From positions 1 through 40,651 of the IMG/VR virus record IMGVR_UViG_3300046533_000621: a stretch of 40,651 bases of DNA. One strand, given 5' to 3'. This document shows positions 1 to 40,651 of the stretch, piece after piece. A program made the translations under genes and the position numbers. The notes beneath the pieces were generated by a model, which worked only from the letters and a program-made list of their open reading frames with translations, ran no database searches and had not been told where the DNA came from. Within the stretch, counting starts at the first letter, position 1. Every line of letters begins with the position of its first letter. Origin of the DNA: a virus.

Positions 1-36
1 GGCATGTGAGCGTTTTCGAGAGCGAAAGGTTTTGGA

Positions 37-360
37 ATGGCTAACCGGAAGGAAGATCTAGAGGAAGAAGTCATCGAGGAACTGCGCCAGCACCTCGAAA
101 TCTGCCGTTCTCGTCGCTCCGAGCTCGCCACCGGCGGATTTGACCCGCAGCTCGCCTCTGCCGCTGCCCAACTCTCACGCGCGCTGCTCGCATTCCAGAC
201 CGAAAGGCGCCAACGCGAGCGTATGCAACAGAAGGCCGAGGACGCACTTACGCCGCAGGCAATCGTCGCGCGCCTGCGCCGCATGGACGAGCACGAACGC
301 GCCCACGTGCTCGCCGAGCTCGAGCGGATGAGCGGGCGCAGCAAGGTGCTAGGACGATGA
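37..360 (+). CDS. Small helical protein, candidate small terminase subunit
   Basis: This 107-residue protein is charged and almost entirely predicted helical, with a Glu-rich N-terminus and a basic, Gln-rich middle (residues about 55-75). I do not recognise a family signature. Its position directly after the HNH nuclease gene, if the window ends are joined, and at the head of a small-gene run toward the terminase is typical of small terminase subunits, but the large subunit here is on the other strand. The start is ATG at 37 with a GAAAGG Shine-Dalgarno at 24-29. The ATG overlaps the stop (42-44) of the HNH frame that runs through the window end. The TerS idea is an inference from context. 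Confidence 0.8.
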   Translation: MANRKEDLEEEVIEELRQHLEICRSRRSELATGGFDPQLASAAAQLSRALLAFQTERRQRERMQQKAEDALTPQAIVARLRRMDEHERAHVLAELERMSGRSKVLGR

Positions 361-674
361 GCTACACCGTCGCCGAGTACATCTGCCCCGTTCACGGCCG
401 CTTCGATGCTCTCGTCGAGCGCCCGGTTCCAGACGCCGAACCGTGCCCGTGCGGCGAGATGTCGCCCTGGACCATCTCCGCTCCGCTCGGACGCGTGAAG
501 ATGGGAGAGGCAACGCAGGGCGGAGTTGCGAATGCCGAGAAGGCGTCGTGGACCGATACACGCGAGCTCGGCGAAGGCATGCCCTACAACGAGTGGAAGA
601 AGAAGCGGGCGAAGACGTGGCGCGACTACCGCTACACGCAAAATAAGAAGGACGACCGGAAGGGGATGGCATGA
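357..674 (+). CDS. Phage zinc-ribbon-like hypothetical protein (FmdB-like N-terminus)
   Basis: A 105-residue protein. The N-terminus has C..H-G-F at residues 10-15 and a PCPCGE motif near residues 31-36, spaced like a single zinc ribbon of the FmdB-like type seen in many phage proteins. The C-terminal half is basic (KKKR, TQNKK) and could touch nucleic acid. The start ATG overlaps the previous stop by 4 bases (ATGA), so translation is probably coupled. The function is unknown. Confidence 0.75.
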   Translation: MSYTVAEYICPVHGRFDALVERPVPDAEPCPCGEMSPWTISAPLGRVKMGEATQGGVANAEKASWTDTRELGEGMPYNEWKKKRAKTWRDYRYTQNKKDDRKGMA

Positions 675-925
675 GCAGGAAACCAAGGACGAGCGGCGAG
701 AGCGCTCTAAGCTCACTGAGCGGAGACGATCCTGCCGTGGGGATGGCACTGCGCGAAGCGATACGACTCAAGTCTATGCTTCATGACACGGTGTCTAGCG
801 TGATAGGCCAAGTCGTTCGCGAAAGGATTGCCGAGGTCGATCTCGACGACGATCCGTTGGCCATCAGGAACTCATACGCAGCGTGCATGAAGCGGATCTC
901 GCGGCTGCTTCGTGGTTTCTCGTGA
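671..925 (+). CDS. Hypothetical protein, 84 aa
   Basis: A small protein with no recognised domain. It begins with a basic, Ser-rich stretch and continues as two likely helices (residues 25-55 and 60-84). The ATG at 671 overlaps the previous stop and the final TGA overlaps the GTG of the next gene, so it sits inside a translationally coupled string. Its reality rests on this overlap at both ends. Confidence 0.65.
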   Translation: MSRKPRTSGESALSSLSGDDPAVGMALREAIRLKSMLHDTVSSVIGQVVRERIAEVDLDDDPLAIRNSYAACMKRISRLLRGFS

Positions 926-1386
926 CCGTCGCCTATCGAGACATGGACTCGCGTGACGAGCGCTTCGTCGTCGACTCGTGGGCGAAGTCGTTTCGCGAGA
1001 GCGACCACGCCGGACTCATCCAGAATGCCGACTGGTTCGCGATCATGATTCCCCAGCTCGAGAAGCTCGTCCGCATGAAAGGCGTTAGCGTGACGGTCGC
1101 GTACGACCCAAAAACGGAGCGCGCCGCCGACATCTACGGATGGATCTGTACCGAGCGGCTGACTACGCGAGGCGAGGCCGTGCCGCTCGTCTTCTACGTG
1201 TTCGTCAAGAACGCGTACCGCATGCACGGCATCGCACGCGGCCTGTTTCGCGCCGCAGGCGTCGACCTCGCGGACGCGTTCGTCTACGCGTGCAAAACGT
1301 ACGTCGTCGAGGAGCTCGAGCGCTCGCGGGCGCTGAAACGGATGGCTCCGTCCGCCCGATACGCACCGATGGCGGGGCGACATTGA
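922..1386 (+). CDS. GNAT-like acetyltransferase fold protein
   Basis: Read from the GTG at 922, which makes a GTGA overlap with the gene before; an upstream in-frame start at 883 would overlap it by 43 bases. The protein is 154 residues. Near residues 103-120 the pattern Y-R-M-H-G-I-A-R-G-L-F resembles the acetyl-CoA-binding motif A of the GNAT family (R/Q-x-x-G-x-G/A) following a beta strand (VPLVFYVFV). Phages commonly carry GNAT-like proteins of unknown substrate near their packaging genes. The family assignment comes from one motif and the strand-helix order and is tentative; the substrate is unknown. Confidence 0.7.
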   Translation: MTVAYRDMDSRDERFVVDSWAKSFRESDHAGLIQNADWFAIMIPQLEKLVRMKGVSVTVAYDPKTERAADIYGWICTERLTTRGEAVPLVFYVFVKNAYRMHGIARGLFRAAGVDLADAFVYACKTYVVEELERSRALKRMAPSARYAPMAGRH

Positions 1387-1577
1387 GGCGCGTCGTCGAC
1401 CTAACCGACCCTCCGTTAACGGCGGCGAAGTTCATCATGATGGAGATGGACTTCGCGCGCGAAGGCGGCGTGATGTACAACGCTGGCGCGGCGGTCATAG
1501 ACATGGGGTGTGTGAGGATGCAAATGCTCGTCTTGCACGGATGTGCGAAGATCACGAGAGATGCCAGATCCGCTTGA
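1383..1577 (+). CDS. Small ORF with TTG start, 64 aa
   Basis: This fills what would otherwise be a gap of about 175 bases. The frame can start at TTG 1383, overlapping the previous stop by 4 bases (TTGA), and gives a protein of 64 residues with a Met-rich middle (KFIMMEMD, CVRMQM). A GGCGGGG stretch lies 8-14 bases upstream of the start. Internal ATGs at 1438 and 1441 are alternative starts. It ends at 1577, 17 bases into the next gene. The TTG start and short length make this uncertain. Confidence 0.45.
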   Translation: MRRVVDLTDPPLTAAKFIMMEMDFAREGGVMYNAGAAVIDMGCVRMQMLVLHGCAKITRDARSA

Positions 1578-1788
1578 CGAGTACCTCGCGCAGCAGGAAG
1601 CCGCCGACCTGGCCGGTTGGGACGAGCACGTCGAGCGGCGGCATGCTGCGCGCGCCCGCAACGGCCGAGGCCCTGCGCCGACCGCCCGCGATCGCAAAGC
1701 GGTAGTCGACGAGCTCGAGTCGGGCAGTGACGAGCTGACCGCACTAGACAACGCCCTTGCAGCAAAGGAAAATGAGCGCACGCCATGA
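1561..1788 (+). CDS. Hypothetical protein, 75 aa
   Basis: A polar, charged protein that starts MPDPLDEYL. The ATG at 1561 is preferred over the GTG at 1543 because the extra residues look like out-of-phase read-through and GAG sits just before the ATG. The C-terminal half is a likely helix (VVDELESGSDELTALDNAL). The stop overlaps the next start (ATGA). No family is recognised. Confidence 0.65.
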   Translation: MPDPLDEYLAQQEAADLAGWDEHVERRHAARARNGRGPAPTARDRKAVVDELESGSDELTALDNALAAKENERTP

Positions 1789-2156
1789 ATCCCACCGTTC
1801 ACACCGCCGCTAATCCGCAGCCGATCGCCGACAAGCTCGGTCATCGCTGGCGGATGGAGTGCGTCATCGATCCCAAGCTGCCTGTGGTCCAGGTCGACAC
1901 CCTGACGCTCGATGCGTCGAAGCCGACGACCGTACCAGGCGCGCTCACCACGACGATCCGCTCGCACAAGCGCACGAATCGGTGCGAGTACAACATCCTC
2001 TACGTGCCGCGACTGCAGGCATTCCAGATCGAATGTCTGCACGCCAACGGCGATGTCGAGTTCCCGTTCATCTTCGAACACCTCGCGATCCAGTGGATCC
2101 CGACGGGGTACACGAAGGAAGCGCTCGCGCTCGCGAAGAAAGGTCAGGCCGCGTAA
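1785..2156 (+). CDS. Hypothetical beta-rich phage protein, 123 aa
   Basis: The sequence alternates hydrophobic strands (WRMECVI, VVQVDTLTL, YNILYVPRLQAFQIECL), giving a mostly beta prediction. There is no Cys/His cluster or catalytic motif. It overlaps its neighbours by 4 bases upstream and by 1 base downstream (TAATG). I do not recognise a family; a structural or DNA-adjacent role cannot be distinguished. Confidence 0.7.
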   Translation: MNPTVHTAANPQPIADKLGHRWRMECVIDPKLPVVQVDTLTLDASKPTTVPGALTTTIRSHKRTNRCEYNILYVPRLQAFQIECLHANGDVEFPFIFEHLAIQWIPTGYTKEALALAKKGQAA

Positions 2157-2344
2157 TGCCGCTCGTTCGAGGTTCGTCGAAGGAAGCGATCTCCGAGAAC
2201 ATCGGGACTGAGATCAACGCCGGCAAGCCGAAGGCGCAGGCCGTTGCGGTGGCCTACAGCGAAGCCCGGCGCTCGTCACGGCGCGCGACCCGGCCGACTC
2301 GCGTGCGCGAGATCATGCGCACCAAGGGTCCCGGCGCGGTGTGA
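2156..2344 (+). CDS. Small conserved phage protein (MPLVRGSS-type)
   Basis: A 62-residue protein whose start, MPLVRGSSKEAISENI, followed by E-I-x-A-G-K-P-x-x-Q-A-V-A-x-A-Y-S-E-A-R, is a pattern I recognise from many small phage proteins of unknown function in proteobacterial phages. The ATG at 2156 shares its A with the previous TAA (TAATG). The C-terminus is basic (RRSSRRATRPTR). Function is not established. Confidence 0.7.
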   Translation: MPLVRGSSKEAISENIGTEINAGKPKAQAVAVAYSEARRSSRRATRPTRVREIMRTKGPGAV

Positions 2345-2637
2345 TGGGGCGCGAGGAGAAGGCCGCGGCGCAGCGCGAGGCGGTCGTCGGCGAGCTCGAG
2401 GTTGGCGGCGAGCTCGTGCTGCTGCCGAAGATGGACGAACGCCAGGCCGCGATCGATCGGCTGCGTCCGCGATGGTGGCGCCGCGCGCTCGATTGGCTGC
2501 GCGATCGCTTCCGGCGCGGAGACGTCGAGACGGTCGGGATGGGCCGCATGCCCCGAGCGAAGCATCGCGAGATGATCGCGTTCGCTCGCGAGAGCGGCAA
2601 CGGCGCCATGCTCGAGTGCTTGAAGCGTCAGAAGTAG
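2344..2637 (+). CDS. Hypothetical basic protein, 97 aa
   Basis: The ATG at 2344 shares a base with the previous TGA; a GTG at 2341 would add one Met and give a GTGA overlap. The middle is Arg/Trp-rich (RLRPRWWRRALDWLRDRF, about residues 40-57) and could form an amphipathic basic helix. It ends at 2637, overlapping the 3' end of the oppositely oriented terminase gene by 10 bases, so it is the last gene of its unit. No family recognised. Confidence 0.65.
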   Translation: MGREEKAAAQREAVVGELEVGGELVLLPKMDERQAAIDRLRPRWWRRALDWLRDRFRRGDVETVGMGRMPRAKHREMIAFARESGNGAMLECLKRQK

Positions 2638-4328
2638 CCGCCGTTCCCCGCGACGATGTCGTCGTAATCTTCGTCGTCGCCAACGAGCGAGCTGAACTCG
2701 CCGCGCGCCGATCGGTCCGGTTCCATGAACGGCAGATCGTTAGCAGGCTTCGGCGATGCCGCAGCCGGCGCTTCCACGGCGCCAGTCTCGAACATCGTTG
2801 CGATCGCCTTGCGCGCGTAGACGAGACAGTCCGTCGAGTGATTGGACTGCGCCTTGTTCTCTTGCAGGTTGCCCCATGAGTCCTCTTGCCACTGGAGCTC
2901 TTGAAGCTGCACATACAGCGGCGATCCCTTGAGGATCTTGAGCCGGCCGTCGACCAAGTCACCGTTGACGAGTTCGATCGCGCCGAACTTGAGCTCACGC
3001 TTCCACTCGCTCTTTGTGAACCGAACGCCGTAGACGTTCTGGAGCTCGTCGATGTGGTTCTTATCGGCATCGATGACGGACGCGTCCGGGTATCGCGTGA
3101 GCCGATAGAGGCCGTCGAATGGCTCGACGTTCTTTCCGGCCAGGACGCGCGAGACCGACTCAGGGCCGAGCACGATCTCGGCGATCGAGCGGGCGTACAT
3201 GCCGGTGCGCTCGAACGCGTAGACGTGGAAGATGCGGCGCTCCGGGTCAGCGGGCGCAAACGCGAAGATGTTGAGCGCGAAGGGATCGGCCGAACCGAGG
3301 TCGGCGCCGTACACGTACCGCCACTCCTTGAAGTCCTTCGGCAGCGCGGCGATAGCCTTCTCTAGGTGCAGCGGCGTGCCGCCACGCTCGCCGCCGAGCG
3401 GATCCCACTCGTTCCACGGCGCCCCGTCGCGGTGCGGGCGGAACTTGAAGACGTGCTCCGTGTTGTCGGCGGCCCAGCGCCCCTTGTACTCGCGAAGCCA
3501 CGTCGGATTTTCGTCGCTCCATCGGCTGGCCGCCTTGATGGCCAGGTGATCGCGGTGCAGGTTTACGAGCGCGGGGTACTTCGCCGCGGCGTCGGGCAGC
3601 GCGACGACGTCGTCGAGCGACCATGCATGAGAAGTCCAACCGAGCTCCGGCCAGTCGGCGAACTCCGGCGATTCGCGGTCGGCGTAGGGGCGATGGAGCG
3701 GATGGCCGTCCTTGTCGGTCGCGCCCGGTCGCGTGAACTCGTAAAACGGGCCGCGCATGATGTGGTCGGGCGTTCCGCCCATCACGATCGCGCCGAGCCG
3801 ATCGCCGATGCGCGGCATAAGGATCTGGTAGAGCAGTCGCTGCAGTAACTCAGGCGGATAGATGCCGGCTTCGTCTACGTGCACTTCGTCGAACGGCTGG
3901 CCGCGGAGTTTGTCGATCTCGCCTTTGTCGTCTACGCCAACGAGCCGATACGTCGCCCCGGTCGAGCGGAACGTGAGCTTGAGCTTGGTCTCGTGAAAGT
4001 CGATGTCGCGCCCGACTTCAAGGCCAAGCCCTTCACACGCGTTCTTGAGCGGGTCCCACATGAGTTCGGCGGCCATCGGCCGCGAACTCGCGCAGTAGAC
4101 GAGACGCCCGCCGCGAATGCGCGCCAACTTGCGCAGCGCGCGAATCATCATCGAAGTCGTCTTGGCGCCGCCTCTGCCAACCAAGTAGGAGATACAGCGG
4201 GACAGATCGGAGACAGCGTCGCGTTGCCACGGATGGCACTCGTCGAGTAGGCCGTCGATTCGACGTACGAGCGCGCCGTCGGCCCAGCGGATGCGCGCAG
4301 CCGAGCTCGTCCGCTCGTGAGGTCTCAC
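2628..4328 (-). CDS. terL: Large terminase subunit
   Basis: This 566-residue packaging motor protein couples ATP hydrolysis to DNA translocation into the prohead and cuts the DNA. Visible motifs are a Walker A (VGRGGAKT, residues 50-57), a Walker B with catalytic acid (FDEVHVDEA, about 146-154) and a C-terminal RNase H-like nuclease with acidic residues in GADLGSADP (D343), VIDADK (D420 or D422) and STDCLVYA (D500). Length is normal for the family. It starts with GTG at 4328, overlapping the portal stop (GTGA). The C-terminal tail (about 515-566) is acidic and low in complexity. The gene points opposite to the capsid genes, which is unusual. Confidence 0.95.
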   Translation of the reverse strand: MRPHERTSSAARIRWADGALVRRIDGLLDECHPWQRDAVSDLSRCISYLVGRGGAKTTSMMIRALRKLARIRGGRLVYCASSRPMAAELMWDPLKNACEGLGLEVGRDIDFHETKLKLTFRSTGATYRLVGVDDKGEIDKLRGQPFDEVHVDEAGIYPPELLQRLLYQILMPRIGDRLGAIVMGGTPDHIMRGPFYEFTRPGATDKDGHPLHRPYADRESPEFADWPELGWTSHAWSLDDVVALPDAAAKYPALVNLHRDHLAIKAASRWSDENPTWLREYKGRWAADNTEHVFKFRPHRDGAPWNEWDPLGGERGGTPLHLEKAIAALPKDFKEWRYVYGADLGSADPFALNIFAFAPADPERRIFHVYAFERTGMYARSIAEIVLGPESVSRVLAGKNVEPFDGLYRLTRYPDASVIDADKNHIDELQNVYGVRFTKSEWKRELKFGAIELVNGDLVDGRLKILKGSPLYVQLQELQWQEDSWGNLQENKAQSNHSTDCLVYARKAIATMFETGAVEAPAAASPKPANDLPFMEPDRSARGEFSSLVGDDEDYDDIVAGNGGYF

Positions 4329-6208
4329 GCCACCGCTTGCGCCGCCATCGGATTGAATGCCGATTGCGGCGTGCCGGCGTTAGGTGCCGAGCCGGGCATC
4401 GCAGGACCGCCACCAGCGCCCGGCTGCATCGCCGCCTGCGCCATCGCCTGGTTCTGGTTCGCCGCCTGCGCCTGCTTCATCAGGTACACGGCGAGCGAGG
4501 CGTAGTTCCGTGCGCGCTCGAGCACTTCCTCGGGTGCACCGTCGACGACCCAGATCTCGTATTGCATGTGCGACCGCCACGCGGCGAGCTCGAGGTTCGT
4601 GAACGGATCCGGCATGACGTCCTCGCCGTCGGCGATGCGCTCGAGGTCGTATTCGACCTTGTCGAGCGCCGCTGTGTAGAGCGAGAGCGATCGATCGAGG
4701 TCCGGATGCGCAAGCAACCGCCGCGCTTCGTCTTGCGCGATAACGCCAGCCTGCGCCCACTCGAGCACGGTCTGTAGACGACCTGCGGGCGTACGCGACA
4801 TTGTGCTCGCCGCCTGGAGTTGGATCTTCAGGTCGCCCATGTCGACCTGCGACCACTCGATCTTCTTCTTGCCGAACCGCGACGGCCGAAGGACGGCGGG
4901 CGCCTTCTTACCGAGCTTCTTGCACGTCCAGAGGATGAGCCAGACGATGTTGAGAACGAACTTCTCGAACGCCTTCTCTTGCGTCGCAAAGCGCTGCGTC
5001 GACTGATCGCGGTACTCGCGGAGGGCGATGCCGGAGTCGAGGCCTGCCGGCTTCGTCGACTGCGCGGCCATGCGCGACACGCCGAACTCCTCAAACGAGC
5101 TCGTCTTGGTGCGCTCACGATGTTCAAGCGTCAGCGGCGACACCGCTTGCGGAACGACCGTTACAGGAACGTCGCCGCGATAGATCGCGATCGTGCCGAG
5201 TCGACTTGTCGTCTTGGTCGCGAGATTCGCATCCGTCGGGCGTACGTACGTCGTCGGCACCGCGAGCTGATCGTGCTGGCGGTCGATCTGCCAATTGAGC
5301 TTATTGAGCGTGAGTTGGTGGCCGACGATGCGTTCGCCGCCGCCGATGCCGTACCAGCTACCCGACCGCGTCTCCCAAACGATCTTGAGAACGGGAAAGA
5401 AATCCTCGTCCCATTCCTCGTCCACGAGGTCGGCCCCGTCGATCGCCTTCACGTGTCGGCCTGGGCGGTAGTACTTCGAGCCCTTGCGCCCGAAGGGGCG
5501 GAACCACGACTCGATAACGACGGTCTCGTAGGGGCGAAGGCTGGAGTACTGGACGCGGCGTGACACTGCAGATCCGCCCCGCAGAAGGCCGGCGCGGTCG
5601 ATCTCGTCGGCGAACTCGGGATACTCGGTCTTGAGATCCTCTTTGGAGACGTTCGTGCGGCGATGGTGGAGCTGCTTGGCGGACTGCTCGAAGCGACACT
5701 CGAGCTCGTTGACGATGATGTCGTCAGGCAAGACGTGCTCGACGACCACGTCGTCGTCGCGCGTCGTCGACACCTTCACGCATCCGGTCCCCTTCTTTGC
5801 TGCTTCCTTGAACGCCTTGCGTGCGTGACCGTGCACGTCGTGCAGGGCCATCATCGACTCGGAATACCACTCGAGATGGCGAGCGCGACGCTGTTGCGAC
5901 CAGTCCGCGCCGTCCGTCTCGACTCGCGGAGACACCTCGGTCTCGGCGACAACAGCCTTGACCGTGTCGACATTGCTCGCCAACACGTTCTCGTTGACGA
6001 TGCCGCGATTCTCGAATGCGTACTGGTCGACGATTGCGTTGTTGTTGGGGTCGTAGAGCGCTTCCAGGCGAATAAACCGCTCGTAGATGGCCTGCTGTCG
6101 CTGCTCGATCTCGGGAACCTGGCGGAACAGCGCCTCGTGGACGGCACCGGTGTCGGCGTTTTGCCAGAGATGCGCAGTCGCCTCGTTCTTTCTGCCGCGG
6201 ACCTTCAT
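4325..6208 (-). CDS. Portal protein
   Basis: A 627-residue protein immediately downstream of a small gene and upstream of the terminase, the usual packaging order. Its N-terminal third has a long helical region (EALFRQVPEIEQRQQAIYERF) and the R-x-R-H-L-E-W-Y and Y-G-I-G-G-G-E-R segments typical of podovirus-type portals. The last ~60 residues are Gln/Ala/Met-rich and low in complexity, like a disordered or barrel-lining tail. It would form the dodecameric DNA channel at one capsid vertex. The start ATG at 6208 overlaps the preceding stop by 4 bases. The call rests on size, sequence style and position. Confidence 0.88.
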   Translation of the reverse strand: MKVRGRKNEATAHLWQNADTGAVHEALFRQVPEIEQRQQAIYERFIRLEALYDPNNNAIVDQYAFENRGIVNENVLASNVDTVKAVVAETEVSPRVETDGADWSQQRRARHLEWYSESMMALHDVHGHARKAFKEAAKKGTGCVKVSTTRDDDVVVEHVLPDDIIVNELECRFEQSAKQLHHRRTNVSKEDLKTEYPEFADEIDRAGLLRGGSAVSRRVQYSSLRPYETVVIESWFRPFGRKGSKYYRPGRHVKAIDGADLVDEEWDEDFFPVLKIVWETRSGSWYGIGGGERIVGHQLTLNKLNWQIDRQHDQLAVPTTYVRPTDANLATKTTSRLGTIAIYRGDVPVTVVPQAVSPLTLEHRERTKTSSFEEFGVSRMAAQSTKPAGLDSGIALREYRDQSTQRFATQEKAFEKFVLNIVWLILWTCKKLGKKAPAVLRPSRFGKKKIEWSQVDMGDLKIQLQAASTMSRTPAGRLQTVLEWAQAGVIAQDEARRLLAHPDLDRSLSLYTAALDKVEYDLERIADGEDVMPDPFTNLELAAWRSHMQYEIWVVDGAPEEVLERARNYASLAVYLMKQAQAANQNQAMAQAAMQPGAGGGPAMPGSAPNAGTPQSAFNPMAAQAVA

Positions 6209-6492
6209 CGCTTCGCCTGTTTCCCATGCTGCACGTCGTCGATAACCTCGAGATGGCGAACGCCCGGCAGCTTAGAGCCCTTCGGCAGCCCGTATGTGTG
6301 CGGATCGTTCAACGGATCGATAGGCATCTCGTCCTCCTCGGTCTTCCGAGCGATAGGCTCCTCTTGAAACGGAGCTAGCGACGCTTTCATGTCGCCGATC
6401 GTCACCTCGAGTACGCCGGCGCGGCGGAGATCCAGCGCGCGACGCACGAGAAGGTCAACGAGCCTGTCGGCGTCGCTCGGAGGCTGTGACAT
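6205..6492 (-). CDS. Hypothetical protein upstream of portal, 95 aa
   Basis: First gene of the leftward packaging unit. The N-terminal part is a likely helix (DADRLVDLLVRRALDLRRAG) followed by a short strand (VLEVTIGD); the rest is polar, with a Pro-rich PIDPLNDPHTYGLP segment. It could be a portal accessory or head-assembly protein, but nothing in the sequence settles this. Its ATG at 6492 lies 31 bases from the divergent scaffold gene. Confidence 0.65.
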   Translation of the reverse strand: MSQPPSDADRLVDLLVRRALDLRRAGVLEVTIGDMKASLAPFQEEPIARKTEEDEMPIDPLNDPHTYGLPKGSKLPGVRHLEVIDDVQHGKQAKR

Positions 6493-6523
6493 CTCGAGTC
6501 AGAGTATTGTATTCTCACGGCCA
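6493..6523. promoter_or_regulatory. Divergent promoter region between packaging and capsid units
   Basis: Only 31 bases separate two oppositely directed start codons. Minus strand: TACAAT (complement of 6507-6512) matches the -10 consensus at 5 of 6 positions and would start RNA about 8 bases before the ATG at 6492. Plus strand: TATTCT at 6510-6515 would start RNA within a few bases of the ATG at 6524, which has no Shine-Dalgarno. Convincing -35 boxes are not visible on either side, so an activator or a phage-specific sigma factor may be needed. Confidence 0.45.
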
Positions 6524-7549
6524 ATGGCAACTGAGACCGTCCCGCCGGAGAATCCGGCTGTCCCCAAAATGGAAATCCGCACGGGCGCACGGCCAAGCGT
6601 CCACAACAAAGCGGCAATCCTGGCCGAGCTCGACGACGAGGCGCCTACGCCGGTCGCCGCCAAGCCGGTAGTCGAGAAAAAGCCTCCTCTGGCAGAGGAA
6701 AAGACCGACGAACAGGCGGAGACCGACGAAGAAGCGCCGAAGATCGAGGCCAAGGACGAGAAACCTGACGATCCAGACGACAAGGCACTAGCGCGCATCA
6801 AGGCGCAAGAGAGTCGGATGCGCGCCGACGTCGCGAAGGAAAAAGCAGAACTCGAGCGCGACCGGGCGGCGTGGAAAGCCGAGCAAAGGAAGGTCGAGCA
6901 GACCGTCGAACAGATTCAGAAGCTCGGGGCGCGCGCCAAGTACGATCCCGCCGCGCTGTTGCGTGCGTTCGGCGTCTCCGACGACGATTTCGCCGACGTG
7001 TCGCGGCTGATCTATTCGGAGTCGCCCGAGTTCGCCAAGGATCCCAAGAACAAGGAGGCTGCGGCGAAGTTCGCGCGAGACAAGGAGTACACCGACAAGG
7101 TGCGAGCGCTCGAAGAGAAGCAAAGGAAGTTTGAGGAGCAGCGCGAGGCAGAGAAGAAGGAACAGGAGACCAAGGAGCAACTGGCGGAGTACGTCGACGG
7201 TGTCGTGAAGGGCGGCGTGAGCGCCGACGCGACGCCGAGGGTACAGAAGCTGCTCGACAAGTCGCCGCGCGTCGCCCGGGCCGACCTACAGCAGATAGCC
7301 GAGATCATGGCGCACGAAGGTGGCGACATCTCGCCTAAGTCGGTAGCGGCGATGTTCGAGCGCGTGCTCGAGCAGGAAGCCGAAGAGTACGGATACGAGT
7401 CGGCAAAGCCGAAGATCGAACCGGCAAAGGTCGAAAAGAAGGCGGCGACAGCGACAGTGCCGACAAACGGAAGGGCAGTCGCCAAACCGGGCGCCCGGAC
7501 GACTCGCTCTGAACTACTCGCGAAGATCGAAGCAGACGACCTCACGTAG
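6524..7549 (+). CDS. Scaffold-like capsid assembly protein
   Basis: A 341-residue, highly charged protein placed just before the major capsid gene. Residues about 25-85 are disordered and Glu/Lys/Pro-rich. Residues about 90-135 (KAELERDRAAWKAEQRK) and 185-225 (LEEKQRKFEEQREAEKKEQ) are strong coiled coils, and the C-terminus is basic. This composition and position match scaffolding proteins, which template the prohead shell and then leave. The start ATG at 6524 was chosen because upstream codons read antisense through the neighbouring gene. It lacks a Shine-Dalgarno, so translation may be leaderless. Confidence 0.8.
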   Translation: MATETVPPENPAVPKMEIRTGARPSVHNKAAILAELDDEAPTPVAAKPVVEKKPPLAEEKTDEQAETDEEAPKIEAKDEKPDDPDDKALARIKAQESRMRADVAKEKAELERDRAAWKAEQRKVEQTVEQIQKLGARAKYDPAALLRAFGVSDDDFADVSRLIYSESPEFAKDPKNKEAAAKFARDKEYTDKVRALEEKQRKFEEQREAEKKEQETKEQLAEYVDGVVKGGVSADATPRVQKLLDKSPRVARADLQQIAEIMAHEGGDISPKSVAAMFERVLEQEAEEYGYESAKPKIEPAKVEKKAATATVPTNGRAVAKPGARTTRSELLAKIEADDLT

Positions 7550-7662
7550 CGGTGATGTCAATAGGCACTTGCGTGCGATGCGATTGTCGTGCATCGTGAT
7601 CGCGTAGAGCCGAAGTTCCTGTCATCGCCGACGAGCTGACGCGGCACCGATGCCCGACGAGA

Positions 7663-7681
7663 CCGAGCGCACCGCGCTCGG
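7663..7681 (+). promoter_or_regulatory. Strong hairpin ahead of the major capsid gene
   Basis: CCGAGCGC (7663-7670), loop ACC, and GCGCTCGG (7674-7681) form a perfect 8-bp GC-rich stem. No U-run follows, so it is not a standard terminator. It ends just before the capsid gene's GGAG (7685-7688). The 150-base gap between scaffold and capsid (7550-7699) holds no other gene I can support. A role in RNA processing or 5'-end stability of the capsid message is possible. Confidence 0.4.
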
Positions 7682-7699
7682 CTTGGAGCTCGCGACGAC

Positions 7700-8902
7700 A
7701 TGGCTGCTTCGGATCTGACTACCACCGCGTTCATCTACAAAAAGAACTACTCGACGGTTCAGGTTCGCGACCTCACGACGCGCGACCACGTCCAGTACGC
7801 GATGACGCCGCACGAGGACATCTTCATCGGTGCCTCGTACGACTACGTCATCCGCTCGGGAAACCCGCAGGGCATCTCCGGCACGTTCGCCAATGCACAG
7901 GCGAACGCGTCGAGCTCGAAAGGTCTCCAGTTCTCGGGCACGCGCAAGAACAAGTTCGGAATCATCACGATGGACGGCGAGGCAATCGCCGCATCGCGAG
8001 GGAACAAGGGCGCGTTCTACGACCTCGTCACGATGGAGACCGACAATCTCCTCATCGAGATGGGGGACCGTCTCGCGTTCGACTTCTACCGCGACACCTC
8101 GGGCGTTCGCGGTCAGCGCAAGTCGATCAGCGGCAACATCGTGACCGTCGTCGACGTCGACACGGTCCGCAACTTCAAAGAGGGTATGACCGTCGGCGCA
8201 TCGCCGAATGCCGATGGTTCGTCGGCGCGAGTCGGCACCACGACGGTCTCCGCGATCGACGAGGATAGCGGCAAGTTCACGCTCACCAACGCGGGCGCGA
8301 TCGCGTCCTTTAGCGACAACGACTACCTGTTCGCCGACGGCGACGTCGGAACGTGCGTCGAGGGGCTCGAGGTCTGCACGCCGCTCACGGCGCCGACCGC
8401 CGGCGACTCGTTCCGCGGCAAGGACCGCAGCGCCAACGTGCGCCGTTACGCCGGCTCGCGCATCAACGATACCGGCACGCCGATCGAGGAGAATCTCGGT
8501 CTCTGCGCAGTCCACATCTCGCAGCAGGGCCGCGCGCACATGGTCGACTGCGCGTTCCTGAACCCGATCAACTTCTGGATCGTGGCGCGGCGACTGAACG
8601 CCAAGGTCGAGTATGAGACCGGCGGCGGCACGGCCGACTACGGCTTCCAGTATCTGATGCTTCACACGCCGGCCGGGTCGACCAAGATCTACTCGGATCC
8701 GGACTGCCCGACCAACCGCGGGCGCCTGACGCGCATGGGGACTCAGCGCCTCGTGACGATGGAGGGTTATCCGCACATCATCCAACAGGACGGTCTCGCG
8801 TCGCTCCGTTCAGCGACCGCCAACTCGATCGAGGCGCGTGCGTGGGCCTCGGGAAACCTCGTCCAGGACGACCCCGTCGCCCAGGGCGTCATCGCGATCT
8901 GA
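7700..8902 (+). CDS. Major capsid protein
   Basis: A 400-residue protein directly after the scaffold gene. The N-terminal arm (MAASDLTTTAFIYKKNY) leads into a region with GIITMDGEAIAAS (about residues 90-103) and a long helix (DLVTMETDNLLIEMGDRLAF). Residues about 150-210 (VTVVDVDTV, GTTTVSAIDEDSGKFTL) resemble an inserted beta domain. The C-terminal part has LNPINFW (287-293) and YSDPDCP (331-337). Size, composition and position fit an HK97-fold capsid subunit of a podovirus-like phage. Start: ATG at 7700 with GGAG 11 bases upstream. A short separate gene at 23016-23219 repeats the region around residues 286-340. Confidence 0.88.
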   Translation: MAASDLTTTAFIYKKNYSTVQVRDLTTRDHVQYAMTPHEDIFIGASYDYVIRSGNPQGISGTFANAQANASSSKGLQFSGTRKNKFGIITMDGEAIAASRGNKGAFYDLVTMETDNLLIEMGDRLAFDFYRDTSGVRGQRKSISGNIVTVVDVDTVRNFKEGMTVGASPNADGSSARVGTTTVSAIDEDSGKFTLTNAGAIASFSDNDYLFADGDVGTCVEGLEVCTPLTAPTAGDSFRGKDRSANVRRYAGSRINDTGTPIEENLGLCAVHISQQGRAHMVDCAFLNPINFWIVARRLNAKVEYETGGGTADYGFQYLMLHTPAGSTKIYSDPDCPTNRGRLTRMGTQRLVTMEGYPHIIQQDGLASLRSATANSIEARAWASGNLVQDDPVAQGVIAI

Positions 8903-8917
8903 AAGGCGCCTACGAAC

Positions 8918-9682
8918 ATGTCCAGCCAAGACGTACAGAACATCGAAGTTGCCAACGACCAACTCTCTATCGCTGGCTTCACCTCCGGCAAGGGCGGCGC
9001 CACCGAAGGAACGCCCGTCTACGGTCGCAGCACGACCTATGGCGAGCGGCTCGTGCAGAACCTCCACGGCGTGCAGGCTCCGCAGCGCGCGCGAGAGGGA
9101 GCGTTGTGGGTCGCGACGAACGTGCCCGGCACGGCGATCGTCGATCCGAACGCCTCCGGTTTCGTCGCCACTACGCCGGCAATGGTGCTGTTCAACAGCA
9201 ACCCGACCGGCGGTGCGTGGATCTATCCGATCCGCTTCAAGCACGTAGCGACGGCGGCCGGCACGTCCTCGACGAACTGGGATGTGCAGTGGCTCATCGA
9301 CACGGGCAATCGCTGGACGTCCGGCGGCACGCTGTTGACGGTCACCAACCCGAACCTCAACGTGCCGACCACGAAGTCGGGCGCCGTGATCCACTTCGGC
9401 GCAGTGACCGCGCCTGCCGCGAACGCGTCTCGCATCATCTACGCCGACCGCGTGCGCACGGTAATCAAGGTCATCGGCGACGAGACGATCTTCGAGTTCG
9501 GCAACACGGCAACCAAGAGCGTCGGCATGCCGACCGACGGCACGCTGCAGCTATCGAAGACGTGCAGCGTCCCGGCGATCGCGCTGCCGCCCCAATGCTC
9601 GCTCCTCTACTACGAGTATGGGGCGTCGCAGGGTACGGCCGCGCAGTTCGACATGCTCGTGCTCGAGTACGTCGAGCGCTGA
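8918..9682 (+). CDS. Virion structural protein, 254 aa
   Basis: A Thr/Ala/Gly-rich protein with alternating hydrophobic residues, predicted mostly beta. Such sequences next to the capsid gene are often head decoration or minor capsid proteins. Segments such as GAWIYPIRFKHV (about residues 97-108) and SLLYYEYGAS (about 228-237) look like beta-sandwich strands. It has a GAAAGG Shine-Dalgarno and lies 15 bases after the capsid gene. The structural role is inferred from position and composition only. Confidence 0.75.
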   Translation: MSSQDVQNIEVANDQLSIAGFTSGKGGATEGTPVYGRSTTYGERLVQNLHGVQAPQRAREGALWVATNVPGTAIVDPNASGFVATTPAMVLFNSNPTGGAWIYPIRFKHVATAAGTSSTNWDVQWLIDTGNRWTSGGTLLTVTNPNLNVPTTKSGAVIHFGAVTAPAANASRIIYADRVRTVIKVIGDETIFEFGNTATKSVGMPTDGTLQLSKTCSVPAIALPPQCSLLYYEYGASQGTAAQFDMLVLEYVER

Positions 9683-9697
9683 AAGGATCCGCGCCCC

Positions 9698-10066
9698 ATG
9701 ATGGGATCGTTCTATCCAATCGTAAGCGACAGCGTGCAATCGCGATGGCGCGTCGCCCGCATTGTCGGCAACGGCACGGGCACGCCGACGATCGCGCTCG
9801 GCGCCGGCTTCACGATGTCTCGTGTCAGCGCAGGCGACTACAAGATGACGTTCACGGAGAACCCCGGCGTCTACTGCGGCGCCGGCATGGACCTGCAGGC
9901 GGCAACGCCCTCCGGTCTTGCCGGCTTCACGGTCGTCGTGAAGGACTACGACGCAACCAACTTCGTCGTCGAGTTCGTCATCTACAACACCTCGCAGGCC
10001 GCTACGGATCTCACGAGCTCGCAGTCGGTCAACGTGCTCGCGCTGTTCAAGCAGTCGAACCTCTAA
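9698..10066 (+). CDS. Small virion protein, possible capsid decoration, 122 aa
   Basis: A beta-rich protein with two adjacent start codons (ATGATG at 9698) behind an AAAGGA ribosome site. The pattern of short strands (WRVARIVGNG, FTVVVKDYDA, FVVEFVIYNT) suggests a compact beta sandwich. It lies between the 254-residue structural protein and the connector. A decoration or head-completion role is likely, but no family is recognised. Confidence 0.7.
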   Translation: MMGSFYPIVSDSVQSRWRVARIVGNGTGTPTIALGAGFTMSRVSAGDYKMTFTENPGVYCGAGMDLQAATPSGLAGFTVVVKDYDATNFVVEFVIYNTSQAATDLTSSQSVNVLALFKQSNL

Positions 10067-10088
10067 GCTCGACTAGAAACGGGGTGCG

Positions 10089-10796
10089 ATGTCGTTTCAG
10101 CGCACCGTAACGCAGTTGCTGGGATGGTCGCGCAAGCGCGCCGATCAGGTCGGCAACGACGGGCTCTCCGACGCCGATCTGCAGGCGATTCTCGCGGAGA
10201 ACTACAACACGCTCTACACCGAGGTGTGCGAGAGCGGTCATCGTCATTTCGAATCGACTATGACCGTGTCGGCAAGCGGCGCAGCAAGCTACACGCTGCC
10301 GACCGACTTGCTCGGCACGGTCCGCATCGAGCGTGTGCTCGACACCGCTGGTCGGTCGATGCCGATTCGCGAGATCTCGGTACAGGAGCAAACGTACTGG
10401 CGCGGCCTGACGGGCTCCGCGTATCGCGCCGCGCTGGCCGGACAGCAGCTCTTTCTCCTGCCGACGCCGCCGAGCGGCGACACGTACAAGGTCTATTACA
10501 TCCCGACTCCGCCGGATCTGACGACGAACCTCGGCTCCGACTCGGTCGACATGGTCGTTCCGGCGGGGCTGCGCTACCTCGTCAACCAAACAGCAGCCGA
10601 CGCCAAGGCGCAGGCAGGCGGCGATCCGTCGTACCTCGCGGGCGTTGCCGACAAGGCGCTCGTAGACGTCGTCGAATGGGCGGCGCTGCGCGCGTTCGTG
10701 CAGGCGCCGAGTCCATTCGTCGAGGATTACGACCTCCAGGGCCTCTTGCCCAACTCGTACGACTACGGTGCGGGTTGGTGGAATCGGCCGAAGTAA
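10089..10796 (+). CDS. Head-tail connector (adaptor) protein
   Basis: A 235-residue protein. The N-terminus (FQRTVTQLLGWSRKRAD) and a following helix (DADLQAILAENYNTLYTEVC) resemble gp4/gp6-type adaptor proteins that form a ring below the portal. Then come YTLPTDLLGTVRIERV and YKVYYIPTPPDL, a beta layer characteristic of phage adaptor proteins, and a C-terminal helical region. The gene order capsid, small structural proteins, adaptor, nozzle supports the call. It ends TAATG, sharing a base with the next gene's start. Confidence 0.75.
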   Translation: MSFQRTVTQLLGWSRKRADQVGNDGLSDADLQAILAENYNTLYTEVCESGHRHFESTMTVSASGAASYTLPTDLLGTVRIERVLDTAGRSMPIREISVQEQTYWRGLTGSAYRAALAGQQLFLLPTPPSGDTYKVYYIPTPPDLTTNLGSDSVDMVVPAGLRYLVNQTAADAKAQAGGDPSYLAGVADKALVDVVEWAALRAFVQAPSPFVEDYDLQGLLPNSYDYGAGWWNRPK

Positions 10797-11575
10797 TGGT
10801 GTTTCGCCCGCCAGTATCGCCGCGTCTCGCCGATGCGATCGCCGAGCAGGTTCGTCGCGATCAGCACGACAAGATCGTCGAGATCCAGACCGCGCTGACG
10901 AATCATCCGCCAGGATCCGGCGCCTATCTCGGTCGCGCTCTCGTCACGGCGAGCGCGAACCTGCAACTCGCGGCCGGCTGCAAGTCGGTCGTGATGTATT
11001 TCTGTGGAGGGGGCGGAGGGGGCGGAGGGGCAGCCGGGGGCGCAGGCGGGCTCGCGTTCGGAGACGGCGGGAGCTCGGGCTGGGGCCTGATCGTGTCACT
11101 GACGAGCTCGTTGGTTCTGTCGACCGTCATCGTCACGATTGGCGGAGCAGGCGCGGGCGGCGCCAACACCGGCGGCAACGGAACTGCGGGCGGAGACACG
11201 GTCGTCTCGCTCGCAGGGCTGTCGTGGACCGCGAAGGGCGGCGGCGGCGGCGTCGGCATGGGCAACGGAACGAGCGCGACGCAGAACTCCAACGGCACCG
11301 TTCCGCCGGCCGGCTCCACGATCGACTCGCACGTGCTCGCGGCTCAGGCGCAGTACGGTACGCAAGGCGTCCGCATCTCGGCGGCGCTCGGATGGCCCGG
11401 CGTTGGCGGCTCGGGCATGTTCGGCGCAGGAACGCCGTCTGGCGGCAACACGAGCGGCGCGCAGGGCTCGGGCTATGGCGCAGGCGGCAGTGGCGCCGAG
11501 GTCGTCACGAACGCAAGCGGCCAGATCGGCGGCTTCGGAACCGGCGGTGTATGGGCCGCGGATATGTGGGGCTGA
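10796..11575 (+). CDS. Glycine-rich structural protein
   Basis: A 259-residue protein whose first ~75 residues are ordinary (a helix with ADAIAEQVRRDQ, then a strand KSVVMYFC) and whose remainder is strongly Gly-rich, including eight consecutive glycines at about residues 67-74. Repeated GG-x-G-x-GG blocks separated by Thr/Asn/Ser stretches are the style of polyglycine-II domains found in phage adhesins. It lies between the connector and the nozzle gene, so it should be in the virion. An adhesin tip or tail appendage are both possible. Confidence 0.75.
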   Translation: MVFRPPVSPRLADAIAEQVRRDQHDKIVEIQTALTNHPPGSGAYLGRALVTASANLQLAAGCKSVVMYFCGGGGGGGGAAGGAGGLAFGDGGSSGWGLIVSLTSSLVLSTVIVTIGGAGAGGANTGGNGTAGGDTVVSLAGLSWTAKGGGGGVGMGNGTSATQNSNGTVPPAGSTIDSHVLAAQAQYGTQGVRISAALGWPGVGGSGMFGAGTPSGGNTSGAQGSGYGAGGSGAEVVTNASGQIGGFGTGGVWAADMWG

Positions 11576-11576
11576 C

Positions 11577-14500
11577 ATGCCGCCGAAGCAAGTCATCAAT
11601 GTCCCTCTCGCGGCAGGACTCGACACCAAGAGCGATCCTCGCGCGCTCGACGTGCCGATGCTGTCGATCTGCAAGGATGCCGAGTTTGACTCGATCGGCG
11701 GGCTCGTCACGCGCAAGCCGTATACGAACCAGGGGCTCAACGCCCTTGGCGGAGGAACGGTCTCGAATCCGAGGCGGCTATTCGCGAGCGACAACGAACT
11801 GCTGCTATTCAGCGACACGGGGCTCTATTCGTGGGATGCGCGAGACTCCGTGTGGGCGCTGCGCAGTCCGCATCTTGCCGCAACCGCGCAAGAGACGACG
11901 GTGTTTCAGACGCAGGACGATCAGATCGACACCGATCGCGCCGAACTCGGAAACTCGATCCTCTACGCTTGGTCCAACGGAACAGATGCGTATGTGGGCG
12001 CTCGAGACAAGACGACCGGAGCAACGATCGTGGCGCCGACGAAATTGACGGGCGGAACGCGGCCGCGACTCGTCGCATGCACGACGCGAATCATCCTCTT
12101 CTATGTGACCGCTGGCGGCGGATTGCTTGCGCTTCCGATCGATCCGGCGAACATCGCCACGAGCCTCGCGGGAGGCACGACGACTGTACTCGCGGCCGCT
12201 AACTTCAACTCGTACTACGACGTCGTCCAAATCCCCGGCGCCGATCAGGTGGTCGGCGGATGCCGGCGGCAGACTACGACCAGTCACACGCTGTTCACGC
12301 TGACATCTGGCATGTCTCTCGTCACGTCGACGAAGGCGCGCACGTGCGACGGTCCGATTGCGGTGGCCGCCACGCCAGACGGCATCAAGGTGCAGGTCGG
12401 TCGCGGTAACGGAACGCTTCTAGTGACCGACGTTATAACGCTGTCGGGGTTGGTCGATACAAGCGCGCTGAACGTGACCGTGACGACGATTTCCGGTTCA
12501 TTCAACCAGATCACGGCTGTTCACTCGCCTACTAACATGGTGTTCAGCGCCGGCGTGTATGAATGCAGCTTCGTTTGGTCCGCCACCGAGAATGCGACGG
12601 GGCTAACGACGACTACCGGAACGAACTGGATCCTCACGGACGGTACCGGCAACACCAATAGCATCATGACCATCTTCCCCCATGCCGGCGTCGCCTCGAG
12701 GGCGTTCGTTTGCGGGACAAATCGATTTGTGTGGCTCGCATTCGGACAGACAAGCACTGTCGGCGCGGGGGGGGCCAACACGAGCCCGACCGGGGCGTTT
12801 CAAAACTCCTATTTCTTGGTGCGAATCACCGGGCCGGCGGTCGTCAACGGCAGCAACGGGATTACTGCGTACTGTCCAATTGTCGCCAAGGCCGTGTGCG
12901 AACGCGGCGGAGGATTGTGCCCATCGACAGGCCGACTGCCAGGAGTCGCGATCACGTCCGGGTCAACCACGACGTCCGTTTGTTTGACGGTGCGTCGCCG
13001 CGTTCCTGTTGGTACCGGCACAGGCTCCGGCTCCAGCGGCGTCGGCGCGGTCGTCATGCGAGCGGTCGGACGAGGCGCTGTCTCGAGCGTCGCCGGTCTG
13101 GCCATCGGCGGATCGGGCAACGTCGCCGTACAGCCAATGCCGACAGCGTCATCGCTGCGCACGCCGCAGGATGTAAGCGTTACGATCGATGACAACGCAG
13201 GACGTCGCGCCGTTCGACTTGGGCCGACCGTCTACATGCCGGGCGGGGAGATCTCGCAATACGACGGCGGCGCCATTGTAGAGGTCGGGTTTCACGTCTA
13301 CCCGTTCTATCTCGACACGACGACGACCGGCGGCGGTTCCGTGGCCAACGGCCTCTACGCATACAAAGAAACGTACAAGTGGACAAACCTACAAGGCGAC
13401 ATCGACCGATCGACGACCGCTATCGTTCTCAACTCCACAATGAGCGGCGGTCCGCAGTCGTTCAGCGTGGTGATGGTGACTACGTCGTTCACCAAGAAGA
13501 GCGCCGACTATTCAGCTCAGTATGGCTCTCCGTTCGGAACGCGTTCGGTCACGAACATCACCGAGGAACTATGGCGAACGCTTGTCAACCCACTAGCCGA
13601 CTCGCCGTTCTATCTCGTCACCTCGCAGACGCCAGGAACCGCCAATCCGAACAAGTACCAAGAGAACGTCGCCAGCGCTGGAGCGAACGTCGGTTCACAA
13701 GTTGTCGATGGCGAGGCAGATACTACTGTTGGAGCCAACCAGTCGAATCCAGAGAATTCGCTTGTATTGCCCAACCTGGCACCGCCCGCTGCGTCGATTA
13801 TTGCGGCGACCGACCTTCGCATTTTCCTTGCTGGCATTGCCGGCGATCCGGATACGGTCTGGTACTCGAAGCAGCGCAACACCGGCGAGGTCGCAGCATT
13901 CAGCGACGCGCTCACCTTCTCCGTGCCGAAGGCCGGCGGCAAGATCACGGCGCTCTCGTTTTTGAACGAGACCCTCGTCGTGTTCCGCGAGCGCGCGATC
14001 TATGCGTTCGCCGGAGACGGATTCGACAACCTAGGCCGCGGTAACAACTACGGTCCCGCGCGGATCGTCTCGCTCGAGGTGGGTGCGGTTAACGCGGAAT
14101 CGGTCGCGCTCATCGCCGCCGGCCTGATGTTCAAGAGCTCGCGCGGCTGGTTCGTGCTCAATCGCGGATGGGGCATCGACTACGTCGGTCAAGGCGCGGC
14201 AGCGTATGACTCCGAGGTTCCTGTCTCGGTGCAGGTCGTCGGCGGGCAACAGCAGGTGCGCATCGCCACAGCGAATCGCGTGCTGATCTACGACACGCTA
14301 CAAAAGCTCTGGGGCGAGTGGTCCATCTCTGGCGTGCTCGATGCGGTCGTGTGGAATGGGACATACGTCTATCTCACGTCGGCGGGCGTGTTCCAGCAGG
14401 CCGCAGACTTCTCGGGCGGCACGAACTACGGAATGGACGTCGAACTCGCGTGGCTCAAGCCGGCGGGGTTCACCGGCCGTTTCGACGTCCGCAACATCAT

Positions 14501-15107
14501 GCCGCTCGGCGAGTTCCGCTCGGCGTTCAACCTGCGGCTTCGCGTGGCCCGCAACAATCTGCAGGACGGCTCCGGAAACTCGGCGTACTTCGACGACCGG
14601 ATCAAGACGCCAGAAACGACGGTCGGCTCGCGAATGCAGGTCCGCCACGGCCCTTCCATCCAAAGCGGTTTTGAGTCCATCAAGGTGCGGCTCACAGCGA
14701 CGGGCACGCTTGCGACGCTCGCGATCACGTCGGGCGGCGCCACGGTTACGTTCACGTCGAAAAGGGCGGGGACGCTAGGCAACGCGCTGTCACTCGCTCA
14801 TACGTTGACGTCGCAAGCGGTTCCGTCTGTCGCCGACTCGGGCGGCAATACGATCACGCTATCGGGACTGGCGACGCTCACGTTTCAGCAGGTCGTAGAC
14901 GCCACGAACCTTGGTAGTCAGCTCGTGTCGGCGGCGTTGACCGCGGGATCGGGCGCTACGTCGTTTGCGCTGACGGCGTTCACTGGCTCACCGACTGGCG
15001 GCGTCGATTGGCCGACTGGCGAAGCAATGCGGTTGACGGCTGTCGGCTTTGAGGTGCAAGGCGGCGAGGGCATGTTCGGCCTACTGCCACAGGCTCAGAC
15101 AGGATAG
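11577..15107 (+). CDS. Tail nozzle-like protein (gp12 / tubular B type)
   Basis: This 1176-residue protein follows the connector module. The start INVPLAAGLDTKSDPRALD, followed by A-E-F-D-S-I-G-G-L-V-T-R-K-P-Y, resembles the opening of podovirus nozzle proteins (T7 gp12-like: long beta-propeller proteins with a G-L-x-x-R-x-P motif). The body is beta-rich and Thr/Gly-rich throughout. Segments such as LNETLVVFRERAIYAFAGDGFDNLGRG (about residues 795-820) fit propeller blades, and the last ~130 residues form a more repetitive Thr/Ala-rich beta region. It should cap the tail tube and control DNA release. The ATG at 11577 is 1 base after the previous stop. Confidence 0.7.
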   Translation: MPPKQVINVPLAAGLDTKSDPRALDVPMLSICKDAEFDSIGGLVTRKPYTNQGLNALGGGTVSNPRRLFASDNELLLFSDTGLYSWDARDSVWALRSPHLAATAQETTVFQTQDDQIDTDRAELGNSILYAWSNGTDAYVGARDKTTGATIVAPTKLTGGTRPRLVACTTRIILFYVTAGGGLLALPIDPANIATSLAGGTTTVLAAANFNSYYDVVQIPGADQVVGGCRRQTTTSHTLFTLTSGMSLVTSTKARTCDGPIAVAATPDGIKVQVGRGNGTLLVTDVITLSGLVDTSALNVTVTTISGSFNQITAVHSPTNMVFSAGVYECSFVWSATENATGLTTTTGTNWILTDGTGNTNSIMTIFPHAGVASRAFVCGTNRFVWLAFGQTSTVGAGGANTSPTGAFQNSYFLVRITGPAVVNGSNGITAYCPIVAKAVCERGGGLCPSTGRLPGVAITSGSTTTSVCLTVRRRVPVGTGTGSGSSGVGAVVMRAVGRGAVSSVAGLAIGGSGNVAVQPMPTASSLRTPQDVSVTIDDNAGRRAVRLGPTVYMPGGEISQYDGGAIVEVGFHVYPFYLDTTTTGGGSVANGLYAYKETYKWTNLQGDIDRSTTAIVLNSTMSGGPQSFSVVMVTTSFTKKSADYSAQYGSPFGTRSVTNITEELWRTLVNPLADSPFYLVTSQTPGTANPNKYQENVASAGANVGSQVVDGEADTTVGANQSNPENSLVLPNLAPPAASIIAATDLRIFLAGIAGDPDTVWYSKQRNTGEVAAFSDALTFSVPKAGGKITALSFLNETLVVFRERAIYAFAGDGFDNLGRGNNYGPARIVSLEVGAVNAESVALIAAGLMFKSSRGWFVLNRGWGIDYVGQGAAAYDSEVPVSVQVVGGQQQVRIATANRVLIYDTLQKLWGEWSISGVLDAVVWNGTYVYLTSAGVFQQAADFSGGTNYGMDVELAWLKPAGFTGRFDVRNIMPLGEFRSAFNLRLRVARNNLQDGSGNSAYFDDRIKTPETTVGSRMQVRHGPSIQSGFESIKVRLTATGTLATLAITSGGATVTFTSKRAGTLGNALSLAHTLTSQAVPSVADSGGNTITLSGLATLTFQQVVDATNLGSQLVSAALTAGSGATSFALTAFTGSPTGGVDWPTGEAMRLTAVGFEVQGGEGMFGLLPQAQTG

Positions 15108-15117
15108 GATTCAACCC

Positions 15118-16074
15118 ATGGGCGGATTCATCGACGGACTCGACCCGGGCAACTGGGGCAAGCAAGGCACTGGCGGCAACTTCTGGGGCACCTTCGACCC
15201 GGGCAACTGGGGTATCGGCAAGGCGCTCGGGATTGGCGACAACGATCCGGCGAACCAGTATCGCAATCTGCTCGTCAACTCGGGGCAGGGCGCGCAGGGA
15301 TTCGCCGGCTCGGCAACCGGCCAGTTCAACCAGGACTCCGCAGCCGCACAGGCTCAGCGGCAGTTCCTGATGGACCAAATGCAGGGCAAGAACTCGGTAT
15401 CGGCCGAGCAGCTTCGCCAGGGCCTCTCGCAGCAGCTCGCGCAACAGCAGGCGATGGCGGCCGGCGCGGCACCGCAGAATGCCGCGATGGCTGCACGCAA
15501 TGCCGCGATGAACATGGGACAGGCGAGCTACGGAATGGCCGGCCAGCAGGCGATTGCTGGCCTGCAGGAGCGCCAGAACGCAGCGAACCAGCTCGCACAG
15601 CTCAACCTCGGCATGCGCGGCCAAGACGTGCAAGGCGTGCTCGGCGGCTACGGTGCGGCGAATCAGGCATACGGCTCCGCGCTCGGCACGCCGCAGCAGA
15701 CGTTCGGCACGATGATCGGCGGCGCGCTCGGTGGACTCGCGGGCGGCGTCGGCAAAGCGATCTCTGACGAACGCCTCAAGCGCGACGTTGTTGCCGAGGA
15801 CGATGACGACAGCAAGACGCGCACGATGCTCAAGAACCTCAAGGCGTATTCGTTCAAGTACAAGGACGAGCGTTTCGGCAAGGGCGAGCAGTTCGGCGTC
15901 ATGGCGCAGGACATGGAGAAAGCTGGCCTTGGTCACGCCGTCGAAAACACGCCCTACGGCAAGGTGGTCGATGGCGCCAAGACAGCGACGTCGGCGCTCG
16001 CGCTGACTGCCTCTCTGGCCAAGCGTCTCGACGCGCTCGAGGGCAAGGGTCGCCGCGCCGGGTCCGAGGACTAA
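15118..16074 (+). CDS. Ejection-type virion protein with a C-terminal S74 chaperone-like domain
   Basis: A 318-residue protein. Residues 1-60 contain repeated DPGNW motifs. Residues about 65-190 are Gln/Ala/Met-rich and helical, like proteins ejected with the DNA. From S216 the sequence reads S-D-E-R-L-K (216-221), and further on G-V-M-A-Q-D (about 262-267) and a terminal coiled coil (TASLAKRLDALEGK). These match the peptidase S74 intramolecular chaperone domain, which trimerises a fibre and usually cleaves itself off before the Ser, with Lys in the active site. The domain on an ejection-like protein rather than a long fibre is unusual. Confidence 0.75.
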   Translation: MGGFIDGLDPGNWGKQGTGGNFWGTFDPGNWGIGKALGIGDNDPANQYRNLLVNSGQGAQGFAGSATGQFNQDSAAAQAQRQFLMDQMQGKNSVSAEQLRQGLSQQLAQQQAMAAGAAPQNAAMAARNAAMNMGQASYGMAGQQAIAGLQERQNAANQLAQLNLGMRGQDVQGVLGGYGAANQAYGSALGTPQQTFGTMIGGALGGLAGGVGKAISDERLKRDVVAEDDDDSKTRTMLKNLKAYSFKYKDERFGKGEQFGVMAQDMEKAGLGHAVENTPYGKVVDGAKTATSALALTASLAKRLDALEGKGRRAGSED

Positions 16075-18716
16075 TGGCCGCAGAGCAAACGACCGACGAC
16101 GATCAGCCGCTACCCGTTCCCGCGGGACCGTCGGCGTTTGACCAGTTTCCCCCGTCGAACTGGTACGACGCTAACGGCCAGTGGATCGATCGGCGCACGT
16201 CGGCCGGCGCGCAGGAGCCGATCGAGGCTCAATGGGAGACGCCTGCCCCGGGCCACGAAAAGCCGTCCGGCGAGCGTAAGAAGGAAAAGAAGGCCGACGA
16301 GGAGACGCCGCGCCCGGTGTCGCCGATGGGGTGGCCGCCGACGCCGTTTACGCCACGCCCGGCATCGCAGCGCATCGGCATGGGCGCGCTCGAGGAATCG
16401 CCAGCGGCTCGCGATCCGCACGATGCGCTAATGTCTCTACCGCCGGACGCGCCGCCGTTGCCGTTGCCGCCGACCGCGCAGCCGCACGATCTCGGAACGA
16501 TGCCCGAGGAGGCCGCCGGTCCGGCTCCGGTTCCCGATGCGATCTCCGGCGGACAGATTCAGCCGGCCAGCGTCGCCGAAGCGCTCGGGCAAACCGGGCA
16601 GCATATCGCGCCGGTCGAGCGCAACGTCGTCACGCCAGACCAGCAGGTTGCCGCGTTTGATCGGCTGTCGCCCGAAGAGCAAAACGCGCGGCTACAGCGC
16701 GTGCAGGACGCGCACGAAGACGCCGCGTACCGACAGGCATACGCCGCGGCGCCGCCGGCCAACCGCGCCGGCATGCTCACGCCGGACGAGCGCGAGGCTG
16801 CGCGCACGAACGCGCGACGCGAACAGGCACGGCACGAGAAGCTCGCGAACGACACGCTCGTTGCCGAGCGCGAGCGCAGTCAGTCACTCCTGCTCGAGCA
16901 GGCCGCTCGGTCTCGCGCCTACGAGGACAACCGCCGGAAGCGGCTCGACATCGAGCAGAAGATGCTCGAGCTCGCCAAGCAAAAGCCGGTCGAGACGCTG
17001 CCGATCGGGCGCAGTATCGCTGGCGTCATCGCGTCCGCCGTCGGCGGCTTCTTCTCGCACTACACCGGCGGACGGAATCTCGCGCTCGAGGGCTTCGAGA
17101 AGTCGATCGATCGCCACGTCGCGGCGCAACAGCAGGGGTTCGCGCAGCAGCGGCAGGCGCTGGCGCTACAGGGGCAATCGCTCAACGAGCAAGAGGCAGA
17201 GGACCAGCACGCGTTCTCGGACAAGAACATCATTCGCGCGCAGGTCTACGACAGCGCGATCCGCCAGGCGCAGATCGAGGCGCAGCAGTTCGATCCGCAC
17301 GGCACCGCAGCGGCCGAGGTGAACAAGTTCGTCGCAGACACGGCGGCGAAAAAGCAGCTTGCGATGCAAGCGTGGCAGGAGAAAGACCTCAAGGACCGCA
17401 CCGACGCGTATAAGGCGCAGTGGGAGGGAGCGGCCAAGCGAGCGACGGTGCAGAAGGAGCTCGCCGGTCCGCACGGCACGCCGACGCCAATCAAGGGCGA
17501 GATCCTCAATCCGTTCACGGGACAGATGGAGAACTACGGCGGCGGGCCGGTCGGCGGCGGCGGCGGCGCGGGCAATACGAAGGCGACGGTCTCGACAGGA
17601 ATCTACACGCCGTATCGCGACGAGAGCGGCAACTTCATCGAGATCAAGGGCACGCATCCGATCGACGTCAAGGGACACGAGAAGGAGTTCGCCGGCCTGT
17701 CGACGCGCATCCAGGGCTACGGACACGAGCAGGACTATTTTAAGCAGCTAAAGGACATCGGCGCGAAGATCGACTATCACAAGAATGTTCTCCACGACTG
17801 GGATAAGACGCAGGCGACGCTCGTCGACGAATACGACAAGGCCACGCACGCGCTTGTCGTCTACTTGACCAAGGACCTCGGCGACAAGCTCACACAGGGG
17901 CAGATCGACGAGCAGAGCAAGCGCATTCCCGCGCTCACGAAGTGGCTGTCTCAGGTCGACGTGAAGGCCGAGATCGAGCACGCGCAAGAGATGTCCGACC
18001 GCGATCTTGAGCGCGACGCCAACGTATTTGGCATGGACGTTCACCCGATGATCCGCATTGCGCAGAAGTATCGGGCGCCAGCGGCGGAGCCCGAATCGAA
18101 GGATCGCGTACTTGCCGCCCAGGGCGCGCTTGCTAAGGCGCGCTCGCCAGAAGAGAAGCGCGCCGCGCAGGCCGAGCTCGATGCGGCGAACAAGGCCAGC
18201 GCAGCGGAAATCAAGGATACCGCCGACGCAGGGCGCGCTATCGAGACCCAGTCGAAGATGGCCAAGCTCGGCGGCCTGTGGCCGACGTTCGAGCAAGAGG
18301 GGATGCCCGCGGACGTGCGGGCGACGATGGAGTCGCACCGAACCGCGACAGAGTCATACGTGCGCGCGCTTCACGAGACAGAGCGACTCAAGGCGTCGCC
18401 GCCAAAGCCGACCGGTCAAGTCGGCGTCGATGCGCGCGCGATGGAGGAGCACGAGAAGAAGCTCGCGAAGGCGGCGATCGCCGCTCGCGATGCGCGCGAC
18501 GTGGTCCGCCACTCCGCGCTCGATGTCCTCGAGTCCGCCGCAGACAACCTCGACGATTTGCCTGCCGCTAAGCGCAAGGCGCTCGAGGCCATCGCCGACG
18601 AGCACGGCAGCGCTCCGGGCCTTTCCCTCTCTAAGAGGATCAAGCGTCTCGTGAACAATGATCCCGCCGTTTGGTCGCGCGTATACGACCTTCTGAAAGT
18701 CCAGGAGCGCAAGTAG
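16074..18716 (+). CDS. Internal virion / DNA ejection protein, 880 aa
   Basis: Residues 1-200 are Pro-rich and disordered. Residues about 200-460 are long charged helices rich in Gln/Arg/Ala (EREAARTNARREQARHE, QQQGFAQQRQALALQ) around a short hydrophobic patch (SIAGVIASAVGGFFSHY, about 312-328) that could insert in a membrane. After a Gly-rich linker (~500) come further helices. Large helical, Ala/Gln-rich proteins downstream of the nozzle are the ejection proteins of podoviruses, which form a conduit across the host envelope. It overlaps the previous stop (TAATG) and abuts the next gene. Confidence 0.75.
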   Translation: MAAEQTTDDDQPLPVPAGPSAFDQFPPSNWYDANGQWIDRRTSAGAQEPIEAQWETPAPGHEKPSGERKKEKKADEETPRPVSPMGWPPTPFTPRPASQRIGMGALEESPAARDPHDALMSLPPDAPPLPLPPTAQPHDLGTMPEEAAGPAPVPDAISGGQIQPASVAEALGQTGQHIAPVERNVVTPDQQVAAFDRLSPEEQNARLQRVQDAHEDAAYRQAYAAAPPANRAGMLTPDEREAARTNARREQARHEKLANDTLVAERERSQSLLLEQAARSRAYEDNRRKRLDIEQKMLELAKQKPVETLPIGRSIAGVIASAVGGFFSHYTGGRNLALEGFEKSIDRHVAAQQQGFAQQRQALALQGQSLNEQEAEDQHAFSDKNIIRAQVYDSAIRQAQIEAQQFDPHGTAAAEVNKFVADTAAKKQLAMQAWQEKDLKDRTDAYKAQWEGAAKRATVQKELAGPHGTPTPIKGEILNPFTGQMENYGGGPVGGGGGAGNTKATVSTGIYTPYRDESGNFIEIKGTHPIDVKGHEKEFAGLSTRIQGYGHEQDYFKQLKDIGAKIDYHKNVLHDWDKTQATLVDEYDKATHALVVYLTKDLGDKLTQGQIDEQSKRIPALTKWLSQVDVKAEIEHAQEMSDRDLERDANVFGMDVHPMIRIAQKYRAPAAEPESKDRVLAAQGALAKARSPEEKRAAQAELDAANKASAAEIKDTADAGRAIETQSKMAKLGGLWPTFEQEGMPADVRATMESHRTATESYVRALHETERLKASPPKPTGQVGVDARAMEEHEKKLAKAAIAARDARDVVRHSALDVLESAADNLDDLPAAKRKALEAIADEHGSAPGLSLSKRIKRLVNNDPAVWSRVYDLLKVQERK

Positions 18717-20798
18717 ATGCCCGTCCGGCTGGTCGATAAGCGGACTGGAGTCGACACGTTCGTCGACGAATCGGAGCTGCCGTCCGCGCTCGCCTCTGGT
18801 CGCTTCCTGCAGCCGGCCGCGGTCGCTGCGCATGTCGGCGTCGAGGGCGACACGTATGTCGCGCCGGGGCAGATCATGGGCGGATCGCCACTGGTCACGC
18901 CGATCGATCCGGCACAGGCCGGCGCTGCGGCAGGCGCCGAGATCATCCGCTCGCGTAACTCCGGCCTCGGCGGAATGGCCAAGGCTGCCGTCGGTAGCTT
19001 CATCGGCGGGACGACGCTCGGCGCGTGGGATCCGTGGAAGGAAGCGCAGGAAGCGCAGCCGATCGCGGCCGGCGTAGGTACGGCGGCGAGCTTCATTGCT
19101 CCATTTCTGATTCCCGGCGGCGAGGCGGCAAAGGCAAGCGAGTTCCTCGGCGAATCGACCGCGGCCGAGCACATCGCCGGCTCGCTGTCGTCCAAGGCGC
19201 TCCACGCCGGCGAGACGCGCGCGGGCGCCAGTGCGCTTGAGACGTCCATGATCAAGGGTAACGGCAAGCGACTCGCCGGCGAGCTCGCCGAGGAAGGCGG
19301 AGCGACCGGCAGACTAGCCGAGGGGGCGGAGAAACAGATCGCGCGCATGGGTCCGCGCGAGCTCGAAGCGGCCAAGGGCGCTGAGGTCGCACGCATCCAG
19401 GCGACGCGCGCAGCCGAAGCAAAGCAGATCGTGACCGACCTCGGCGAGCACCGCGCTGCATACATGAACGACGACCGGATCTGGCTCGCGATGAAGGCGG
19501 ACGACGCCAAGGCGATCGGCGACATCTCCGAGGTGTCCGCGATGGCCAGCAAGGCCGACAAGCGCATCCGCGGCATGCTCAACAACCCCAAGGAGCTCGT
19601 CCGCAAGCCCGAGCAGATGCTCTCCGCGCTGACGCAGCAGGAGACCGCGCTAGAGCACCTGGCCGCCAACGAGCCGGCCCTGCGCACGGCGTTCGCTGCC
19701 GACGAGAGCGGGACGCGCGCCGCCGCGCTCGATCGTCTGCCGGCGGCACTCGAGCGAAACCGCGCGCTCCAGGAACGACTCGGCGCGATCATCGGCCCCG
19801 AGAAGTCGCCGATCCTCGATGCGATCGAGGCAGCGAAGGCGCCTCGCAAAGAGGGCATCGCCGCGCAGCTTCTCGGCGGCAAGGTGTTCCACGTCGCAGA
19901 GCAGGCGTTCGGCGCGGTCCCGTTCGTCGGCCCGATGATTGGCGCCAAGGCGGCCGAGCTCGCCAAAAGCCTCCTGTTCGGCCACGGCGCGACGGCGGTC
20001 AAGGACGGCATGGCGACCGCCGCTCGTGTCGCCAAGGACTTCGTCAGCAAGGCGATCCGCGGGCCGGGCGCGCCGGTCGTCGCGTCTCGCGTGCTCGCCG
20101 ATACCGCGTTCGCTCCGGTCGGAGACAAGAAGTCGGCGCCGAAGACGCTCGAGAAGGCGTACGAGCGGCGCTCTGCCGAGCTGCGGTCTCAGACTGCCTA
20201 CGATGCCACCGGCCAGCCGAAGATGACACCGGAGGCGCGGGCAGCTATGGCGGCGAACCTAGCGCCGTTGCGCATGGCGAGTCCGGTGCTCGCCGACCGC
20301 GTCGAGACGGTGGCAGCCGCGCGCGCCGAGTTCCTGTCCTCGAAGCTGCCGCGCTGCCCTGACGGCTTCGACCCGAAGCGCTGGAAAGCGTCGGACATGG
20401 AAATGCGGACATTCGCCCGCTACGTCGACGCCGCCGACCATCCCGAGCACGTCGAGCGGCGCATCGTCGACGGAACGATCTCTCCCGAGGACGCCGAGGC
20501 GTACCGCGCGGTCTATCCGCAGCGTCATGCCGCGATGGTGTCGCAGCTCGTACAAGAGATGTCGCAGTCCAAAACGCCAGTCCCATACATGCGGAGACTA
20601 TCGCTTTCGGTGTTCTCCGGTGTTCCATGCGACCCGTCGTTCGAGCCGTCTACGATTGCGGCGCTGCAGGGCCATTTCGCCAAGGAGCATGGCTCTCAGG
20701 GCGGCACGGCGAATCCGTCTCCGCAGGCTCAGTTCGGTAGTGTAAAGAAGTCCGCACCGGAGCCGACTCCTGCCGACAAACGATCGCAGGGCGGATAA
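18717..20798 (+). CDS. Internal virion / DNA ejection protein, 693 aa
   Basis: Starts directly after the previous stop. An N-terminal ~60-residue segment (MPVRLVDKRTGVD) is followed by Gly/Ala-rich hydrophobic stretches, notably about residues 115-135 (ASFIAPFLIPGG) and 395-425 (GAVPFVGPMIGAKAAE), typical of proteins inserted into the host membrane during ejection. The rest is Ala-rich helix. The last ~120 residues contain YVDAADHPEHVERRI and YMRRLSLSVFSGVPCD, a compact polar domain. No lytic transglycosylase motif is visible. A long open frame on the opposite strand is a GC-codon shadow. Confidence 0.72.
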   Translation: MPVRLVDKRTGVDTFVDESELPSALASGRFLQPAAVAAHVGVEGDTYVAPGQIMGGSPLVTPIDPAQAGAAAGAEIIRSRNSGLGGMAKAAVGSFIGGTTLGAWDPWKEAQEAQPIAAGVGTAASFIAPFLIPGGEAAKASEFLGESTAAEHIAGSLSSKALHAGETRAGASALETSMIKGNGKRLAGELAEEGGATGRLAEGAEKQIARMGPRELEAAKGAEVARIQATRAAEAKQIVTDLGEHRAAYMNDDRIWLAMKADDAKAIGDISEVSAMASKADKRIRGMLNNPKELVRKPEQMLSALTQQETALEHLAANEPALRTAFAADESGTRAAALDRLPAALERNRALQERLGAIIGPEKSPILDAIEAAKAPRKEGIAAQLLGGKVFHVAEQAFGAVPFVGPMIGAKAAELAKSLLFGHGATAVKDGMATAARVAKDFVSKAIRGPGAPVVASRVLADTAFAPVGDKKSAPKTLEKAYERRSAELRSQTAYDATGQPKMTPEARAAMAANLAPLRMASPVLADRVETVAAARAEFLSSKLPRCPDGFDPKRWKASDMEMRTFARYVDAADHPEHVERRIVDGTISPEDAEAYRAVYPQRHAAMVSQLVQEMSQSKTPVPYMRRLSLSVFSGVPCDPSFEPSTIAALQGHFAKEHGSQGGTANPSPQAQFGSVKKSAPEPTPADKRSQGG

Positions 20799-20810
20799 GA
20801 TAGGAGCGTC

Positions 20811-21344
20811 ATGTACAAGTCATTCAAGAACGCCGACAACCTCAATGCCGTGAAGAGCGACGGCTCGATCGTGACGGCGTCCTCCGCGACCGGCTGTGTA
20901 CTGGCCACCGGCGGCACGTACTTTTTCCTGCTCGGCGGTGACTACGCGTTTGCCGGCGAATGTCCGTTGTCGAGCGTGCAGCTCAAGTGGGGCGCGGCGT
21001 TCGTCGGCAGCTTTGTGCTGGAGACGAGCAACTTCGCCACGAAGATTGGCAGACCGGATCCGGTCGGCGCCGTCGATGTGTCGGATTTCGACACGACCAA
21101 GGGCAACTGGATTCAGGAGAATCCTGCGACTGCCTACGTGTCTGTCACGTCATCGGACGGCACGACTGGCGGCGCGACCGTGGCCAATGCGACCGTCACG
21201 GTGGCAGGCGGCACCGCGGGCGGATCGCTGCTTCATATCGGCAACCTCGGGGCGCGGCGCGCGCGGCTCCGAGTGAACGTGACGACCGGCGACACGATCC
21301 GATGCGGCGTCATGAGCAAGGGCGTCGGAGGCGCGGAGGCGTGA
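20811..21344 (+). CDS. Virion protein, probable tail or host-recognition component, 177 aa
   Basis: A beta-rich Thr/Gly/Ala protein with a clear GGAG ribosome site 6 bases before the ATG. The first 80 residues (SATGCVLATGGTYFFLLGGDYAF) look like a beta sandwich. The C-terminal part is a Thr/Val repeat (TVANATVTVAGG) and ends with a basic strand. It overlaps the next gene by 4 bases (GTGA), suggesting that the two products act together at the tail tip. No family recognised. Confidence 0.7.
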   Translation: MYKSFKNADNLNAVKSDGSIVTASSATGCVLATGGTYFFLLGGDYAFAGECPLSSVQLKWGAAFVGSFVLETSNFATKIGRPDPVGAVDVSDFDTTKGNWIQENPATAYVSVTSSDGTTGGATVANATVTVAGGTAGGSLLHIGNLGARRARLRVNVTTGDTIRCGVMSKGVGGAEA

Positions 21345-22168
21345 TCGGCCCGCGGCTCGGTGTCAAGGACGGGCCTATGTTCGGGCCGCGCCTTGGCATC
21401 GGCGCCGACCAGATCGCGCCGCAGGGCCTCGTCGGGCTCGTGACGCGAGACGCGTCCAGCTTGATCTACTGTCCGGCGACCGCGGCCGAATGGACCGCCA
21501 CGATGGCCGCTGCCGGTCTGTCGGCGATCGGCAATCCAACGCAGCTCTGGAAACTGCAAGAGGCGAGCGGCTCGCCGGCCGACTCGATCGGCAGCGCGAC
21601 GCTTACGGCGAACGGCGCCGTCTCGTATCAGCAGACCGTTTCGGGTTGGACTCGCAAGGCGATCGTCCCGACGTCCGGCGGGGCCAATTACCTCTTTAAC
21701 AACTCGGACGGCGCGCTCTCGGACGGCTCCACCGTTCCGGTTACGCTTCTAATGTACGTCGCTATTACCTCTACGCCTGGCGCGGACGTGGATGTCGCGC
21801 TTATTGGAGATTCGAACGGTCCAAAGGCGATCGTTACCTCCGCCAATAAGCCAAAGCTCATGATAAACGCGAGCGTAACGGCGACGGGCGGAAGCGCACT
21901 CGGGACCGGGGTTCGCCCATGGGTCATCTCGACGCCAGGCGGGGTCGCGCCCGCATATAACAACCTGTACGACGATCTCGAAGTCGTCGCGCCCGCATCT
22001 ACCAACTGTTCTTCGGCGCTTAAGCAGGTCTTTTTTGGCGGCGTCGTCGAGGCCGCCCCCTCGATGCAAATGCTCTATGCGGCGCAATGGGCCGGGACTG
22101 GCAAGAGCATGACGACGGCGCAGACAAGAACGCTTCTTTCTACGCTCGGCTGGTCGCCTGCGTTCTGA
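21341..22168 (+). CDS. LamG/ConA-like receptor-binding candidate
   Basis: Read from GTG 21341 (GTGA overlap with the previous stop) this gives 275 residues. The N-terminus has a repeated GPRLG-V/I module. Residues about 75-270 look like a concanavalin/LamG beta sandwich: WKLQEASGSPADS, then strands (VPVTLLMYVAIT), ending in YAAQWAGTGKSMTTAQTRTLLSTLGW, the kind of closing helix seen after LamG domains in phage tail proteins. Last structural gene before the lysis region, a usual place for receptor-binding proteins. The fold is inferred from sequence style; the ligand is unknown. Confidence 0.7.
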   Translation: MIGPRLGVKDGPMFGPRLGIGADQIAPQGLVGLVTRDASSLIYCPATAAEWTATMAAAGLSAIGNPTQLWKLQEASGSPADSIGSATLTANGAVSYQQTVSGWTRKAIVPTSGGANYLFNNSDGALSDGSTVPVTLLMYVAITSTPGADVDVALIGDSNGPKAIVTSANKPKLMINASVTATGGSALGTGVRPWVISTPGGVAPAYNNLYDDLEVVAPASTNCSSALKQVFFGGVVEAAPSMQMLYAAQWAGTGKSMTTAQTRTLLSTLGWSPAF

Positions 22169-22175
22169 GGAAGCC

Positions 22176-22487
22176 ATGAACACACCGCCGTTCGGAACCC
22201 CCACATGGGCTCGCCAGCTCCACAACGAGCTCACCGAGCACACCAAGGAAGACCGGCAGCTGTTCCGCTCGCTGCACGACGGGCAGGCCGAGCTCCAGGT
22301 CGAGACCGGCAAACAGACGGTCATGCTCGCCGAGCTCCTCGAGGACAGAAAGGTGCGGCGCGAGGTCGATGCCAAGCGCGCCGGCACCGAGATCGAGACC
22401 AAGGCGAAGATCAGCGTGGCGTGGAAGACGTCCGCGCTCGCCGCGCTGTCAGCCGTCCTCGGTTGGCTCGTCCACCACTTCATGTAG
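22176..22487 (+). CDS. Small membrane-anchored coiled-coil protein of the lysis region
   Basis: A 103-residue protein with GAGGAA before the ATG. Residues 10-75 are a charged coiled coil (LHNELTEHTKEDRQLFRSL, VMLAELLEDRKVRREVDAK), then one hydrophobic C-terminal segment (about 80-100, WKTSALAALSAVLGWLVHHF). Soluble N-terminus with a C-terminal anchor fits a pinholin- or spanin-associated protein, or a virion-associated membrane protein. The exact role is open. Confidence 0.7.
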   Translation: MNTPPFGTPTWARQLHNELTEHTKEDRQLFRSLHDGQAELQVETGKQTVMLAELLEDRKVRREVDAKRAGTEIETKAKISVAWKTSALAALSAVLGWLVHHFM

Positions 22488-22489
22488 CC

Positions 22490-22741
22490 ATGGCCGAGAA
22501 TCCCGACATCGACCGCCATGACATCGCGGATCTGCGCGACTCGATCCGGTCGCTGGCCGTTGTCGCGTCACGGCTCGAACAGACGCTGCAGCGCGGGATC
22601 GGCAGCCTGCTTGCCGCGCTCGAGCAGATCGCCACGAACACCGAAGGACTTCCCGCGCTGGTCGAGGGCTTGCGTTCGCACGCGAATGGCAGCCAATCTA
22701 TCGGCGGATCCGCTAATCTATCAGCATCGGAGGAAACATGA
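22490..22741 (+). CDS. Hypothetical coiled-coil protein, 83 aa
   Basis: It starts at ATG 22490, two bases after the previous stop. The sequence is mainly one amphipathic helix (DIADLRDSIRSLAVVASRLEQTL and LLAALEQIATNTEGL), with a Ser-rich tail and no membrane segment. It overlaps the holin-like gene downstream by 4 bases. Placement suggests a partner of the holin or of the anchored protein upstream. Confidence 0.65.
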   Translation: MAENPDIDRHDIADLRDSIRSLAVVASRLEQTLQRGIGSLLAALEQIATNTEGLPALVEGLRSHANGSQSIGGSANLSASEET

Positions 22742-23019
22742 CGGAAGGACTACAGTCGGGCGCCGCGCTCACTGCCGCAGGGCAGCTCCACGCCGCCGTC
22801 GATCTCGCCAAGTCAGGAATCTTGACGCCAGTCCCCACTCCAGGGTGGCGCACGTCGGAGTTCTGGATGAAGCTCGCCGCGCTTCTCCTGACGGCGCTCT
22901 ACGCGAGCGGCGTCATCCCGACGAGCGGCGTCGGCGCGCAGATCGCCGCGATCGCCGCGACCATCCTTGGCGCGGTCGGCTACACGGTCGGGCGCTCGCT
23001 CGTCAAGGCGGGATCGTGA
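22738..23019 (+). CDS. Holin candidate
   Basis: A 93-residue protein with two hydrophobic segments (about residues 44-61, MKLAALLLTALYASGVI, and 67-87, AQIAAIAATILGAVGYTVG) separated by a short turn, and a basic C-terminus. Size, two membrane spans and a charged tail fit a class II holin, which would open the inner membrane and release the endolysin. GGAGG lies 5 bases before the ATG. It overlaps genes on both sides by 4 bases. Confidence 0.75.
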   Translation: MTEGLQSGAALTAAGQLHAAVDLAKSGILTPVPTPGWRTSEFWMKLAALLLTALYASGVIPTSGVGAQIAAIAATILGAVGYTVGRSLVKAGS

Positions 23020-23219
23020 GGGAGGAGTTCCATGCGCTGAACCCGGTCGACTTCTGGCTGATTCGCCGGAAGCTCGATGCCGCCGTTCGGCTCGACGGCG
23101 ATCGGTTCGAGTACATGCTCGTCGGTCCCGACAAGGACCACCTCCGCAAGGTCTACAGCGATCCGGACTGCCCGCCTCGAGCCGACGTCGAGCAATACCT
23201 GAGGGAGATCTGCCAATGA
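23016..23219 (+). CDS. Detached partial copy of the major capsid protein, 67 aa
   Basis: Starting at GTG 23016 (GTGA overlap) this encodes 67 residues that align with major capsid residues about 286-340: LNP-V-D-F-W here against LNP-I-N-F-W in the capsid, then a shared basic helix, F-E-Y-M-L against F-Q-Y-L-M-L, and an identical YSDPDCP. The capsid side has a ~5-residue insertion. It ends in a new helical tail (ADVEQYLREI). The frame is intact and overlaps its neighbours at both ends, so it looks like a maintained gene rather than debris. Function is unknown. Confidence 0.8.
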   Translation: MREEFHALNPVDFWLIRRKLDAAVRLDGDRFEYMLVGPDKDHLRKVYSDPDCPPRADVEQYLREICQ

Positions 23220-23581
23220 CCAAACAGCAGCCATGGGTCGCGCTCGTGCTGGCACTCCTCGTCGCCTGTTCCGCCTCGGCCCGCCAGAAGACGATCGCGA
23301 CCACGTTCGCGGCGACCGACGTTGCTCGCGCGACGTTCGTTGCGTTCGACGAAGCGCACCAGAAGGCGATCGTTGCGAAGGCGACCGACCGCGCCAGCGC
23401 GGAGAAGGCGTTCGCCGAGTACTACGACACGCGCCAGAAGGTGGTCGATACGTTCACGGTCACGTACCGCGCGATCGCAGCAGCTGCGGTCATCAACACC
23501 GATCAGAGCCTATCCGCGATGCTTCAGGCCGCGGTGATTCTCAGCGGGGCGCTCAAGGCGCTCGGAGTGGCGGTGCCATGA
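23216..23581 (+). CDS. Predicted lipoprotein of the lysis region
   Basis: A 121-residue protein whose N-terminus is a type II signal peptide: a short polar start, a hydrophobic run (WVALVLALLVAC) and a lipobox L-V-A-C with Cys 18. The mature part is helical and charged, with a hydrophobic C-terminal stretch (about residues 101-121). In this position an outer-membrane spanin is the first suggestion, although known o-spanins are usually shorter and Pro-rich. It overlaps its neighbours by 4 bases on each side. Confidence 0.7.
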   Translation: MTKQQPWVALVLALLVACSASARQKTIATTFAATDVARATFVAFDEAHQKAIVAKATDRASAEKAFAEYYDTRQKVVDTFTVTYRAIAAAAVINTDQSLSAMLQAAVILSGALKALGVAVP

Positions 23582-23850
23582 CGCTATCGGTCCGGCTTGC
23601 TCAACGAAACGACCAACTCGTCGCGCTCGGCCCGGTTCCGTCGTGGTGGCGCTTCCGTGCGCGCGCCGCATGGATCCGCCGCTACCGCGCGATCATGGCG
23701 ATGGACCTCAGCGCGACGGCCGAGATCTACCGCGCGATCTACTCGACCGCGGCCATCGAGGAGCTTCAGAAGTCGCGAGTCAACTACTTCGCGCTGAAGG
23801 TGGCGGCGCCGTCGGCATCGCCGCTGTACGAAACGGAGGCGTCCAAGTGA
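23578..23850 (+). CDS. Hypothetical protein, 90 aa
   Basis: The N-terminal half is basic with aromatic residues (VPSWWRFRARAAWIRRYRAI, about residues 20-39), possibly an amphipathic, membrane-touching helix. The second half is an ordinary helix (TAEIYRAIYSTAAIEELQ). No membrane span of full length is seen. It is coupled to both neighbours by 4-base overlaps. No family recognised. Confidence 0.6.
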   Translation: MTLSVRLAQRNDQLVALGPVPSWWRFRARAAWIRRYRAIMAMDLSATAEIYRAIYSTAAIEELQKSRVNYFALKVAAPSASPLYETEASK

Positions 23851-24041
23851 CCGAGGAACTCATCCTCGCCGGCCTAACGGCGATCGAAGCGATCATCAGC
23901 GCGATCAAGAGCGCGCAGAGCGGCGATACCAACGCGGCGACCGTGCTCGTGCATCTGCAGGCGCTCAGCGATGCGCTCGCGGCCAACGATGCGGCGGCGA
24001 AGGCGAGCCTCGATGCGAAGTTCCCGACGGGGGCGGCGTGA
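23847..24041 (+). CDS. Small Ala-rich helical protein, 64 aa
   Basis: The GTG start at 23847 overlaps the previous stop. The sequence is a helical hairpin candidate (LILAGLTAIEAIISAIKSAQ, then TVLVHLQALSDALAANDAAAKASLDAK). The first helix is moderately hydrophobic and might associate with membrane, but it is not a clear span. Function unknown. Confidence 0.6.
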   Translation: MTEELILAGLTAIEAIISAIKSAQSGDTNAATVLVHLQALSDALAANDAAAKASLDAKFPTGAA

Positions 24042-24274
24042 CCGGCAACACGCGACTTCGAGATCTGCACGACGAGATCGCGGCGAGCAATGCAGCCACG
24101 GCGGACGCGTTCAACCGCTTCTATGAGCTGCTCAACCGTGAGATCCGCGCGGCGAATCTCTACTACGACGAGACGCAACGCCACCTTGACGAGCATGGCT
24201 ACTGTCACTGCGATGAGCCGGAGCCGCGCGAGGTCGTCGGCCTCGGCGACTACATCCCCAGGAATAAACCATGA
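24038..24274 (+). CDS. Hypothetical protein with a Cys/His-containing tail, 78 aa
   Basis: The GTG start at 24038 is coupled to the previous stop. A helical N-terminus (LHDEIAASNAATADAFNRFYELLN) is followed by HLDEHGYCHCDE, a small cluster of His and Cys that could bind a metal only weakly or in a dimer. It overlaps the 28-residue membrane gene downstream. No family recognised. Confidence 0.6.
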   Translation: MTGNTRLRDLHDEIAASNAATADAFNRFYELLNREIRAANLYYDETQRHLDEHGYCHCDEPEPREVVGLGDYIPRNKP

Positions 24275-24357
24275 CGCTCGACATCTTCACGGCGCTCGTG
24301 TTCGCGATCGCGATCCTCATGGCGATCTACGCGGTGAGCAAGGTGCTGGAGCGGTGA
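24271..24357 (+). CDS. 28-residue single-span membrane miniprotein
   Basis: ATG 24271 to TGA 24357 encodes 28 residues, of which about 18 form one hydrophobic segment (IFTALVFAIAILMAIYAV) followed by a short charged tail (KVLER). Its ATG overlaps the previous stop (ATGA) and its stop overlaps the next GTG (GTGA), the same coupling as all its neighbours, which is the main reason to accept so short a gene. It could modulate the holin or anchor a lysis complex. Confidence 0.55.
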   Translation: MTLDIFTALVFAIAILMAIYAVSKVLER

Positions 24358-24749
24358 CGGTCGTGACGGTGTCCAGCTTCAGCGCAGCGCTCAAAGACTA
24401 CTATCCGGCGCCGGGCACGCGCATCAAGCAGTACGTGGTGGACACGTATCGCGAGAACAAGTGGGAGCGCGAGACGTGTCCACGCTTCACGATGCCAGCG
24501 CACGACGACAACACGGACGCGCCCTGTCGCAACGCGATAGAGGCGGTGCCGTGGACGTACCTCGATCACGACTGCTGCTACTTCTGCGGCGACCACCACG
24601 AGCAGCTGCGCGCGCTGCCGGAAGTGCAGGCATGGCTCGCGGAGCGCGCGAAGCGACCGCCCATCGAGAGCGACCGCTCGAAGTTCAGCGACGAGATCGC
24701 GCCGGAGTTGTCGTTCGCGGCGCACCCGCTGCTGGCGAAGGTGCCATGA
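24354..24749 (+). CDS. Cys/His-rich protein before the endolysin, 131 aa
   Basis: The GTG start at 24354 gives a GTGA overlap; in-frame GTGs at 24363 and 24369 are alternatives. Residues about 40-85 contain C-P-R-F, a later C-R-N, then D-C-C-Y-F-C-G-D-H-H, a probable zinc site. The C-terminus is helical. No lytic motif is seen. It is translationally coupled to the endolysin that follows. Confidence 0.65.
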   Translation: MTVVTVSSFSAALKDYYPAPGTRIKQYVVDTYRENKWERETCPRFTMPAHDDNTDAPCRNAIEAVPWTYLDHDCCYFCGDHHEQLRALPEVQAWLAERAKRPPIESDRSKFSDEIAPELSFAAHPLLAKVP

Positions 24750-25366
24750 GCGACCCGCGCCCCTGCTCTGCGCCTGAAGCCGTTGCTCGCGCCTTGCGCT
24801 GCGTCGCCTCGAAGAAGGGGCAGTACGTGCTCGGCACCGGCGACTACCGGCCTGGCTCGAGCTTCGGCCAGCTCGTCGACGAGCCGTGGACCGATCGCGG
24901 CGACGGCACGGTCGGCTCGGACTGCGCCGGCTTCGCGATCTCGTGGTGCTACAAGTTGCGCCGTCACCGGCCGGGCTACAACGTCGGACCGTGGAGCTCG
25001 TGCAGCGACGACATCAACTGCAACAGCGCGCTCGAGGACGCCCAGCACGCCAAGGACTGCTTCGCGCTCGTCGACGATCAGACGCCGCTGCCGGGTGACC
25101 TGCTGCTCTATCCGAGCTTCACGCTGGCGACCAGCGATGGTCCCAAGCAGTTCATCGGGCACGTCGCGATCGTGGTTGGCGTGTCGCGCGTCCAGGCGTG
25201 GGATGCGAGCTCGCCGCGGTGGGACCTGCTCGACGTCGCGCAATGCCACGGGCCCAACGGATTCAAACCCGGCGCGGTGGCGACGGATGGGAGCATCTGG
25301 CTACGGCACGACGTCGTGTGGCCGAAGCCGGAGCACCGGAGCCATCTGATACGGGCGTTGCCTTAG
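24746..25366 (+). CDS. Endolysin (NlpC/P60- or CHAP-like peptidase)
   Basis: A 206-residue cell-wall peptidase. Catalytic Cys60 lies in S-D-C-A-G-F-A-I-S-W at the start of a helix, and His139 in F-I-G-H-V-A-I-V-V-G, with the typical P-G-D-L-L-L-Y-P strand just before. This Cys, then PGD, then G-H-V-A order is that of papain-like NlpC/P60 and CHAP enzymes, which cut peptide bonds in peptidoglycan. There is no signal peptide, so it would need the holin. Extra cysteines (66, 86, 92, 105) are notable. It closes the late unit, and its stop overlaps the convergent gene. Confidence 0.82.
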   Translation: MSDPRPCSAPEAVARALRCVASKKGQYVLGTGDYRPGSSFGQLVDEPWTDRGDGTVGSDCAGFAISWCYKLRRHRPGYNVGPWSSCSDDINCNSALEDAQHAKDCFALVDDQTPLPGDLLLYPSFTLATSDGPKQFIGHVAIVVGVSRVQAWDASSPRWDLLDVAQCHGPNGFKPGAVATDGSIWLRHDVVWPKPEHRSHLIRALP

Positions 25367-25557
25367 CGACGGCTTCGACGTTCCTCGTCGAGCTTGTCCA
25401 GCCAGCGGCCGCGCGCTCGCTCGAGTCGCTTGAAGGCTTCGGCGCGCTCGATTGGGTCGCTCGGCGTCTGCCCCGCGGCCATGTTCCAATAGATGTACTC
25501 GAGCTCGGCGGCGGAGAGCGCCCGCCACATGGTGCGATACGGGCCGTCGTCGCTCAT
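25363..25557 (-). CDS. Small hypothetical protein, 64 aa
   Basis: Last gene of the leftward unit. The start at 25557 (ATG, overlapping the previous stop) was chosen; the longer frame upstream reads antisense through the next gene. The protein is helical (MWRALSAAELEYIYWNMAAG, then AEAFKRLERARGRWLDKLDEE) with a basic tail. Its stop overlaps the endolysin stop by 4 bases on the opposite strand, leaving no room for a terminator between the two converging units. Confidence 0.65.
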   Translation of the reverse strand: MSDDGPYRTMWRALSAAELEYIYWNMAAGQTPSDPIERAEAFKRLERARGRWLDKLDEERRSRR

Positions 25558-25850
25558 GGCCCCACCAGCTTTCGCAGCTCGTGCATGCGCTCGCGGTTTG
25601 ACACGAGCGACCCGCGACATTCGATGTCGTCGAGCGTCTCGTTGAGCGCGGCGCGGAGCCTGTGCTTGTCGACATCGTCGTCGATCGCCCGCTGGAGCAC
25701 CCGATGTGCGCTGTCTCCCACGATGGCATCGAGCCGTCGTACCTCGGCGATCAGCGCGAGCACGACGTCGGGCGTGCAGGCGTCGGCGAGCGCGGCCCAA
25801 TCGTGCGCGCGAGCAAGCTTCTCGAGGTGGTCGAGGTTGGGGGTTGTCAT
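25554..25850 (-). CDS. Hypothetical helical protein, 98 aa
   Basis: ATG at 25850. The sequence is helical throughout (DHLEKLARAHDWAALADAC, VVLALIAEVRRLDAIV, HRLRAALNETLDDIECRG). Phage genomes often carry such short leucine-rich proteins in accessory regions without known role. It is linked to its neighbours by 4-base overlaps at both ends. Confidence 0.65.
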   Translation of the reverse strand: MTTPNLDHLEKLARAHDWAALADACTPDVVLALIAEVRRLDAIVGDSAHRVLQRAIDDDVDKHRLRAALNETLDDIECRGSLVSNRERMHELRKLVGP

Positions 25851-26026
25851 GGCTGGTCCAGTTCCTTTATCAGTTCGGCATCGCACGGCTCGCACACGTC
25901 GAGGTTCTCCCAATGCTTCGGCGGCTCCATCTTCGTGTTGCCGCAGCGACTGCACCAGTTGTCCTCGCGCTTCTTCCTGCCGGTACAGAAGTCGCACCCA
26001 CATCTCACCGAGAACAGGTCACTCAT
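25847..26026 (-). CDS. Small zinc-ribbon protein, 59 aa
   Basis: It starts at ATG 26026; codons further upstream belong to the antisense of the next gene. It contains eight reasonably paired metal ligands: V-R-C-G-C-D-F-C, then W-C-S-R-C-G and V-C-E-P-C, giving one or two zinc ribbons. Such proteins usually bind nucleic acid or another protein. No catalytic residues are visible. Confidence 0.65.
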   Translation of the reverse strand: MSDLFSVRCGCDFCTGRKKREDNWCSRCGNTKMEPPKHWENLDVCEPCDAELIKELDQP

Positions 26027-26418
26027 CTCGTTCCTCTCTGCCTCTCCGTCATCACATCGGCGAGCGGGCTCGCGCACAGGGCTACCACGAGCCACTGCTG
26101 GCAGAAGGCGGACCAGACGCGGTGGTTGAACGGGGCGCCGTAGCGCTCGCATAGGTGCCACGTCAGCCAATCGCGCTCGCGCTCAAGGGCAAGCGGCGAC
26201 CGGCCGCGATGGCGATCATATCGGCGAAGTTCGTCATCGGTCCACGGTCGCTGATCGACAGGTCCGGGCTCGGCCCATCGGCCGAGGTATTCGCGCTGCC
26301 ATTCGCGCGGCTCGCTAGCCTTTATCCGTCGCTCCATCTCGCGCCATCTGCGCGCGAGATCCGGGGACACATCGAGGACACCCCCGAGCACGTTTCCCGG
26401 TTTCTCATCGTTCGCCAT
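26023..26418 (-). CDS. Hypothetical protein, 131 aa
   Basis: ATG 26418 with GGAGA 9 bases upstream. The N-terminal half is basic and helical with Trp repeats (ARRWREMERRIKAS, EWQREYLGRWAE), and the C-terminal half contains DWLTWHLCERYGAPF and a hydrophobic WSAFCQQWLVVALCAS segment. It is the first gene after the attachment-site gap, where TACAAT (complement of 26439-26444) could serve as a -10 box. No family recognised. Confidence 0.65.
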   Translation of the reverse strand: MANDEKPGNVLGGVLDVSPDLARRWREMERRIKASEPREWQREYLGRWAEPGPVDQRPWTDDELRRYDRHRGRSPLALERERDWLTWHLCERYGAPFNHRVWSAFCQQWLVVALCASPLADVMTERQRGTR

Positions 26419-26473
26419 GATTCGTTTCTCCGTCGAAGATTGTAGCTAACCGCTGCGCCGCCGTTCAGTCGTA

Positions 26474-26519
26474 GTGGTCTGCAAAACCACCATCGCGCGT
26501 TCGAATCGCGCTGGCACCT
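26474..26519 (+). other. Putative attP core: 3' half of a tRNA-Cys(GCA) gene
   Basis: The plus strand shows an intact anticodon arm (GTGGT at 26474-26478, loop CTGCAAA with anticodon GCA, ACCAC at 26486-26490), a 4-base variable region, a perfect T arm (GCGCG at 26495-26499, loop TTCGAAT, CGCGC at 26507-26511), the 3' acceptor strand TGGCACC and discriminator T at 26519, the base expected for tRNA-Cys. No matching 5' half (GGTGCCA plus D arm) precedes it, so this is not a working tRNA. A tRNA 3' half in a genome with a tyrosine integrase is the standard form of an attachment core. The surrounding gap (26419-26577) holds no gene. Confidence 0.75.
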
Positions 26520-26577
26520 CGCAGAGTTACGGCGGATCCGGCGATCGCTCGGGACACTTGGCGGACACCGACCGACG

Positions 26578-27309
26578 TCATTTCGACGCGCTTGCGATCA
26601 GCGCTTCGATCTCGGCGGGCGCCTGCCGCGGGTCCTCCTCTGACGCCTGCTGCGCCGCCTTTAGCCGCCACAGCGGGATCTCGACTTTGGGCACATCGAC
26701 CCACGCCGCGTTCGAGTCGGCTGGCGTCTTGTAGTCCGCTTTCGTCGCAATGATCGTTCCGTTCTTCTTGTAGACCCAGTGACGGCGGCACGCCGGGCAA
26801 CTGGCTCCGCTGTCCCCGCCTCCCCACATGTTGAAGTTGAGCGGGATGCCGTCGTGCTCGCACACGGCGTCGACTGAACTGGCGTGCCTGTAATACGCCC
26901 GTCCGGCCGCCGAGAAGAGATGGCCCCACAGCGCGTCTTCTCGGTCGTTGTCGAGCACCGAGACGGGGCCGCCGCCATCGCTGCCGTAGTAGACGGTGCA
27001 GCCATGCCAAACGTGCCTTAGGAACCGTGCAACGGCCAGGATGTCGACGATCGGGCCGCGCTCGTATCCGGGGCCATAGTAGCGGGCAAGCGTGCGCACG
27101 CCGACGCGAGTCGATCCTTCGGCGATCGGCTCCTCGTCTTCGTATCGAGTGCTGTTCGTGACTATCGTTAGGCACGGTCTCTCGGGCGGCGAGTGCCACA
27201 CCGCCGACGAACCGCCGAGCGAGACAGCGAGCCGAACGCCGGCTGCGCGAACAGCGCTCTCATCGAGCACGCGAGGAACATCGCAGAACATGATCGAGTC
27301 GAGGCCCAT
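26578..27309 (-). CDS. Hypothetical protein downstream of integrase, 243 aa
   Basis: The start at ATG 27309 shares one base with the integrase stop (TGATG); the longer frame upstream is antisense read-through. The protein begins MGLDSIMFCDVP, then a region with GSSAVWHS and YYGPGYERGPIVDILAVARFL. Residues about 135-195 include HDGIPLNFNMWGGG and a C-P-A-C-R-R-H pair with Cys145-like spacing that may form half a zinc site. The C-terminus is a helix. I do not recognise a family. Confidence 0.7.
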   Translation of the reverse strand: MGLDSIMFCDVPRVLDESAVRAAGVRLAVSLGGSSAVWHSPPERPCLTIVTNSTRYEDEEPIAEGSTRVGVRTLARYYGPGYERGPIVDILAVARFLRHVWHGCTVYYGSDGGGPVSVLDNDREDALWGHLFSAAGRAYYRHASSVDAVCEHDGIPLNFNMWGGGDSGASCPACRRHWVYKKNGTIIATKADYKTPADSNAAWVDVPKVEIPLWRLKAAQQASEEDPRQAPAEIEALIASASK

Positions 27310-28370
27310 CAATTCACCTCCGCTTCCGGTTGCAGCGCCGCCAGCACCGCGCTGGCCGCGCCGAGTTTCTCGTCCGCTCCGACGAAACTGTAGTGCTCGA
27401 CCATCGTGTCGGTGACGTGGCCGGTGATCGACTTGAGAACCTCGCGCGATGTCATCTGGCGCGCGAGGTTGTTGAACGTGCGGCGGAGGCCGTGGACGGT
27501 CACGCGCTCGACTCCACCAGCAAGGCAAGCGGCGCGGAGCACGCGGAGCACAGGGGAACCCCGATAGAGGCCGCCTCGCTCGGACCTAAATAGAGCACCG
27601 TTCGCTGGTGTTCCCAGGAGCGCCCACACCTCGGGCAGGATGGGAACAGTTCGAGGACGATCCGTTTTGACCGTGACGACTTCGCCGCGGCTGTTGCTTT
27701 TCGTGATCGTCGCTTCGTTGCCATCGATATCCTCCCAGGAAAGCGCGCTTGCCTCGCCCCAGCGCAGGCCCGTCGTCACCATGAGCAGCACGAGCCCGCG
27801 CCACTTCTCGGGGATGTGCGCGAACACGAGCCGGAACTGTTCGGCGGTGAGCAGGTTCGGCCGCTGCTTCGTGTAGCGGCGGACCTTCGGCGAGGCGACG
27901 CGCGCGCAGAAGTCGCGGTACGCGTAGCCTTCGTTGAGCGCATCCTTCGCCATCGTCCGCAACATCCGTAGCTCGTTGAGCACGGTGTGGCCCTGCGCGG
28001 TCCGCATCCGCTTGACGACGTAGCGCTGCACGTCCTCGGGCGTCAGCTTGTCGACGTAGATGTCGCCGAGGCCCGGGATGATGTGCCGCAGACAGAAGAC
28101 GTAACGGCGATGCGTCGACGGCTTGAGCATCGGCTTCCTACGTTCCGCCCAGGCTGCGGAGAACTCGCTCAAGAGCAGCCTGCGAGCGCTCGGAGATCCG
28201 GACGCCAGCACCGCTCGGATCTCGTCGCGCTTTGCGCGTGCGTCGGCCTTTGTTCCGTTGACCGTCGCCTTGCGATTCGTCTGTTGCCCCGTCCTCGCGT
28301 CGCGTCGCTTCACCCGGACGCGGAATAGGTTGCGGCCGATCTGCTTGATTCCCTCGTCGTCGCTCATCAT
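27309..28370 (-). CDS. int: Tyrosine recombinase integrase
   Basis: A 353-residue site-specific recombinase that would insert the phage into and excise it from the host chromosome. After a basic N-terminal arm-binding region (about 8-55) and a core-binding helical domain (about 65-155), the catalytic domain shows R203 in T-T-G-L-R-W-G-E, K235 in V-K-T-D-R-P-R, H293 and R296 in H-G-L-R-R, H318 in T-G-H-V-T-D and nucleophile Y327 in V-E-H-Y-S-F. All six expected residues are present. The start MMSDDEG at 28370 is preferred; upstream codons are the helix-turn-helix gene in another frame. The attP core lies ~0.8 kb downstream. Confidence 0.93.
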   Translation of the reverse strand: MMSDDEGIKQIGRNLFRVRVKRRDARTGQQTNRKATVNGTKADARAKRDEIRAVLASGSPSARRLLLSEFSAAWAERRKPMLKPSTHRRYVFCLRHIIPGLGDIYVDKLTPEDVQRYVVKRMRTAQGHTVLNELRMLRTMAKDALNEGYAYRDFCARVASPKVRRYTKQRPNLLTAEQFRLVFAHIPEKWRGLVLLMVTTGLRWGEASALSWEDIDGNEATITKSNSRGEVVTVKTDRPRTVPILPEVWALLGTPANGALFRSERGGLYRGSPVLRVLRAACLAGGVERVTVHGLRRTFNNLARQMTSREVLKSITGHVTDTMVEHYSFVGADEKLGAASAVLAALQPEAEVN

Positions 28371-28548
28371 GGCGAGCCTGCCTTGTCTTGAACCATCGAT
28401 CGAGCGTCTCGGTCGAGAACACGTAGCCGCCGCGGTAGCCGCGACCATCCGGAACGAGCTCGCCGGAGTACACGAGCTGGCGGATGCCGGCGCGCGAGCG
28501 GAACCCGAGGTAGTCCGCGGCGGAGGCTGTGTCAAGCAAGCGGCTCAC
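28138..28548 (-). CDS. Helix-turn-helix protein, excisionase-like, overlapping integrase
   Basis: Read from GTG 28548, this frame gives 136 residues. Residues 1-55 match a MerR/excisionase-type winged helix: LLDTASAADYLGF, then G-I-R-Q-L-V-Y-S-G-E-L-V-P, a G-Y-R-G-G-Y wing and V-F-S-T-E-T-L-D-R-W-F. Beyond residue 59 the frame runs on for 233 bases inside the integrase gene and becomes very basic and Gln/Arg-rich, as expected for out-of-phase coding. Its DNA-binding head is convincing and an Xis role directing excision is likely. The tail may be real or a consequence of the overlap. Confidence 0.7.
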   Translation of the reverse strand: MSRLLDTASAADYLGFRSRAGIRQLVYSGELVPDGRGYRGGYVFSTETLDRWFKTRQARHDERRRGNQADRPQPIPRPGEATRREDGATDESQGDGQRNKGRRTRKARRDPSGAGVRISERSQAALERVLRSLGGT

Positions 28549-28554
28549 GTCGCG

Positions 28555-28974
28555 TCACCCATCGCCGGGCTCCTTCGCGATGGCGGCATTGAACGCGTTC
28601 TGCGCCTGAAGCTGCAGTTCCTGCAGTGCCTCGTCGTCGCCGTCCGGCTTGTATGTGCGCGTCGACGTCGCCCACTCCAGCGCCGCCTCGTACACCGGCC
28701 GCATGCGCTCGACCTCGGCCTCAAGCTCGAGCACGCGCTCCAACGCATCGACTGGGCCCTTCATGCCGCGCAGCCGCTCGACCTCGTCGAGCAGCCGCGG
28801 AACGAACGCCTCGTTGAACTCGTACGCGCGATGGTAAGTCTCCTCGGGTCCCGACATGCCACCGCGCCAGTTGTCGAAGCCGCCACCGCGCCAGTTGTCG
28901 AAGCCGCGCGTGCAGACGTACAGCGGCGCATCCGCGAGCCGTGCCCTTGCCGCCTTGATCTCCTCGTCGGTCAT
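28555..28974 (-). CDS. Hypothetical protein with a duplicated segment, 139 aa
   Basis: ATG 28974, with GGGGAGA upstream inside the previous gene. Residues about 20-35 carry a tandem G-F-D-N-W-R-G-G repeat encoded by a perfect 24-bp duplication. The C-terminal half holds L-E-A-E-V-E-R-M-R-P-V-Y-E-A-A and a helix ending NAFNAAIAKE, a module also found in the 145-residue protein at 38462-38899. No function recognised. Confidence 0.68.
   Translation of the reverse strand: MTDEEIKAARARLADAPLYVCTRGFDNWRGGGFDNWRGGMSGPEETYHRAYEFNEAFVPRLLDEVERLRGMKGPVDALERVLELEAEVERMRPVYEAALEWATSTRTYKPDGDDEALQELQLQAQNAFNAAIAKEPGDG
28859..28906. repeat. Perfect tandem duplication, 2 x 24 bp
   Basis: Bases 28859-28882 and 28883-28906 are identical. 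The repeat is in frame and adds eight residues (GFDNWRGG) to the protein on the minus strand. Identity at every position, including third codon bases, points to a recent slippage event. Confidence 0.9.
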
Positions 28975-28975
28975 G

Positions 28976-29272
28976 TCAGGTCTCCCCATGCCTCGCGATT
29001 GCCTCAGCAAGCCACATCGCCTCGCACCACACGCACATGCAGTCCGGCGGGTCGTTCCACGCGAAATCAAAGAGCCGCATGCGATCCATGTCGTCCTGCG
29101 ACTCGGCGGCCCACATCTCGATCCTGACGTGGTCGGTGATCGTGGCGGGGCCGAGGGAGAGGCGGTGGCCGCAGTCGACGCAAACGAGCTTCTCGTGCGG
29201 CGCCGGCGTGAACGGGAAGCGGTTGGCGTCCAGCCCGTAGTGATCGACGTTCTCGTGCTTGCAGCGCTTCAC
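28976..29272 (-). CDS. Cys/His-rich hypothetical protein, 98 aa
   Basis: A GTG start at 29272 gives a 4-base overlap with the previous gene's stop; the upstream part of the longer frame is Arg-rich read-through. It has C-K-H-E-N near the start, V-C-V-D-C-G-H at about residues 30-36 and D-C-M-C-V-W-C-E near residue 80, consistent with one or two zinc sites. Such small proteins are common in phage accessory regions. No function recognised. Confidence 0.65.
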   Translation of the reverse strand: MKRCKHENVDHYGLDANRFPFTPAPHEKLVCVDCGHRLSLGPATITDHVRIEMWAAESQDDMDRMRLFDFAWNDPPDCMCVWCEAMWLAEAIARHGET

Positions 29273-29448
29273 TTCCGCACCTTCCGATCCCGCAGGCACG
29301 CCAGGTAGCCGGCGCGGTAGGCGGCGTCGAGGAGATCTTCGACGCGGGCAGGGCTGATGCTCCAGCCGCCAGTCAGCAGCGTGGCTTGCTCTCGCGCGTA
29401 CCGCCTCGCCTGTCGCACGACGCCGCCGGGCGCTCGCTTCTTGCTCAC
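29269..29448 (-). CDS. Small basic protein, 59 aa
   Basis: A GTG at 29448 (minus strand) to TGA at 29269 encodes 59 residues beginning VSKKRAPGG. It is basic at both ends, with a helical centre (RVEDLLDAAYRAGYLACLRD). Both its start and stop form 4-base overlaps with its neighbours, and without it there would be an unexplained gap of ~170 bases in a tightly packed unit. No family recognised. Confidence 0.6.
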   Translation of the reverse strand: MSKKRAPGGVVRQARRYAREQATLLTGGWSISPARVEDLLDAAYRAGYLACLRDRKVRK

Positions 29449-29777
29449 GACAGGTCATCGACGTTCGTGTCTGGCACGAGCAGCGACGGACATGCCTTCG
29501 TCACCTCGGCGATGGCGACCTTGAGCAACTTCACGATCTCGACAGCCTGATCGACGGTCAGCAGTACGCCGCCGAAGTCCATATCGCGCGGCTCGGCCGT
29601 GAACTGCCCGAACGAGATGCGCGCGTTTGGGTAGCTCGCGCTCGGATGGACGTTGGCGCGCACGCAGACCTGCGCAACGAACGGCCCGTGCCCGTGCCGA
29701 TTGAACCAGAGCACGGGCGAGACGTGGCCGAAGAGTTTGTCGACGAGGTCGACCTTGCGCTTGATGTCGTCGCTCAC
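29445..29777 (-). CDS. Hypothetical protein, 110 aa
   Basis: Starts with GTG at 29777, coupled to the previous stop. The middle is beta-like (GPFVAQVCVRANVHP, NARISFGQF) and the C-terminal part is a helix (VDQAVEIVKLLKVAIAEVTK). A His-rich patch (N-R-H-G-H-G) sits near residue 26. No family recognised. Confidence 0.65.
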   Translation of the reverse strand: MSDDIKRKVDLVDKLFGHVSPVLWFNRHGHGPFVAQVCVRANVHPSASYPNARISFGQFTAEPRDMDFGGVLLTVDQAVEIVKLLKVAIAEVTKACPSLLVPDTNVDDLS

Positions 29778-30163
29778 CTCCGCACCGCCTTCTGATCCTC
29801 GCCGAACGTCCGCCACTGCGCCTCGGTGAACGCGAGCACCACGCGCTCGTCGTCGATCGCGTGCAGACACCACACGTCGTCGACGATCTCGATCCGGTAG
29901 CGCTGGCCGTCGGAGAGCAGCCGCTCCGTGGAGCGGAGCGGCAGATCGATGGGATGCGCAATCACCGCGCGAACCGTGTCGACGAGGAAGCTCTGCGGCG
30001 ACGCCGACCGGACGTGCGCGACGATCGACTCGTAGATCGCCGCGGCGTCGCCCGCGTTGCCCTTGTGCGCGTAGTCGTCGAGGGCCGCGAAGGCGGCGGC
30101 GAACGTCTTGCGGATGTGCGTGGCGCGGGATTCGCCGCGGTCGGCTTGCGGGATGGGGGTCAC
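29774..30163 (-). CDS. Hypothetical protein, 129 aa
   Basis: A GTG start at 30163 with an excellent GGAGG site 4 bases upstream. The first 60 residues are helical (TFAAAFAALDDYAHKG, AIYESIVAHVRSA). The rest is beta-rich (YRIEIVDDVWCLHAI, ERVVLAFTEAQW). It looks like a compact alpha/beta domain. Function unknown. Confidence 0.68.
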   Translation of the reverse strand: MTPIPQADRGESRATHIRKTFAAAFAALDDYAHKGNAGDAAAIYESIVAHVRSASPQSFLVDTVRAVIAHPIDLPLRSTERLLSDGQRYRIEIVDDVWCLHAIDDERVVLAFTEAQWRTFGEDQKAVRR

Positions 30164-30279
30164 GATGCCTCCAAAAAGGTGCCGGCTCTGGACGACGCGG
30201 CCGGCGCGCGCGAGTCACCGCGTGTCATGGCGGCGCGTCCGAGCGACGGCGCCGCGGGATTGCGACGCGCGGCGCTCAT
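30160..30279 (-). CDS. Possible 39-aa protein between ATPase and its neighbour
   Basis: Between two better genes a frame of 39 residues (MSAARRNPAAPSLG...) begins with an ATGA overlap at 30279 and ends with a GTGA overlap at 30160. It is basic and Ala/Ser-rich with no visible domain. The exact overlaps at both ends support it, but composition is uninformative and the segment could simply be an untranslated spacer carrying the GGAGG site of the next gene. Confidence 0.45.
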   Translation of the reverse strand: MSAARRNPAAPSLGRAAMTRGDSRAPAASSRAGTFLEAS

Positions 30280-31442
30280 GCCGATGCCGCGTCCTTGGCG
30301 CCGAAGTCGGCGGGGATGTCGTCGCCGGCGAGGCCGTGGTCGAGTTCGAACCGGCGCAGGCCAGCGCTGAGCGTCGCGCTCGGAGTCTTCTCGCTAATCT
30401 CCTTGCGAGACGTCGAGCCCCAATACTTCGTCAGGATCTCGGCGCGCGTTTTCTTCTCGTCGTTGGTCTTGCCGTCGAAGCCTGCCATCGTCAGCGCGGC
30501 CTCGATCTTCTCGGCAAGGATCTCGCGACGGTCCTTCTCGCGCTTCCAGTCATCGGCGCGCGTCTCGTCGAGCCCGAATGCGGTCTTGACCGTCGTGTCA
30601 ACGGGGGCATGGTTCGACGGCGCGAGCAGTTCGACGAACGGCTTGAAGAACTCGAACGTAGGATGGTCGCAGCTTTTGCCGTTCATCCGGTCGAAGCGGT
30701 CGCCGATGATGGTCGCGGTGTTGACCATGCGAGGCGGATCGTCCCTCGTCCAGTCGCGAGACATTTCGACGAGCAACGACGGCTCGAAGCCGAACTCGGC
30801 CTCAACCTTCATCTTTACGCCCGTCTTGATTAGCTCCTTCTTGCCGCGCTCGTTAGTCTCGAAGTCGTATTCGTACCCGGCGCGGCCGCAGACGATGATG
30901 TGCAGCGGAGCGGTCAGGTACAGGTCAGGCCACGCCGACCACTTCGCCTTGATGCGGCTCCAATCCTGGAACTCCAGACGATCGGGCTCACGCCAGTTTT
31001 TCTTACGCGCCGCGGACTGAAGCTCGGCCAGATAGGCGTCGCAGACTTCACGCCAAACGTGCGTGACCGAGTCGACGACGAGAACGGAGACGCCGACCTT
31101 TATGCACTCGTTCGACGCGGCGATCAGGTCAGACAGCGAGCGACTCTTCACAACGAGCATGTCGCGGCCGGTCGCCTTGCGAACGCGAGCATCCCAGTAG
31201 TCGGAGCCGGCCTCGGTGTCGTACATCGCGATCGGCCCTTCGAGCTTGAAGTGCGCGCGCGTGCCCATGGCGAGCTCGATTGCGGTGTGCGTCTTGCCGG
31301 ACTTGGCGAAGCCAAGCAGTCCAGCCTTGAGATAGGAGCCGCCAGAGGCGGGCTTGAGCAGTGACATCGATAGACCTTTCATAGTTGAACCGAGGTCGAG
31401 TCGGCGTTTGGTTTCGCGGAGCAGAGGGAGCAGGTCGGTCAT
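30276..31442 (-). CDS. RecA-like recombination ATPase (Sak4-type)
   Basis: A P-loop ATPase of 388 residues when read from ATG 31442 (ATGA overlap). Walker A is G-F-A-K-S-G-K-T (44-51), Walker B V-S-V-L-V-V-D-S (118-125), followed by T-H-V-W. The D-T-E-A-G motif near residue 75 and H-I-I-V-C-G-R strand are shared with phage AAA_24/Sak4-like proteins that aid single-strand annealing and recombination. The C-terminal ~130 residues are helical and contain KYWGSTSRKE. Internal ATGs at codons 21 and 26 are alternative starts, the second having AAAGG 8 bases upstream. No matching exonuclease is seen nearby. Confidence 0.8.
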   Translation of the reverse strand: MTDLLPLLRETKRRLDLGSTMKGLSMSLLKPASGGSYLKAGLLGFAKSGKTHTAIELAMGTRAHFKLEGPIAMYDTEAGSDYWDARVRKATGRDMLVVKSRSLSDLIAASNECIKVGVSVLVVDSVTHVWREVCDAYLAELQSAARKKNWREPDRLEFQDWSRIKAKWSAWPDLYLTAPLHIIVCGRAGYEYDFETNERGKKELIKTGVKMKVEAEFGFEPSLLVEMSRDWTRDDPPRMVNTATIIGDRFDRMNGKSCDHPTFEFFKPFVELLAPSNHAPVDTTVKTAFGLDETRADDWKREKDRREILAEKIEAALTMAGFDGKTNDEKKTRAEILTKYWGSTSRKEISEKTPSATLSAGLRRFELDHGLAGDDIPADFGAKDAASA

Positions 31443-31774
31443 CGCGCGGCGCGGCGTCTGCGAATCGGTCGATACGGCGGGCGCTCCCGGCGATTCAGGA
31501 TCGCCGCCGCTTCCGCCCACGTGACATGCGGCGGTCGCGGCTGGTGCTCCGCGGCGCGCACCGCGAGGAAGAGTTGACACGCGAGCTCGAGCGCGCGGTC
31601 GTCGGTGTCAGGAACGAGCGCGCCGCCCATGCCGAACCTAGAGCTGGTCTTGCGCACGAGCGGGGGCGCTTTGACGGACCAGAGGCCAGCGCCGCGATCA
31701 CTGGCGTAGATGGCGCACCATTCCGCGGCTTCGGAGCGGAGGTCGTCGGTGATCTTGGTGCGCGAGAGCTTCAT
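31439..31774 (-). CDS. Hypothetical protein upstream of the ATPase, 111 aa
   Basis: ATG 31774 (ATGA overlap) is the chosen start; the longer frame upstream is Ala/Arg-rich read-through. The protein has a helical N-terminus (MKLSRTKITDDLRSEAAEW), a polar middle with GMGGALVPDTDDRALELACQLFLAVRAAE, and a basic C-terminus. It might be a partner of the recombination ATPase, with which it is translationally coupled. No family recognised. Confidence 0.65.
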   Translation of the reverse strand: MKLSRTKITDDLRSEAAEWCAIYASDRGAGLWSVKAPPLVRKTSSRFGMGGALVPDTDDRALELACQLFLAVRAAEHQPRPPHVTWAEAAAILNRRERPPYRPIRRRRAAR

Positions 31775-31953
31775 CGCCTTTCCGCCTTCCACTGCTTCGT
31801 CCGTTTCCGCAGCAGCGCCTCGCTCACGACGTCGACCCGCGGCACCTTCGGCGCTCGCCACGTCGGCCACCACAGGATCTCGACGGTGCGCTCGAGCACG
31901 GCGCCGAGCAGCAGGCAGGAGAGCCAGGAGAGGATGAGCATGGCGGACATCAC
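31771..31953 (-). CDS. Small membrane protein, 60 aa
   Basis: Read from GTG 31953 (overlapping the previous stop) or ATG 31950. Residues about 3-20 (SAMLILSWLSCLLLGAVL) form one membrane span, then WWPTW and a charged basic tail (LRKRTKQWKAERR) that would stay in the cytoplasm. Early membrane miniproteins in temperate phages may act in superinfection exclusion, but this is only a possibility. Confidence 0.62.
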   Translation of the reverse strand: MMSAMLILSWLSCLLLGAVLERTVEILWWPTWRAPKVPRVDVVSEALLRKRTKQWKAERR

Positions 31954-32138
31954 GAGGACAGGACCTCCACGGCCCTCTCGGCCATCTTTGATGCGCGCTC
32001 GCGTGCGAGCCGCGCGATCAGCGACGTGACTCGCCAGCCCATATCGCGCAGCTCGCGGGCCGACTCTTCGTCGCCGCGATCGAGCGCTTCCTTGTAGGCG
32101 AGCAACGTCGCTTTGCTGAGGGCGAGGAGGGCGTCCAT
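31950..32138 (-). CDS. Small helical protein, 62 aa
   Basis: It is predicted helical from end to end (LLALSKATLLAYKEALDRG, SARELRDMGWRVTSLIARLARERASKMAE). ATG 32138 with GAGGAGGG just upstream. It abuts the next gene without overlap. No motif recognised. Confidence 0.65.
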   Translation of the reverse strand: MDALLALSKATLLAYKEALDRGDEESARELRDMGWRVTSLIARLARERASKMAERAVEVLSS

Positions 32139-32336
32139 TTACAGCCCCTCTGCCTTGTTGAGCATCTCGGCGATAAGCACGTTGAGCGTGACGCCGCGCT
32201 TGAGCGCGCGCTCGCGCAGGCGGTCGTACGTCGCGCCGGTGACCGAGAACTGGTAGTTGCGGGCGGCCTGCTGTTTGCGGCGACGCTCCATCACGTCCGC
32301 GTACGCCTCGGCGAGGTTGTCGGCGGGGGTCTTCAC
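32139..32336 (-). CDS. Ribbon-helix-helix-like protein, 65 aa
   Basis: GTG 32336 gives a GTGA overlap; a longer form from 32354 would overlap more. After a helical, basic N-terminus comes Y-Q-F-S-V-T-G-A-T-Y-D-R-L-R-E-R-A-L-K-R-G-V-T-L-N-V-L-I-A-E-M-L, written here residue by residue: one strand, a helix, a G-V-T turn and a second helix. This is the layout of Arc/CopG repressors and small antitoxins. No toxin-like partner is obvious next to it. Confidence 0.65.
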   Translation of the reverse strand: MKTPADNLAEAYADVMERRRKQQAARNYQFSVTGATYDRLRERALKRGVTLNVLIAEMLNKAEGL

Positions 32337-32533
32337 GACTGCACCGCCCCGCACCGCTCCGCGATCTCCGCGTCGATCTGCGCGATCTCGTACGCGAGCA
32401 TCTCGTGCCCGAGCCGGTCGCCTTTGTGCAGCGACAGCGACTCGCGGACCAGCTCGCGGCGGTCGGCGAGGAGATCGGAGAGGGTGCGGGGAGGTTCGAG
32501 GTCGGGGTGGACGAGGAGGAGCGGGCCGGACAT
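32333..32533 (-). CDS. First gene of the leftward early unit, 66 aa
   Basis: A small protein starting MSGPLLLVHPDLEPP, with two helices (TLSDLLADRRELVRESLSL and GHEMLAYEIAQIDAEIAERCG). Its ATG at 32533 lies immediately beside operator 1, with no room for a normal ribosome site except a weak GAG within the operator, so its message may be leaderless. No domain is recognised. Confidence 0.65.
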   Translation of the reverse strand: MSGPLLLVHPDLEPPRTLSDLLADRRELVRESLSLHKGDRLGHEMLAYEIAQIDAEIAERCGAVQS

Positions 32534-32534
32534 G

Positions 32535-32553
32535 CTCTACAAATTATGTAGAG
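32535..32553. promoter_or_regulatory. Operator copy 1
   Basis: CTCTACAAATTATGTAGAG is a perfect palindrome with 7-bp arms (CTCTACA / TGTAGAG) around AATTA. It covers the -10 region of the leftward promoter. It is the best match of three related 19-bp sites. Confidence 0.75.
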
Positions 32554-32569
32554 CGGGCCTCCGAGTCAA
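32541..32569 (-). promoter_or_regulatory. Leftward early promoter
   Basis: On the minus strand TTGACT (complement of 32564-32569) is followed after exactly 17 bases by TAATTT (complement of 32541-32546); CATAAT with a 15-base spacer overlaps it. RNA would start at about 32533-32536, at or within 3 bases of the first ATG. The -10 box lies inside operator 1 and the -35 box lies between operators 1 and 2, so repressor binding would block it. Confidence 0.6.
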
Positions 32570-32576
32570 GATGTCT

Positions 32577-32595
32577 CTCAACAAATCATGTAGAG
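32577..32595. promoter_or_regulatory. Operator copy 2
   Basis: CTCAACAAATCATGTAGAG differs from copy 1 at two positions. Its centre is 42 bp from that of copy 1, four helical turns, so two bound repressor dimers would lie on the same face. It overlaps the stop codon of the repressor candidate gene. Confidence 0.72.
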
Positions 32596-33074
32596 GACGT
32601 CTTCCATGGCATCTTTCGCGGCGACTGACCGGGCATCCTCGTCACGTGCTCCCACTTCTCGGCGCGCTCGCGGATCTCTCGGAGCATGTCGACGAAGTAC
32701 TCGATCGGCGCAAACGCATGAAACGCCTCGCCGGCTTCGGCCCATTCGCGAAACCACGGTTGCTCTGCTCGGAGACGGATCGGCAGCGGCGTAATGTCGG
32801 CGGCCGGCGGTGGCAGCTCCGATCCCGCATCGGCGAGGACCTGATAATAGCGAACCAGTCGAGCCGGGGCGATGTCGCCCTTGCGCATGCGCCCGAACTG
32901 CACGTGGTGGCTGTCCGATTCGTAGCCGGCGCGCACGGCCCAGTCCGCCGGTTGGATGCCGAGGCGCTCGGCCTCGCTGATCATTTGGTGGATGTAGTCG
33001 ATGGTCGGCAGCAAGGTGCTCGGGCGCCTTTCGTGCTTCTGCGATCGGTTGGTTGTTGGTTTTTTCCGTGTCAT
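32586..33074 (-). CDS. Repressor candidate with helix-turn-helix
   Basis: A 162-residue protein encoded between two operator groups, the place of a lysogeny repressor. After a basic N-terminus (MTRKKPTTNRSQKHERR), residues about 25-80 form helices with I-S-E-A-E-R-L-G-I-Q-P-A-D-W-A-V-R-A-G-Y, H-H-V-Q-F-G-R-M-R-K-G and L-V-R-Y-Y-Q-V-L-A-D, an XRE-type helix-turn-helix layout. The C-terminal half (PWFREWAEAGEAFHAFAPIEYF) may dimerise. There is no LexA-like Ser/Lys peptidase, so induction would not be by RecA-stimulated self-cleavage. Whether this or the Cro-like protein reads the operators is inferred. Confidence 0.68.
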   Translation of the reverse strand: MTRKKPTTNRSQKHERRPSTLLPTIDYIHQMISEAERLGIQPADWAVRAGYESDSHHVQFGRMRKGDIAPARLVRYYQVLADAGSELPPPAADITPLPIRLRAEQPWFREWAEAGEAFHAFAPIEYFVDMLREIRERAEKWEHVTRMPGQSPRKMPWKTSST

Positions 33075-33102
33075 GCGTCAACCGTCGCGCCGCGTCATTC
33101 AA

Positions 33103-33114
33103 CAATCGCGATTG
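33103..33114. promoter_or_regulatory. 12-bp palindrome in the immunity region
   Basis: CAATCGCGATTG is a perfect 12-bp palindrome between the repressor start and the rightward promoter. It does not resemble the 19-bp operators, so it may bind a different regulator or lie in the repressor gene's own promoter. Confidence 0.35.
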
Positions 33115-33119
33115 CTGGC

Positions 33120-33148
33120 TTGCGTTGCCTCAACAGAAAATGTAGACA
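33120..33148 (+). promoter_or_regulatory. Rightward early promoter
   Basis: TTGCGT (33120-33125) and TAGACA (33143-33148) are separated by exactly 17 bases. Both boxes are weak matches. RNA would start at about 33155, the G of the Cro-like gene's GTG, suggesting a leaderless message. The operator copy 3 covers the spacer and most of the -10 box. Confidence 0.5.
33129..33147. promoter_or_regulatory. Operator copy 3
   Basis: CTCAACAGAAAATGTAGAC keeps the outer CTC-ACA and ATGTAGA of the two leftward copies, with changes in the centre and the last base. It lies on the rightward promoter, so one regulator could control both early units. Confidence 0.68.
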
Positions 33149-33154
33149 CAAGGT

Positions 33155-33373
33155 GTGAGCCGCCGTCCTCCCCCGCTGCACGAGCGCATCAAGGAGCGCG
33201 TTACGGCGGCGGGCTTTACGCAGGGCGACCTGGCCGAGCGACTCGGCTGGCACGAGATGAAGGTCTGGCGCGTCTTGAACGGGCGCACTGCGCTGTCTGC
33301 TGACGACGTCGAGATCTTCGCGCGCCTCCTGCGCGTTCCCGTCGGCGATCTCTACGACGCCAAGGCGAGCTGA
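33155..33373 (+). CDS. Cro-like XRE-family regulator
   Basis: A 72-residue protein with a complete helix-turn-helix: A-G-F-T-Q-G-D-L-A-E-R-L-G-W (about 19-32), recognition helix H-E-M-K-V-W-R-V-L-N-G-R (about 33-44), then LSADDVEIFARLLRVPVGDLY, the classic end of XRE/Cro domains. It is the first gene of the rightward unit, as cro is in lambda, and probably competes with the repressor. It starts at GTG 33155; AAGG lies too close to act as a normal ribosome site. Confidence 0.83.
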   Translation: MSRRPPPLHERIKERVTAAGFTQGDLAERLGWHEMKVWRVLNGRTALSADDVEIFARLLRVPVGDLYDAKAS

Positions 33374-33375
33374 CG

Positions 33376-33549
33376 ATGACGCCATCGTCCCTCGCCGCAT
33401 CGGTGCGTCCGGACTCGAACTGCGACGTTTTCGCACGCTTTTTATTTGCCGTGCGCGGCCGCGTGTCTGCTCGTGGTGATTCGCCGCTTGCGGTCCCGCA
33501 ACAAATTGTGCCAGGGTGCCGCCGCTCGTCGAGAAACGGGGTTGCGTGA
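33376..33549 (+). CDS. Possible small protein, 57 aa
   Basis: ATG 33376, two bases after the Cro-like stop, opens a 57-residue frame that ends with a GTGA overlap onto the next gene. The sequence is mixed (FARFLFAVRGRVSARG in the middle, basic tail) with no recognisable domain. A hairpin plus T-run within it could instead be an early terminator, so this stretch may be untranslated. Confidence 0.38.
   Translation: MTPSSLAASVRPDSNCDVFARFLFAVRGRVSARGDSPLAVPQQIVPGCRRSSRNGVA
33421..33447 (+). terminator. Weak hairpin and T-run after the Cro-like gene
   Basis: TGCGA (33421-33425) pairs with TCGCA (33431-33435) around a 5-base loop, followed after three bases by TTTTTATTT (33439-33447). The stem is short, so termination would be partial, similar in place to the early terminator behind lambda cro. 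No antitermination gene is recognised nearby. Confidence 0.3.
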
Positions 33550-33968
33550 GCGGACAGCTCGCGATCTCCTTCCCTGCCGAGTACGTCGGGAAGCTCGCAT
33601 GGGAGCGTCAGCTCGACGCGATCCGCGCGGCCGTCAAGCACCTCGGACCCAAAGAGGTCGCGTTCACGCTCGACGTCGCGGCGACGCAGCTCCACGACGC
33701 GCTCAACGAGCGCGAGCGCAAGCACTGGTACGCGCACTGGACGCACGTTCTCAAGGCGATGCTCGTCGCCAAGCGTGACGCGACCGCCGACGAGATCCTC
33801 CGCGCGATCTCGGATGCCGATGTCGAAACGACGCCGTTCGCGCTCGTCGACGCCGAGCCGCTGACCGCCGAGGAAGAGAGCGCGGCGCTGCGTCGCGAGC
33901 TCGCGAAGTTCGGCGACGCGGGCAAGGCGGCGATCGATCGCGTGAAGCGGCGCGGAGCGAAACGATGA
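33546..33968 (+). CDS. Early hypothetical protein, 140 aa
   Basis: GTG 33546 is chosen over 33516 because AAACGGGG sits just upstream and the GTG overlaps the preceding small frame. The protein is helical: LAWERQLDAIRAAVKHLG, VAFTLDVAATQLHDALNERERKHWYAHWTHVLKAM (about residues 38-72), and a C-terminal coiled coil. The first 60-70 residues could form a DNA-binding fold, but no specific motif is seen. It lies in the replication module. Confidence 0.68.
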   Translation: MSGQLAISFPAEYVGKLAWERQLDAIRAAVKHLGPKEVAFTLDVAATQLHDALNERERKHWYAHWTHVLKAMLVAKRDATADEILRAISDADVETTPFALVDAEPLTAEEESAALRRELAKFGDAGKAAIDRVKRRGAKR

Positions 33969-34240
33969 CCTGCACCGCCTCCATCCTCGCGCTGTTCCCC
34001 TCCGACGACGTCGTGCTGACGCGGACGGAGATCCTGGCGCGCCTCGGCCTACCGCCGTTGAACGTCGACGTCGCGCTGACGCACCTCGTGAAGCGCGGCC
34101 GGCTGTTCCGGATCGCCCGCGCCGAGTACGCGCGCACCGCCAGCGCTGCGACTGCGGTTGTCCGGCTCGAGAGGCGCGTCTCCGAGCTCGAGGCGCAGGT
34201 CGCATTCCTGTTGAAGTCGTTCGTCGCGGGGGCCGCGTAA
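33965..34240 (+). CDS. Winged-helix protein with C-terminal coiled coil, 91 aa
   Basis: Residues about 8-55 (LFPSDDVVLTRTEILARLGLP, NVDVALTHLVKRGRLFRIARAEYAR) follow the helix, helix, recognition helix and wing pattern of small regulators. Residues about 62-85 form a leucine-zipper-like coiled coil (RLERRVSELEAQVAFLLK) for oligomerisation. It would bind DNA as a dimer or higher multimer. Its position between early genes suggests a role in replication control or delayed early regulation. Confidence 0.7.
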   Translation: MTCTASILALFPSDDVVLTRTEILARLGLPPLNVDVALTHLVKRGRLFRIARAEYARTASAATAVVRLERRVSELEAQVAFLLKSFVAGAA

Positions 34241-34244
34241 CACC

Positions 34245-34781
34245 ATGTCCACCGACGACAAAGCCGCAGGCGCGCCGCAAACTGGCACAATCCGGACGCG
34301 ACCGTCGCGCGAGGGCACGCTTCGTCGCGAGGCCCTCTGCCGCTCGATCTGCGCGCGCCTCTGCGACGAGCGCCGCAGCGAGGACGAGCTGCGCGTGATC
34401 GACGACGTGCTGGCCGGGCTCGAGCGTGGCGCTGACCAGTACGGGCCGCTCGACCTCGAGCGCGACGGGCGCGACTGGAACGAAGAGGCGGCGCAGGAAG
34501 CTCGCGACCTACTCGCGTATCAGGCGATGGCGCGCGTCGTCGCCAAGCAGCAGCGACGAAGAGAGCAAGACGATTCTCGTGTGCAGGCGCCGGCGTCCCC
34601 ATCCCCCGGGTTCGCATCGTCGGCGCCTGCACCGGGAAGCTTGACCTCGCGCCTGCTCGTCGAAGCCGGCTTGGCCGAACTCCGCGCCAACGCGCCGCGT
34701 ACTGCGCCGGCCGTCGTCGATTACCCAGGCGTGGCCGAGCTCGACGAGCGGATCGGCTTAATCGAATTGAGGGACGACTAG
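34245..34781 (+). CDS. Conserved early phage protein (dATP/dGTP diphosphohydrolase-like segment), 178 aa
   Basis: Residues about 50-100 (ERGADQYGPLDLERDGRDW, then EEAAQEARDLLAYQAMARVVAKQ) match the Y-G-P-L-x-L-x-x-D-x-R-D-x-x-x-E-A-x-x-E-x-x-D-x-x-x-Y pattern of phage proteins related to MazG-like and dATP/dGTP diphosphohydrolase N-terminal domains; a metal-binding acidic helix is visible. The last 60 residues are unrelated and Pro/Ala-rich. An enzymatic role is possible but not proved. Confidence 0.7.
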   Translation: MSTDDKAAGAPQTGTIRTRPSREGTLRREALCRSICARLCDERRSEDELRVIDDVLAGLERGADQYGPLDLERDGRDWNEEAAQEARDLLAYQAMARVVAKQQRRREQDDSRVQAPASPSPGFASSAPAPGSLTSRLLVEAGLAELRANAPRTAPAVVDYPGVAELDERIGLIELRDD

Positions 34782-35207
34782 ATGCGCAGTCCAATTGAGA
34801 TCCGGTTAACGGACGCGATCGTCGATGCGCTGGAGCAGCGCGGTATTGACGAGCTGTTCGACGAGTACCTTCAGTTTCCGGTTGAGTCGTATCGCATCGA
34901 CATCATGCTCGAGGGTACGTACGGCCGCCTCGCCGTCGAGTGCGACGGCTTCGACTTCCACGATCGCACGAAGCAGCAAGCCGCATACGACCGGTCGCGC
35001 GATCGGCGGCTGTTGATGCTCGGCATCCCGACGATCCGTTTCACCGGCAGCGAGATCGTCCACGACGATGCGCGGTGCGCGGCCGAGGTCATCGATCTGT
35101 TCATCGAACTCGAGGAGCGCGCACGCCTGCTCTTCGAGGCGCTCAGGGCGAGATGCGATCGACAGTACGACGCCGACCCGTCGGCGTTTCGTATGGGGAA
35201 GATCTAA
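34782..35207 (+). CDS. DUF559/Vsr-like PD-(D/E)xK endonuclease
   Basis: A 141-residue protein with a restriction-endonuclease-like core: Y-R-I-D-I-M-L (D40), L-A-V-E-C-D-G (E53, D55), then K-Q-Q-A-A-Y-D-R-S-R-D-R-R-L-L-M-L-G-I-P-T-I-R-F-T-G-S-E-I. This order is that of DUF559 and very-short-patch-repair-like nucleases. It sits directly after the previous stop and shares a base with the replication initiator's ATG (TAATG). A role in recombination, host DNA degradation or replication is possible. Confidence 0.78.
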   Translation: MRSPIEIRLTDAIVDALEQRGIDELFDEYLQFPVESYRIDIMLEGTYGRLAVECDGFDFHDRTKQQAAYDRSRDRRLLMLGIPTIRFTGSEIVHDDARCAAEVIDLFIELEERARLLFEALRARCDRQYDADPSAFRMGKI

Positions 35208-36133
35208 TGGCGGGCGCGTGGTGCAAGGTGGCCTCGAACCTCGACAGCCATCCCAAGATCCGCAAAGCGGGCCGGCTGGGTCGCGAGGTGTTCCTGTTCG
35301 CGCTCCGACTGAACGCGGATCCGGCCAATCCGGTTCCTGGGATCGTGCCAGCCGTGATGCTCGAGGACTGGTACGTCGCGGAGCAACTGATGATGACCGT
35401 AACGGAGAGTAACGAAGGTTTGTTACGCGTTTTAAGCGCCGGTCTTCTGAAGAAACGGGGGGCGTCATTCGAGATCGTTGGGTGGGACGACGATTGGGGG
35501 CGCCGACCCAAGAGTAACGCCGAACGACAGGCCGATTTCCGCACAAAGCAGCGGAACCGCACCGCTACTGGCGAGCACAAGACTCCGTCAGTAACGGAGC
35601 CATCGTTACGGCGTAACGCGAATAACGAAAGTAACGGATCAGAGGAGATCAGAGGAGATCAGATAAGAAGAGAGGAGAAGAGAGAAGAGGGAGAGTGTGA
35701 GAGGGAGGTCGCGGCTGACGCCGCTCGCGTTTCGGCTCCGGACTCTTCGCTGCTCGCTGAGTTCAAGCGCAAGGTGGACGCGATGCCTGCGCAGCGGCCG
35801 AAGAAGCCGAAGCCGCCGGCCGCATCGCAGGCAGAGCTCGCCAGCGTTCGCATCGTGCTCGAGAAGCTCGGCTCTCGAAACGGGGTGGCATATTCGGGTT
35901 CTGTCGAGCACGTGAAGCTCATCGTCGACCGGCTTCGCGACGGCTACACCGAGCTCGACTTGCGCAAGGTGGTCGCTCACAAGGCCGACGAGTGGGAGAG
36001 CGACGACAAGATGCGTCGACACCTGTGTCCCGAAACGCTTTTCGGGCCGAGGACGATCCAGCGATACATCGACGCAGCGCGTACGGCGTACAAGCACGTC
36101 GAAACAGCCGAGCCGCAGCAGGTGAGCCAGTGA
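35207..36133 (+). CDS. Replication initiator with C-terminal phage replisome domain
   Basis: A 308-residue protein. The N-terminal ~95 residues (MAGAWCKVASNLDSHPKI, LFALRLNADPANPVPG) resemble a winged-helix phage replisome organiser. Residues about 100-205 are charged and low in complexity. The C-terminal ~75 residues hold V-E-H-V-K-L-I-V-D-R-L, K-A-D-E-W and H-L-C-P-E-T-L-F-G (272-280), a pattern of the phage conserved C-terminal (DnaD-like/Phg_2220_C) domain that recruits host helicase factors. The middle encodes an iteron cluster, probably the origin. It lies between nuclease and MTase genes in the early unit. Confidence 0.8.
   Translation: MAGAWCKVASNLDSHPKIRKAGRLGREVFLFALRLNADPANPVPGIVPAVMLEDWYVAEQLMMTVTESNEGLLRVLSAGLLKKRGASFEIVGWDDDWGRRPKSNAERQADFRTKQRNRTATGEHKTPSVTEPSLRRNANNESNGSEEIRGDQIRREEKREEGECEREVAADAARVSAPDSSLLAEFKRKVDAMPAQRPKKPKPPAASQAELASVRIVLEKLGSRNGVAYSGSVEHVKLIVDRLRDGYTELDLRKVVAHKADEWESDDKMRRHLCPETLFGPRTIQRYIDAARTAYKHVETAEPQQVSQ
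35399..35710. other. Probable replication origin: GTAACG iterons and purine-rich tract
   Basis: GTAACG occurs at 35399, 35409, 35514, 35591, 35613 and 35631 on the plus strand and at 35604-35609 on the minus strand, with variants at 35622 (ATAACG) and 35422-35426 (GTAAC, minus). Five sites fall within 35591-35636. Immediately after is a ~70-base AG-rich tract (35640-35710), beginning with a doubled AGAGGAGATCAG, which could be the first region to unwind. Iterons plus an asymmetric tract inside the initiator gene are the lambda-type arrangement. Confidence 0.68.
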
Positions 36134-36309
36134 GGGCTAAATTTGTCGGGGGCAGCGAGGACGGAAAGATCCGCGACGTCGCCGGAGCGACCTTTTGCCT
36201 AGTTGCGCACACAGAAACAAAGATCCTCCAGCGCTACAAGCGCGTCAGTGTCGGACGCGAACACGAAGCCGGGATGGCGGTGTACGAGTTCGTCGGAGTG
36301 GAGCCATGA
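36130..36309 (+). CDS. Small protein, 59 aa
   Basis: GTG 36130 gives a GTGA overlap with the initiator stop. The sequence is short alternating strands (KIRDVAGATFCLVAHTETKIL, MAVYEFVGVE) with a basic middle. It looks like a small beta domain; no metal site or catalytic motif. It overlaps the next gene by 4 bases. Confidence 0.65.
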   Translation: MRAKFVGGSEDGKIRDVAGATFCLVAHTETKILQRYKRVSVGREHEAGMAVYEFVGVEP

Positions 36310-36803
36310 GCGACTTCGAGCCCGATCCCGAGGTCCTCGCCGACGCGCATCTCCGCAACGAGACCGAGCGCGACTCGACGCGAACGCGCGGCCAAGGCGT
36401 CTACGACTGGCAGCCGTCGCCGACCGTGGCGCAATGGCCGTGTCGCAACGCGAAGTGCGGCGCCCTGTGCGACGTGACGCAGGACGCGATCGACCACCTC
36501 GCGATGTTTAACCGCCAGCTCGCGCGCAGCGGCAAGCCGGCGATCCAGCCAGCCGAGGTCATGGCGTGCAAGTCGTGTCGCTCGCTGCTCGAGGAATGGC
36601 GCGAGCGTGGCAATCGGCGTGTCGTGACGGACATGGCGGTCGCGCTCAAGCGGCTTCGCGCCAGCAACAACCCGGAGGGCGAGACCGAGCTGATTCGCAT
36701 GCTCGAGGCGTGTCGCTACCCCGACGTGCAGGCGGCGATCCGGGCGATGCGCGCGAGCATCGAGGCGCGGAAGGCGAAGCCGGGACGGATGGGGAGCGTA
36801 TGA
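36306..36803 (+). CDS. Zinc-finger-like hypothetical protein, 165 aa
   Basis: An acidic, Arg-rich N-terminus (about 1-40) precedes W-P-C-R-N-A-K-C-G-A-L-C-D (about 44-56) and, after a helix, M-A-C-K-S-C-R-S-L-L (about 89-98), a likely Cys4 zinc site. The C-terminal part is helical (VVTDMAVALKRLRASNNPEGE, QAAIRAMRASIEARKAKPG). It could bind DNA and is coupled to the methyltransferase that follows. No family recognised. Confidence 0.68.
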   Translation: MSDFEPDPEVLADAHLRNETERDSTRTRGQGVYDWQPSPTVAQWPCRNAKCGALCDVTQDAIDHLAMFNRQLARSGKPAIQPAEVMACKSCRSLLEEWRERGNRRVVTDMAVALKRLRASNNPEGETELIRMLEACRYPDVQAAIRAMRASIEARKAKPGRMGSV

Positions 36804-37558
36804 CCGCCTCCGGATCCGACTGGACGCTCCACCTCGGCGACTGCCTCGAATGGCTGCCGACGTTGGCGGACAAGAGCGTCGATGTGGTCATAACCGACCC
36901 GCCGTACAGCGAGCATACGCACGCCAAACAGTGGATCGGTGCCGCGCTTACCCAGAACGGCGCCAAACGCGTCAGCACGAGCCACGCCGGGCTTTCGTTC
37001 GCTGCGATCACCGCAGAGCAGGCAGCCGAATGCGCGCTCCAGTGGCAGCGTGTCGCGCGTCGTTGGGTGATCGCGTTCACCGACTTGGAAGGGATCGCGC
37101 TGTGGAGCCTCGCTTTCGCCAATGCCGGTCTGGACTACGTGCGCACGTGCATTTGGGACAAAGTTGACGGCGCGCCGCAGTTCACCGGAGATCGCCCCGC
37201 GGCCGGAGCCGAGGCGGTGGTGTGTTCGCATCAGCCCGGAAAGAAGCGATGGAACGGCGGTGGTCGGCGGAACGTGTTTCGCCACGAGGTCAATGGCCAG
37301 CGCGGCGACAAGCCCCACCCGACCACCAAGCCTGTGCCGCTCATGTGCGAGCTCGTCTCGCTGTTCTCCGACCCCGGCGAGCTTATCCTCGACCCCTTCG
37401 CCGGCAGCGGCACCACCGGCGTCGCCGCCCTGCGCCTCGGCCGTCGCTTCCTCGGCTGCGAGCGCGACGCGAACTACCACGCGATCGCCGAGCGTCGGCT
37501 CAGAGGCGACGAGGCGTGTCCGAAGCCAGAACAGCCAAGTCTGTTTGGAGAGCCGTGA
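36800..37558 (+). CDS. DNA methyltransferase, beta class
   Basis: A 252-residue S-adenosylmethionine-dependent enzyme that would methylate an amino group in DNA (N6-adenine or N4-cytosine). The catalytic motif IV, T-D-P-P-Y (32-36), comes before motif I, D-P-F-A-G-S-G-T-T-G (198-207), with target region between, giving the beta-group order. T-T-K-P (175-178) is the usual motif X. The D-P-P-Y form suits adenine or N4-cytosine and does not decide. No restriction partner is next to it, so it may protect phage DNA or regulate. Confidence 0.88.
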   Translation: MTASGSDWTLHLGDCLEWLPTLADKSVDVVITDPPYSEHTHAKQWIGAALTQNGAKRVSTSHAGLSFAAITAEQAAECALQWQRVARRWVIAFTDLEGIALWSLAFANAGLDYVRTCIWDKVDGAPQFTGDRPAAGAEAVVCSHQPGKKRWNGGGRRNVFRHEVNGQRGDKPHPTTKPVPLMCELVSLFSDPGELILDPFAGSGTTGVAALRLGRRFLGCERDANYHAIAERRLRGDEACPKPEQPSLFGEP

Positions 37559-37772
37559 GTTTCAAGTCTAGCGATCCGGCGTTGCGGGCTTTCGACGAAG
37601 CCTACGACCGCATCATCGGCACGTCGCTGGACGAAGCCTGCGCCCAACGCGACGCCCTCCACGACGCGCTGAGCTCGCTTGTGGCGCATGTTCGGCGCAT
37701 CGGCGGGTACGCGACGCAGGACGAGCAGAACGTGGTGTGGCGAGCTATGGCGGTGCTGGAGGAGACGAGACG

Positions 37773-37776
<4 letters not shown>
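37555..37776 (+). CDS. Small helical protein, 73 aa
   Basis: GTG 37555 overlaps the methyltransferase stop. The sequence is mostly one or two helices (ALRAFDEAYDRIIG, LDEACAQRDALHDALSSLVAHVRRIG, NVVWRAMAVLEET). No motif is recognised. Coupled to the repeat-containing gene downstream. Confidence 0.65.
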
Positions 37777-38461
<685 letters not shown>

Positions 38462-38465
<4 letters not shown>

Positions 38466-38899
38466 TGGACCCGTTCGAGATGGACGACTACGAGGCGGTC
38501 AACCTGCACTGGCTGCTGTCGCTTGCGCACAATCTCAACCTCGACACCGGCGACTGGTGCGGACAACTACGGTTCAAGCTGGAGGAGCGGTTTCGCGACC
38601 ACCCGCCGGAGAGCAAGGAGCCCAACAGTCCGCCCGGAGACACAGCGATGCGCTTGAGATCGGCCGCGGCGCAGATCCTCAAGGCTGACATTGAGCAGCG
38701 CAGTGCGGAGAACGTCGCCCTCAAGGCCGAGGTCGAGCGCATGCGGCCGGTGTACGAGGCGGCGAAGGCGTGGCACGCGGCAGATCGCGCGATGGACAGC
38801 GCCGATGCCGAGTTCAGCGGGAACTTCGGAACTGCGTGGGACGCTCTGAATGCTGCCGTAGACGTCGCGCTCGCGAGCGAAGCGAAGGGGCCGAAGTGA
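38462..38899 (+). CDS. Hypothetical protein sharing a module with the leftward unit, 145 aa
   Basis: ATG 38462 overlaps the previous stop. The N-terminal part is an acidic region followed by NLHWLLSLAHNLNLD and a polar linker. From residue ~75 the protein holds K-A-E-V-E-R-M-R-P-V-Y-E-A-A-K-A-W and a helix ending NAAVDVALASE, close to the C-terminal half of the 139-residue protein at 28555-28974 on the minus strand. No function recognised. Confidence 0.7.
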
Positions 38900-39207
38900 C
38901 GACATCCCCGCTCCTCTGCTTCCTCGCCTCGCTCGTCGTCCTCGCCGTCGCCGGCTGGACGCGGCCGGATCGCGCGAGTTGTGCGGAGCATTGGTACGTG
39001 CAGCTCCGCGGCGACCGCTGCGATGGTTGCTTCGAGTGTCGCCCCGTCGATCGCGGACTGCGCGATCCGAAGGGGCACGAGGCCGACGAGCCGGCAAGGT
39101 GGCCGGACGCGGCGGTGGAGGGGCGGATTTACTGCCGGCGCGCAGGAGACGAGATCGTCGTCGATGAGCGAACGGTCGGGTGTCAACGAGGAGGTTGGGA
39201 GCAATGA
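38896..39207 (+). CDS. Secreted or membrane-anchored Cys-rich protein, 103 aa
   Basis: A GTG start at 38896 gives an N-terminal hydrophobic segment (LLCFLASLVVLAVAG, about residues 6-20), a signal peptide or anchor. The rest contains eight cysteines in pairs (S-C-A, R-C-D-G-C-F-E-C, Y-C-R, G-C-Q), suggesting disulfides or metal binding outside the cytoplasm. Early, exported phage proteins may alter the host surface, but nothing here decides this. Confidence 0.65.
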   Translation: MTTSPLLCFLASLVVLAVAGWTRPDRASCAEHWYVQLRGDRCDGCFECRPVDRGLRDPKGHEADEPARWPDAAVEGRIYCRRAGDEIVVDERTVGCQRGGWEQ

Positions 39208-39410
39208 CGTTCGAGCCGTGGGAATGCCCGCGATGCAAAACGGTGAACGCAGCATGGGTATCGCAGTGCACATGCGCGCCGCCATGCGCATCCATCAGGC
39301 AGACGCCGATCGCACGGAAGCAGATCACGATCGTCTGTTCGTCATGCGGCAAGGCGTGGGATGCGCACGAGTCGGACGGGACGACAGCAGGACGGCGGTG
39401 TCCACCGTGA
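39204..39410 (+). CDS. Double zinc-ribbon protein, 68 aa
   Basis: ATG 39204 overlaps the previous stop. It begins W-E-C-P-R-C-K-T, then C-T-C-A-P-P-C-A (about residues 22-29), then I-V-C-S-S-C-G-K (about 44-51), and ends R-R-C-P-P. The pairs could build two zinc ribbons, a nucleic-acid-binding type. No catalytic motif. It is coupled to the resolvase that follows. Confidence 0.65.
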   Translation: MTFEPWECPRCKTVNAAWVSQCTCAPPCASIRQTPIARKQITIVCSSCGKAWDAHESDGTTAGRRCPP

Positions 39411-39886
39411 AGCTCCTCGCGATCGATCCGGGCAACGAAGAGAGCGCGTACGTCGTGTACGACTGCGAGACGGGGCGCGTGCAGTCGTTCGGCAGGCGCG
39501 ACAATGAACGGCTACGGCATGGAGTTAGGGGCACGACAAGCGGTGTGCACTGCCAGCACCTCGCCATCGAGATGATCGCGTCGTACGGCATGCCGGTCGG
39601 TCGCGAGGTGTTCGAGACGTGCGTGTGGACCGGCCGCTTCGTCGAAGCGTGGAGCGCGCCGTATACGTTCGTGTATCGCAAGGACGTGAAGCTCCACCTC
39701 TGCGGCAACGTGCGCGCGAAGGACGGCAACGTGCGCCAGGCGCTGATCGATCGCTACGGCGGCAAGCAGAAGGCGATCGGGACGAAGCGAGCGCCGGGAT
39801 CGTTGCATGGAATCAGCGCGGACGTGTGGAGCGCGTTGGCTGTGGCGGTAACGTGGAGCGATGGGCAGAAGACAGGTTTCGAATGA
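39407..39886 (+). CDS. RuvC-like Holliday junction resolvase
   Basis: A 159-residue RNase H-fold protein. The first acidic residue is D7 in L-L-A-I-D-P-G-N, the second E55 in L-A-I-E-M-I-A-S-Y-G, and the last D139 in G-I-S-A-D-V-W-S-A-L-A. This D-E-D layout and size match phage RuvC-like resolvases that cut branched DNA before packaging. Start: GTG 39407 with a GTGA overlap. The C-terminal tail (VAVTWSDGQKT) is repeated in the next gene. Confidence 0.8.
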   Translation: MKLLAIDPGNEESAYVVYDCETGRVQSFGRRDNERLRHGVRGTTSGVHCQHLAIEMIASYGMPVGREVFETCVWTGRFVEAWSAPYTFVYRKDVKLHLCGNVRAKDGNVRQALIDRYGGKQKAIGTKRAPGSLHGISADVWSALAVAVTWSDGQKTGFE

Positions 39887-39896
39887 TGGAGGCGGC

Positions 39897-40151
39897 ATGA
39901 GTAGACTTGGGTCCTGTCCGTGTGGATGCGACCTCGAGTTCGAGGCGTGCGTCCCGCGTAATGGCGACCGTCCGCCTTGGGTCGAGTGCAGCATCGACCA
40001 CGACAGAGGCGACGAGGATCGGCGTGAGCGCGGCTATCCCGCCGCGCAGTCGTTCGGTCGGCAGTTCTATTGGTGTCACCGACAGCGTGGGTGGTTCGTG
40101 GTGGCGGTGACGTGGAGTGATGCGCAGAAGACGAAGACGGAGGCGGCATGA
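39897..40151 (+). CDS. Small Cys/Trp-containing protein with a duplicated tail, 84 aa
   Basis: ATG 39897 with GGAGG 3 bases upstream. Residues 5-20 include S-C-P-C-G-C-D-L-E-F-E-A-C-V, a compact metal-binding cluster. The C-terminus V-V-A-V-T-W-S-D-A-Q-K-T nearly matches the end of the RuvC-like protein, and the matching bases extend into the ribosome site and next start. It overlaps the next gene by 4 bases. No family recognised. Confidence 0.65.
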   Translation: MSRLGSCPCGCDLEFEACVPRNGDRPPWVECSIDHDRGDEDRRERGYPAAQSFGRQFYWCHRQRGWFVVAVTWSDAQKTKTEAA

Positions 40152-40306
40152 ACGATCTCGAAGTAGACATCGATATCAAGACTGGAGCTGTCGCGTACAG
40201 GCGCAATGGCGCCGTGGTCGTCGATGTTTCAGACGAAGAGAAGCGCGAGGCGTTGGCCATGCTCGAAGCGGCAATGAGCGCGGCAAGGCGGAGGGAGCAG
40301 TCGTGA
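40148..40306 (+). CDS. Small acidic protein, 52 aa
   Basis: ATG 40148 (ATGA overlap) to TGA 40306, 52 residues. The first half is a beta hairpin candidate (DLEVDIDIKTGAVAYRRNG, AVVVDVSD), the second a helix (EEKREALAMLEAAMSAARRRE). GGAGG lies upstream within the previous gene. It overlaps the HNH gene by GTGA. No family recognised. Confidence 0.62.
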   Translation: MNDLEVDIDIKTGAVAYRRNGAVVVDVSDEEKREALAMLEAAMSAARRREQS

Positions 40307-40651
40307 CTTGGCCTATCGAGGTGGATCCAATTTGGGGCTGTTGGCTGTGGACTGGCGCGCGAGACAAGCGAGACGGTCGAGCTCTGTACTGGCGCGGTCG
40401 ACATCCATACGCTGCCTATCTCGTCGTGTACGAGAAAGAGATCGGGCCAGTACCAGAAGGCAAGGTGCTCGACCACCTGTGTCGTAGGCCGCAGTGCGTG
40501 GCGCCGCATCATCTCGAGCCAGTGACCAAGTCGCTCAACGAGCAACGCAAGCTGTGGCGCAAGAGAGCCAATGGAGCGCACTGCGCCAAGATGCGGGGTA
40601 TCGTGCATGACGCGATGAATGCCATCGTCACGCCGGAAGGGGGGCGGGTCT
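40303..40651 (+). CDS. HNH endonuclease, cut by the window end
   Basis: From GTG 40303 (GTGA overlap) the frame is open to the end of the window (116 codons). W-L-W-T-G-A-R, then R-A-L-Y-W-R-G, H-P-Y-A-A-Y and V-L-D-H-L-C-R-R-P-Q-C-V-A-P-H-H-L-E-P-V-T with later N79 match the HNH_3 type, a metal-dependent nuclease with His58, His69/70 and Asn79 candidates and a C60/C65 pair. If base 40651 is joined to base 1, it continues as W-H-V-S-V-F-E-S-E-R-F-W-N-G and stops at 42-44, giving ~130 residues. HNH proteins beside terminase often help cos or headful cutting. Confidence 0.8.
   Translation, partial: MTWPIEVDPIWGCWLWTGARDKRDGRALYWRGRHPYAAYLVVYEKEIGPVPEGKVLDHLCRRPQCVAPHHLEPVTKSLNEQRKLWRKRANGAHCAKMRGIVHDAMNAIVTPEGGRV

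Follow-up and report, generated by a model that had tools for sequence, protein, structure and literature searches.

The locus

The DNA analysed here, the whole 40,651-nucleotide viral record IMGVR_UViG_3300046533_000621 (the window), carries at 23016-23219 on the plus strand a frame of 67 codons with a GTG start, here termed the mini-gene, that overlaps its neighbours on both sides. Its GTG at 23016 lies on the stop codon of the frame 22738-23019 (+), forming a GTGA, and its TGA at 23217-23219 lies on the ATG of the frame 23216-23581 (+), forming an ATGA; the initial annotation had described an intact 67-residue frame with these two overlaps, and its coordinates proved exact. GC content at the three codon positions (0.72/0.34/0.84) is typical of a coding frame, and codon log-odds also support the frame. 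The product, the mini-protein, starts with six residues that precede the region of homology (residues 7-55, see below) and is predicted to end in a helix (58-66). GAGGGAG, the likely Shine-Dalgarno sequence of the next gene, lies within the mini-gene near its 3' terminus, 8 bases 5' of the ATG of that next gene. The possibility that the mini-gene DNA is an RNA element was ruled out by its folding z-score (-0.74). Consensus scans of 22000-25500, limited to promoters of sigma-70 type, which may not be the host's, found neither promoter nor terminator.

The upstream frame encodes a small membrane protein of 93 aa, a holin candidate on the basis of a transmembrane-like stretch only, which matched no Pfam family. 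The downstream frame encodes a putative lipoprotein of 121 aa with a signal-peptide-plus-Cys pattern. The identities first proposed for these neighbours go as far as these two features, and assignment of the area to lysis is supported by the CHAP-domain match of an endolysin candidate at 24746-25366 (+).

The major capsid protein and its relationship to the mini-protein

The major capsid protein (MCP) of this phage is the 400-aa product of 7700-8902 (+). In Foldseek its AlphaFold2 model (pLDDT 87.6) matched the SU10 capsid (2e-12) and HK97 Head II (2.5e-9), and also encapsulin shells, and VIA-align returned Z scores of up to 18.5; on these model comparisons it is an HK97-fold MCP over its full chain, with SU10 and HK97 as the nearest solved structures. 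It matched no Pfam or PHROGs family, and no relative of it was found in 50,697 GenBank phage records or in GTDB genomes. IMG/VR holds at least 45 relatives, and divergent members of the family match Pfam SU10_MCP; the family is that of a phage group known from metagenomes only. In the window, terminase and portal (2628-6208, minus strand) are encoded on the strand opposite to the scaffold candidate and MCP (6389-8902, plus strand); in the relative L030 all four lie on one strand, while the portal similarity in a sister phage, L063 (see below), has the same orientation as in the window.

The mini-protein had been reported to resemble capsid residues of about 286-340 and to share an exact YSDPDCP with them, and all our comparisons bore this out. 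BLASTP aligned it with MCP residues ~287-340, encoded at 8555-8716 (+), at 37% identity and 60% positives over 52 columns (5e-11), with YSDPDCP identical in the two proteins. The alignment score of 96 is 18 SD above the mean for shuffled sequences (25.3, sd 3.8, maximum 49; n=2000). An MCP-family HMM made from the IMG/VR relatives of the MCP matched the mini-gene at E=3.6e-8 in a search of 11,995 ORFs, as the sole ORF other than MCPs with E below 1e-3; profile comparison by hhalign gave E=3.4e-11 and, when 40 MCPs were used, 1.3e-10. When all frames of the window were compared with one another, the mini-gene and the MCP gene formed the single convincing internal paralogy. The similarity is true homology, beyond chance. 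An extension of the homology 5' of the GTG, in which 'ARQGG' aligned to the MCP, was rejected because the sister phage, which lacks the mini-gene, has that stretch at 97% identity; the DNA belongs to the holin-like gene.

In the MCP model the shared stretch consists of a strand (284-287), a helix (289-298), a glycine-rich, poorly predicted loop and two strands (318-323 and 326-332), followed by SDPDCP, an arrangement that we take, from knowledge of the HK97 fold, to be the beta-alpha-beta-beta core of the A-domain. A-domains form the centre of the capsomer in HK97-fold capsids. The mini-protein is not itself a full MCP, which would unite a P-domain, an E-loop and an A-domain in a single chain, but has the equivalent of MCP 287-340 only; that it represents the A-domain core of an HK97-fold capsid protein, trimmed and encoded on its own, is nearly certain. 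Searches for an orthologue of the mini-gene in IMG/VR, with the mini-protein and with a profile, in GTDB genomes and in GenBank phages returned MCPs or chance matches only, and searches of whole related records, again with mini-protein and profile, gave nothing but MCPs except for P0003 (see below).

Fold and divergence of the mini-protein

AlphaFold2 predicted for the mini-protein a beta-alpha-beta3-alpha fold (pLDDT 88.9, pTM 0.75) from an input alignment of 29 MCP segments, which may bias the model towards the MCP shape. The isolated model had no significant match in PDB or BFVD, a 67-residue model being too small to reveal capsids in this way, and no capsid chain was among the Foldseek matches listed. 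The best solved-structure matches were beta-alpha-beta3 modules of VOC (glyoxalase/bleomycin-resistance) proteins, at a Z of 4.8 over 49 residues, which is background level. The likeness to these modules is one of topology; no sequence relation to them was detected, and the mini-protein matched no Pfam family, VOC included, at E up to 1. Its C-terminal segment had been described as a new helix. A helix is indeed modelled at residues 58-66, in place of the strand seen at 349-353 of the MCP model, but the MCP of a relative, L005, reads DDQYLRIL where the mini-protein reads VEQYLREI, so that to judge from the residues themselves this stretch may be altered rather than new.

Of the 20 columns in which MCPs show at least 80% conservation, the mini-protein retains 11, whereas every MCP in the set keeps at least 16 (16-21). 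The positions kept are N-P, F, A, V, F and D-P-D-C-P; those lost are R, K, Y, two loop glycines, T, A, G and R, and the glycine-rich loop of the MCP is absent. At the DNA level, the mini-gene resembles the MCP gene of its own phage over 28 bp only, at the YSDPDCP motif. In a maximum-likelihood tree of the segment, the mini-protein has the longest branch (1.48, the next being 0.90), indicating that the mini-gene has its own history, and it attaches, with poor support from few columns, near the MCPs of two relatives (L022 and L053) and not to its own. That the mini-gene arose recently by duplication of the MCP gene of the same phage is ruled out by the brevity of the DNA match and by the failure of the tree to pair the two. 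Thus of the detached capsid copy first proposed, an intact and detached part of an MCP stands; given the tree and the divergence, its origin in the phage's own capsid gene is not demonstrable. Between the two genes dN is 0.61 and dS 0.94 over 45 codons, a short comparison near saturation. The mini-gene looks like an old, intact gene that is evolving apart from capsid constraint, not like a fresh fragment.

The site occupied by the mini-gene

The genes that flank the mini-gene recur, at a DNA identity of 95-97%, in the sister phage IMGVR_UViG_3300046517_001909 (L063, 40,372 bp). Identity to the window is 97% over 22858-23019, which includes the 3' end of the holin candidate with its GTGA, 95% over 23238-24052, 94% over 22170-22666 and 92% over 24746-25365, in the endolysin candidate. 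Positions 23020-23237 (+) of the window, which we term the variable slot, are replaced in L063 by 93 bp between the holin-like stop codon and the lipoprotein gene; these lack the mini-gene and contain a tRNA-Ser(CGA) gene at 9895-9977, the 3' end of which lies exactly at the slot junction. No tRNA was found in the window. As the GTGA is common to both phages, the mini-gene start codon uses bases of a conserved neighbour, and at the other end the start and first codons of the window's lipoprotein gene fall within the slot. In L063 the lipoprotein frame reads back in phase through the tRNA gene to the common GTG.

The mini-gene is thus present in one phage and missing at the same site in a close relative, as cargo or moron genes are, and since L063 has a tRNA gene there between genes 95-97% identical in DNA, its position in the lysis region is probably that of an opportunistic cargo slot. 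Further slots of this kind were sought through relatives of the holin-like, lipoprotein and endolysin genes, and that of L063 was the only one found. L063 has an MCP that is distantly related within the same family (267 bits); the two phages share the lysis region and not the capsid, which is ordinary mosaicism.

The adjacent slot differs as well: window 22667-22857 corresponds to L063:9238-9672, where L063 has a 144-aa gene with a AYTAGLIDGAGFI motif reminiscent of LAGLIDADG homing endonucleases. This reading of the gene is unconfirmed, as no Pfam family matched it.

Detached A-domain segments in related phages

A profile of the segment, run against 33 whole contigs of the MCP group, had one match other than MCPs: P0003, a 181-aa protein encoded upstream of terminase in a 59-kb record (G001). 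The reverse search with P0003 recovered the same MCP segment in seven records; P0003 matched an HMM built from MCP segments only at 19.6 bits (E=3.3e-4), with shuffled sequences never above 6.4, and the MCP segment in hhalign at E=1.6e-5. That P0003 contains a detached MCP A-domain segment is well supported. A second protein, P0004 (100 aa; records G002 and G045), resembles the C-terminal part of P0003 (BLASTP 3e-5) and was the only relative of P0003 found outside the latter's own record. It matched the MCP segment in hhalign at E=4.6e-4 with a probability of 33%, and in HMMER at 5 bits only, making a detached segment in this case tentative. Both proteins are encoded directly 5' of a similar small gene, zinc-ribbon-like in G001. 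The two small non-capsid proteins of MCP-group phages that have this A-domain segment, one solid and one tentative, are located at L030:447-989 and L080:1316-1615 (minus strand).

P0003 and P0004 are counted here as analogous to the mini-gene, orthology not being established, and they suggest repeated reuse of the A-domain core within the MCP group. They also bear on the grounds for doubt offered with the initial annotation, namely absence of any homologue from related phages together with an excess of non-synonymous changes: the mini-gene has no orthologue, but relatives have analogous detached A-domain genes, and the dN and dS values lie near saturation.

Discussion

The function that we consider most likely for the mini-protein, with a probability of about 0.4 judged from its sequence and by analogy with known systems, is that of a capsid mimic, either decoy or competitor. 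An MCP gene of the phage group would long ago have been the source of an A-domain core, carried since then as optional cargo in the slot flanked by the holin-like and lipoprotein genes and probably translated together with them at a late stage of infection. The product would fold in isolation and display part of the A-domain surface while being unable to build a shell, and could then engage the usual binding partners of that surface. If the partner were a host immune sensor that detects capsid protein, the product would act as a decoy; if it were capsid subunits or assembly factors of its own or a competing phage, the product would be a competitor. We place mimicry at this level because the capsid motif has been kept (the core elements NP..F, A.V, F and SDPDCP) while other capsid-conserved features have been lost. 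Moreover, capsid protein is known to trigger host immunity and to be a target of capsid homologues and scaffolds, and the detached segment in P0003, with perhaps that in P0004, indicates that use of this module recurs.

The first of these precedents is the host sensor CapRel-SJ46, triggered by capsid protein, described in a paper that also deals with Lit and Gol (PMC9712102). There, host proteins recognise MCPs or a short piece of an MCP, a circumstance in which a decoy would be of use, but these are host sensors and their trigger is the MCP itself; no phage-encoded decoy made of an MCP fragment was found in the literature searched. The second is Ccm of the phage satellite SaPIbov5, a capsid homologue that interferes with assembly (PMC8569155). 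Like the mini-gene, Ccm is a diverged capsid homologue that came from a phage by horizontal transfer and is used away from the usual head operon; unlike it, Ccm possesses the complete HK97-like fold, is incorporated into pentamers and redirects the size of the capsid, whereas the mini-protein, at 67 aa with ~50 A-domain residues, is not a full-length homologue. T4 gp24, the vertex protein, is likewise an MCP-derived paralogue with a distinct role, but a full-length structural protein (PMC9958956), not an A-domain core encoded in a lysis-type region. TcaP of PLE (PMC10945586) and Tab (PMC10884400) are mobile-element proteins that act on the virion assembly of another phage; the former is an external scaffold and the latter blocks tails, and neither is known as a derivative of an MCP A-domain.

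Several considerations weigh against mimicry. The residues lost include conserved loop positions, so that the surface to be mimicked may be gone; MCP is abundant during infection, and a decoy would compete with the phage's own capsid protein; and the AlphaFold2 model, obtained from an alignment of MCP segments, may merely have copied the MCP shape. The loss of 9 of the 20 MCP-conserved residues, the trimmed loops and the changed C-terminal element would also suit use of the A-domain core as a compact beta-alpha-beta3 scaffold for a non-capsid task, such as binding a host protein or a small ligand, and carried as interchangeable cargo. We rank this, tentatively, as the next explanation, close behind mimicry. 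It fits a slot that can hold a tRNA gene instead, the embedding of the A-domain segment in a larger protein in P0003, and the VOC modules as best solved matches of the isolated model; yet these last are background (Z < 5) and come without sequence support, and the exact YSDPDCP and LNP..FW motifs seem more than a generic scaffold needs.

It is distinctly unlikely that the mini-gene is a non-functional leftover, an MCP fragment captured by recombination, open by chance and drifting. One copy is known, the nearest relative has no orthologue, the signal of constraint relative to the MCP is weak, and capture of fragments is plausible in a slot of high turnover; but drift accords poorly with a long divergence that has brought no stop or frameshift, with the clean overlaps and coding GC pattern, with retention of the core motif while loops were trimmed, with the likely Shine-Dalgarno sequence of the next gene embedded in its end, and with the existence of other detached A-domain proteins in the group. 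Very unlikely is a role as minor component or assembly part of the phage's own virion, for example as a vertex or decoration element: homology to the domain at the capsomer centre speaks for it, but the protein was not found in other MCP-group records or in L063, is encoded far from the head genes and is too small for a capsomer role. The proposal that it links capsid and lysis timing, by reporting the state of capsid assembly to the lysis machinery, has in its favour only where the gene lies and how its start and stop codons overlap those of its neighbours, and is scarcely credible, since L063, with near-identical lysis genes, fills the slot with tRNA-Ser and no gene of this kind turned up in another lysis region.

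Returning to mimicry, a broader form of it, in which the MCP group repeatedly detaches its A-domain core as a small soluble capsid mimic, to decoy sensors or to interfere with assembly of competitors, strikes us as somewhat unlikely.

The view put forward at the outset, that no phage gene type is described as a capsid fragment in a lysis cassette, agrees with the literature searched, which is limited in scope and largely omits subscription papers; nor did it yield a description of a free-standing A-domain core gene. Paralogues of whole capsid genes, such as T4 gp24 and Ccm, were already known, unlike, in the papers searched, a single A-domain core as a gene of its own. If the mini-protein folds and binds, a piece of the HK97 shell would be reusable as an independent tool, structural work would gain a natural minimal A-domain, and whether phages decoy capsid-sensing immunity would become directly testable with a 67-residue protein.

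Follow-up and report, generated by a model that had tools for sequence, protein, structure and literature searches.

Islands that target tRNA genes are catalogued in Islander (PMC4383910). In mycobacteriophages, the anticodon loop is a common location for attP/attB sites; the typical common core is 30-45 bp long and includes the tRNA 3' half, and paired putative arm sites flank the core in systems with lambda-like integrases (PMC10865867). The locus described here lies in a viral contig of 40,651 bases, the whole of which was analyzed and is called the window below. Judged from sequence comparison, positions 26365-26568 of the window are almost certainly the attP of a temperate tyrosine-integrase phage that targets a host tRNA-Cys(GCA) gene. 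What is seen directly in favor of this reading is the sequence itself, the geometry of the arm repeats, a set of related phages, and integrated relatives that stand beside intact tRNA genes.

The common core, at 26474-26519 on the plus strand, is the 3' half of a tRNA-Cys(GCA). Its anticodon arm is GTGGT-CTGCAAA-ACCAC, with the anticodon GCA at 26481-26483 (+), and is followed by the variable region CATC, the T arm GCGCG-TTCGAAT-CGCGC, the acceptor strand TGGCACC, and a discriminator T at the 3' end. Both the anticodon arm and the T arm pair perfectly, and tRNA-Cys usually carries U73 as its discriminator. A complete tRNA was not detected by ARAGORN anywhere in the window. The Rfam tRNA model RF00005 gave a partial match to 26457-26519 in which the D arm was skipped, with a score of 21.2 bits (E 0.013 over the 101 bases searched) that falls below the gathering score of 29 bits. 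When the 5' halves of natural tRNA-Cys genes were grafted onto the core, a tRNA-Cys was called by ARAGORN in 21 of 21 grafts, and in 0 of 200 controls in which the core had been shuffled. The only similar DNA in public phage records was a tRNA-Cys annotated in Bacillus phage G (84%, 37 bases, E 0.02). Chance is not a reasonable explanation for this half tRNA, and the original prediction of a tRNA-Cys(GCA) 3' half without a 5' half was confirmed letter for letter, with ARAGORN, the grafts, and RF00005 in agreement.

The core sits between two minus-strand open reading frames, one at 26023-26418 and the other at 26578-27312; the latter, without a Pfam or PHROG match, separates it from a tyrosine integrase gene (27309-28370, minus strand; product of 353 aa; Pfam PF00589, 6.9e-13; PHROG 1 integrase, 9.6e-58), which lies 790 bp beyond the core. 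Residues R203, H293, R296, H318, and Y327 of the integrase are invariant in an alignment of four relatives, and we take them, from general knowledge of the family, to be candidate catalytic residues. Just upstream of the integrase gene lies an HTH_17 excisionase-like gene (28354-28548, minus strand; PF12728, 1.6e-6), of which a longer frame matches the phrog_66 excisionase/regulator family (5.7e-6). To the left of the site are the terminase and portal genes (2628-6208) and a CHAP-domain gene (24755-25366), and to its right are the integrase module, a Cro/CI-type HTH gene (33155-33373), and a DNA methylase gene (36797-37558). Because phage genes thus flank the site on both sides, the genome would be unintegrated or circularly permuted and the site its attP, not the end of a prophage; terminal repeats were not found on the 40,651-base contig. 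Elsewhere in the window, a small protein encoded at 34782-35207 (+) matches REase_MTES_1575 and DUF559, and a long low-complexity tract of Ala/Asp/Tyr repeats occurs in an open reading frame at 37737-38465 (+).

Scanning the sequences on either side of the core for repeats revealed GGGACACATCGAGGACACC (26364-26382) and GGGACACTTGGCGGACACC (26551-26569), both made up of GGACAC copies in tandem with a period of 11 bases. The proposed arm-type integrase sites, GGACAC-N5-GGACAC, are accordingly placed on the plus strand at 26365-26381 for the P arm, at offsets of -112 and -101 from GTCTGCAAAACC, and at 26552-26568 for the P' arm, at offsets of +75 and +86 counted from where GTCTGCAAAACC begins. 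This double tandem pair around the core is the sole such place in the window, and when the two flanks were shuffled 20,000 times, a tandem 6-mer of 11-base period shared by both sides arose once. Since this statistic was framed after the GGACAC repeat had been noticed, comparison with related phages is the stronger evidence for arm sites. A literature search on GGACAC arm sites, as far as titles and abstracts go, returned nothing directly relevant. To judge from the paired putative arm repeats, the attP site extends beyond the 46 bases of the original prediction, and the locus as a whole combines a tRNA 3' half lacking its 5' half, a tyrosine integrase gene 790 bp away, and putative arm repeats on both sides.

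Related phages were sought among viral contigs. A relaxed half-tRNA-Cys pattern matched in nine of them, and ARAGORN detected no complete tRNA in the stretches around these matches; a tyrosine integrase related to that of the window was encoded in all nine records, with E values from 6.6e-80, for the contig referred to as G008 (IMG/VR 3300020034_000037), to about 2e-6. The GGACAC arm pattern searched alone matched 17 contigs, two of which, G298 (3300048915_000122) and G299 (3300003316_000390), have a tRNA-Cys half between the arms. The integrases of G298, G299, and G008 are 60%, 47%, and 43-45% identical to that of the window, respectively. G298 and G299 were picked by the GGACAC pattern, so that the motif they share with the window is not independent evidence, but their tRNA-Cys halves and related integrases are; G008 was found via its tRNA half, and its arm repeats played no part in the search. 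Measured from GTCTGCAAAACC, the GGACAC repeats lie at -112/-101 and +75/+86 in the window, at -111/-100 and +77/+88 in G298, and at -114/-103 and +76/+87 in G299, and the repeats of G008, which read CGCTGCA, lie at -113/-102 and +73/+84. Across the four phages, the repeats therefore fall at -111 to -114, -100 to -103, +73 to +77, and +84 to +88. As G008 carries a different repeat at like offsets, it is the position that is conserved and not the letters, which is what should be expected of arm-type sites read by each phage's own integrase. The orientation of the integrase gene is not fixed: the window and G008 have it 3' of the core and directed at the core, and G298 and G299 have it 5' of the core. 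Taken together, G298, G299, and G008 resemble the window in having a related integrase, a tRNA-Cys(GCA) half, and an arm geometry alike within about 3 bp, whereas they differ from it in the sequences of the T arm and the variable region, in the CGCTGCA arms of G008, and in the orientation and distance of the integrase gene. The G008 contig has a 127-base direct terminal repeat and hence probably represents a complete circular assembly.

The GGACAC-N5-GGACAC double pair was also observed near more distant tyrosine integrases (loci L148, L158, L159, L160, and L162). Between the GGACAC pairs, L158 has an apparent tRNA-Gly(GCC) 3' half, and L159 has the 5' part of a tRNA.

In viral contigs, a single-sequence search found no relatives of the integrase, and a query built from the alignment matched one at locus L181, in a phage referred to as G305. 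Its integrase is 52% identical to that of the window, and just past the integrase stop codon, at about 5155-5190 on the minus strand, lies a hairpin of the form GATCGCA-GTGGTCTAGAAAACCAC-TGCGATC. The G305 core is without a tRNA T arm, and only one GGACAC pair is present, near the expected offset. The retention of GTGGTCTAGAAAACCAC in this hairpin is consistent with the anticodon-stem motif being what the integrase reads, and the missing T arm, which we count against the attP reading, indicates that relatives can use other targets. Relatives of the terminase were not found among viral contigs. A pattern representing the integrated junction, run on viral contigs as well, returned loci L154 and L156 again, together with five apparently unrelated stretches without a complete tRNA.

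Apparently integrated relatives were found in Myxococcota by running a profile of the four integrases on 140 sampled genomes from the phylum of a Myxococcales metagenome-assembled genome; 12 of the 140 had a match at E 1e-30 or better. Eight matches from eight genomes were inspected, and a complete tRNA gene was located no more than a few hundred bases from the integrase gene at six of the eight loci: tRNA-Gly(GCC) twice, tRNA-Gly(CCC), tRNA-Arg(TCT) twice, and tRNA-Val(CAC). At two of these, L208 and L209, the tRNA is on the strand opposite the integrase with the 3' ends facing, which is the arrangement predicted for the integrase-side junction of the window phage. These integrases are more distant relatives; BLAST aligned four of the six, at 30-38% identity. 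The intact tRNA beside the integrase at the six loci fits what an integrated junction predicts, integration being read here from position only.

The interpretation of the 46 bases as an attP core in the original prediction is supported by the half tRNA-Cys near an integrase gene, by the arm offsets of the four phages, and by the six relatives beside intact tRNAs. The accompanying idea that the host could be found by its identical tRNA-Cys segment has led to nothing so far, the exact 46-mer being absent from a collection of 84,980 species genomes; nor was the 46-mer matched in other viral contigs or in plasmids. With up to three mismatches allowed, the core had no match among 282 genomes from the phylum of a Myxococcales hit or among 60 from the phylum of a Fibrobacteres hit. 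A relaxed tRNA-Cys pattern matched at least 119 stretches in the species genomes, and in the former of the two phyla a relaxed pattern matched 2 of 235, neither of which was identical to the core. The Myxococcales hit itself (L005) was rejected as a host lead on its GC content, 39% for that stretch versus about 65% for the window phage. An integrated copy of the window phage was not seen in the genomes searched. The failure to find a host, in searches that covered few of the high-GC phyla, does not count strongly against the attP reading; the host may lie outside the collection. In a Clostridiales contig (L077), two matches to the tRNA-Cys pattern lie close together, at 300-340 and 1036-1076, and one of them has an altered 5' half and is perhaps a displaced or decayed copy.

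For the window phage, we infer the protein-DNA contacts, the exact crossover, and integration as follows. The N-terminal domain of the integrase would bind the paired GGACAC repeats, and the core-binding and catalytic domains would bind the inverted repeat of the anticodon stem, GTGGT/ACCAC, whose two sides are the proposed core-type sites (26474-26490, plus strand); the ACCAC side alone is kept in two relatives. Strand exchange with the host tRNA-Cys(GCA) gene would then take place within the intervening 7-base anticodon loop CTGCAAA. The host 5' half joined to phage positions 26474-26519 would make the tRNA-Cys complete again and leave the integrase module immediately past that junction, and the displaced 3' half of the host tRNA would mark the opposite end of the integrated phage.

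The same half tRNA could conceivably be a scar of imprecise excision or of tRNA capture that no longer serves as an attachment site; remnants of such a kind are conceivable, and the lack of an integrated copy in the 84,980-species collection is in line with one. A scar is nevertheless very improbable, given that the anticodon and T arms pair perfectly, that both arm pairs are intact, and that three other phages with related integrases show this layout as well. Even less credible is that the host tRNA is destroyed upon integration and its place is taken by a tRNA that the phage carries. Such tRNA-dependent lysogeny has been described for actinobacteriophages that likewise have tyrosine integrases and paired arm sites, in which the common core measures only some 10 bp and the phage encodes a complete tRNA (PMC10865867), whereas the window has a 46-base core equal to the whole 3' half and is without a complete tRNA. 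We give equally little credence to the idea that the segment is transcribed into a tRNA-derived RNA that acts on its own, for instance as a decoy, and not in integration: full pairing is possible in both the anticodon arm and the T arm, and nothing else was found in its favor, but the conserved arm repeats and the integrase neighborhood need no such role.

The proposed attP indicates that this virus is temperate and names its most likely target gene in the host. The comparison of the four phages also provides a sequence rule for spotting attP, namely, a tRNA-Cys half accompanied by tandem 6-mers with 11-bp spacing near -112 and +75, which could link the virus to its host once the host is sequenced. 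Tentatively, and with more doubt than confidence, the phages may belong to a largely uncharted metagenomic clade with one integrase type, a tRNA-Cys target, and a rigid attP geometry, in which the arms can be swapped from GGACAC to CGCTGCA and G305 has switched to a hairpin core in which only the anticodon-stem motif is retained. If so, the clade would be a natural series in which to study how integrases change their arm and core specificity.

Compared with the described tRNA-gene attP systems (PMC4383910 and PMC10865867), the window is alike in that its core is a tRNA 3' half that would restore the gene, that paired repeats flank the core, that integrase and excisionase-like genes are nearby, and that relatives adjoin complete tRNAs. 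It differs in its target, tRNA-Cys, and in its integrase, to which the best of those listed in named phage records are about 24-28% identical. The site is almost certainly an ordinary attP with good comparative support, and its proposed integration strategy is a well-known one.

Follow-up and report, generated by a model that had tools for sequence, protein, structure and literature searches.

A candidate lambda-type immunity switch with its own operator sequence in an apparently undescribed phage lineage

In lambda and its heteroimmune relatives, exchange of the immunity cassette changes the operator sequence. Lambdoid immunity regions run in the order leftward unit, PL/OL, repressor, PR/OR and cro, with one near-palindromic operator sequence repeated at both early promoters, on either side of the repressor gene. 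In the telomere phages N15, phiKO2 and PY54, the immB region comprises CB/CI, Cro, OR1-3 and OL1-2, with the two OL sites at a second early promoter, before repA, and a 16-bp operator of the form T-A-N10-T-A (PMC4488713, PMC4997575). CB of phiKO2 binds all five operators and Cro just the one adjoining the repressor gene (PMC4997575), and cI and cro of PY54 are transcribed as leaderless mRNAs (PMC4488713).

We analyzed a whole virus record of 40,651 bp, hereafter the window. It contains terminase, portal, tail and integrase genes, the integrase matching PHROG 1 (E 3e-58), and these genes make a temperate tailed phage the most likely identity. Searches with the portal, the integrase and the early region turned up no close match among known phages, and the integrase, followed as a route to the host, gave one 25% match from which no host was named. 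The lineage is, as far as the phage records searched extend, undescribed and without close relatives. As shown in Table 1, the immunity region is laid out as a leftward unit, PL with two sites, a repressor-position gene, PR with one site and a divergent Cro-type helix-turn-helix (HTH) gene adjoining the repressor-position gene.

Table 1. Features of the immunity region, with positions in the window. Promoters are predicted, and functional names are those suggested by position and similarity.
Feature	Position	Strand	Sequence or evidence
66-aa first gene of leftward unit	32333..32533	-	89% in relative
Putative operator site 1	32535..32553	-	CTCTACATAATTTGTAGAG (minus strand); CTCTACAAATTATGTAGAG as reported for 32535-32553
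Exchanged immunity cassette	32537..33965		Without nucleotide similarity to relative
Predicted PL	32541..32569	-	TTGACT (32564-32569), 17 nt, TAATTT (32541-32546), 7 nt to ATG 32533
Putative operator site 2	32577..32595	-	CTCAACAAATCATGTAGAG
162-aa gene at CI position, candidate prophage repressor	32586..33074	-	Coding by codon usage
Separate palindrome	33100..33117		CAACAATCGCGATTGCTG; between repressor-position and cro starts; unrelated to the 19-mers
Predicted PR	33120..33148	+	TTGCGT (33120-33125), 17 nt, TAGACA (33143-33148), 6 nt to GTG 33155
Putative operator site 3	33129..33147	+	CTCAACAGAAAATGTAGAC
72-aa Cro-like protein	33155..33373	+	HTH_31, E 6.3e-12

The first-pass annotation had described three copies of a 19-bp operator around the immunity region, two of them on the leftward promoter 42 bp apart and one on the rightward promoter. 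All three are exactly there, with the consensus CTCWACA-N5-TGTAGAS and centers at 32544, 32586 and 33138. Site 1 is almost a perfect palindrome, agreeing with its own reverse complement at 16 of 19 bases, and site 3 is weakly palindromic (10/19). Sites 1 and 2 flank the -35 of the leftward promoter: site 1 overlies the predicted -10 and start region of PL, with its end 1 bp from the 66-aa gene's ATG, and site 2 lies upstream of the PL -35 and includes the 162-aa gene's stop codon. The rightward promoter, on the cro side, has site 3, which falls between the PR -35 and the Cro-like start codon and ends 7 bp before the GTG. All three sites are in the upstream regions of two divergent early units.

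This locus shares the lambdoid gene order, the placement of one near-palindromic operator on both early promoters around the repressor gene, and the alteration of operator sequence when the whole cassette is exchanged. It differs from lambda in that the operator sequence is unrelated, the convincing sites number 2+1 rather than 3+3, OL and OR are ~0.55 kb apart with no rex genes between them, and the repressor-position protein has no recognizable CI homology. Whereas CI and Cro compete at OR1-OR3 of lambda, one convincing site is present at PR here, and for that reason we regard the switch as working like lambda OR without being a copy of it. The earlier description of a lambda-like switch with a different motif is well supported for the layout and for the operator set, above all by a relative (below) in which the motif is swapped with the repressor and cro genes and the site positions are kept; its single regulator acting on both early units is a hypothesis. 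The likeness to N15, phiKO2 and PY54 lies in the small number of short palindromic operators, which are shared out between the repressor-cro region and another early promoter, and, for PY54, in early mRNAs that are probably leaderless here too. However, the sites do not follow T-A-N10-T-A, and no sequence relation was found; the 162-aa protein had no match, and hence no CB homologue, among the phage records searched. In contrast to the stoperators of cluster A mycobacteriophages, which are many, asymmetric and genome-wide, the record has three near-palindromic sites, and many scattered asymmetric repressor sites were not found in it. The sites most likely serve a cassette-encoded regulator as an OL/OR set in the style of lambda and N15, ordinary in kind, with its own specificity and in an undescribed phage lineage.

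Across the 40,651-bp record, CWACA-N4-ATGTAG matches at sites 1-3 alone, and the whole-genome scan proposed with the first-pass annotation thereby excludes many equal matches elsewhere. With up to three mismatches allowed, the full pattern gave six matches, namely the three sites each read on both strands, against a mean of 0.66 in shuffles, none of which (0/100) reached six. Because this pattern was composed from the matches themselves, we added less biased tests. The best three-copy family of 19-mers in 32400-33400 was exactly sites 1-3, and its score was reached in 1 of 300 dinucleotide shuffles. Higher-scoring repeat triples occurred in 3 of 38 other 1-kb stretches of the genome; hence, repetition by itself is only moderately unusual and is not our main argument. 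Prediction from single sites is stronger: a weight matrix built from site 1 alone ranked the other two sites second and third across the record, as did a matrix built from site 3 alone. The palindromy of site 1 and the placement before both early units likewise carry more weight than repetition. Two further candidates were rejected, the best fourth site at PR (33098-33116, -4 bits) and, as evidence, an extra site upstream of the next gene (33497-33515), whose 3.7 bits were below the shuffle maxima.

With a small leftward protein as query, we found a sole relative in the collections searched, IMGVR_UViG_3300046517_001909 (L007/G001; 40,372 bp), and searches for further lineage members with four flanking and cassette proteins returned the same relative alone. 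Proteins flanking the cassette are closely similar in the two phages (89% identity for the first leftward gene and 86% for the AbiEi-like rightward gene), and nucleotide similarity ends at 32536 and resumes at 33966. The relative's repressor-position gene has no BLASTP similarity to the 162-aa gene. Its product gave weak matches to phage repressor PHROGs (best 4e-5), and a fold search placed DdrO, SinR and 434 lambda-repressor-like HTH domains on top, none of them significant. The Cro-type HTH protein also differs (35% over 49 aa). The CTCWACA (CTCTACA) motif is absent from the relative, which has its own palindrome, TCGG-N5-CCGA, in four copies (one mismatched), two at PL and two between the repressor and cro. 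No other place in its genome scores as high as these copies, and a matrix built on O1 and O3 alone ranks O2 and O4 third and fourth. In this heteroimmune relative, the only one available, the operators change along with the repressor and cro genes.

The two phages are alike in their flanking genes and promoter scaffold, and their operator offsets nearly coincide. With the C of CTTG as origin, the center of the first PL site is at +26 in both, that of the second at -16 here and -15 in the relative, and that of the PR site at +19 in both. They differ in the repressor-position gene, Cro, operator sequence, number of convincing PR sites (one here and two in the relative) and an extra 52-aa ORF in the relative. 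That ORF (L007:4303-4461), which has no family match, stands between the repressor-position gene and PL, a position like that held by the rex genes of lambda. Spacing of the PL sites is 42 bp here and, taken between half-site centers, 41 bp in the relative. The first-pass annotation had read this spacing as exactly four turns; the 42 bp stands, but the phasing is not base-exact, and the comparison indicates that about four helical turns are kept at PL without conservation of the exact base count. As a natural pair, the two cassettes offer a case in which operator, repressor and Cro specificity would be exchanged as a unit while promoter geometry stays fixed.

On the minus strand, PL runs from site 2 through CTTGACT and a 17-nt spacer to TAATTT within site 1, followed by 7 nt and the ATG, a geometry that matches the relative without gaps. 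PR, on the plus strand, runs through CTTGCGT and site 3 to the GTG of the Cro-like gene. The hexamers of PR are poor sigma-70 matches, those of neither promoter are strong, and a strict sigma-70 scan detected neither, so the case for both promoters is built on comparison with the relative. Across the four promoters of the two phages, the distance from CTTG to the start codon is 37, 37, 36 and 37 nt, which suggests that both early mRNAs are probably leaderless and start at or beside the start codon. In the relative, the TTG that begins the longest Cro frame is itself the -35, and the GTG at L007:3729 is the better start, giving the shared CTTG geometry. CTTGAC with a start codon at such a distance occurs only twice in the window, the second time antisense inside a gene.

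We consider it highly probable that the three 19-mers serve as operators in a lambda-type immunity switch with a cassette-encoded binder, for which the 162-aa protein is the likeliest candidate. The mode of action that we infer, including repression, the identity of the binder, cooperativity, the leaderless start and the target of Cro, would be as follows. A dimeric regulator from the same cassette would bind CTCWACA-N5-TGTAGAG; that it is encoded in the cassette is made probable by the change of operator sequence together with the cassette, and the 162-aa protein is favored as prophage repressor because of the position and orientation of its gene. At site 1 the regulator would cover the PL -10 and start, at site 2, about four helical turns upstream, it would give cooperative or reinforcing binding, and at site 3 it would sit between the PR -35 and the start codon. 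In a lysogen, this would turn off the leftward unit (the 66-aa gene, small genes and an AAA ATPase, towards the integrase) and the rightward unit (the Cro-like, AbiEi-like HTH, nuclease-like and methyltransferase genes), with the early mRNAs of both units starting at or beside the start codon. Counting against this reading are the restriction of the comparison to one relative, the missing second PR site, the poor PR hexamers together with the negative strict scan, and the 162-aa protein, which has no detectable HTH homology and no significant Pfam, PHROGs or PDB match. A single-sequence AlphaFold model of this protein was unusable (pLDDT 40), and no homologues were found in phage records or in a scan of genome contigs. 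Three viral loci matching it in the C-terminal 27 residues alone were not accepted as relatives.

If the 162-aa protein is the binder, it would represent a repressor family missed by present profile libraries. A broader proposal, which we offer tentatively and think somewhat doubtful as a whole, is that a constant CTTG/leaderless scaffold in this lineage receives palindromic operators of wholly unlike sequence at fixed positions with each cassette exchange, and that the 162-aa protein belongs to such an unprofiled family. In any case, the locus provides a concrete operator sequence, a promoter map and a heteroimmune partner for a lineage without close relatives in the phage records searched.

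The main binder could instead be the 72-aa Cro-like HTH protein, with the 162-aa gene as an accessory (exclusion or modulator) gene rather than the repressor. Of the two proteins, it alone has a recognized DNA-binding domain, its best PDB matches are to lambda CI, and its matches in known phages are distant CI-like HTH proteins annotated as CI or HTH repressors; a close search of viral contigs returned no homologues. Like the 162-aa gene, cro is also exchanged together with the operators in the cassette swap. However, in the relative a repressor-position gene with weak repressor PHROG matches is present in addition to Cro, which makes two regulators per cassette the more natural reading, and the 162-aa gene has the position and orientation of cI. 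We therefore think this assignment unlikely.

Considerably less probable is a site for a host regulator, of the SOS or global type, used by the phage on both early promoters. Host regulators too typically have a palindrome over the promoter -10, but a host site would be expected to persist between phages with closely similar flanking genes, whereas the corresponding places in the relative carry another motif, which changed along with its repressor and cro. The sites here also number three, all bordering the cassette. Still less credible are RNA-level elements, such as hairpins near the start codon or terminators, in place of protein sites: site 1 could fold a 7-bp stem beside the ATG, and a palindrome occupies this place in the relative too, but site 3 is conserved in sequence despite its weak palindromy, the PL transcripts as inferred would exclude site 1, and a terminator scan found nothing at the sites. 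Chance repeats in a low-GC stretch, the least probable account of all, draw on the comparable triples in three other kilobases and are opposed by the shuffles, by the genome-wide recovery of sites from single-site matrices and by the matching architecture of the relative.

Several further observations concern the surroundings of the proposed switch. Since palindromes as good as the one at 33100-33117 are common in this GC-rich record, its assignment as a possible site for Cro or a second regulator, by analogy with phiKO2, is a guess. The segment at 33486-33515 (GCTTGCGGTCCCGCAACAAATTGTGCC) resembles the PR -35/site-3 region (GCTTGCGTTGCCTCAACA), with 15/18 identical, and precedes the next gene of the rightward unit (33516 or 33546); it could be a decayed duplicate of the promoter-operator, but the score it obtains with the matrix does not exceed chance. 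The rightward early unit encodes an AbiEi-antitoxin-like HTH protein (33965-34240; PF13338, E 3e-6) and a REase_MTES_1575/DUF559 nuclease-like protein (34782-35207; E 2e-11). A paired-motif scan of viral contigs gave 26 loci, mostly coding-looking repeats in lower-GC phages, and at none of them is there a gene for a protein related to the repressor, Cro or flanking proteins. A leftward 71-aa protein (32139-32354) has no family match, and its C-terminal half looks ribbon-helix-helix-like by eye; in the relative, its N-terminal part is fused to the downstream 62-aa protein and the suspected ribbon-helix-helix domain is missing. Finally, pieces of 22170-25365 are 92-97% identical in nucleotides to the relative, compared with only 67-77% for the matching pieces of 4593-17089, a contrast that points to mosaic exchange.

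Follow-up and report, generated by a model that had tools for sequence, protein, structure and literature searches.

We describe a probable replication origin that a temperate tailed phage carries inside the gene for its initiator; short iterons there lead into a candidate strand-opening array of AGANN pentamers, and one strand of the array may be recognised by its 5-nt beat. Origin activity and protein binding are what we infer from the DNA analysed here, a 40,651-base virus record (hereafter the window, meaning the whole of this stretch) that has a GC content of ~65% and carries terminase, portal and integrase genes. That an iteron origin lies within the initiator gene had been proposed in a first, sequence-only reading of the window, and the proposal is supported by four lines of evidence: the family to which the initiator belongs, a layout kept in eight orthologues, the position of the record's least stable 60-bp stretch, and the presence of related arrays beside iterons elsewhere. 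The GC skew of the window was uninformative, as it is dominated by gene orientation.

The initiator gene and its protein

The replication initiator is a protein of 308 aa encoded on the plus strand at 35207–36133, and its ATG start overlaps the stop of the upstream gene. The assignment is based on the C-terminus, which is Phg_2220_C (PF09524; E 2e-12, 47.3 bits against a curated cut-off of 27), on a match to a PHROG replication initiation protein (E 2e-10) and on the orthologue L091. When PHROG matches up to E 0.1 were considered, the O-like family phrog_345 was absent. The small gene directly upstream (34782–35207) matches MTES_1575 / DUF559 endonuclease-like families.

The N-terminal part of the protein (aa 1–114, 35207–35548, plus strand) is predicted to form a winged-helix-like domain (AlphaFold model, pLDDT 83) and is kept in the eight orthologues. 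Its fold matches are winged-helix proteins, including plasmid Rep and the DnaD N-domain, and since the best Z is below 8, only the general winged-helix fold is claimed for this model. The domain is likely to be the part that binds the iterons. The Phg_2220_C domain (aa 217–288, 35855–36070, plus strand) is modelled as a helical bundle (pLDDT 87). Comparison of this model with PDB structures gave no clear match, with no DnaD or DnaT chain among the matches listed, and a profile search of the PDB with the same domain gave no credible match either; a weak DnaD-like PHROG match was obtained only for the orthologue L091. The closest relatives of the C-terminal domain, L010 and L011 (61% and 51% identical in the matched stretch), have ACCAGC/GCTGGT repeats at the linker position and, after these, a GCTCCT tract with a 6-nt period, so that both iteron and tract differ from those of the window.

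GTAACG iterons in two groups

Seven exact GTAACG copies, six on the plus strand and one on the minus strand, lie within 35399–35636, as compared with 18 in the whole window, which confirms the earlier count of at least seven sites on both strands. Two further copies have one mismatch, namely TGTTAC at 35421 and ATAACG at 35622. The first group, block A (35399–35426), consists of GTAACG at 35399(+) and 35409(+) and the one-mismatch TGTTAC at 35421–35426(−), and corresponds to codons 65–74, which fall within a predicted helix (65–77, AlphaFold) inside the N-domain. A single GTAACG (35514–35519, plus strand) separates it from block B (35591–35636), which occupies codons 129–144 in the linker and contains GTAACG at 35591(+), 35604(−), 35613(+) and 35631(+) together with the one-mismatch ATAACG at 35622(+). 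The sequence-only reading had placed the sites in the linker, which is correct for the second group, whereas the first lies in the predicted winged-helix domain; its figure of five sites within 46 bp is reached only if ATAACG is counted, the exact sites being four.

Seven copies in a 250-bp stretch have a probability of ~1e-12 (Poisson estimate), and the cluster is the strongest hexamer cluster of the window once a GC-rich gene of low complexity at 37.9 kb is set aside. The ORF at 37737–38465 has a long Ala/Asp low-complexity stretch (DADADAAAAYADA), and nowhere else in the window is a hexamer repeated so densely. The GTAACG sites occur in differing codon phases and on both strands. Seven copies were never reached in 2000 synonymous-codon shuffles of the initiator gene or in 2000 dinucleotide shuffles of it, and thus repeated protein motifs do not explain the cluster. 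We also considered classical plasmid iterons, i.e. regularly spaced same-strand repeats of ~20 bp, and rejected this description for the window, where the cores are 6 bp, lie on both strands and are irregularly spaced.

A phased pentamer array in the least stable DNA of the record

Directly beyond block B, ten perfect AGANN pentamers follow each other with a 5-bp period at 35641–35690 on the plus strand (AGAGG, AGATC, AGAGG, AGATC, AGATA, AGAAG, AGAGG, AGAAG, AGAGA and AGAGG), forming a candidate region for strand opening or single-strand recognition. The window contains no other AGANN array, and in dinucleotide shuffles of the window 0 matches to five AGANN units are expected. By nearest-neighbour energy, the least stable 60-bp stretch of the record is 35620–35679, that is, the last iterons and the AGANN array. 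A 70-base purine tract with a doubled 12-mer had been noted at this place. The tract is indeed present, albeit with 61 purines in 70 positions and thus not pure, while the supposed 12-mer is a 10-bp tandem repeat, two units of the longer array with its 5-bp period; we therefore prefer to call the tract a pentamer array.

AGANN has NNTCT as its complement, and one strand only therefore presents 5'-TnnT-3' every five nucleotides. This strand of the array has 14–16 TnnT per 64 nt, where the average is 2.4, and is the record-wide peak, while the other strand has 0. In the mechanism that we propose, the N-terminal winged-helix domain would bind the GTAACG iterons in their two groups, one within the codons of the DNA-binding domain itself and one within the linker codons, and the bound initiator would then open the adjacent array. 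Least certain is the third step, in which one opened strand may be recognised through the 5-nt beat, with TnnT as the motif as for DnaD. The C-terminal module (Phg_2220_C, or a DnaT-type domain in the orthologue L094) or a host loader would subsequently bring the helicase. The window array suggests such a DnaD-type reading, and the link to DnaD is drawn only by analogy because the model of the window C-domain has no DnaD or DnaT structure among its listed matches.

The layout is kept among N-domain orthologues

The relative L091 is 48% identical to the window protein overall, has GAAACG in place of GTAACG, and again carries ten AGANN units. Searches with the N-domain added L093–L098 and L105, and the orthologue set comprises eight distinct members, the window included; none was found in a search of viral contigs for relatives with a single protein or in an N-domain search of genome contigs. 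In all eight, iterons are followed by 4–10 AGANN units, and the gap between the last iteron core and the array is 2–5 nt. The core is GTAACG in L098, as in the window, and GTGAC in L093, L094, L095, L097 and L105. In five of the seven relatives (L094, L095, L097, L098 and L105) the first iteron group lies within N-domain codons. The C-terminal domains, on the other hand, vary among the orthologues, being Phg_2220_C in some, DnaT-type in L094, and without a Pfam match in L093 and L095. That N-domain, iterons and array stay together despite such C-terminal swaps points to the N-domain as the probable iteron binder.

These comparisons also bear on a different function of the GTAACG sites, namely as operators through which the early operon would be autoregulated, with no origin involved. 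Sites in a coding region could act as roadblocks, and a gene for an HTH protein is located nearby at 33155. However, wherever the initiator N-domain is found the sites come with it, each time ahead of an unstable array, and a gene of similar layout, rep of phage Tuc2009, is annotated as containing an origin, so we consider operators quite improbable.

Selection acts on the DNA of the linker

In 13 initiator genes, the arginine codons within the arrays are 34 AGA and 3 AGG with no CGN (AGA 34/37), whereas AGA encodes only 12 of 282 arginines outside the arrays of the same genes (Fisher p 4e-32). Such a bias indicates that the DNA itself is under selection. Moreover, synonymous shuffles kept the array in 0 of 2000 cases for the ten units of the window and in at most 13 of 2000 for the shortest arrays. 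The earlier suggestion that the protein linker is shaped by the function of the DNA is supported by codon choice and shuffles alike, and codon choice also favours the view that the REEKR-type linker, with its low complexity, arises mainly as a by-product of the DNA element. The reverse, that the protein needs a charged REEKR linker and the DNA pattern merely follows from it, would agree with the charged low-complexity linkers of many initiators, but it accounts neither for the preference for AGA in arrays over the rest of the genes, nor for the near-complete loss of arrays upon synonymous shuffling, nor for the iteron and array units that also occur in non-coding DNA (below). Selection at the protein level is thus a highly improbable cause.

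Pentamer arrays beside iterons in other contigs

A blind scan of viral contigs for (AGANN)6AGA, made without protein information, returned at least 80 loci; the numbers from these scans are lower bounds and cannot be converted to frequencies. Among the AGANN loci listed, 58 have the array within an ORF of 110 aa or longer, mostly near residues 100–200. Most of the arrays fall in genes for replication initiators: the PHROG matches of these ORFs are to replication initiation and primosomal proteins as well as to DnaD-like loaders and O-like initiators, and eight of the ten ORFs that were examined singly matched such families. The 55 blind AGANN ORFs form 10 to 21 clusters, and part of the conservation thus reflects shared ancestry. 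Significant short repeats were detected in the 100-nt stretch immediately 5' of the array in 60% of cases, compared with 13% just 3' of it and 8–9% in distant controls, and these iterons vary by locus (e.g. GTTGAACCT, GCAACCAA, AAATGTCTCC and AAGCAAGTGC). Arrays with iterons directly 5' were also found outside any long ORF (L124, L138, L159, L171, L162, L194 and, in Veillonella, L308), and for those loci a purely protein-based cause is excluded.

Seven units of ACANN, intended as a negative control, behaved like AGANN, with upstream repeats in 54% as compared with 3–16% in controls. The ACANN ORFs match replication initiation PHROGs, with the arrays at the same place in other initiators, and GTAACG iterons again lie beside ACANN arrays at L396, L399, L415 and L430. 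Since ACANN had been planned as a negative control, the generalisation to A(G/C)ANN is post hoc. AGANN and ACANN share an A at the first and third positions, and thus have a complement with TnnT every five nucleotides. The CACNN control (seven units) gave repeats in 21% upstream and 21% downstream and few initiators, the initiator-like exceptions being two, L497 and L536. Several contigs (L504, L528, L529, L498 and similar) have long degenerate CACNN arrays of up to 26 units, in several blocks per contig; the ORFs with CACNN arrays read HTTPRH-type repeats, and among those scanned ten match phrog_4652.

When initiator genes were instead chosen by homology (52 genes, mostly Phg_2220_C), a significant 5-nt period was seen in only 9, and periods of 6 and 8 were seen as well. 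Judged from these sequences, the pentamer is a frequent class, one among several, and no rule for initiators. The other periods are also what might be expected if the origin were indeed embedded in the gene and opened at a merely passive tract of low stability, the 5-nt period having arisen by slippage of short GA repeats and the pentamers remaining unread. Plain (AGAGA)n runs in several relatives fit this as well, as does the unphased AT-rich region that lambda uses beside its iterons (PMC7466680). Slippage, however, does not predict that AGA is fixed while the two N positions vary over 6–10 units, as they do in the window, L091, L093, L094 and L098, and a passive tract does not account for ACANN arrays at the same place in other initiators. 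We therefore regard a passive tract as unlikely and lean towards an array that may be read.

In bacterial genomes, AGANN arrays are mostly pure pentamer microsatellites (49 of 80 among the matches listed). A TTGACA-like element (aaaggacTTGACA) repeatedly precedes pure microsatellites of AGAGC, AGACA or AGACC by ~30 nt, for instance at L257:1622, L266:6496, L272:2113, L278:7682, L282:668, L292:5326, L299:3 and L312:3170, as if the microsatellites were part of phase-variable promoters. A non-coding (AGAAGAGATA)n array is found at L252:1783 in Candidatus Uzinura diaspidicola, whose complete genome measures 263 kb.

We are evenly divided on a broader proposition, namely that a phased A(G/C)ANN array, adjoining locus-specific iterons on their 3' side whether or not it lies in a gene, is a widespread phage origin element that is read as single-stranded TnnT for helicase loading and can serve as a signature for locating origins. 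The principle of an embedded origin is already known; as far as the open literature shows, the new part is the phased pentamer module beside iterons, in coding as well as non-coding DNA. No description of a pentamer array for phage origins was found in the open-access literature, which is weak evidence. To our knowledge, most phage origins are unmapped. If the proposition is true, a simple DNA signature would predict the position and orientation of an origin independently of protein homology and so open origins to testing in a large part of viral sequence space, phage origins would be tied to the idea of short single-strand codes at bacterial origins (DnaA-trio, DRE), and the recurrent REEKRREEK and LDKTRLDK linkers of phage initiators would be explained as DNA elements and not as protein features.

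Comparison with known origins

The lambda ori occupies the central part of gene O and consists of iterons and an AT-rich, unphased tract (PMC7466680). The window is similar in that multiple iterons within the coding sequence of an initiator lead directly into an easily melted region. The lambda iterons, however, are annotated 18-bp sites, whereas those of the window are 6 bp long, occur on both strands and form two groups, of which one lies in the N-domain, and the window protein has no sequence match to the O-like PHROG of the lambda O family. No AGANN array was found in lambda O or in TP901-1 rep. For the lactococcal phage Tuc2009, the record annotates an origin within rep, where, as in the window, iterons are followed by a tract with a 5-nt period, here of AGGNN type. 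Tuc2009 rep belongs to another initiator family, being annotated as a DnaD-like helicase loader, and differs in its iteron and in having G at the third pentamer position. A cultured phage that shares the layout is Salmonella phage epsilon15, with GCGGAC iterons ahead of five AGANN pentamers inside its replication initiation gene (epsilon15_p23), albeit with an N-domain of another sequence family and another iteron than in the window, and its annotation lists no origin function. In phiPSA1, too, GCGGAC iterons lead into five AGANN units.

Among bacterial origins, DnaD of B. subtilis recognises pairs of TnnT in single-stranded oriC (PMC10201434). This DnaD Recognition Element resembles the window in its strand-specific repetition of TnnT (14 on one strand of the window array and 0 on the other in 64 nt) and in lying, as is proposed for the window array, in a strand-opening region beside initiator sites. 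It differs in being chromosomal, DnaA-dependent and located opposite DnaA-trios, whereas the window has a strict 5-nt period and a non-DnaA initiator. The DnaA-trio and the (G/A)ATCA motif of RctB at V. cholerae ori2 (PMC10797057) are likewise short repeats beside double-strand sites that the initiator reads as a single strand; the RctB motif differs from AGANN, and identity with the DnaA-trio was rejected, as this is a 3-nt repeat and the period of the window is 5 nt. Lastly, gp49 of Listeria phage A118 (L238:9609-10541) has GGGACAACGAAAG-type repeats followed by a AAGAATTA tract with an 8-nt period, which is perhaps another class of origin tract.
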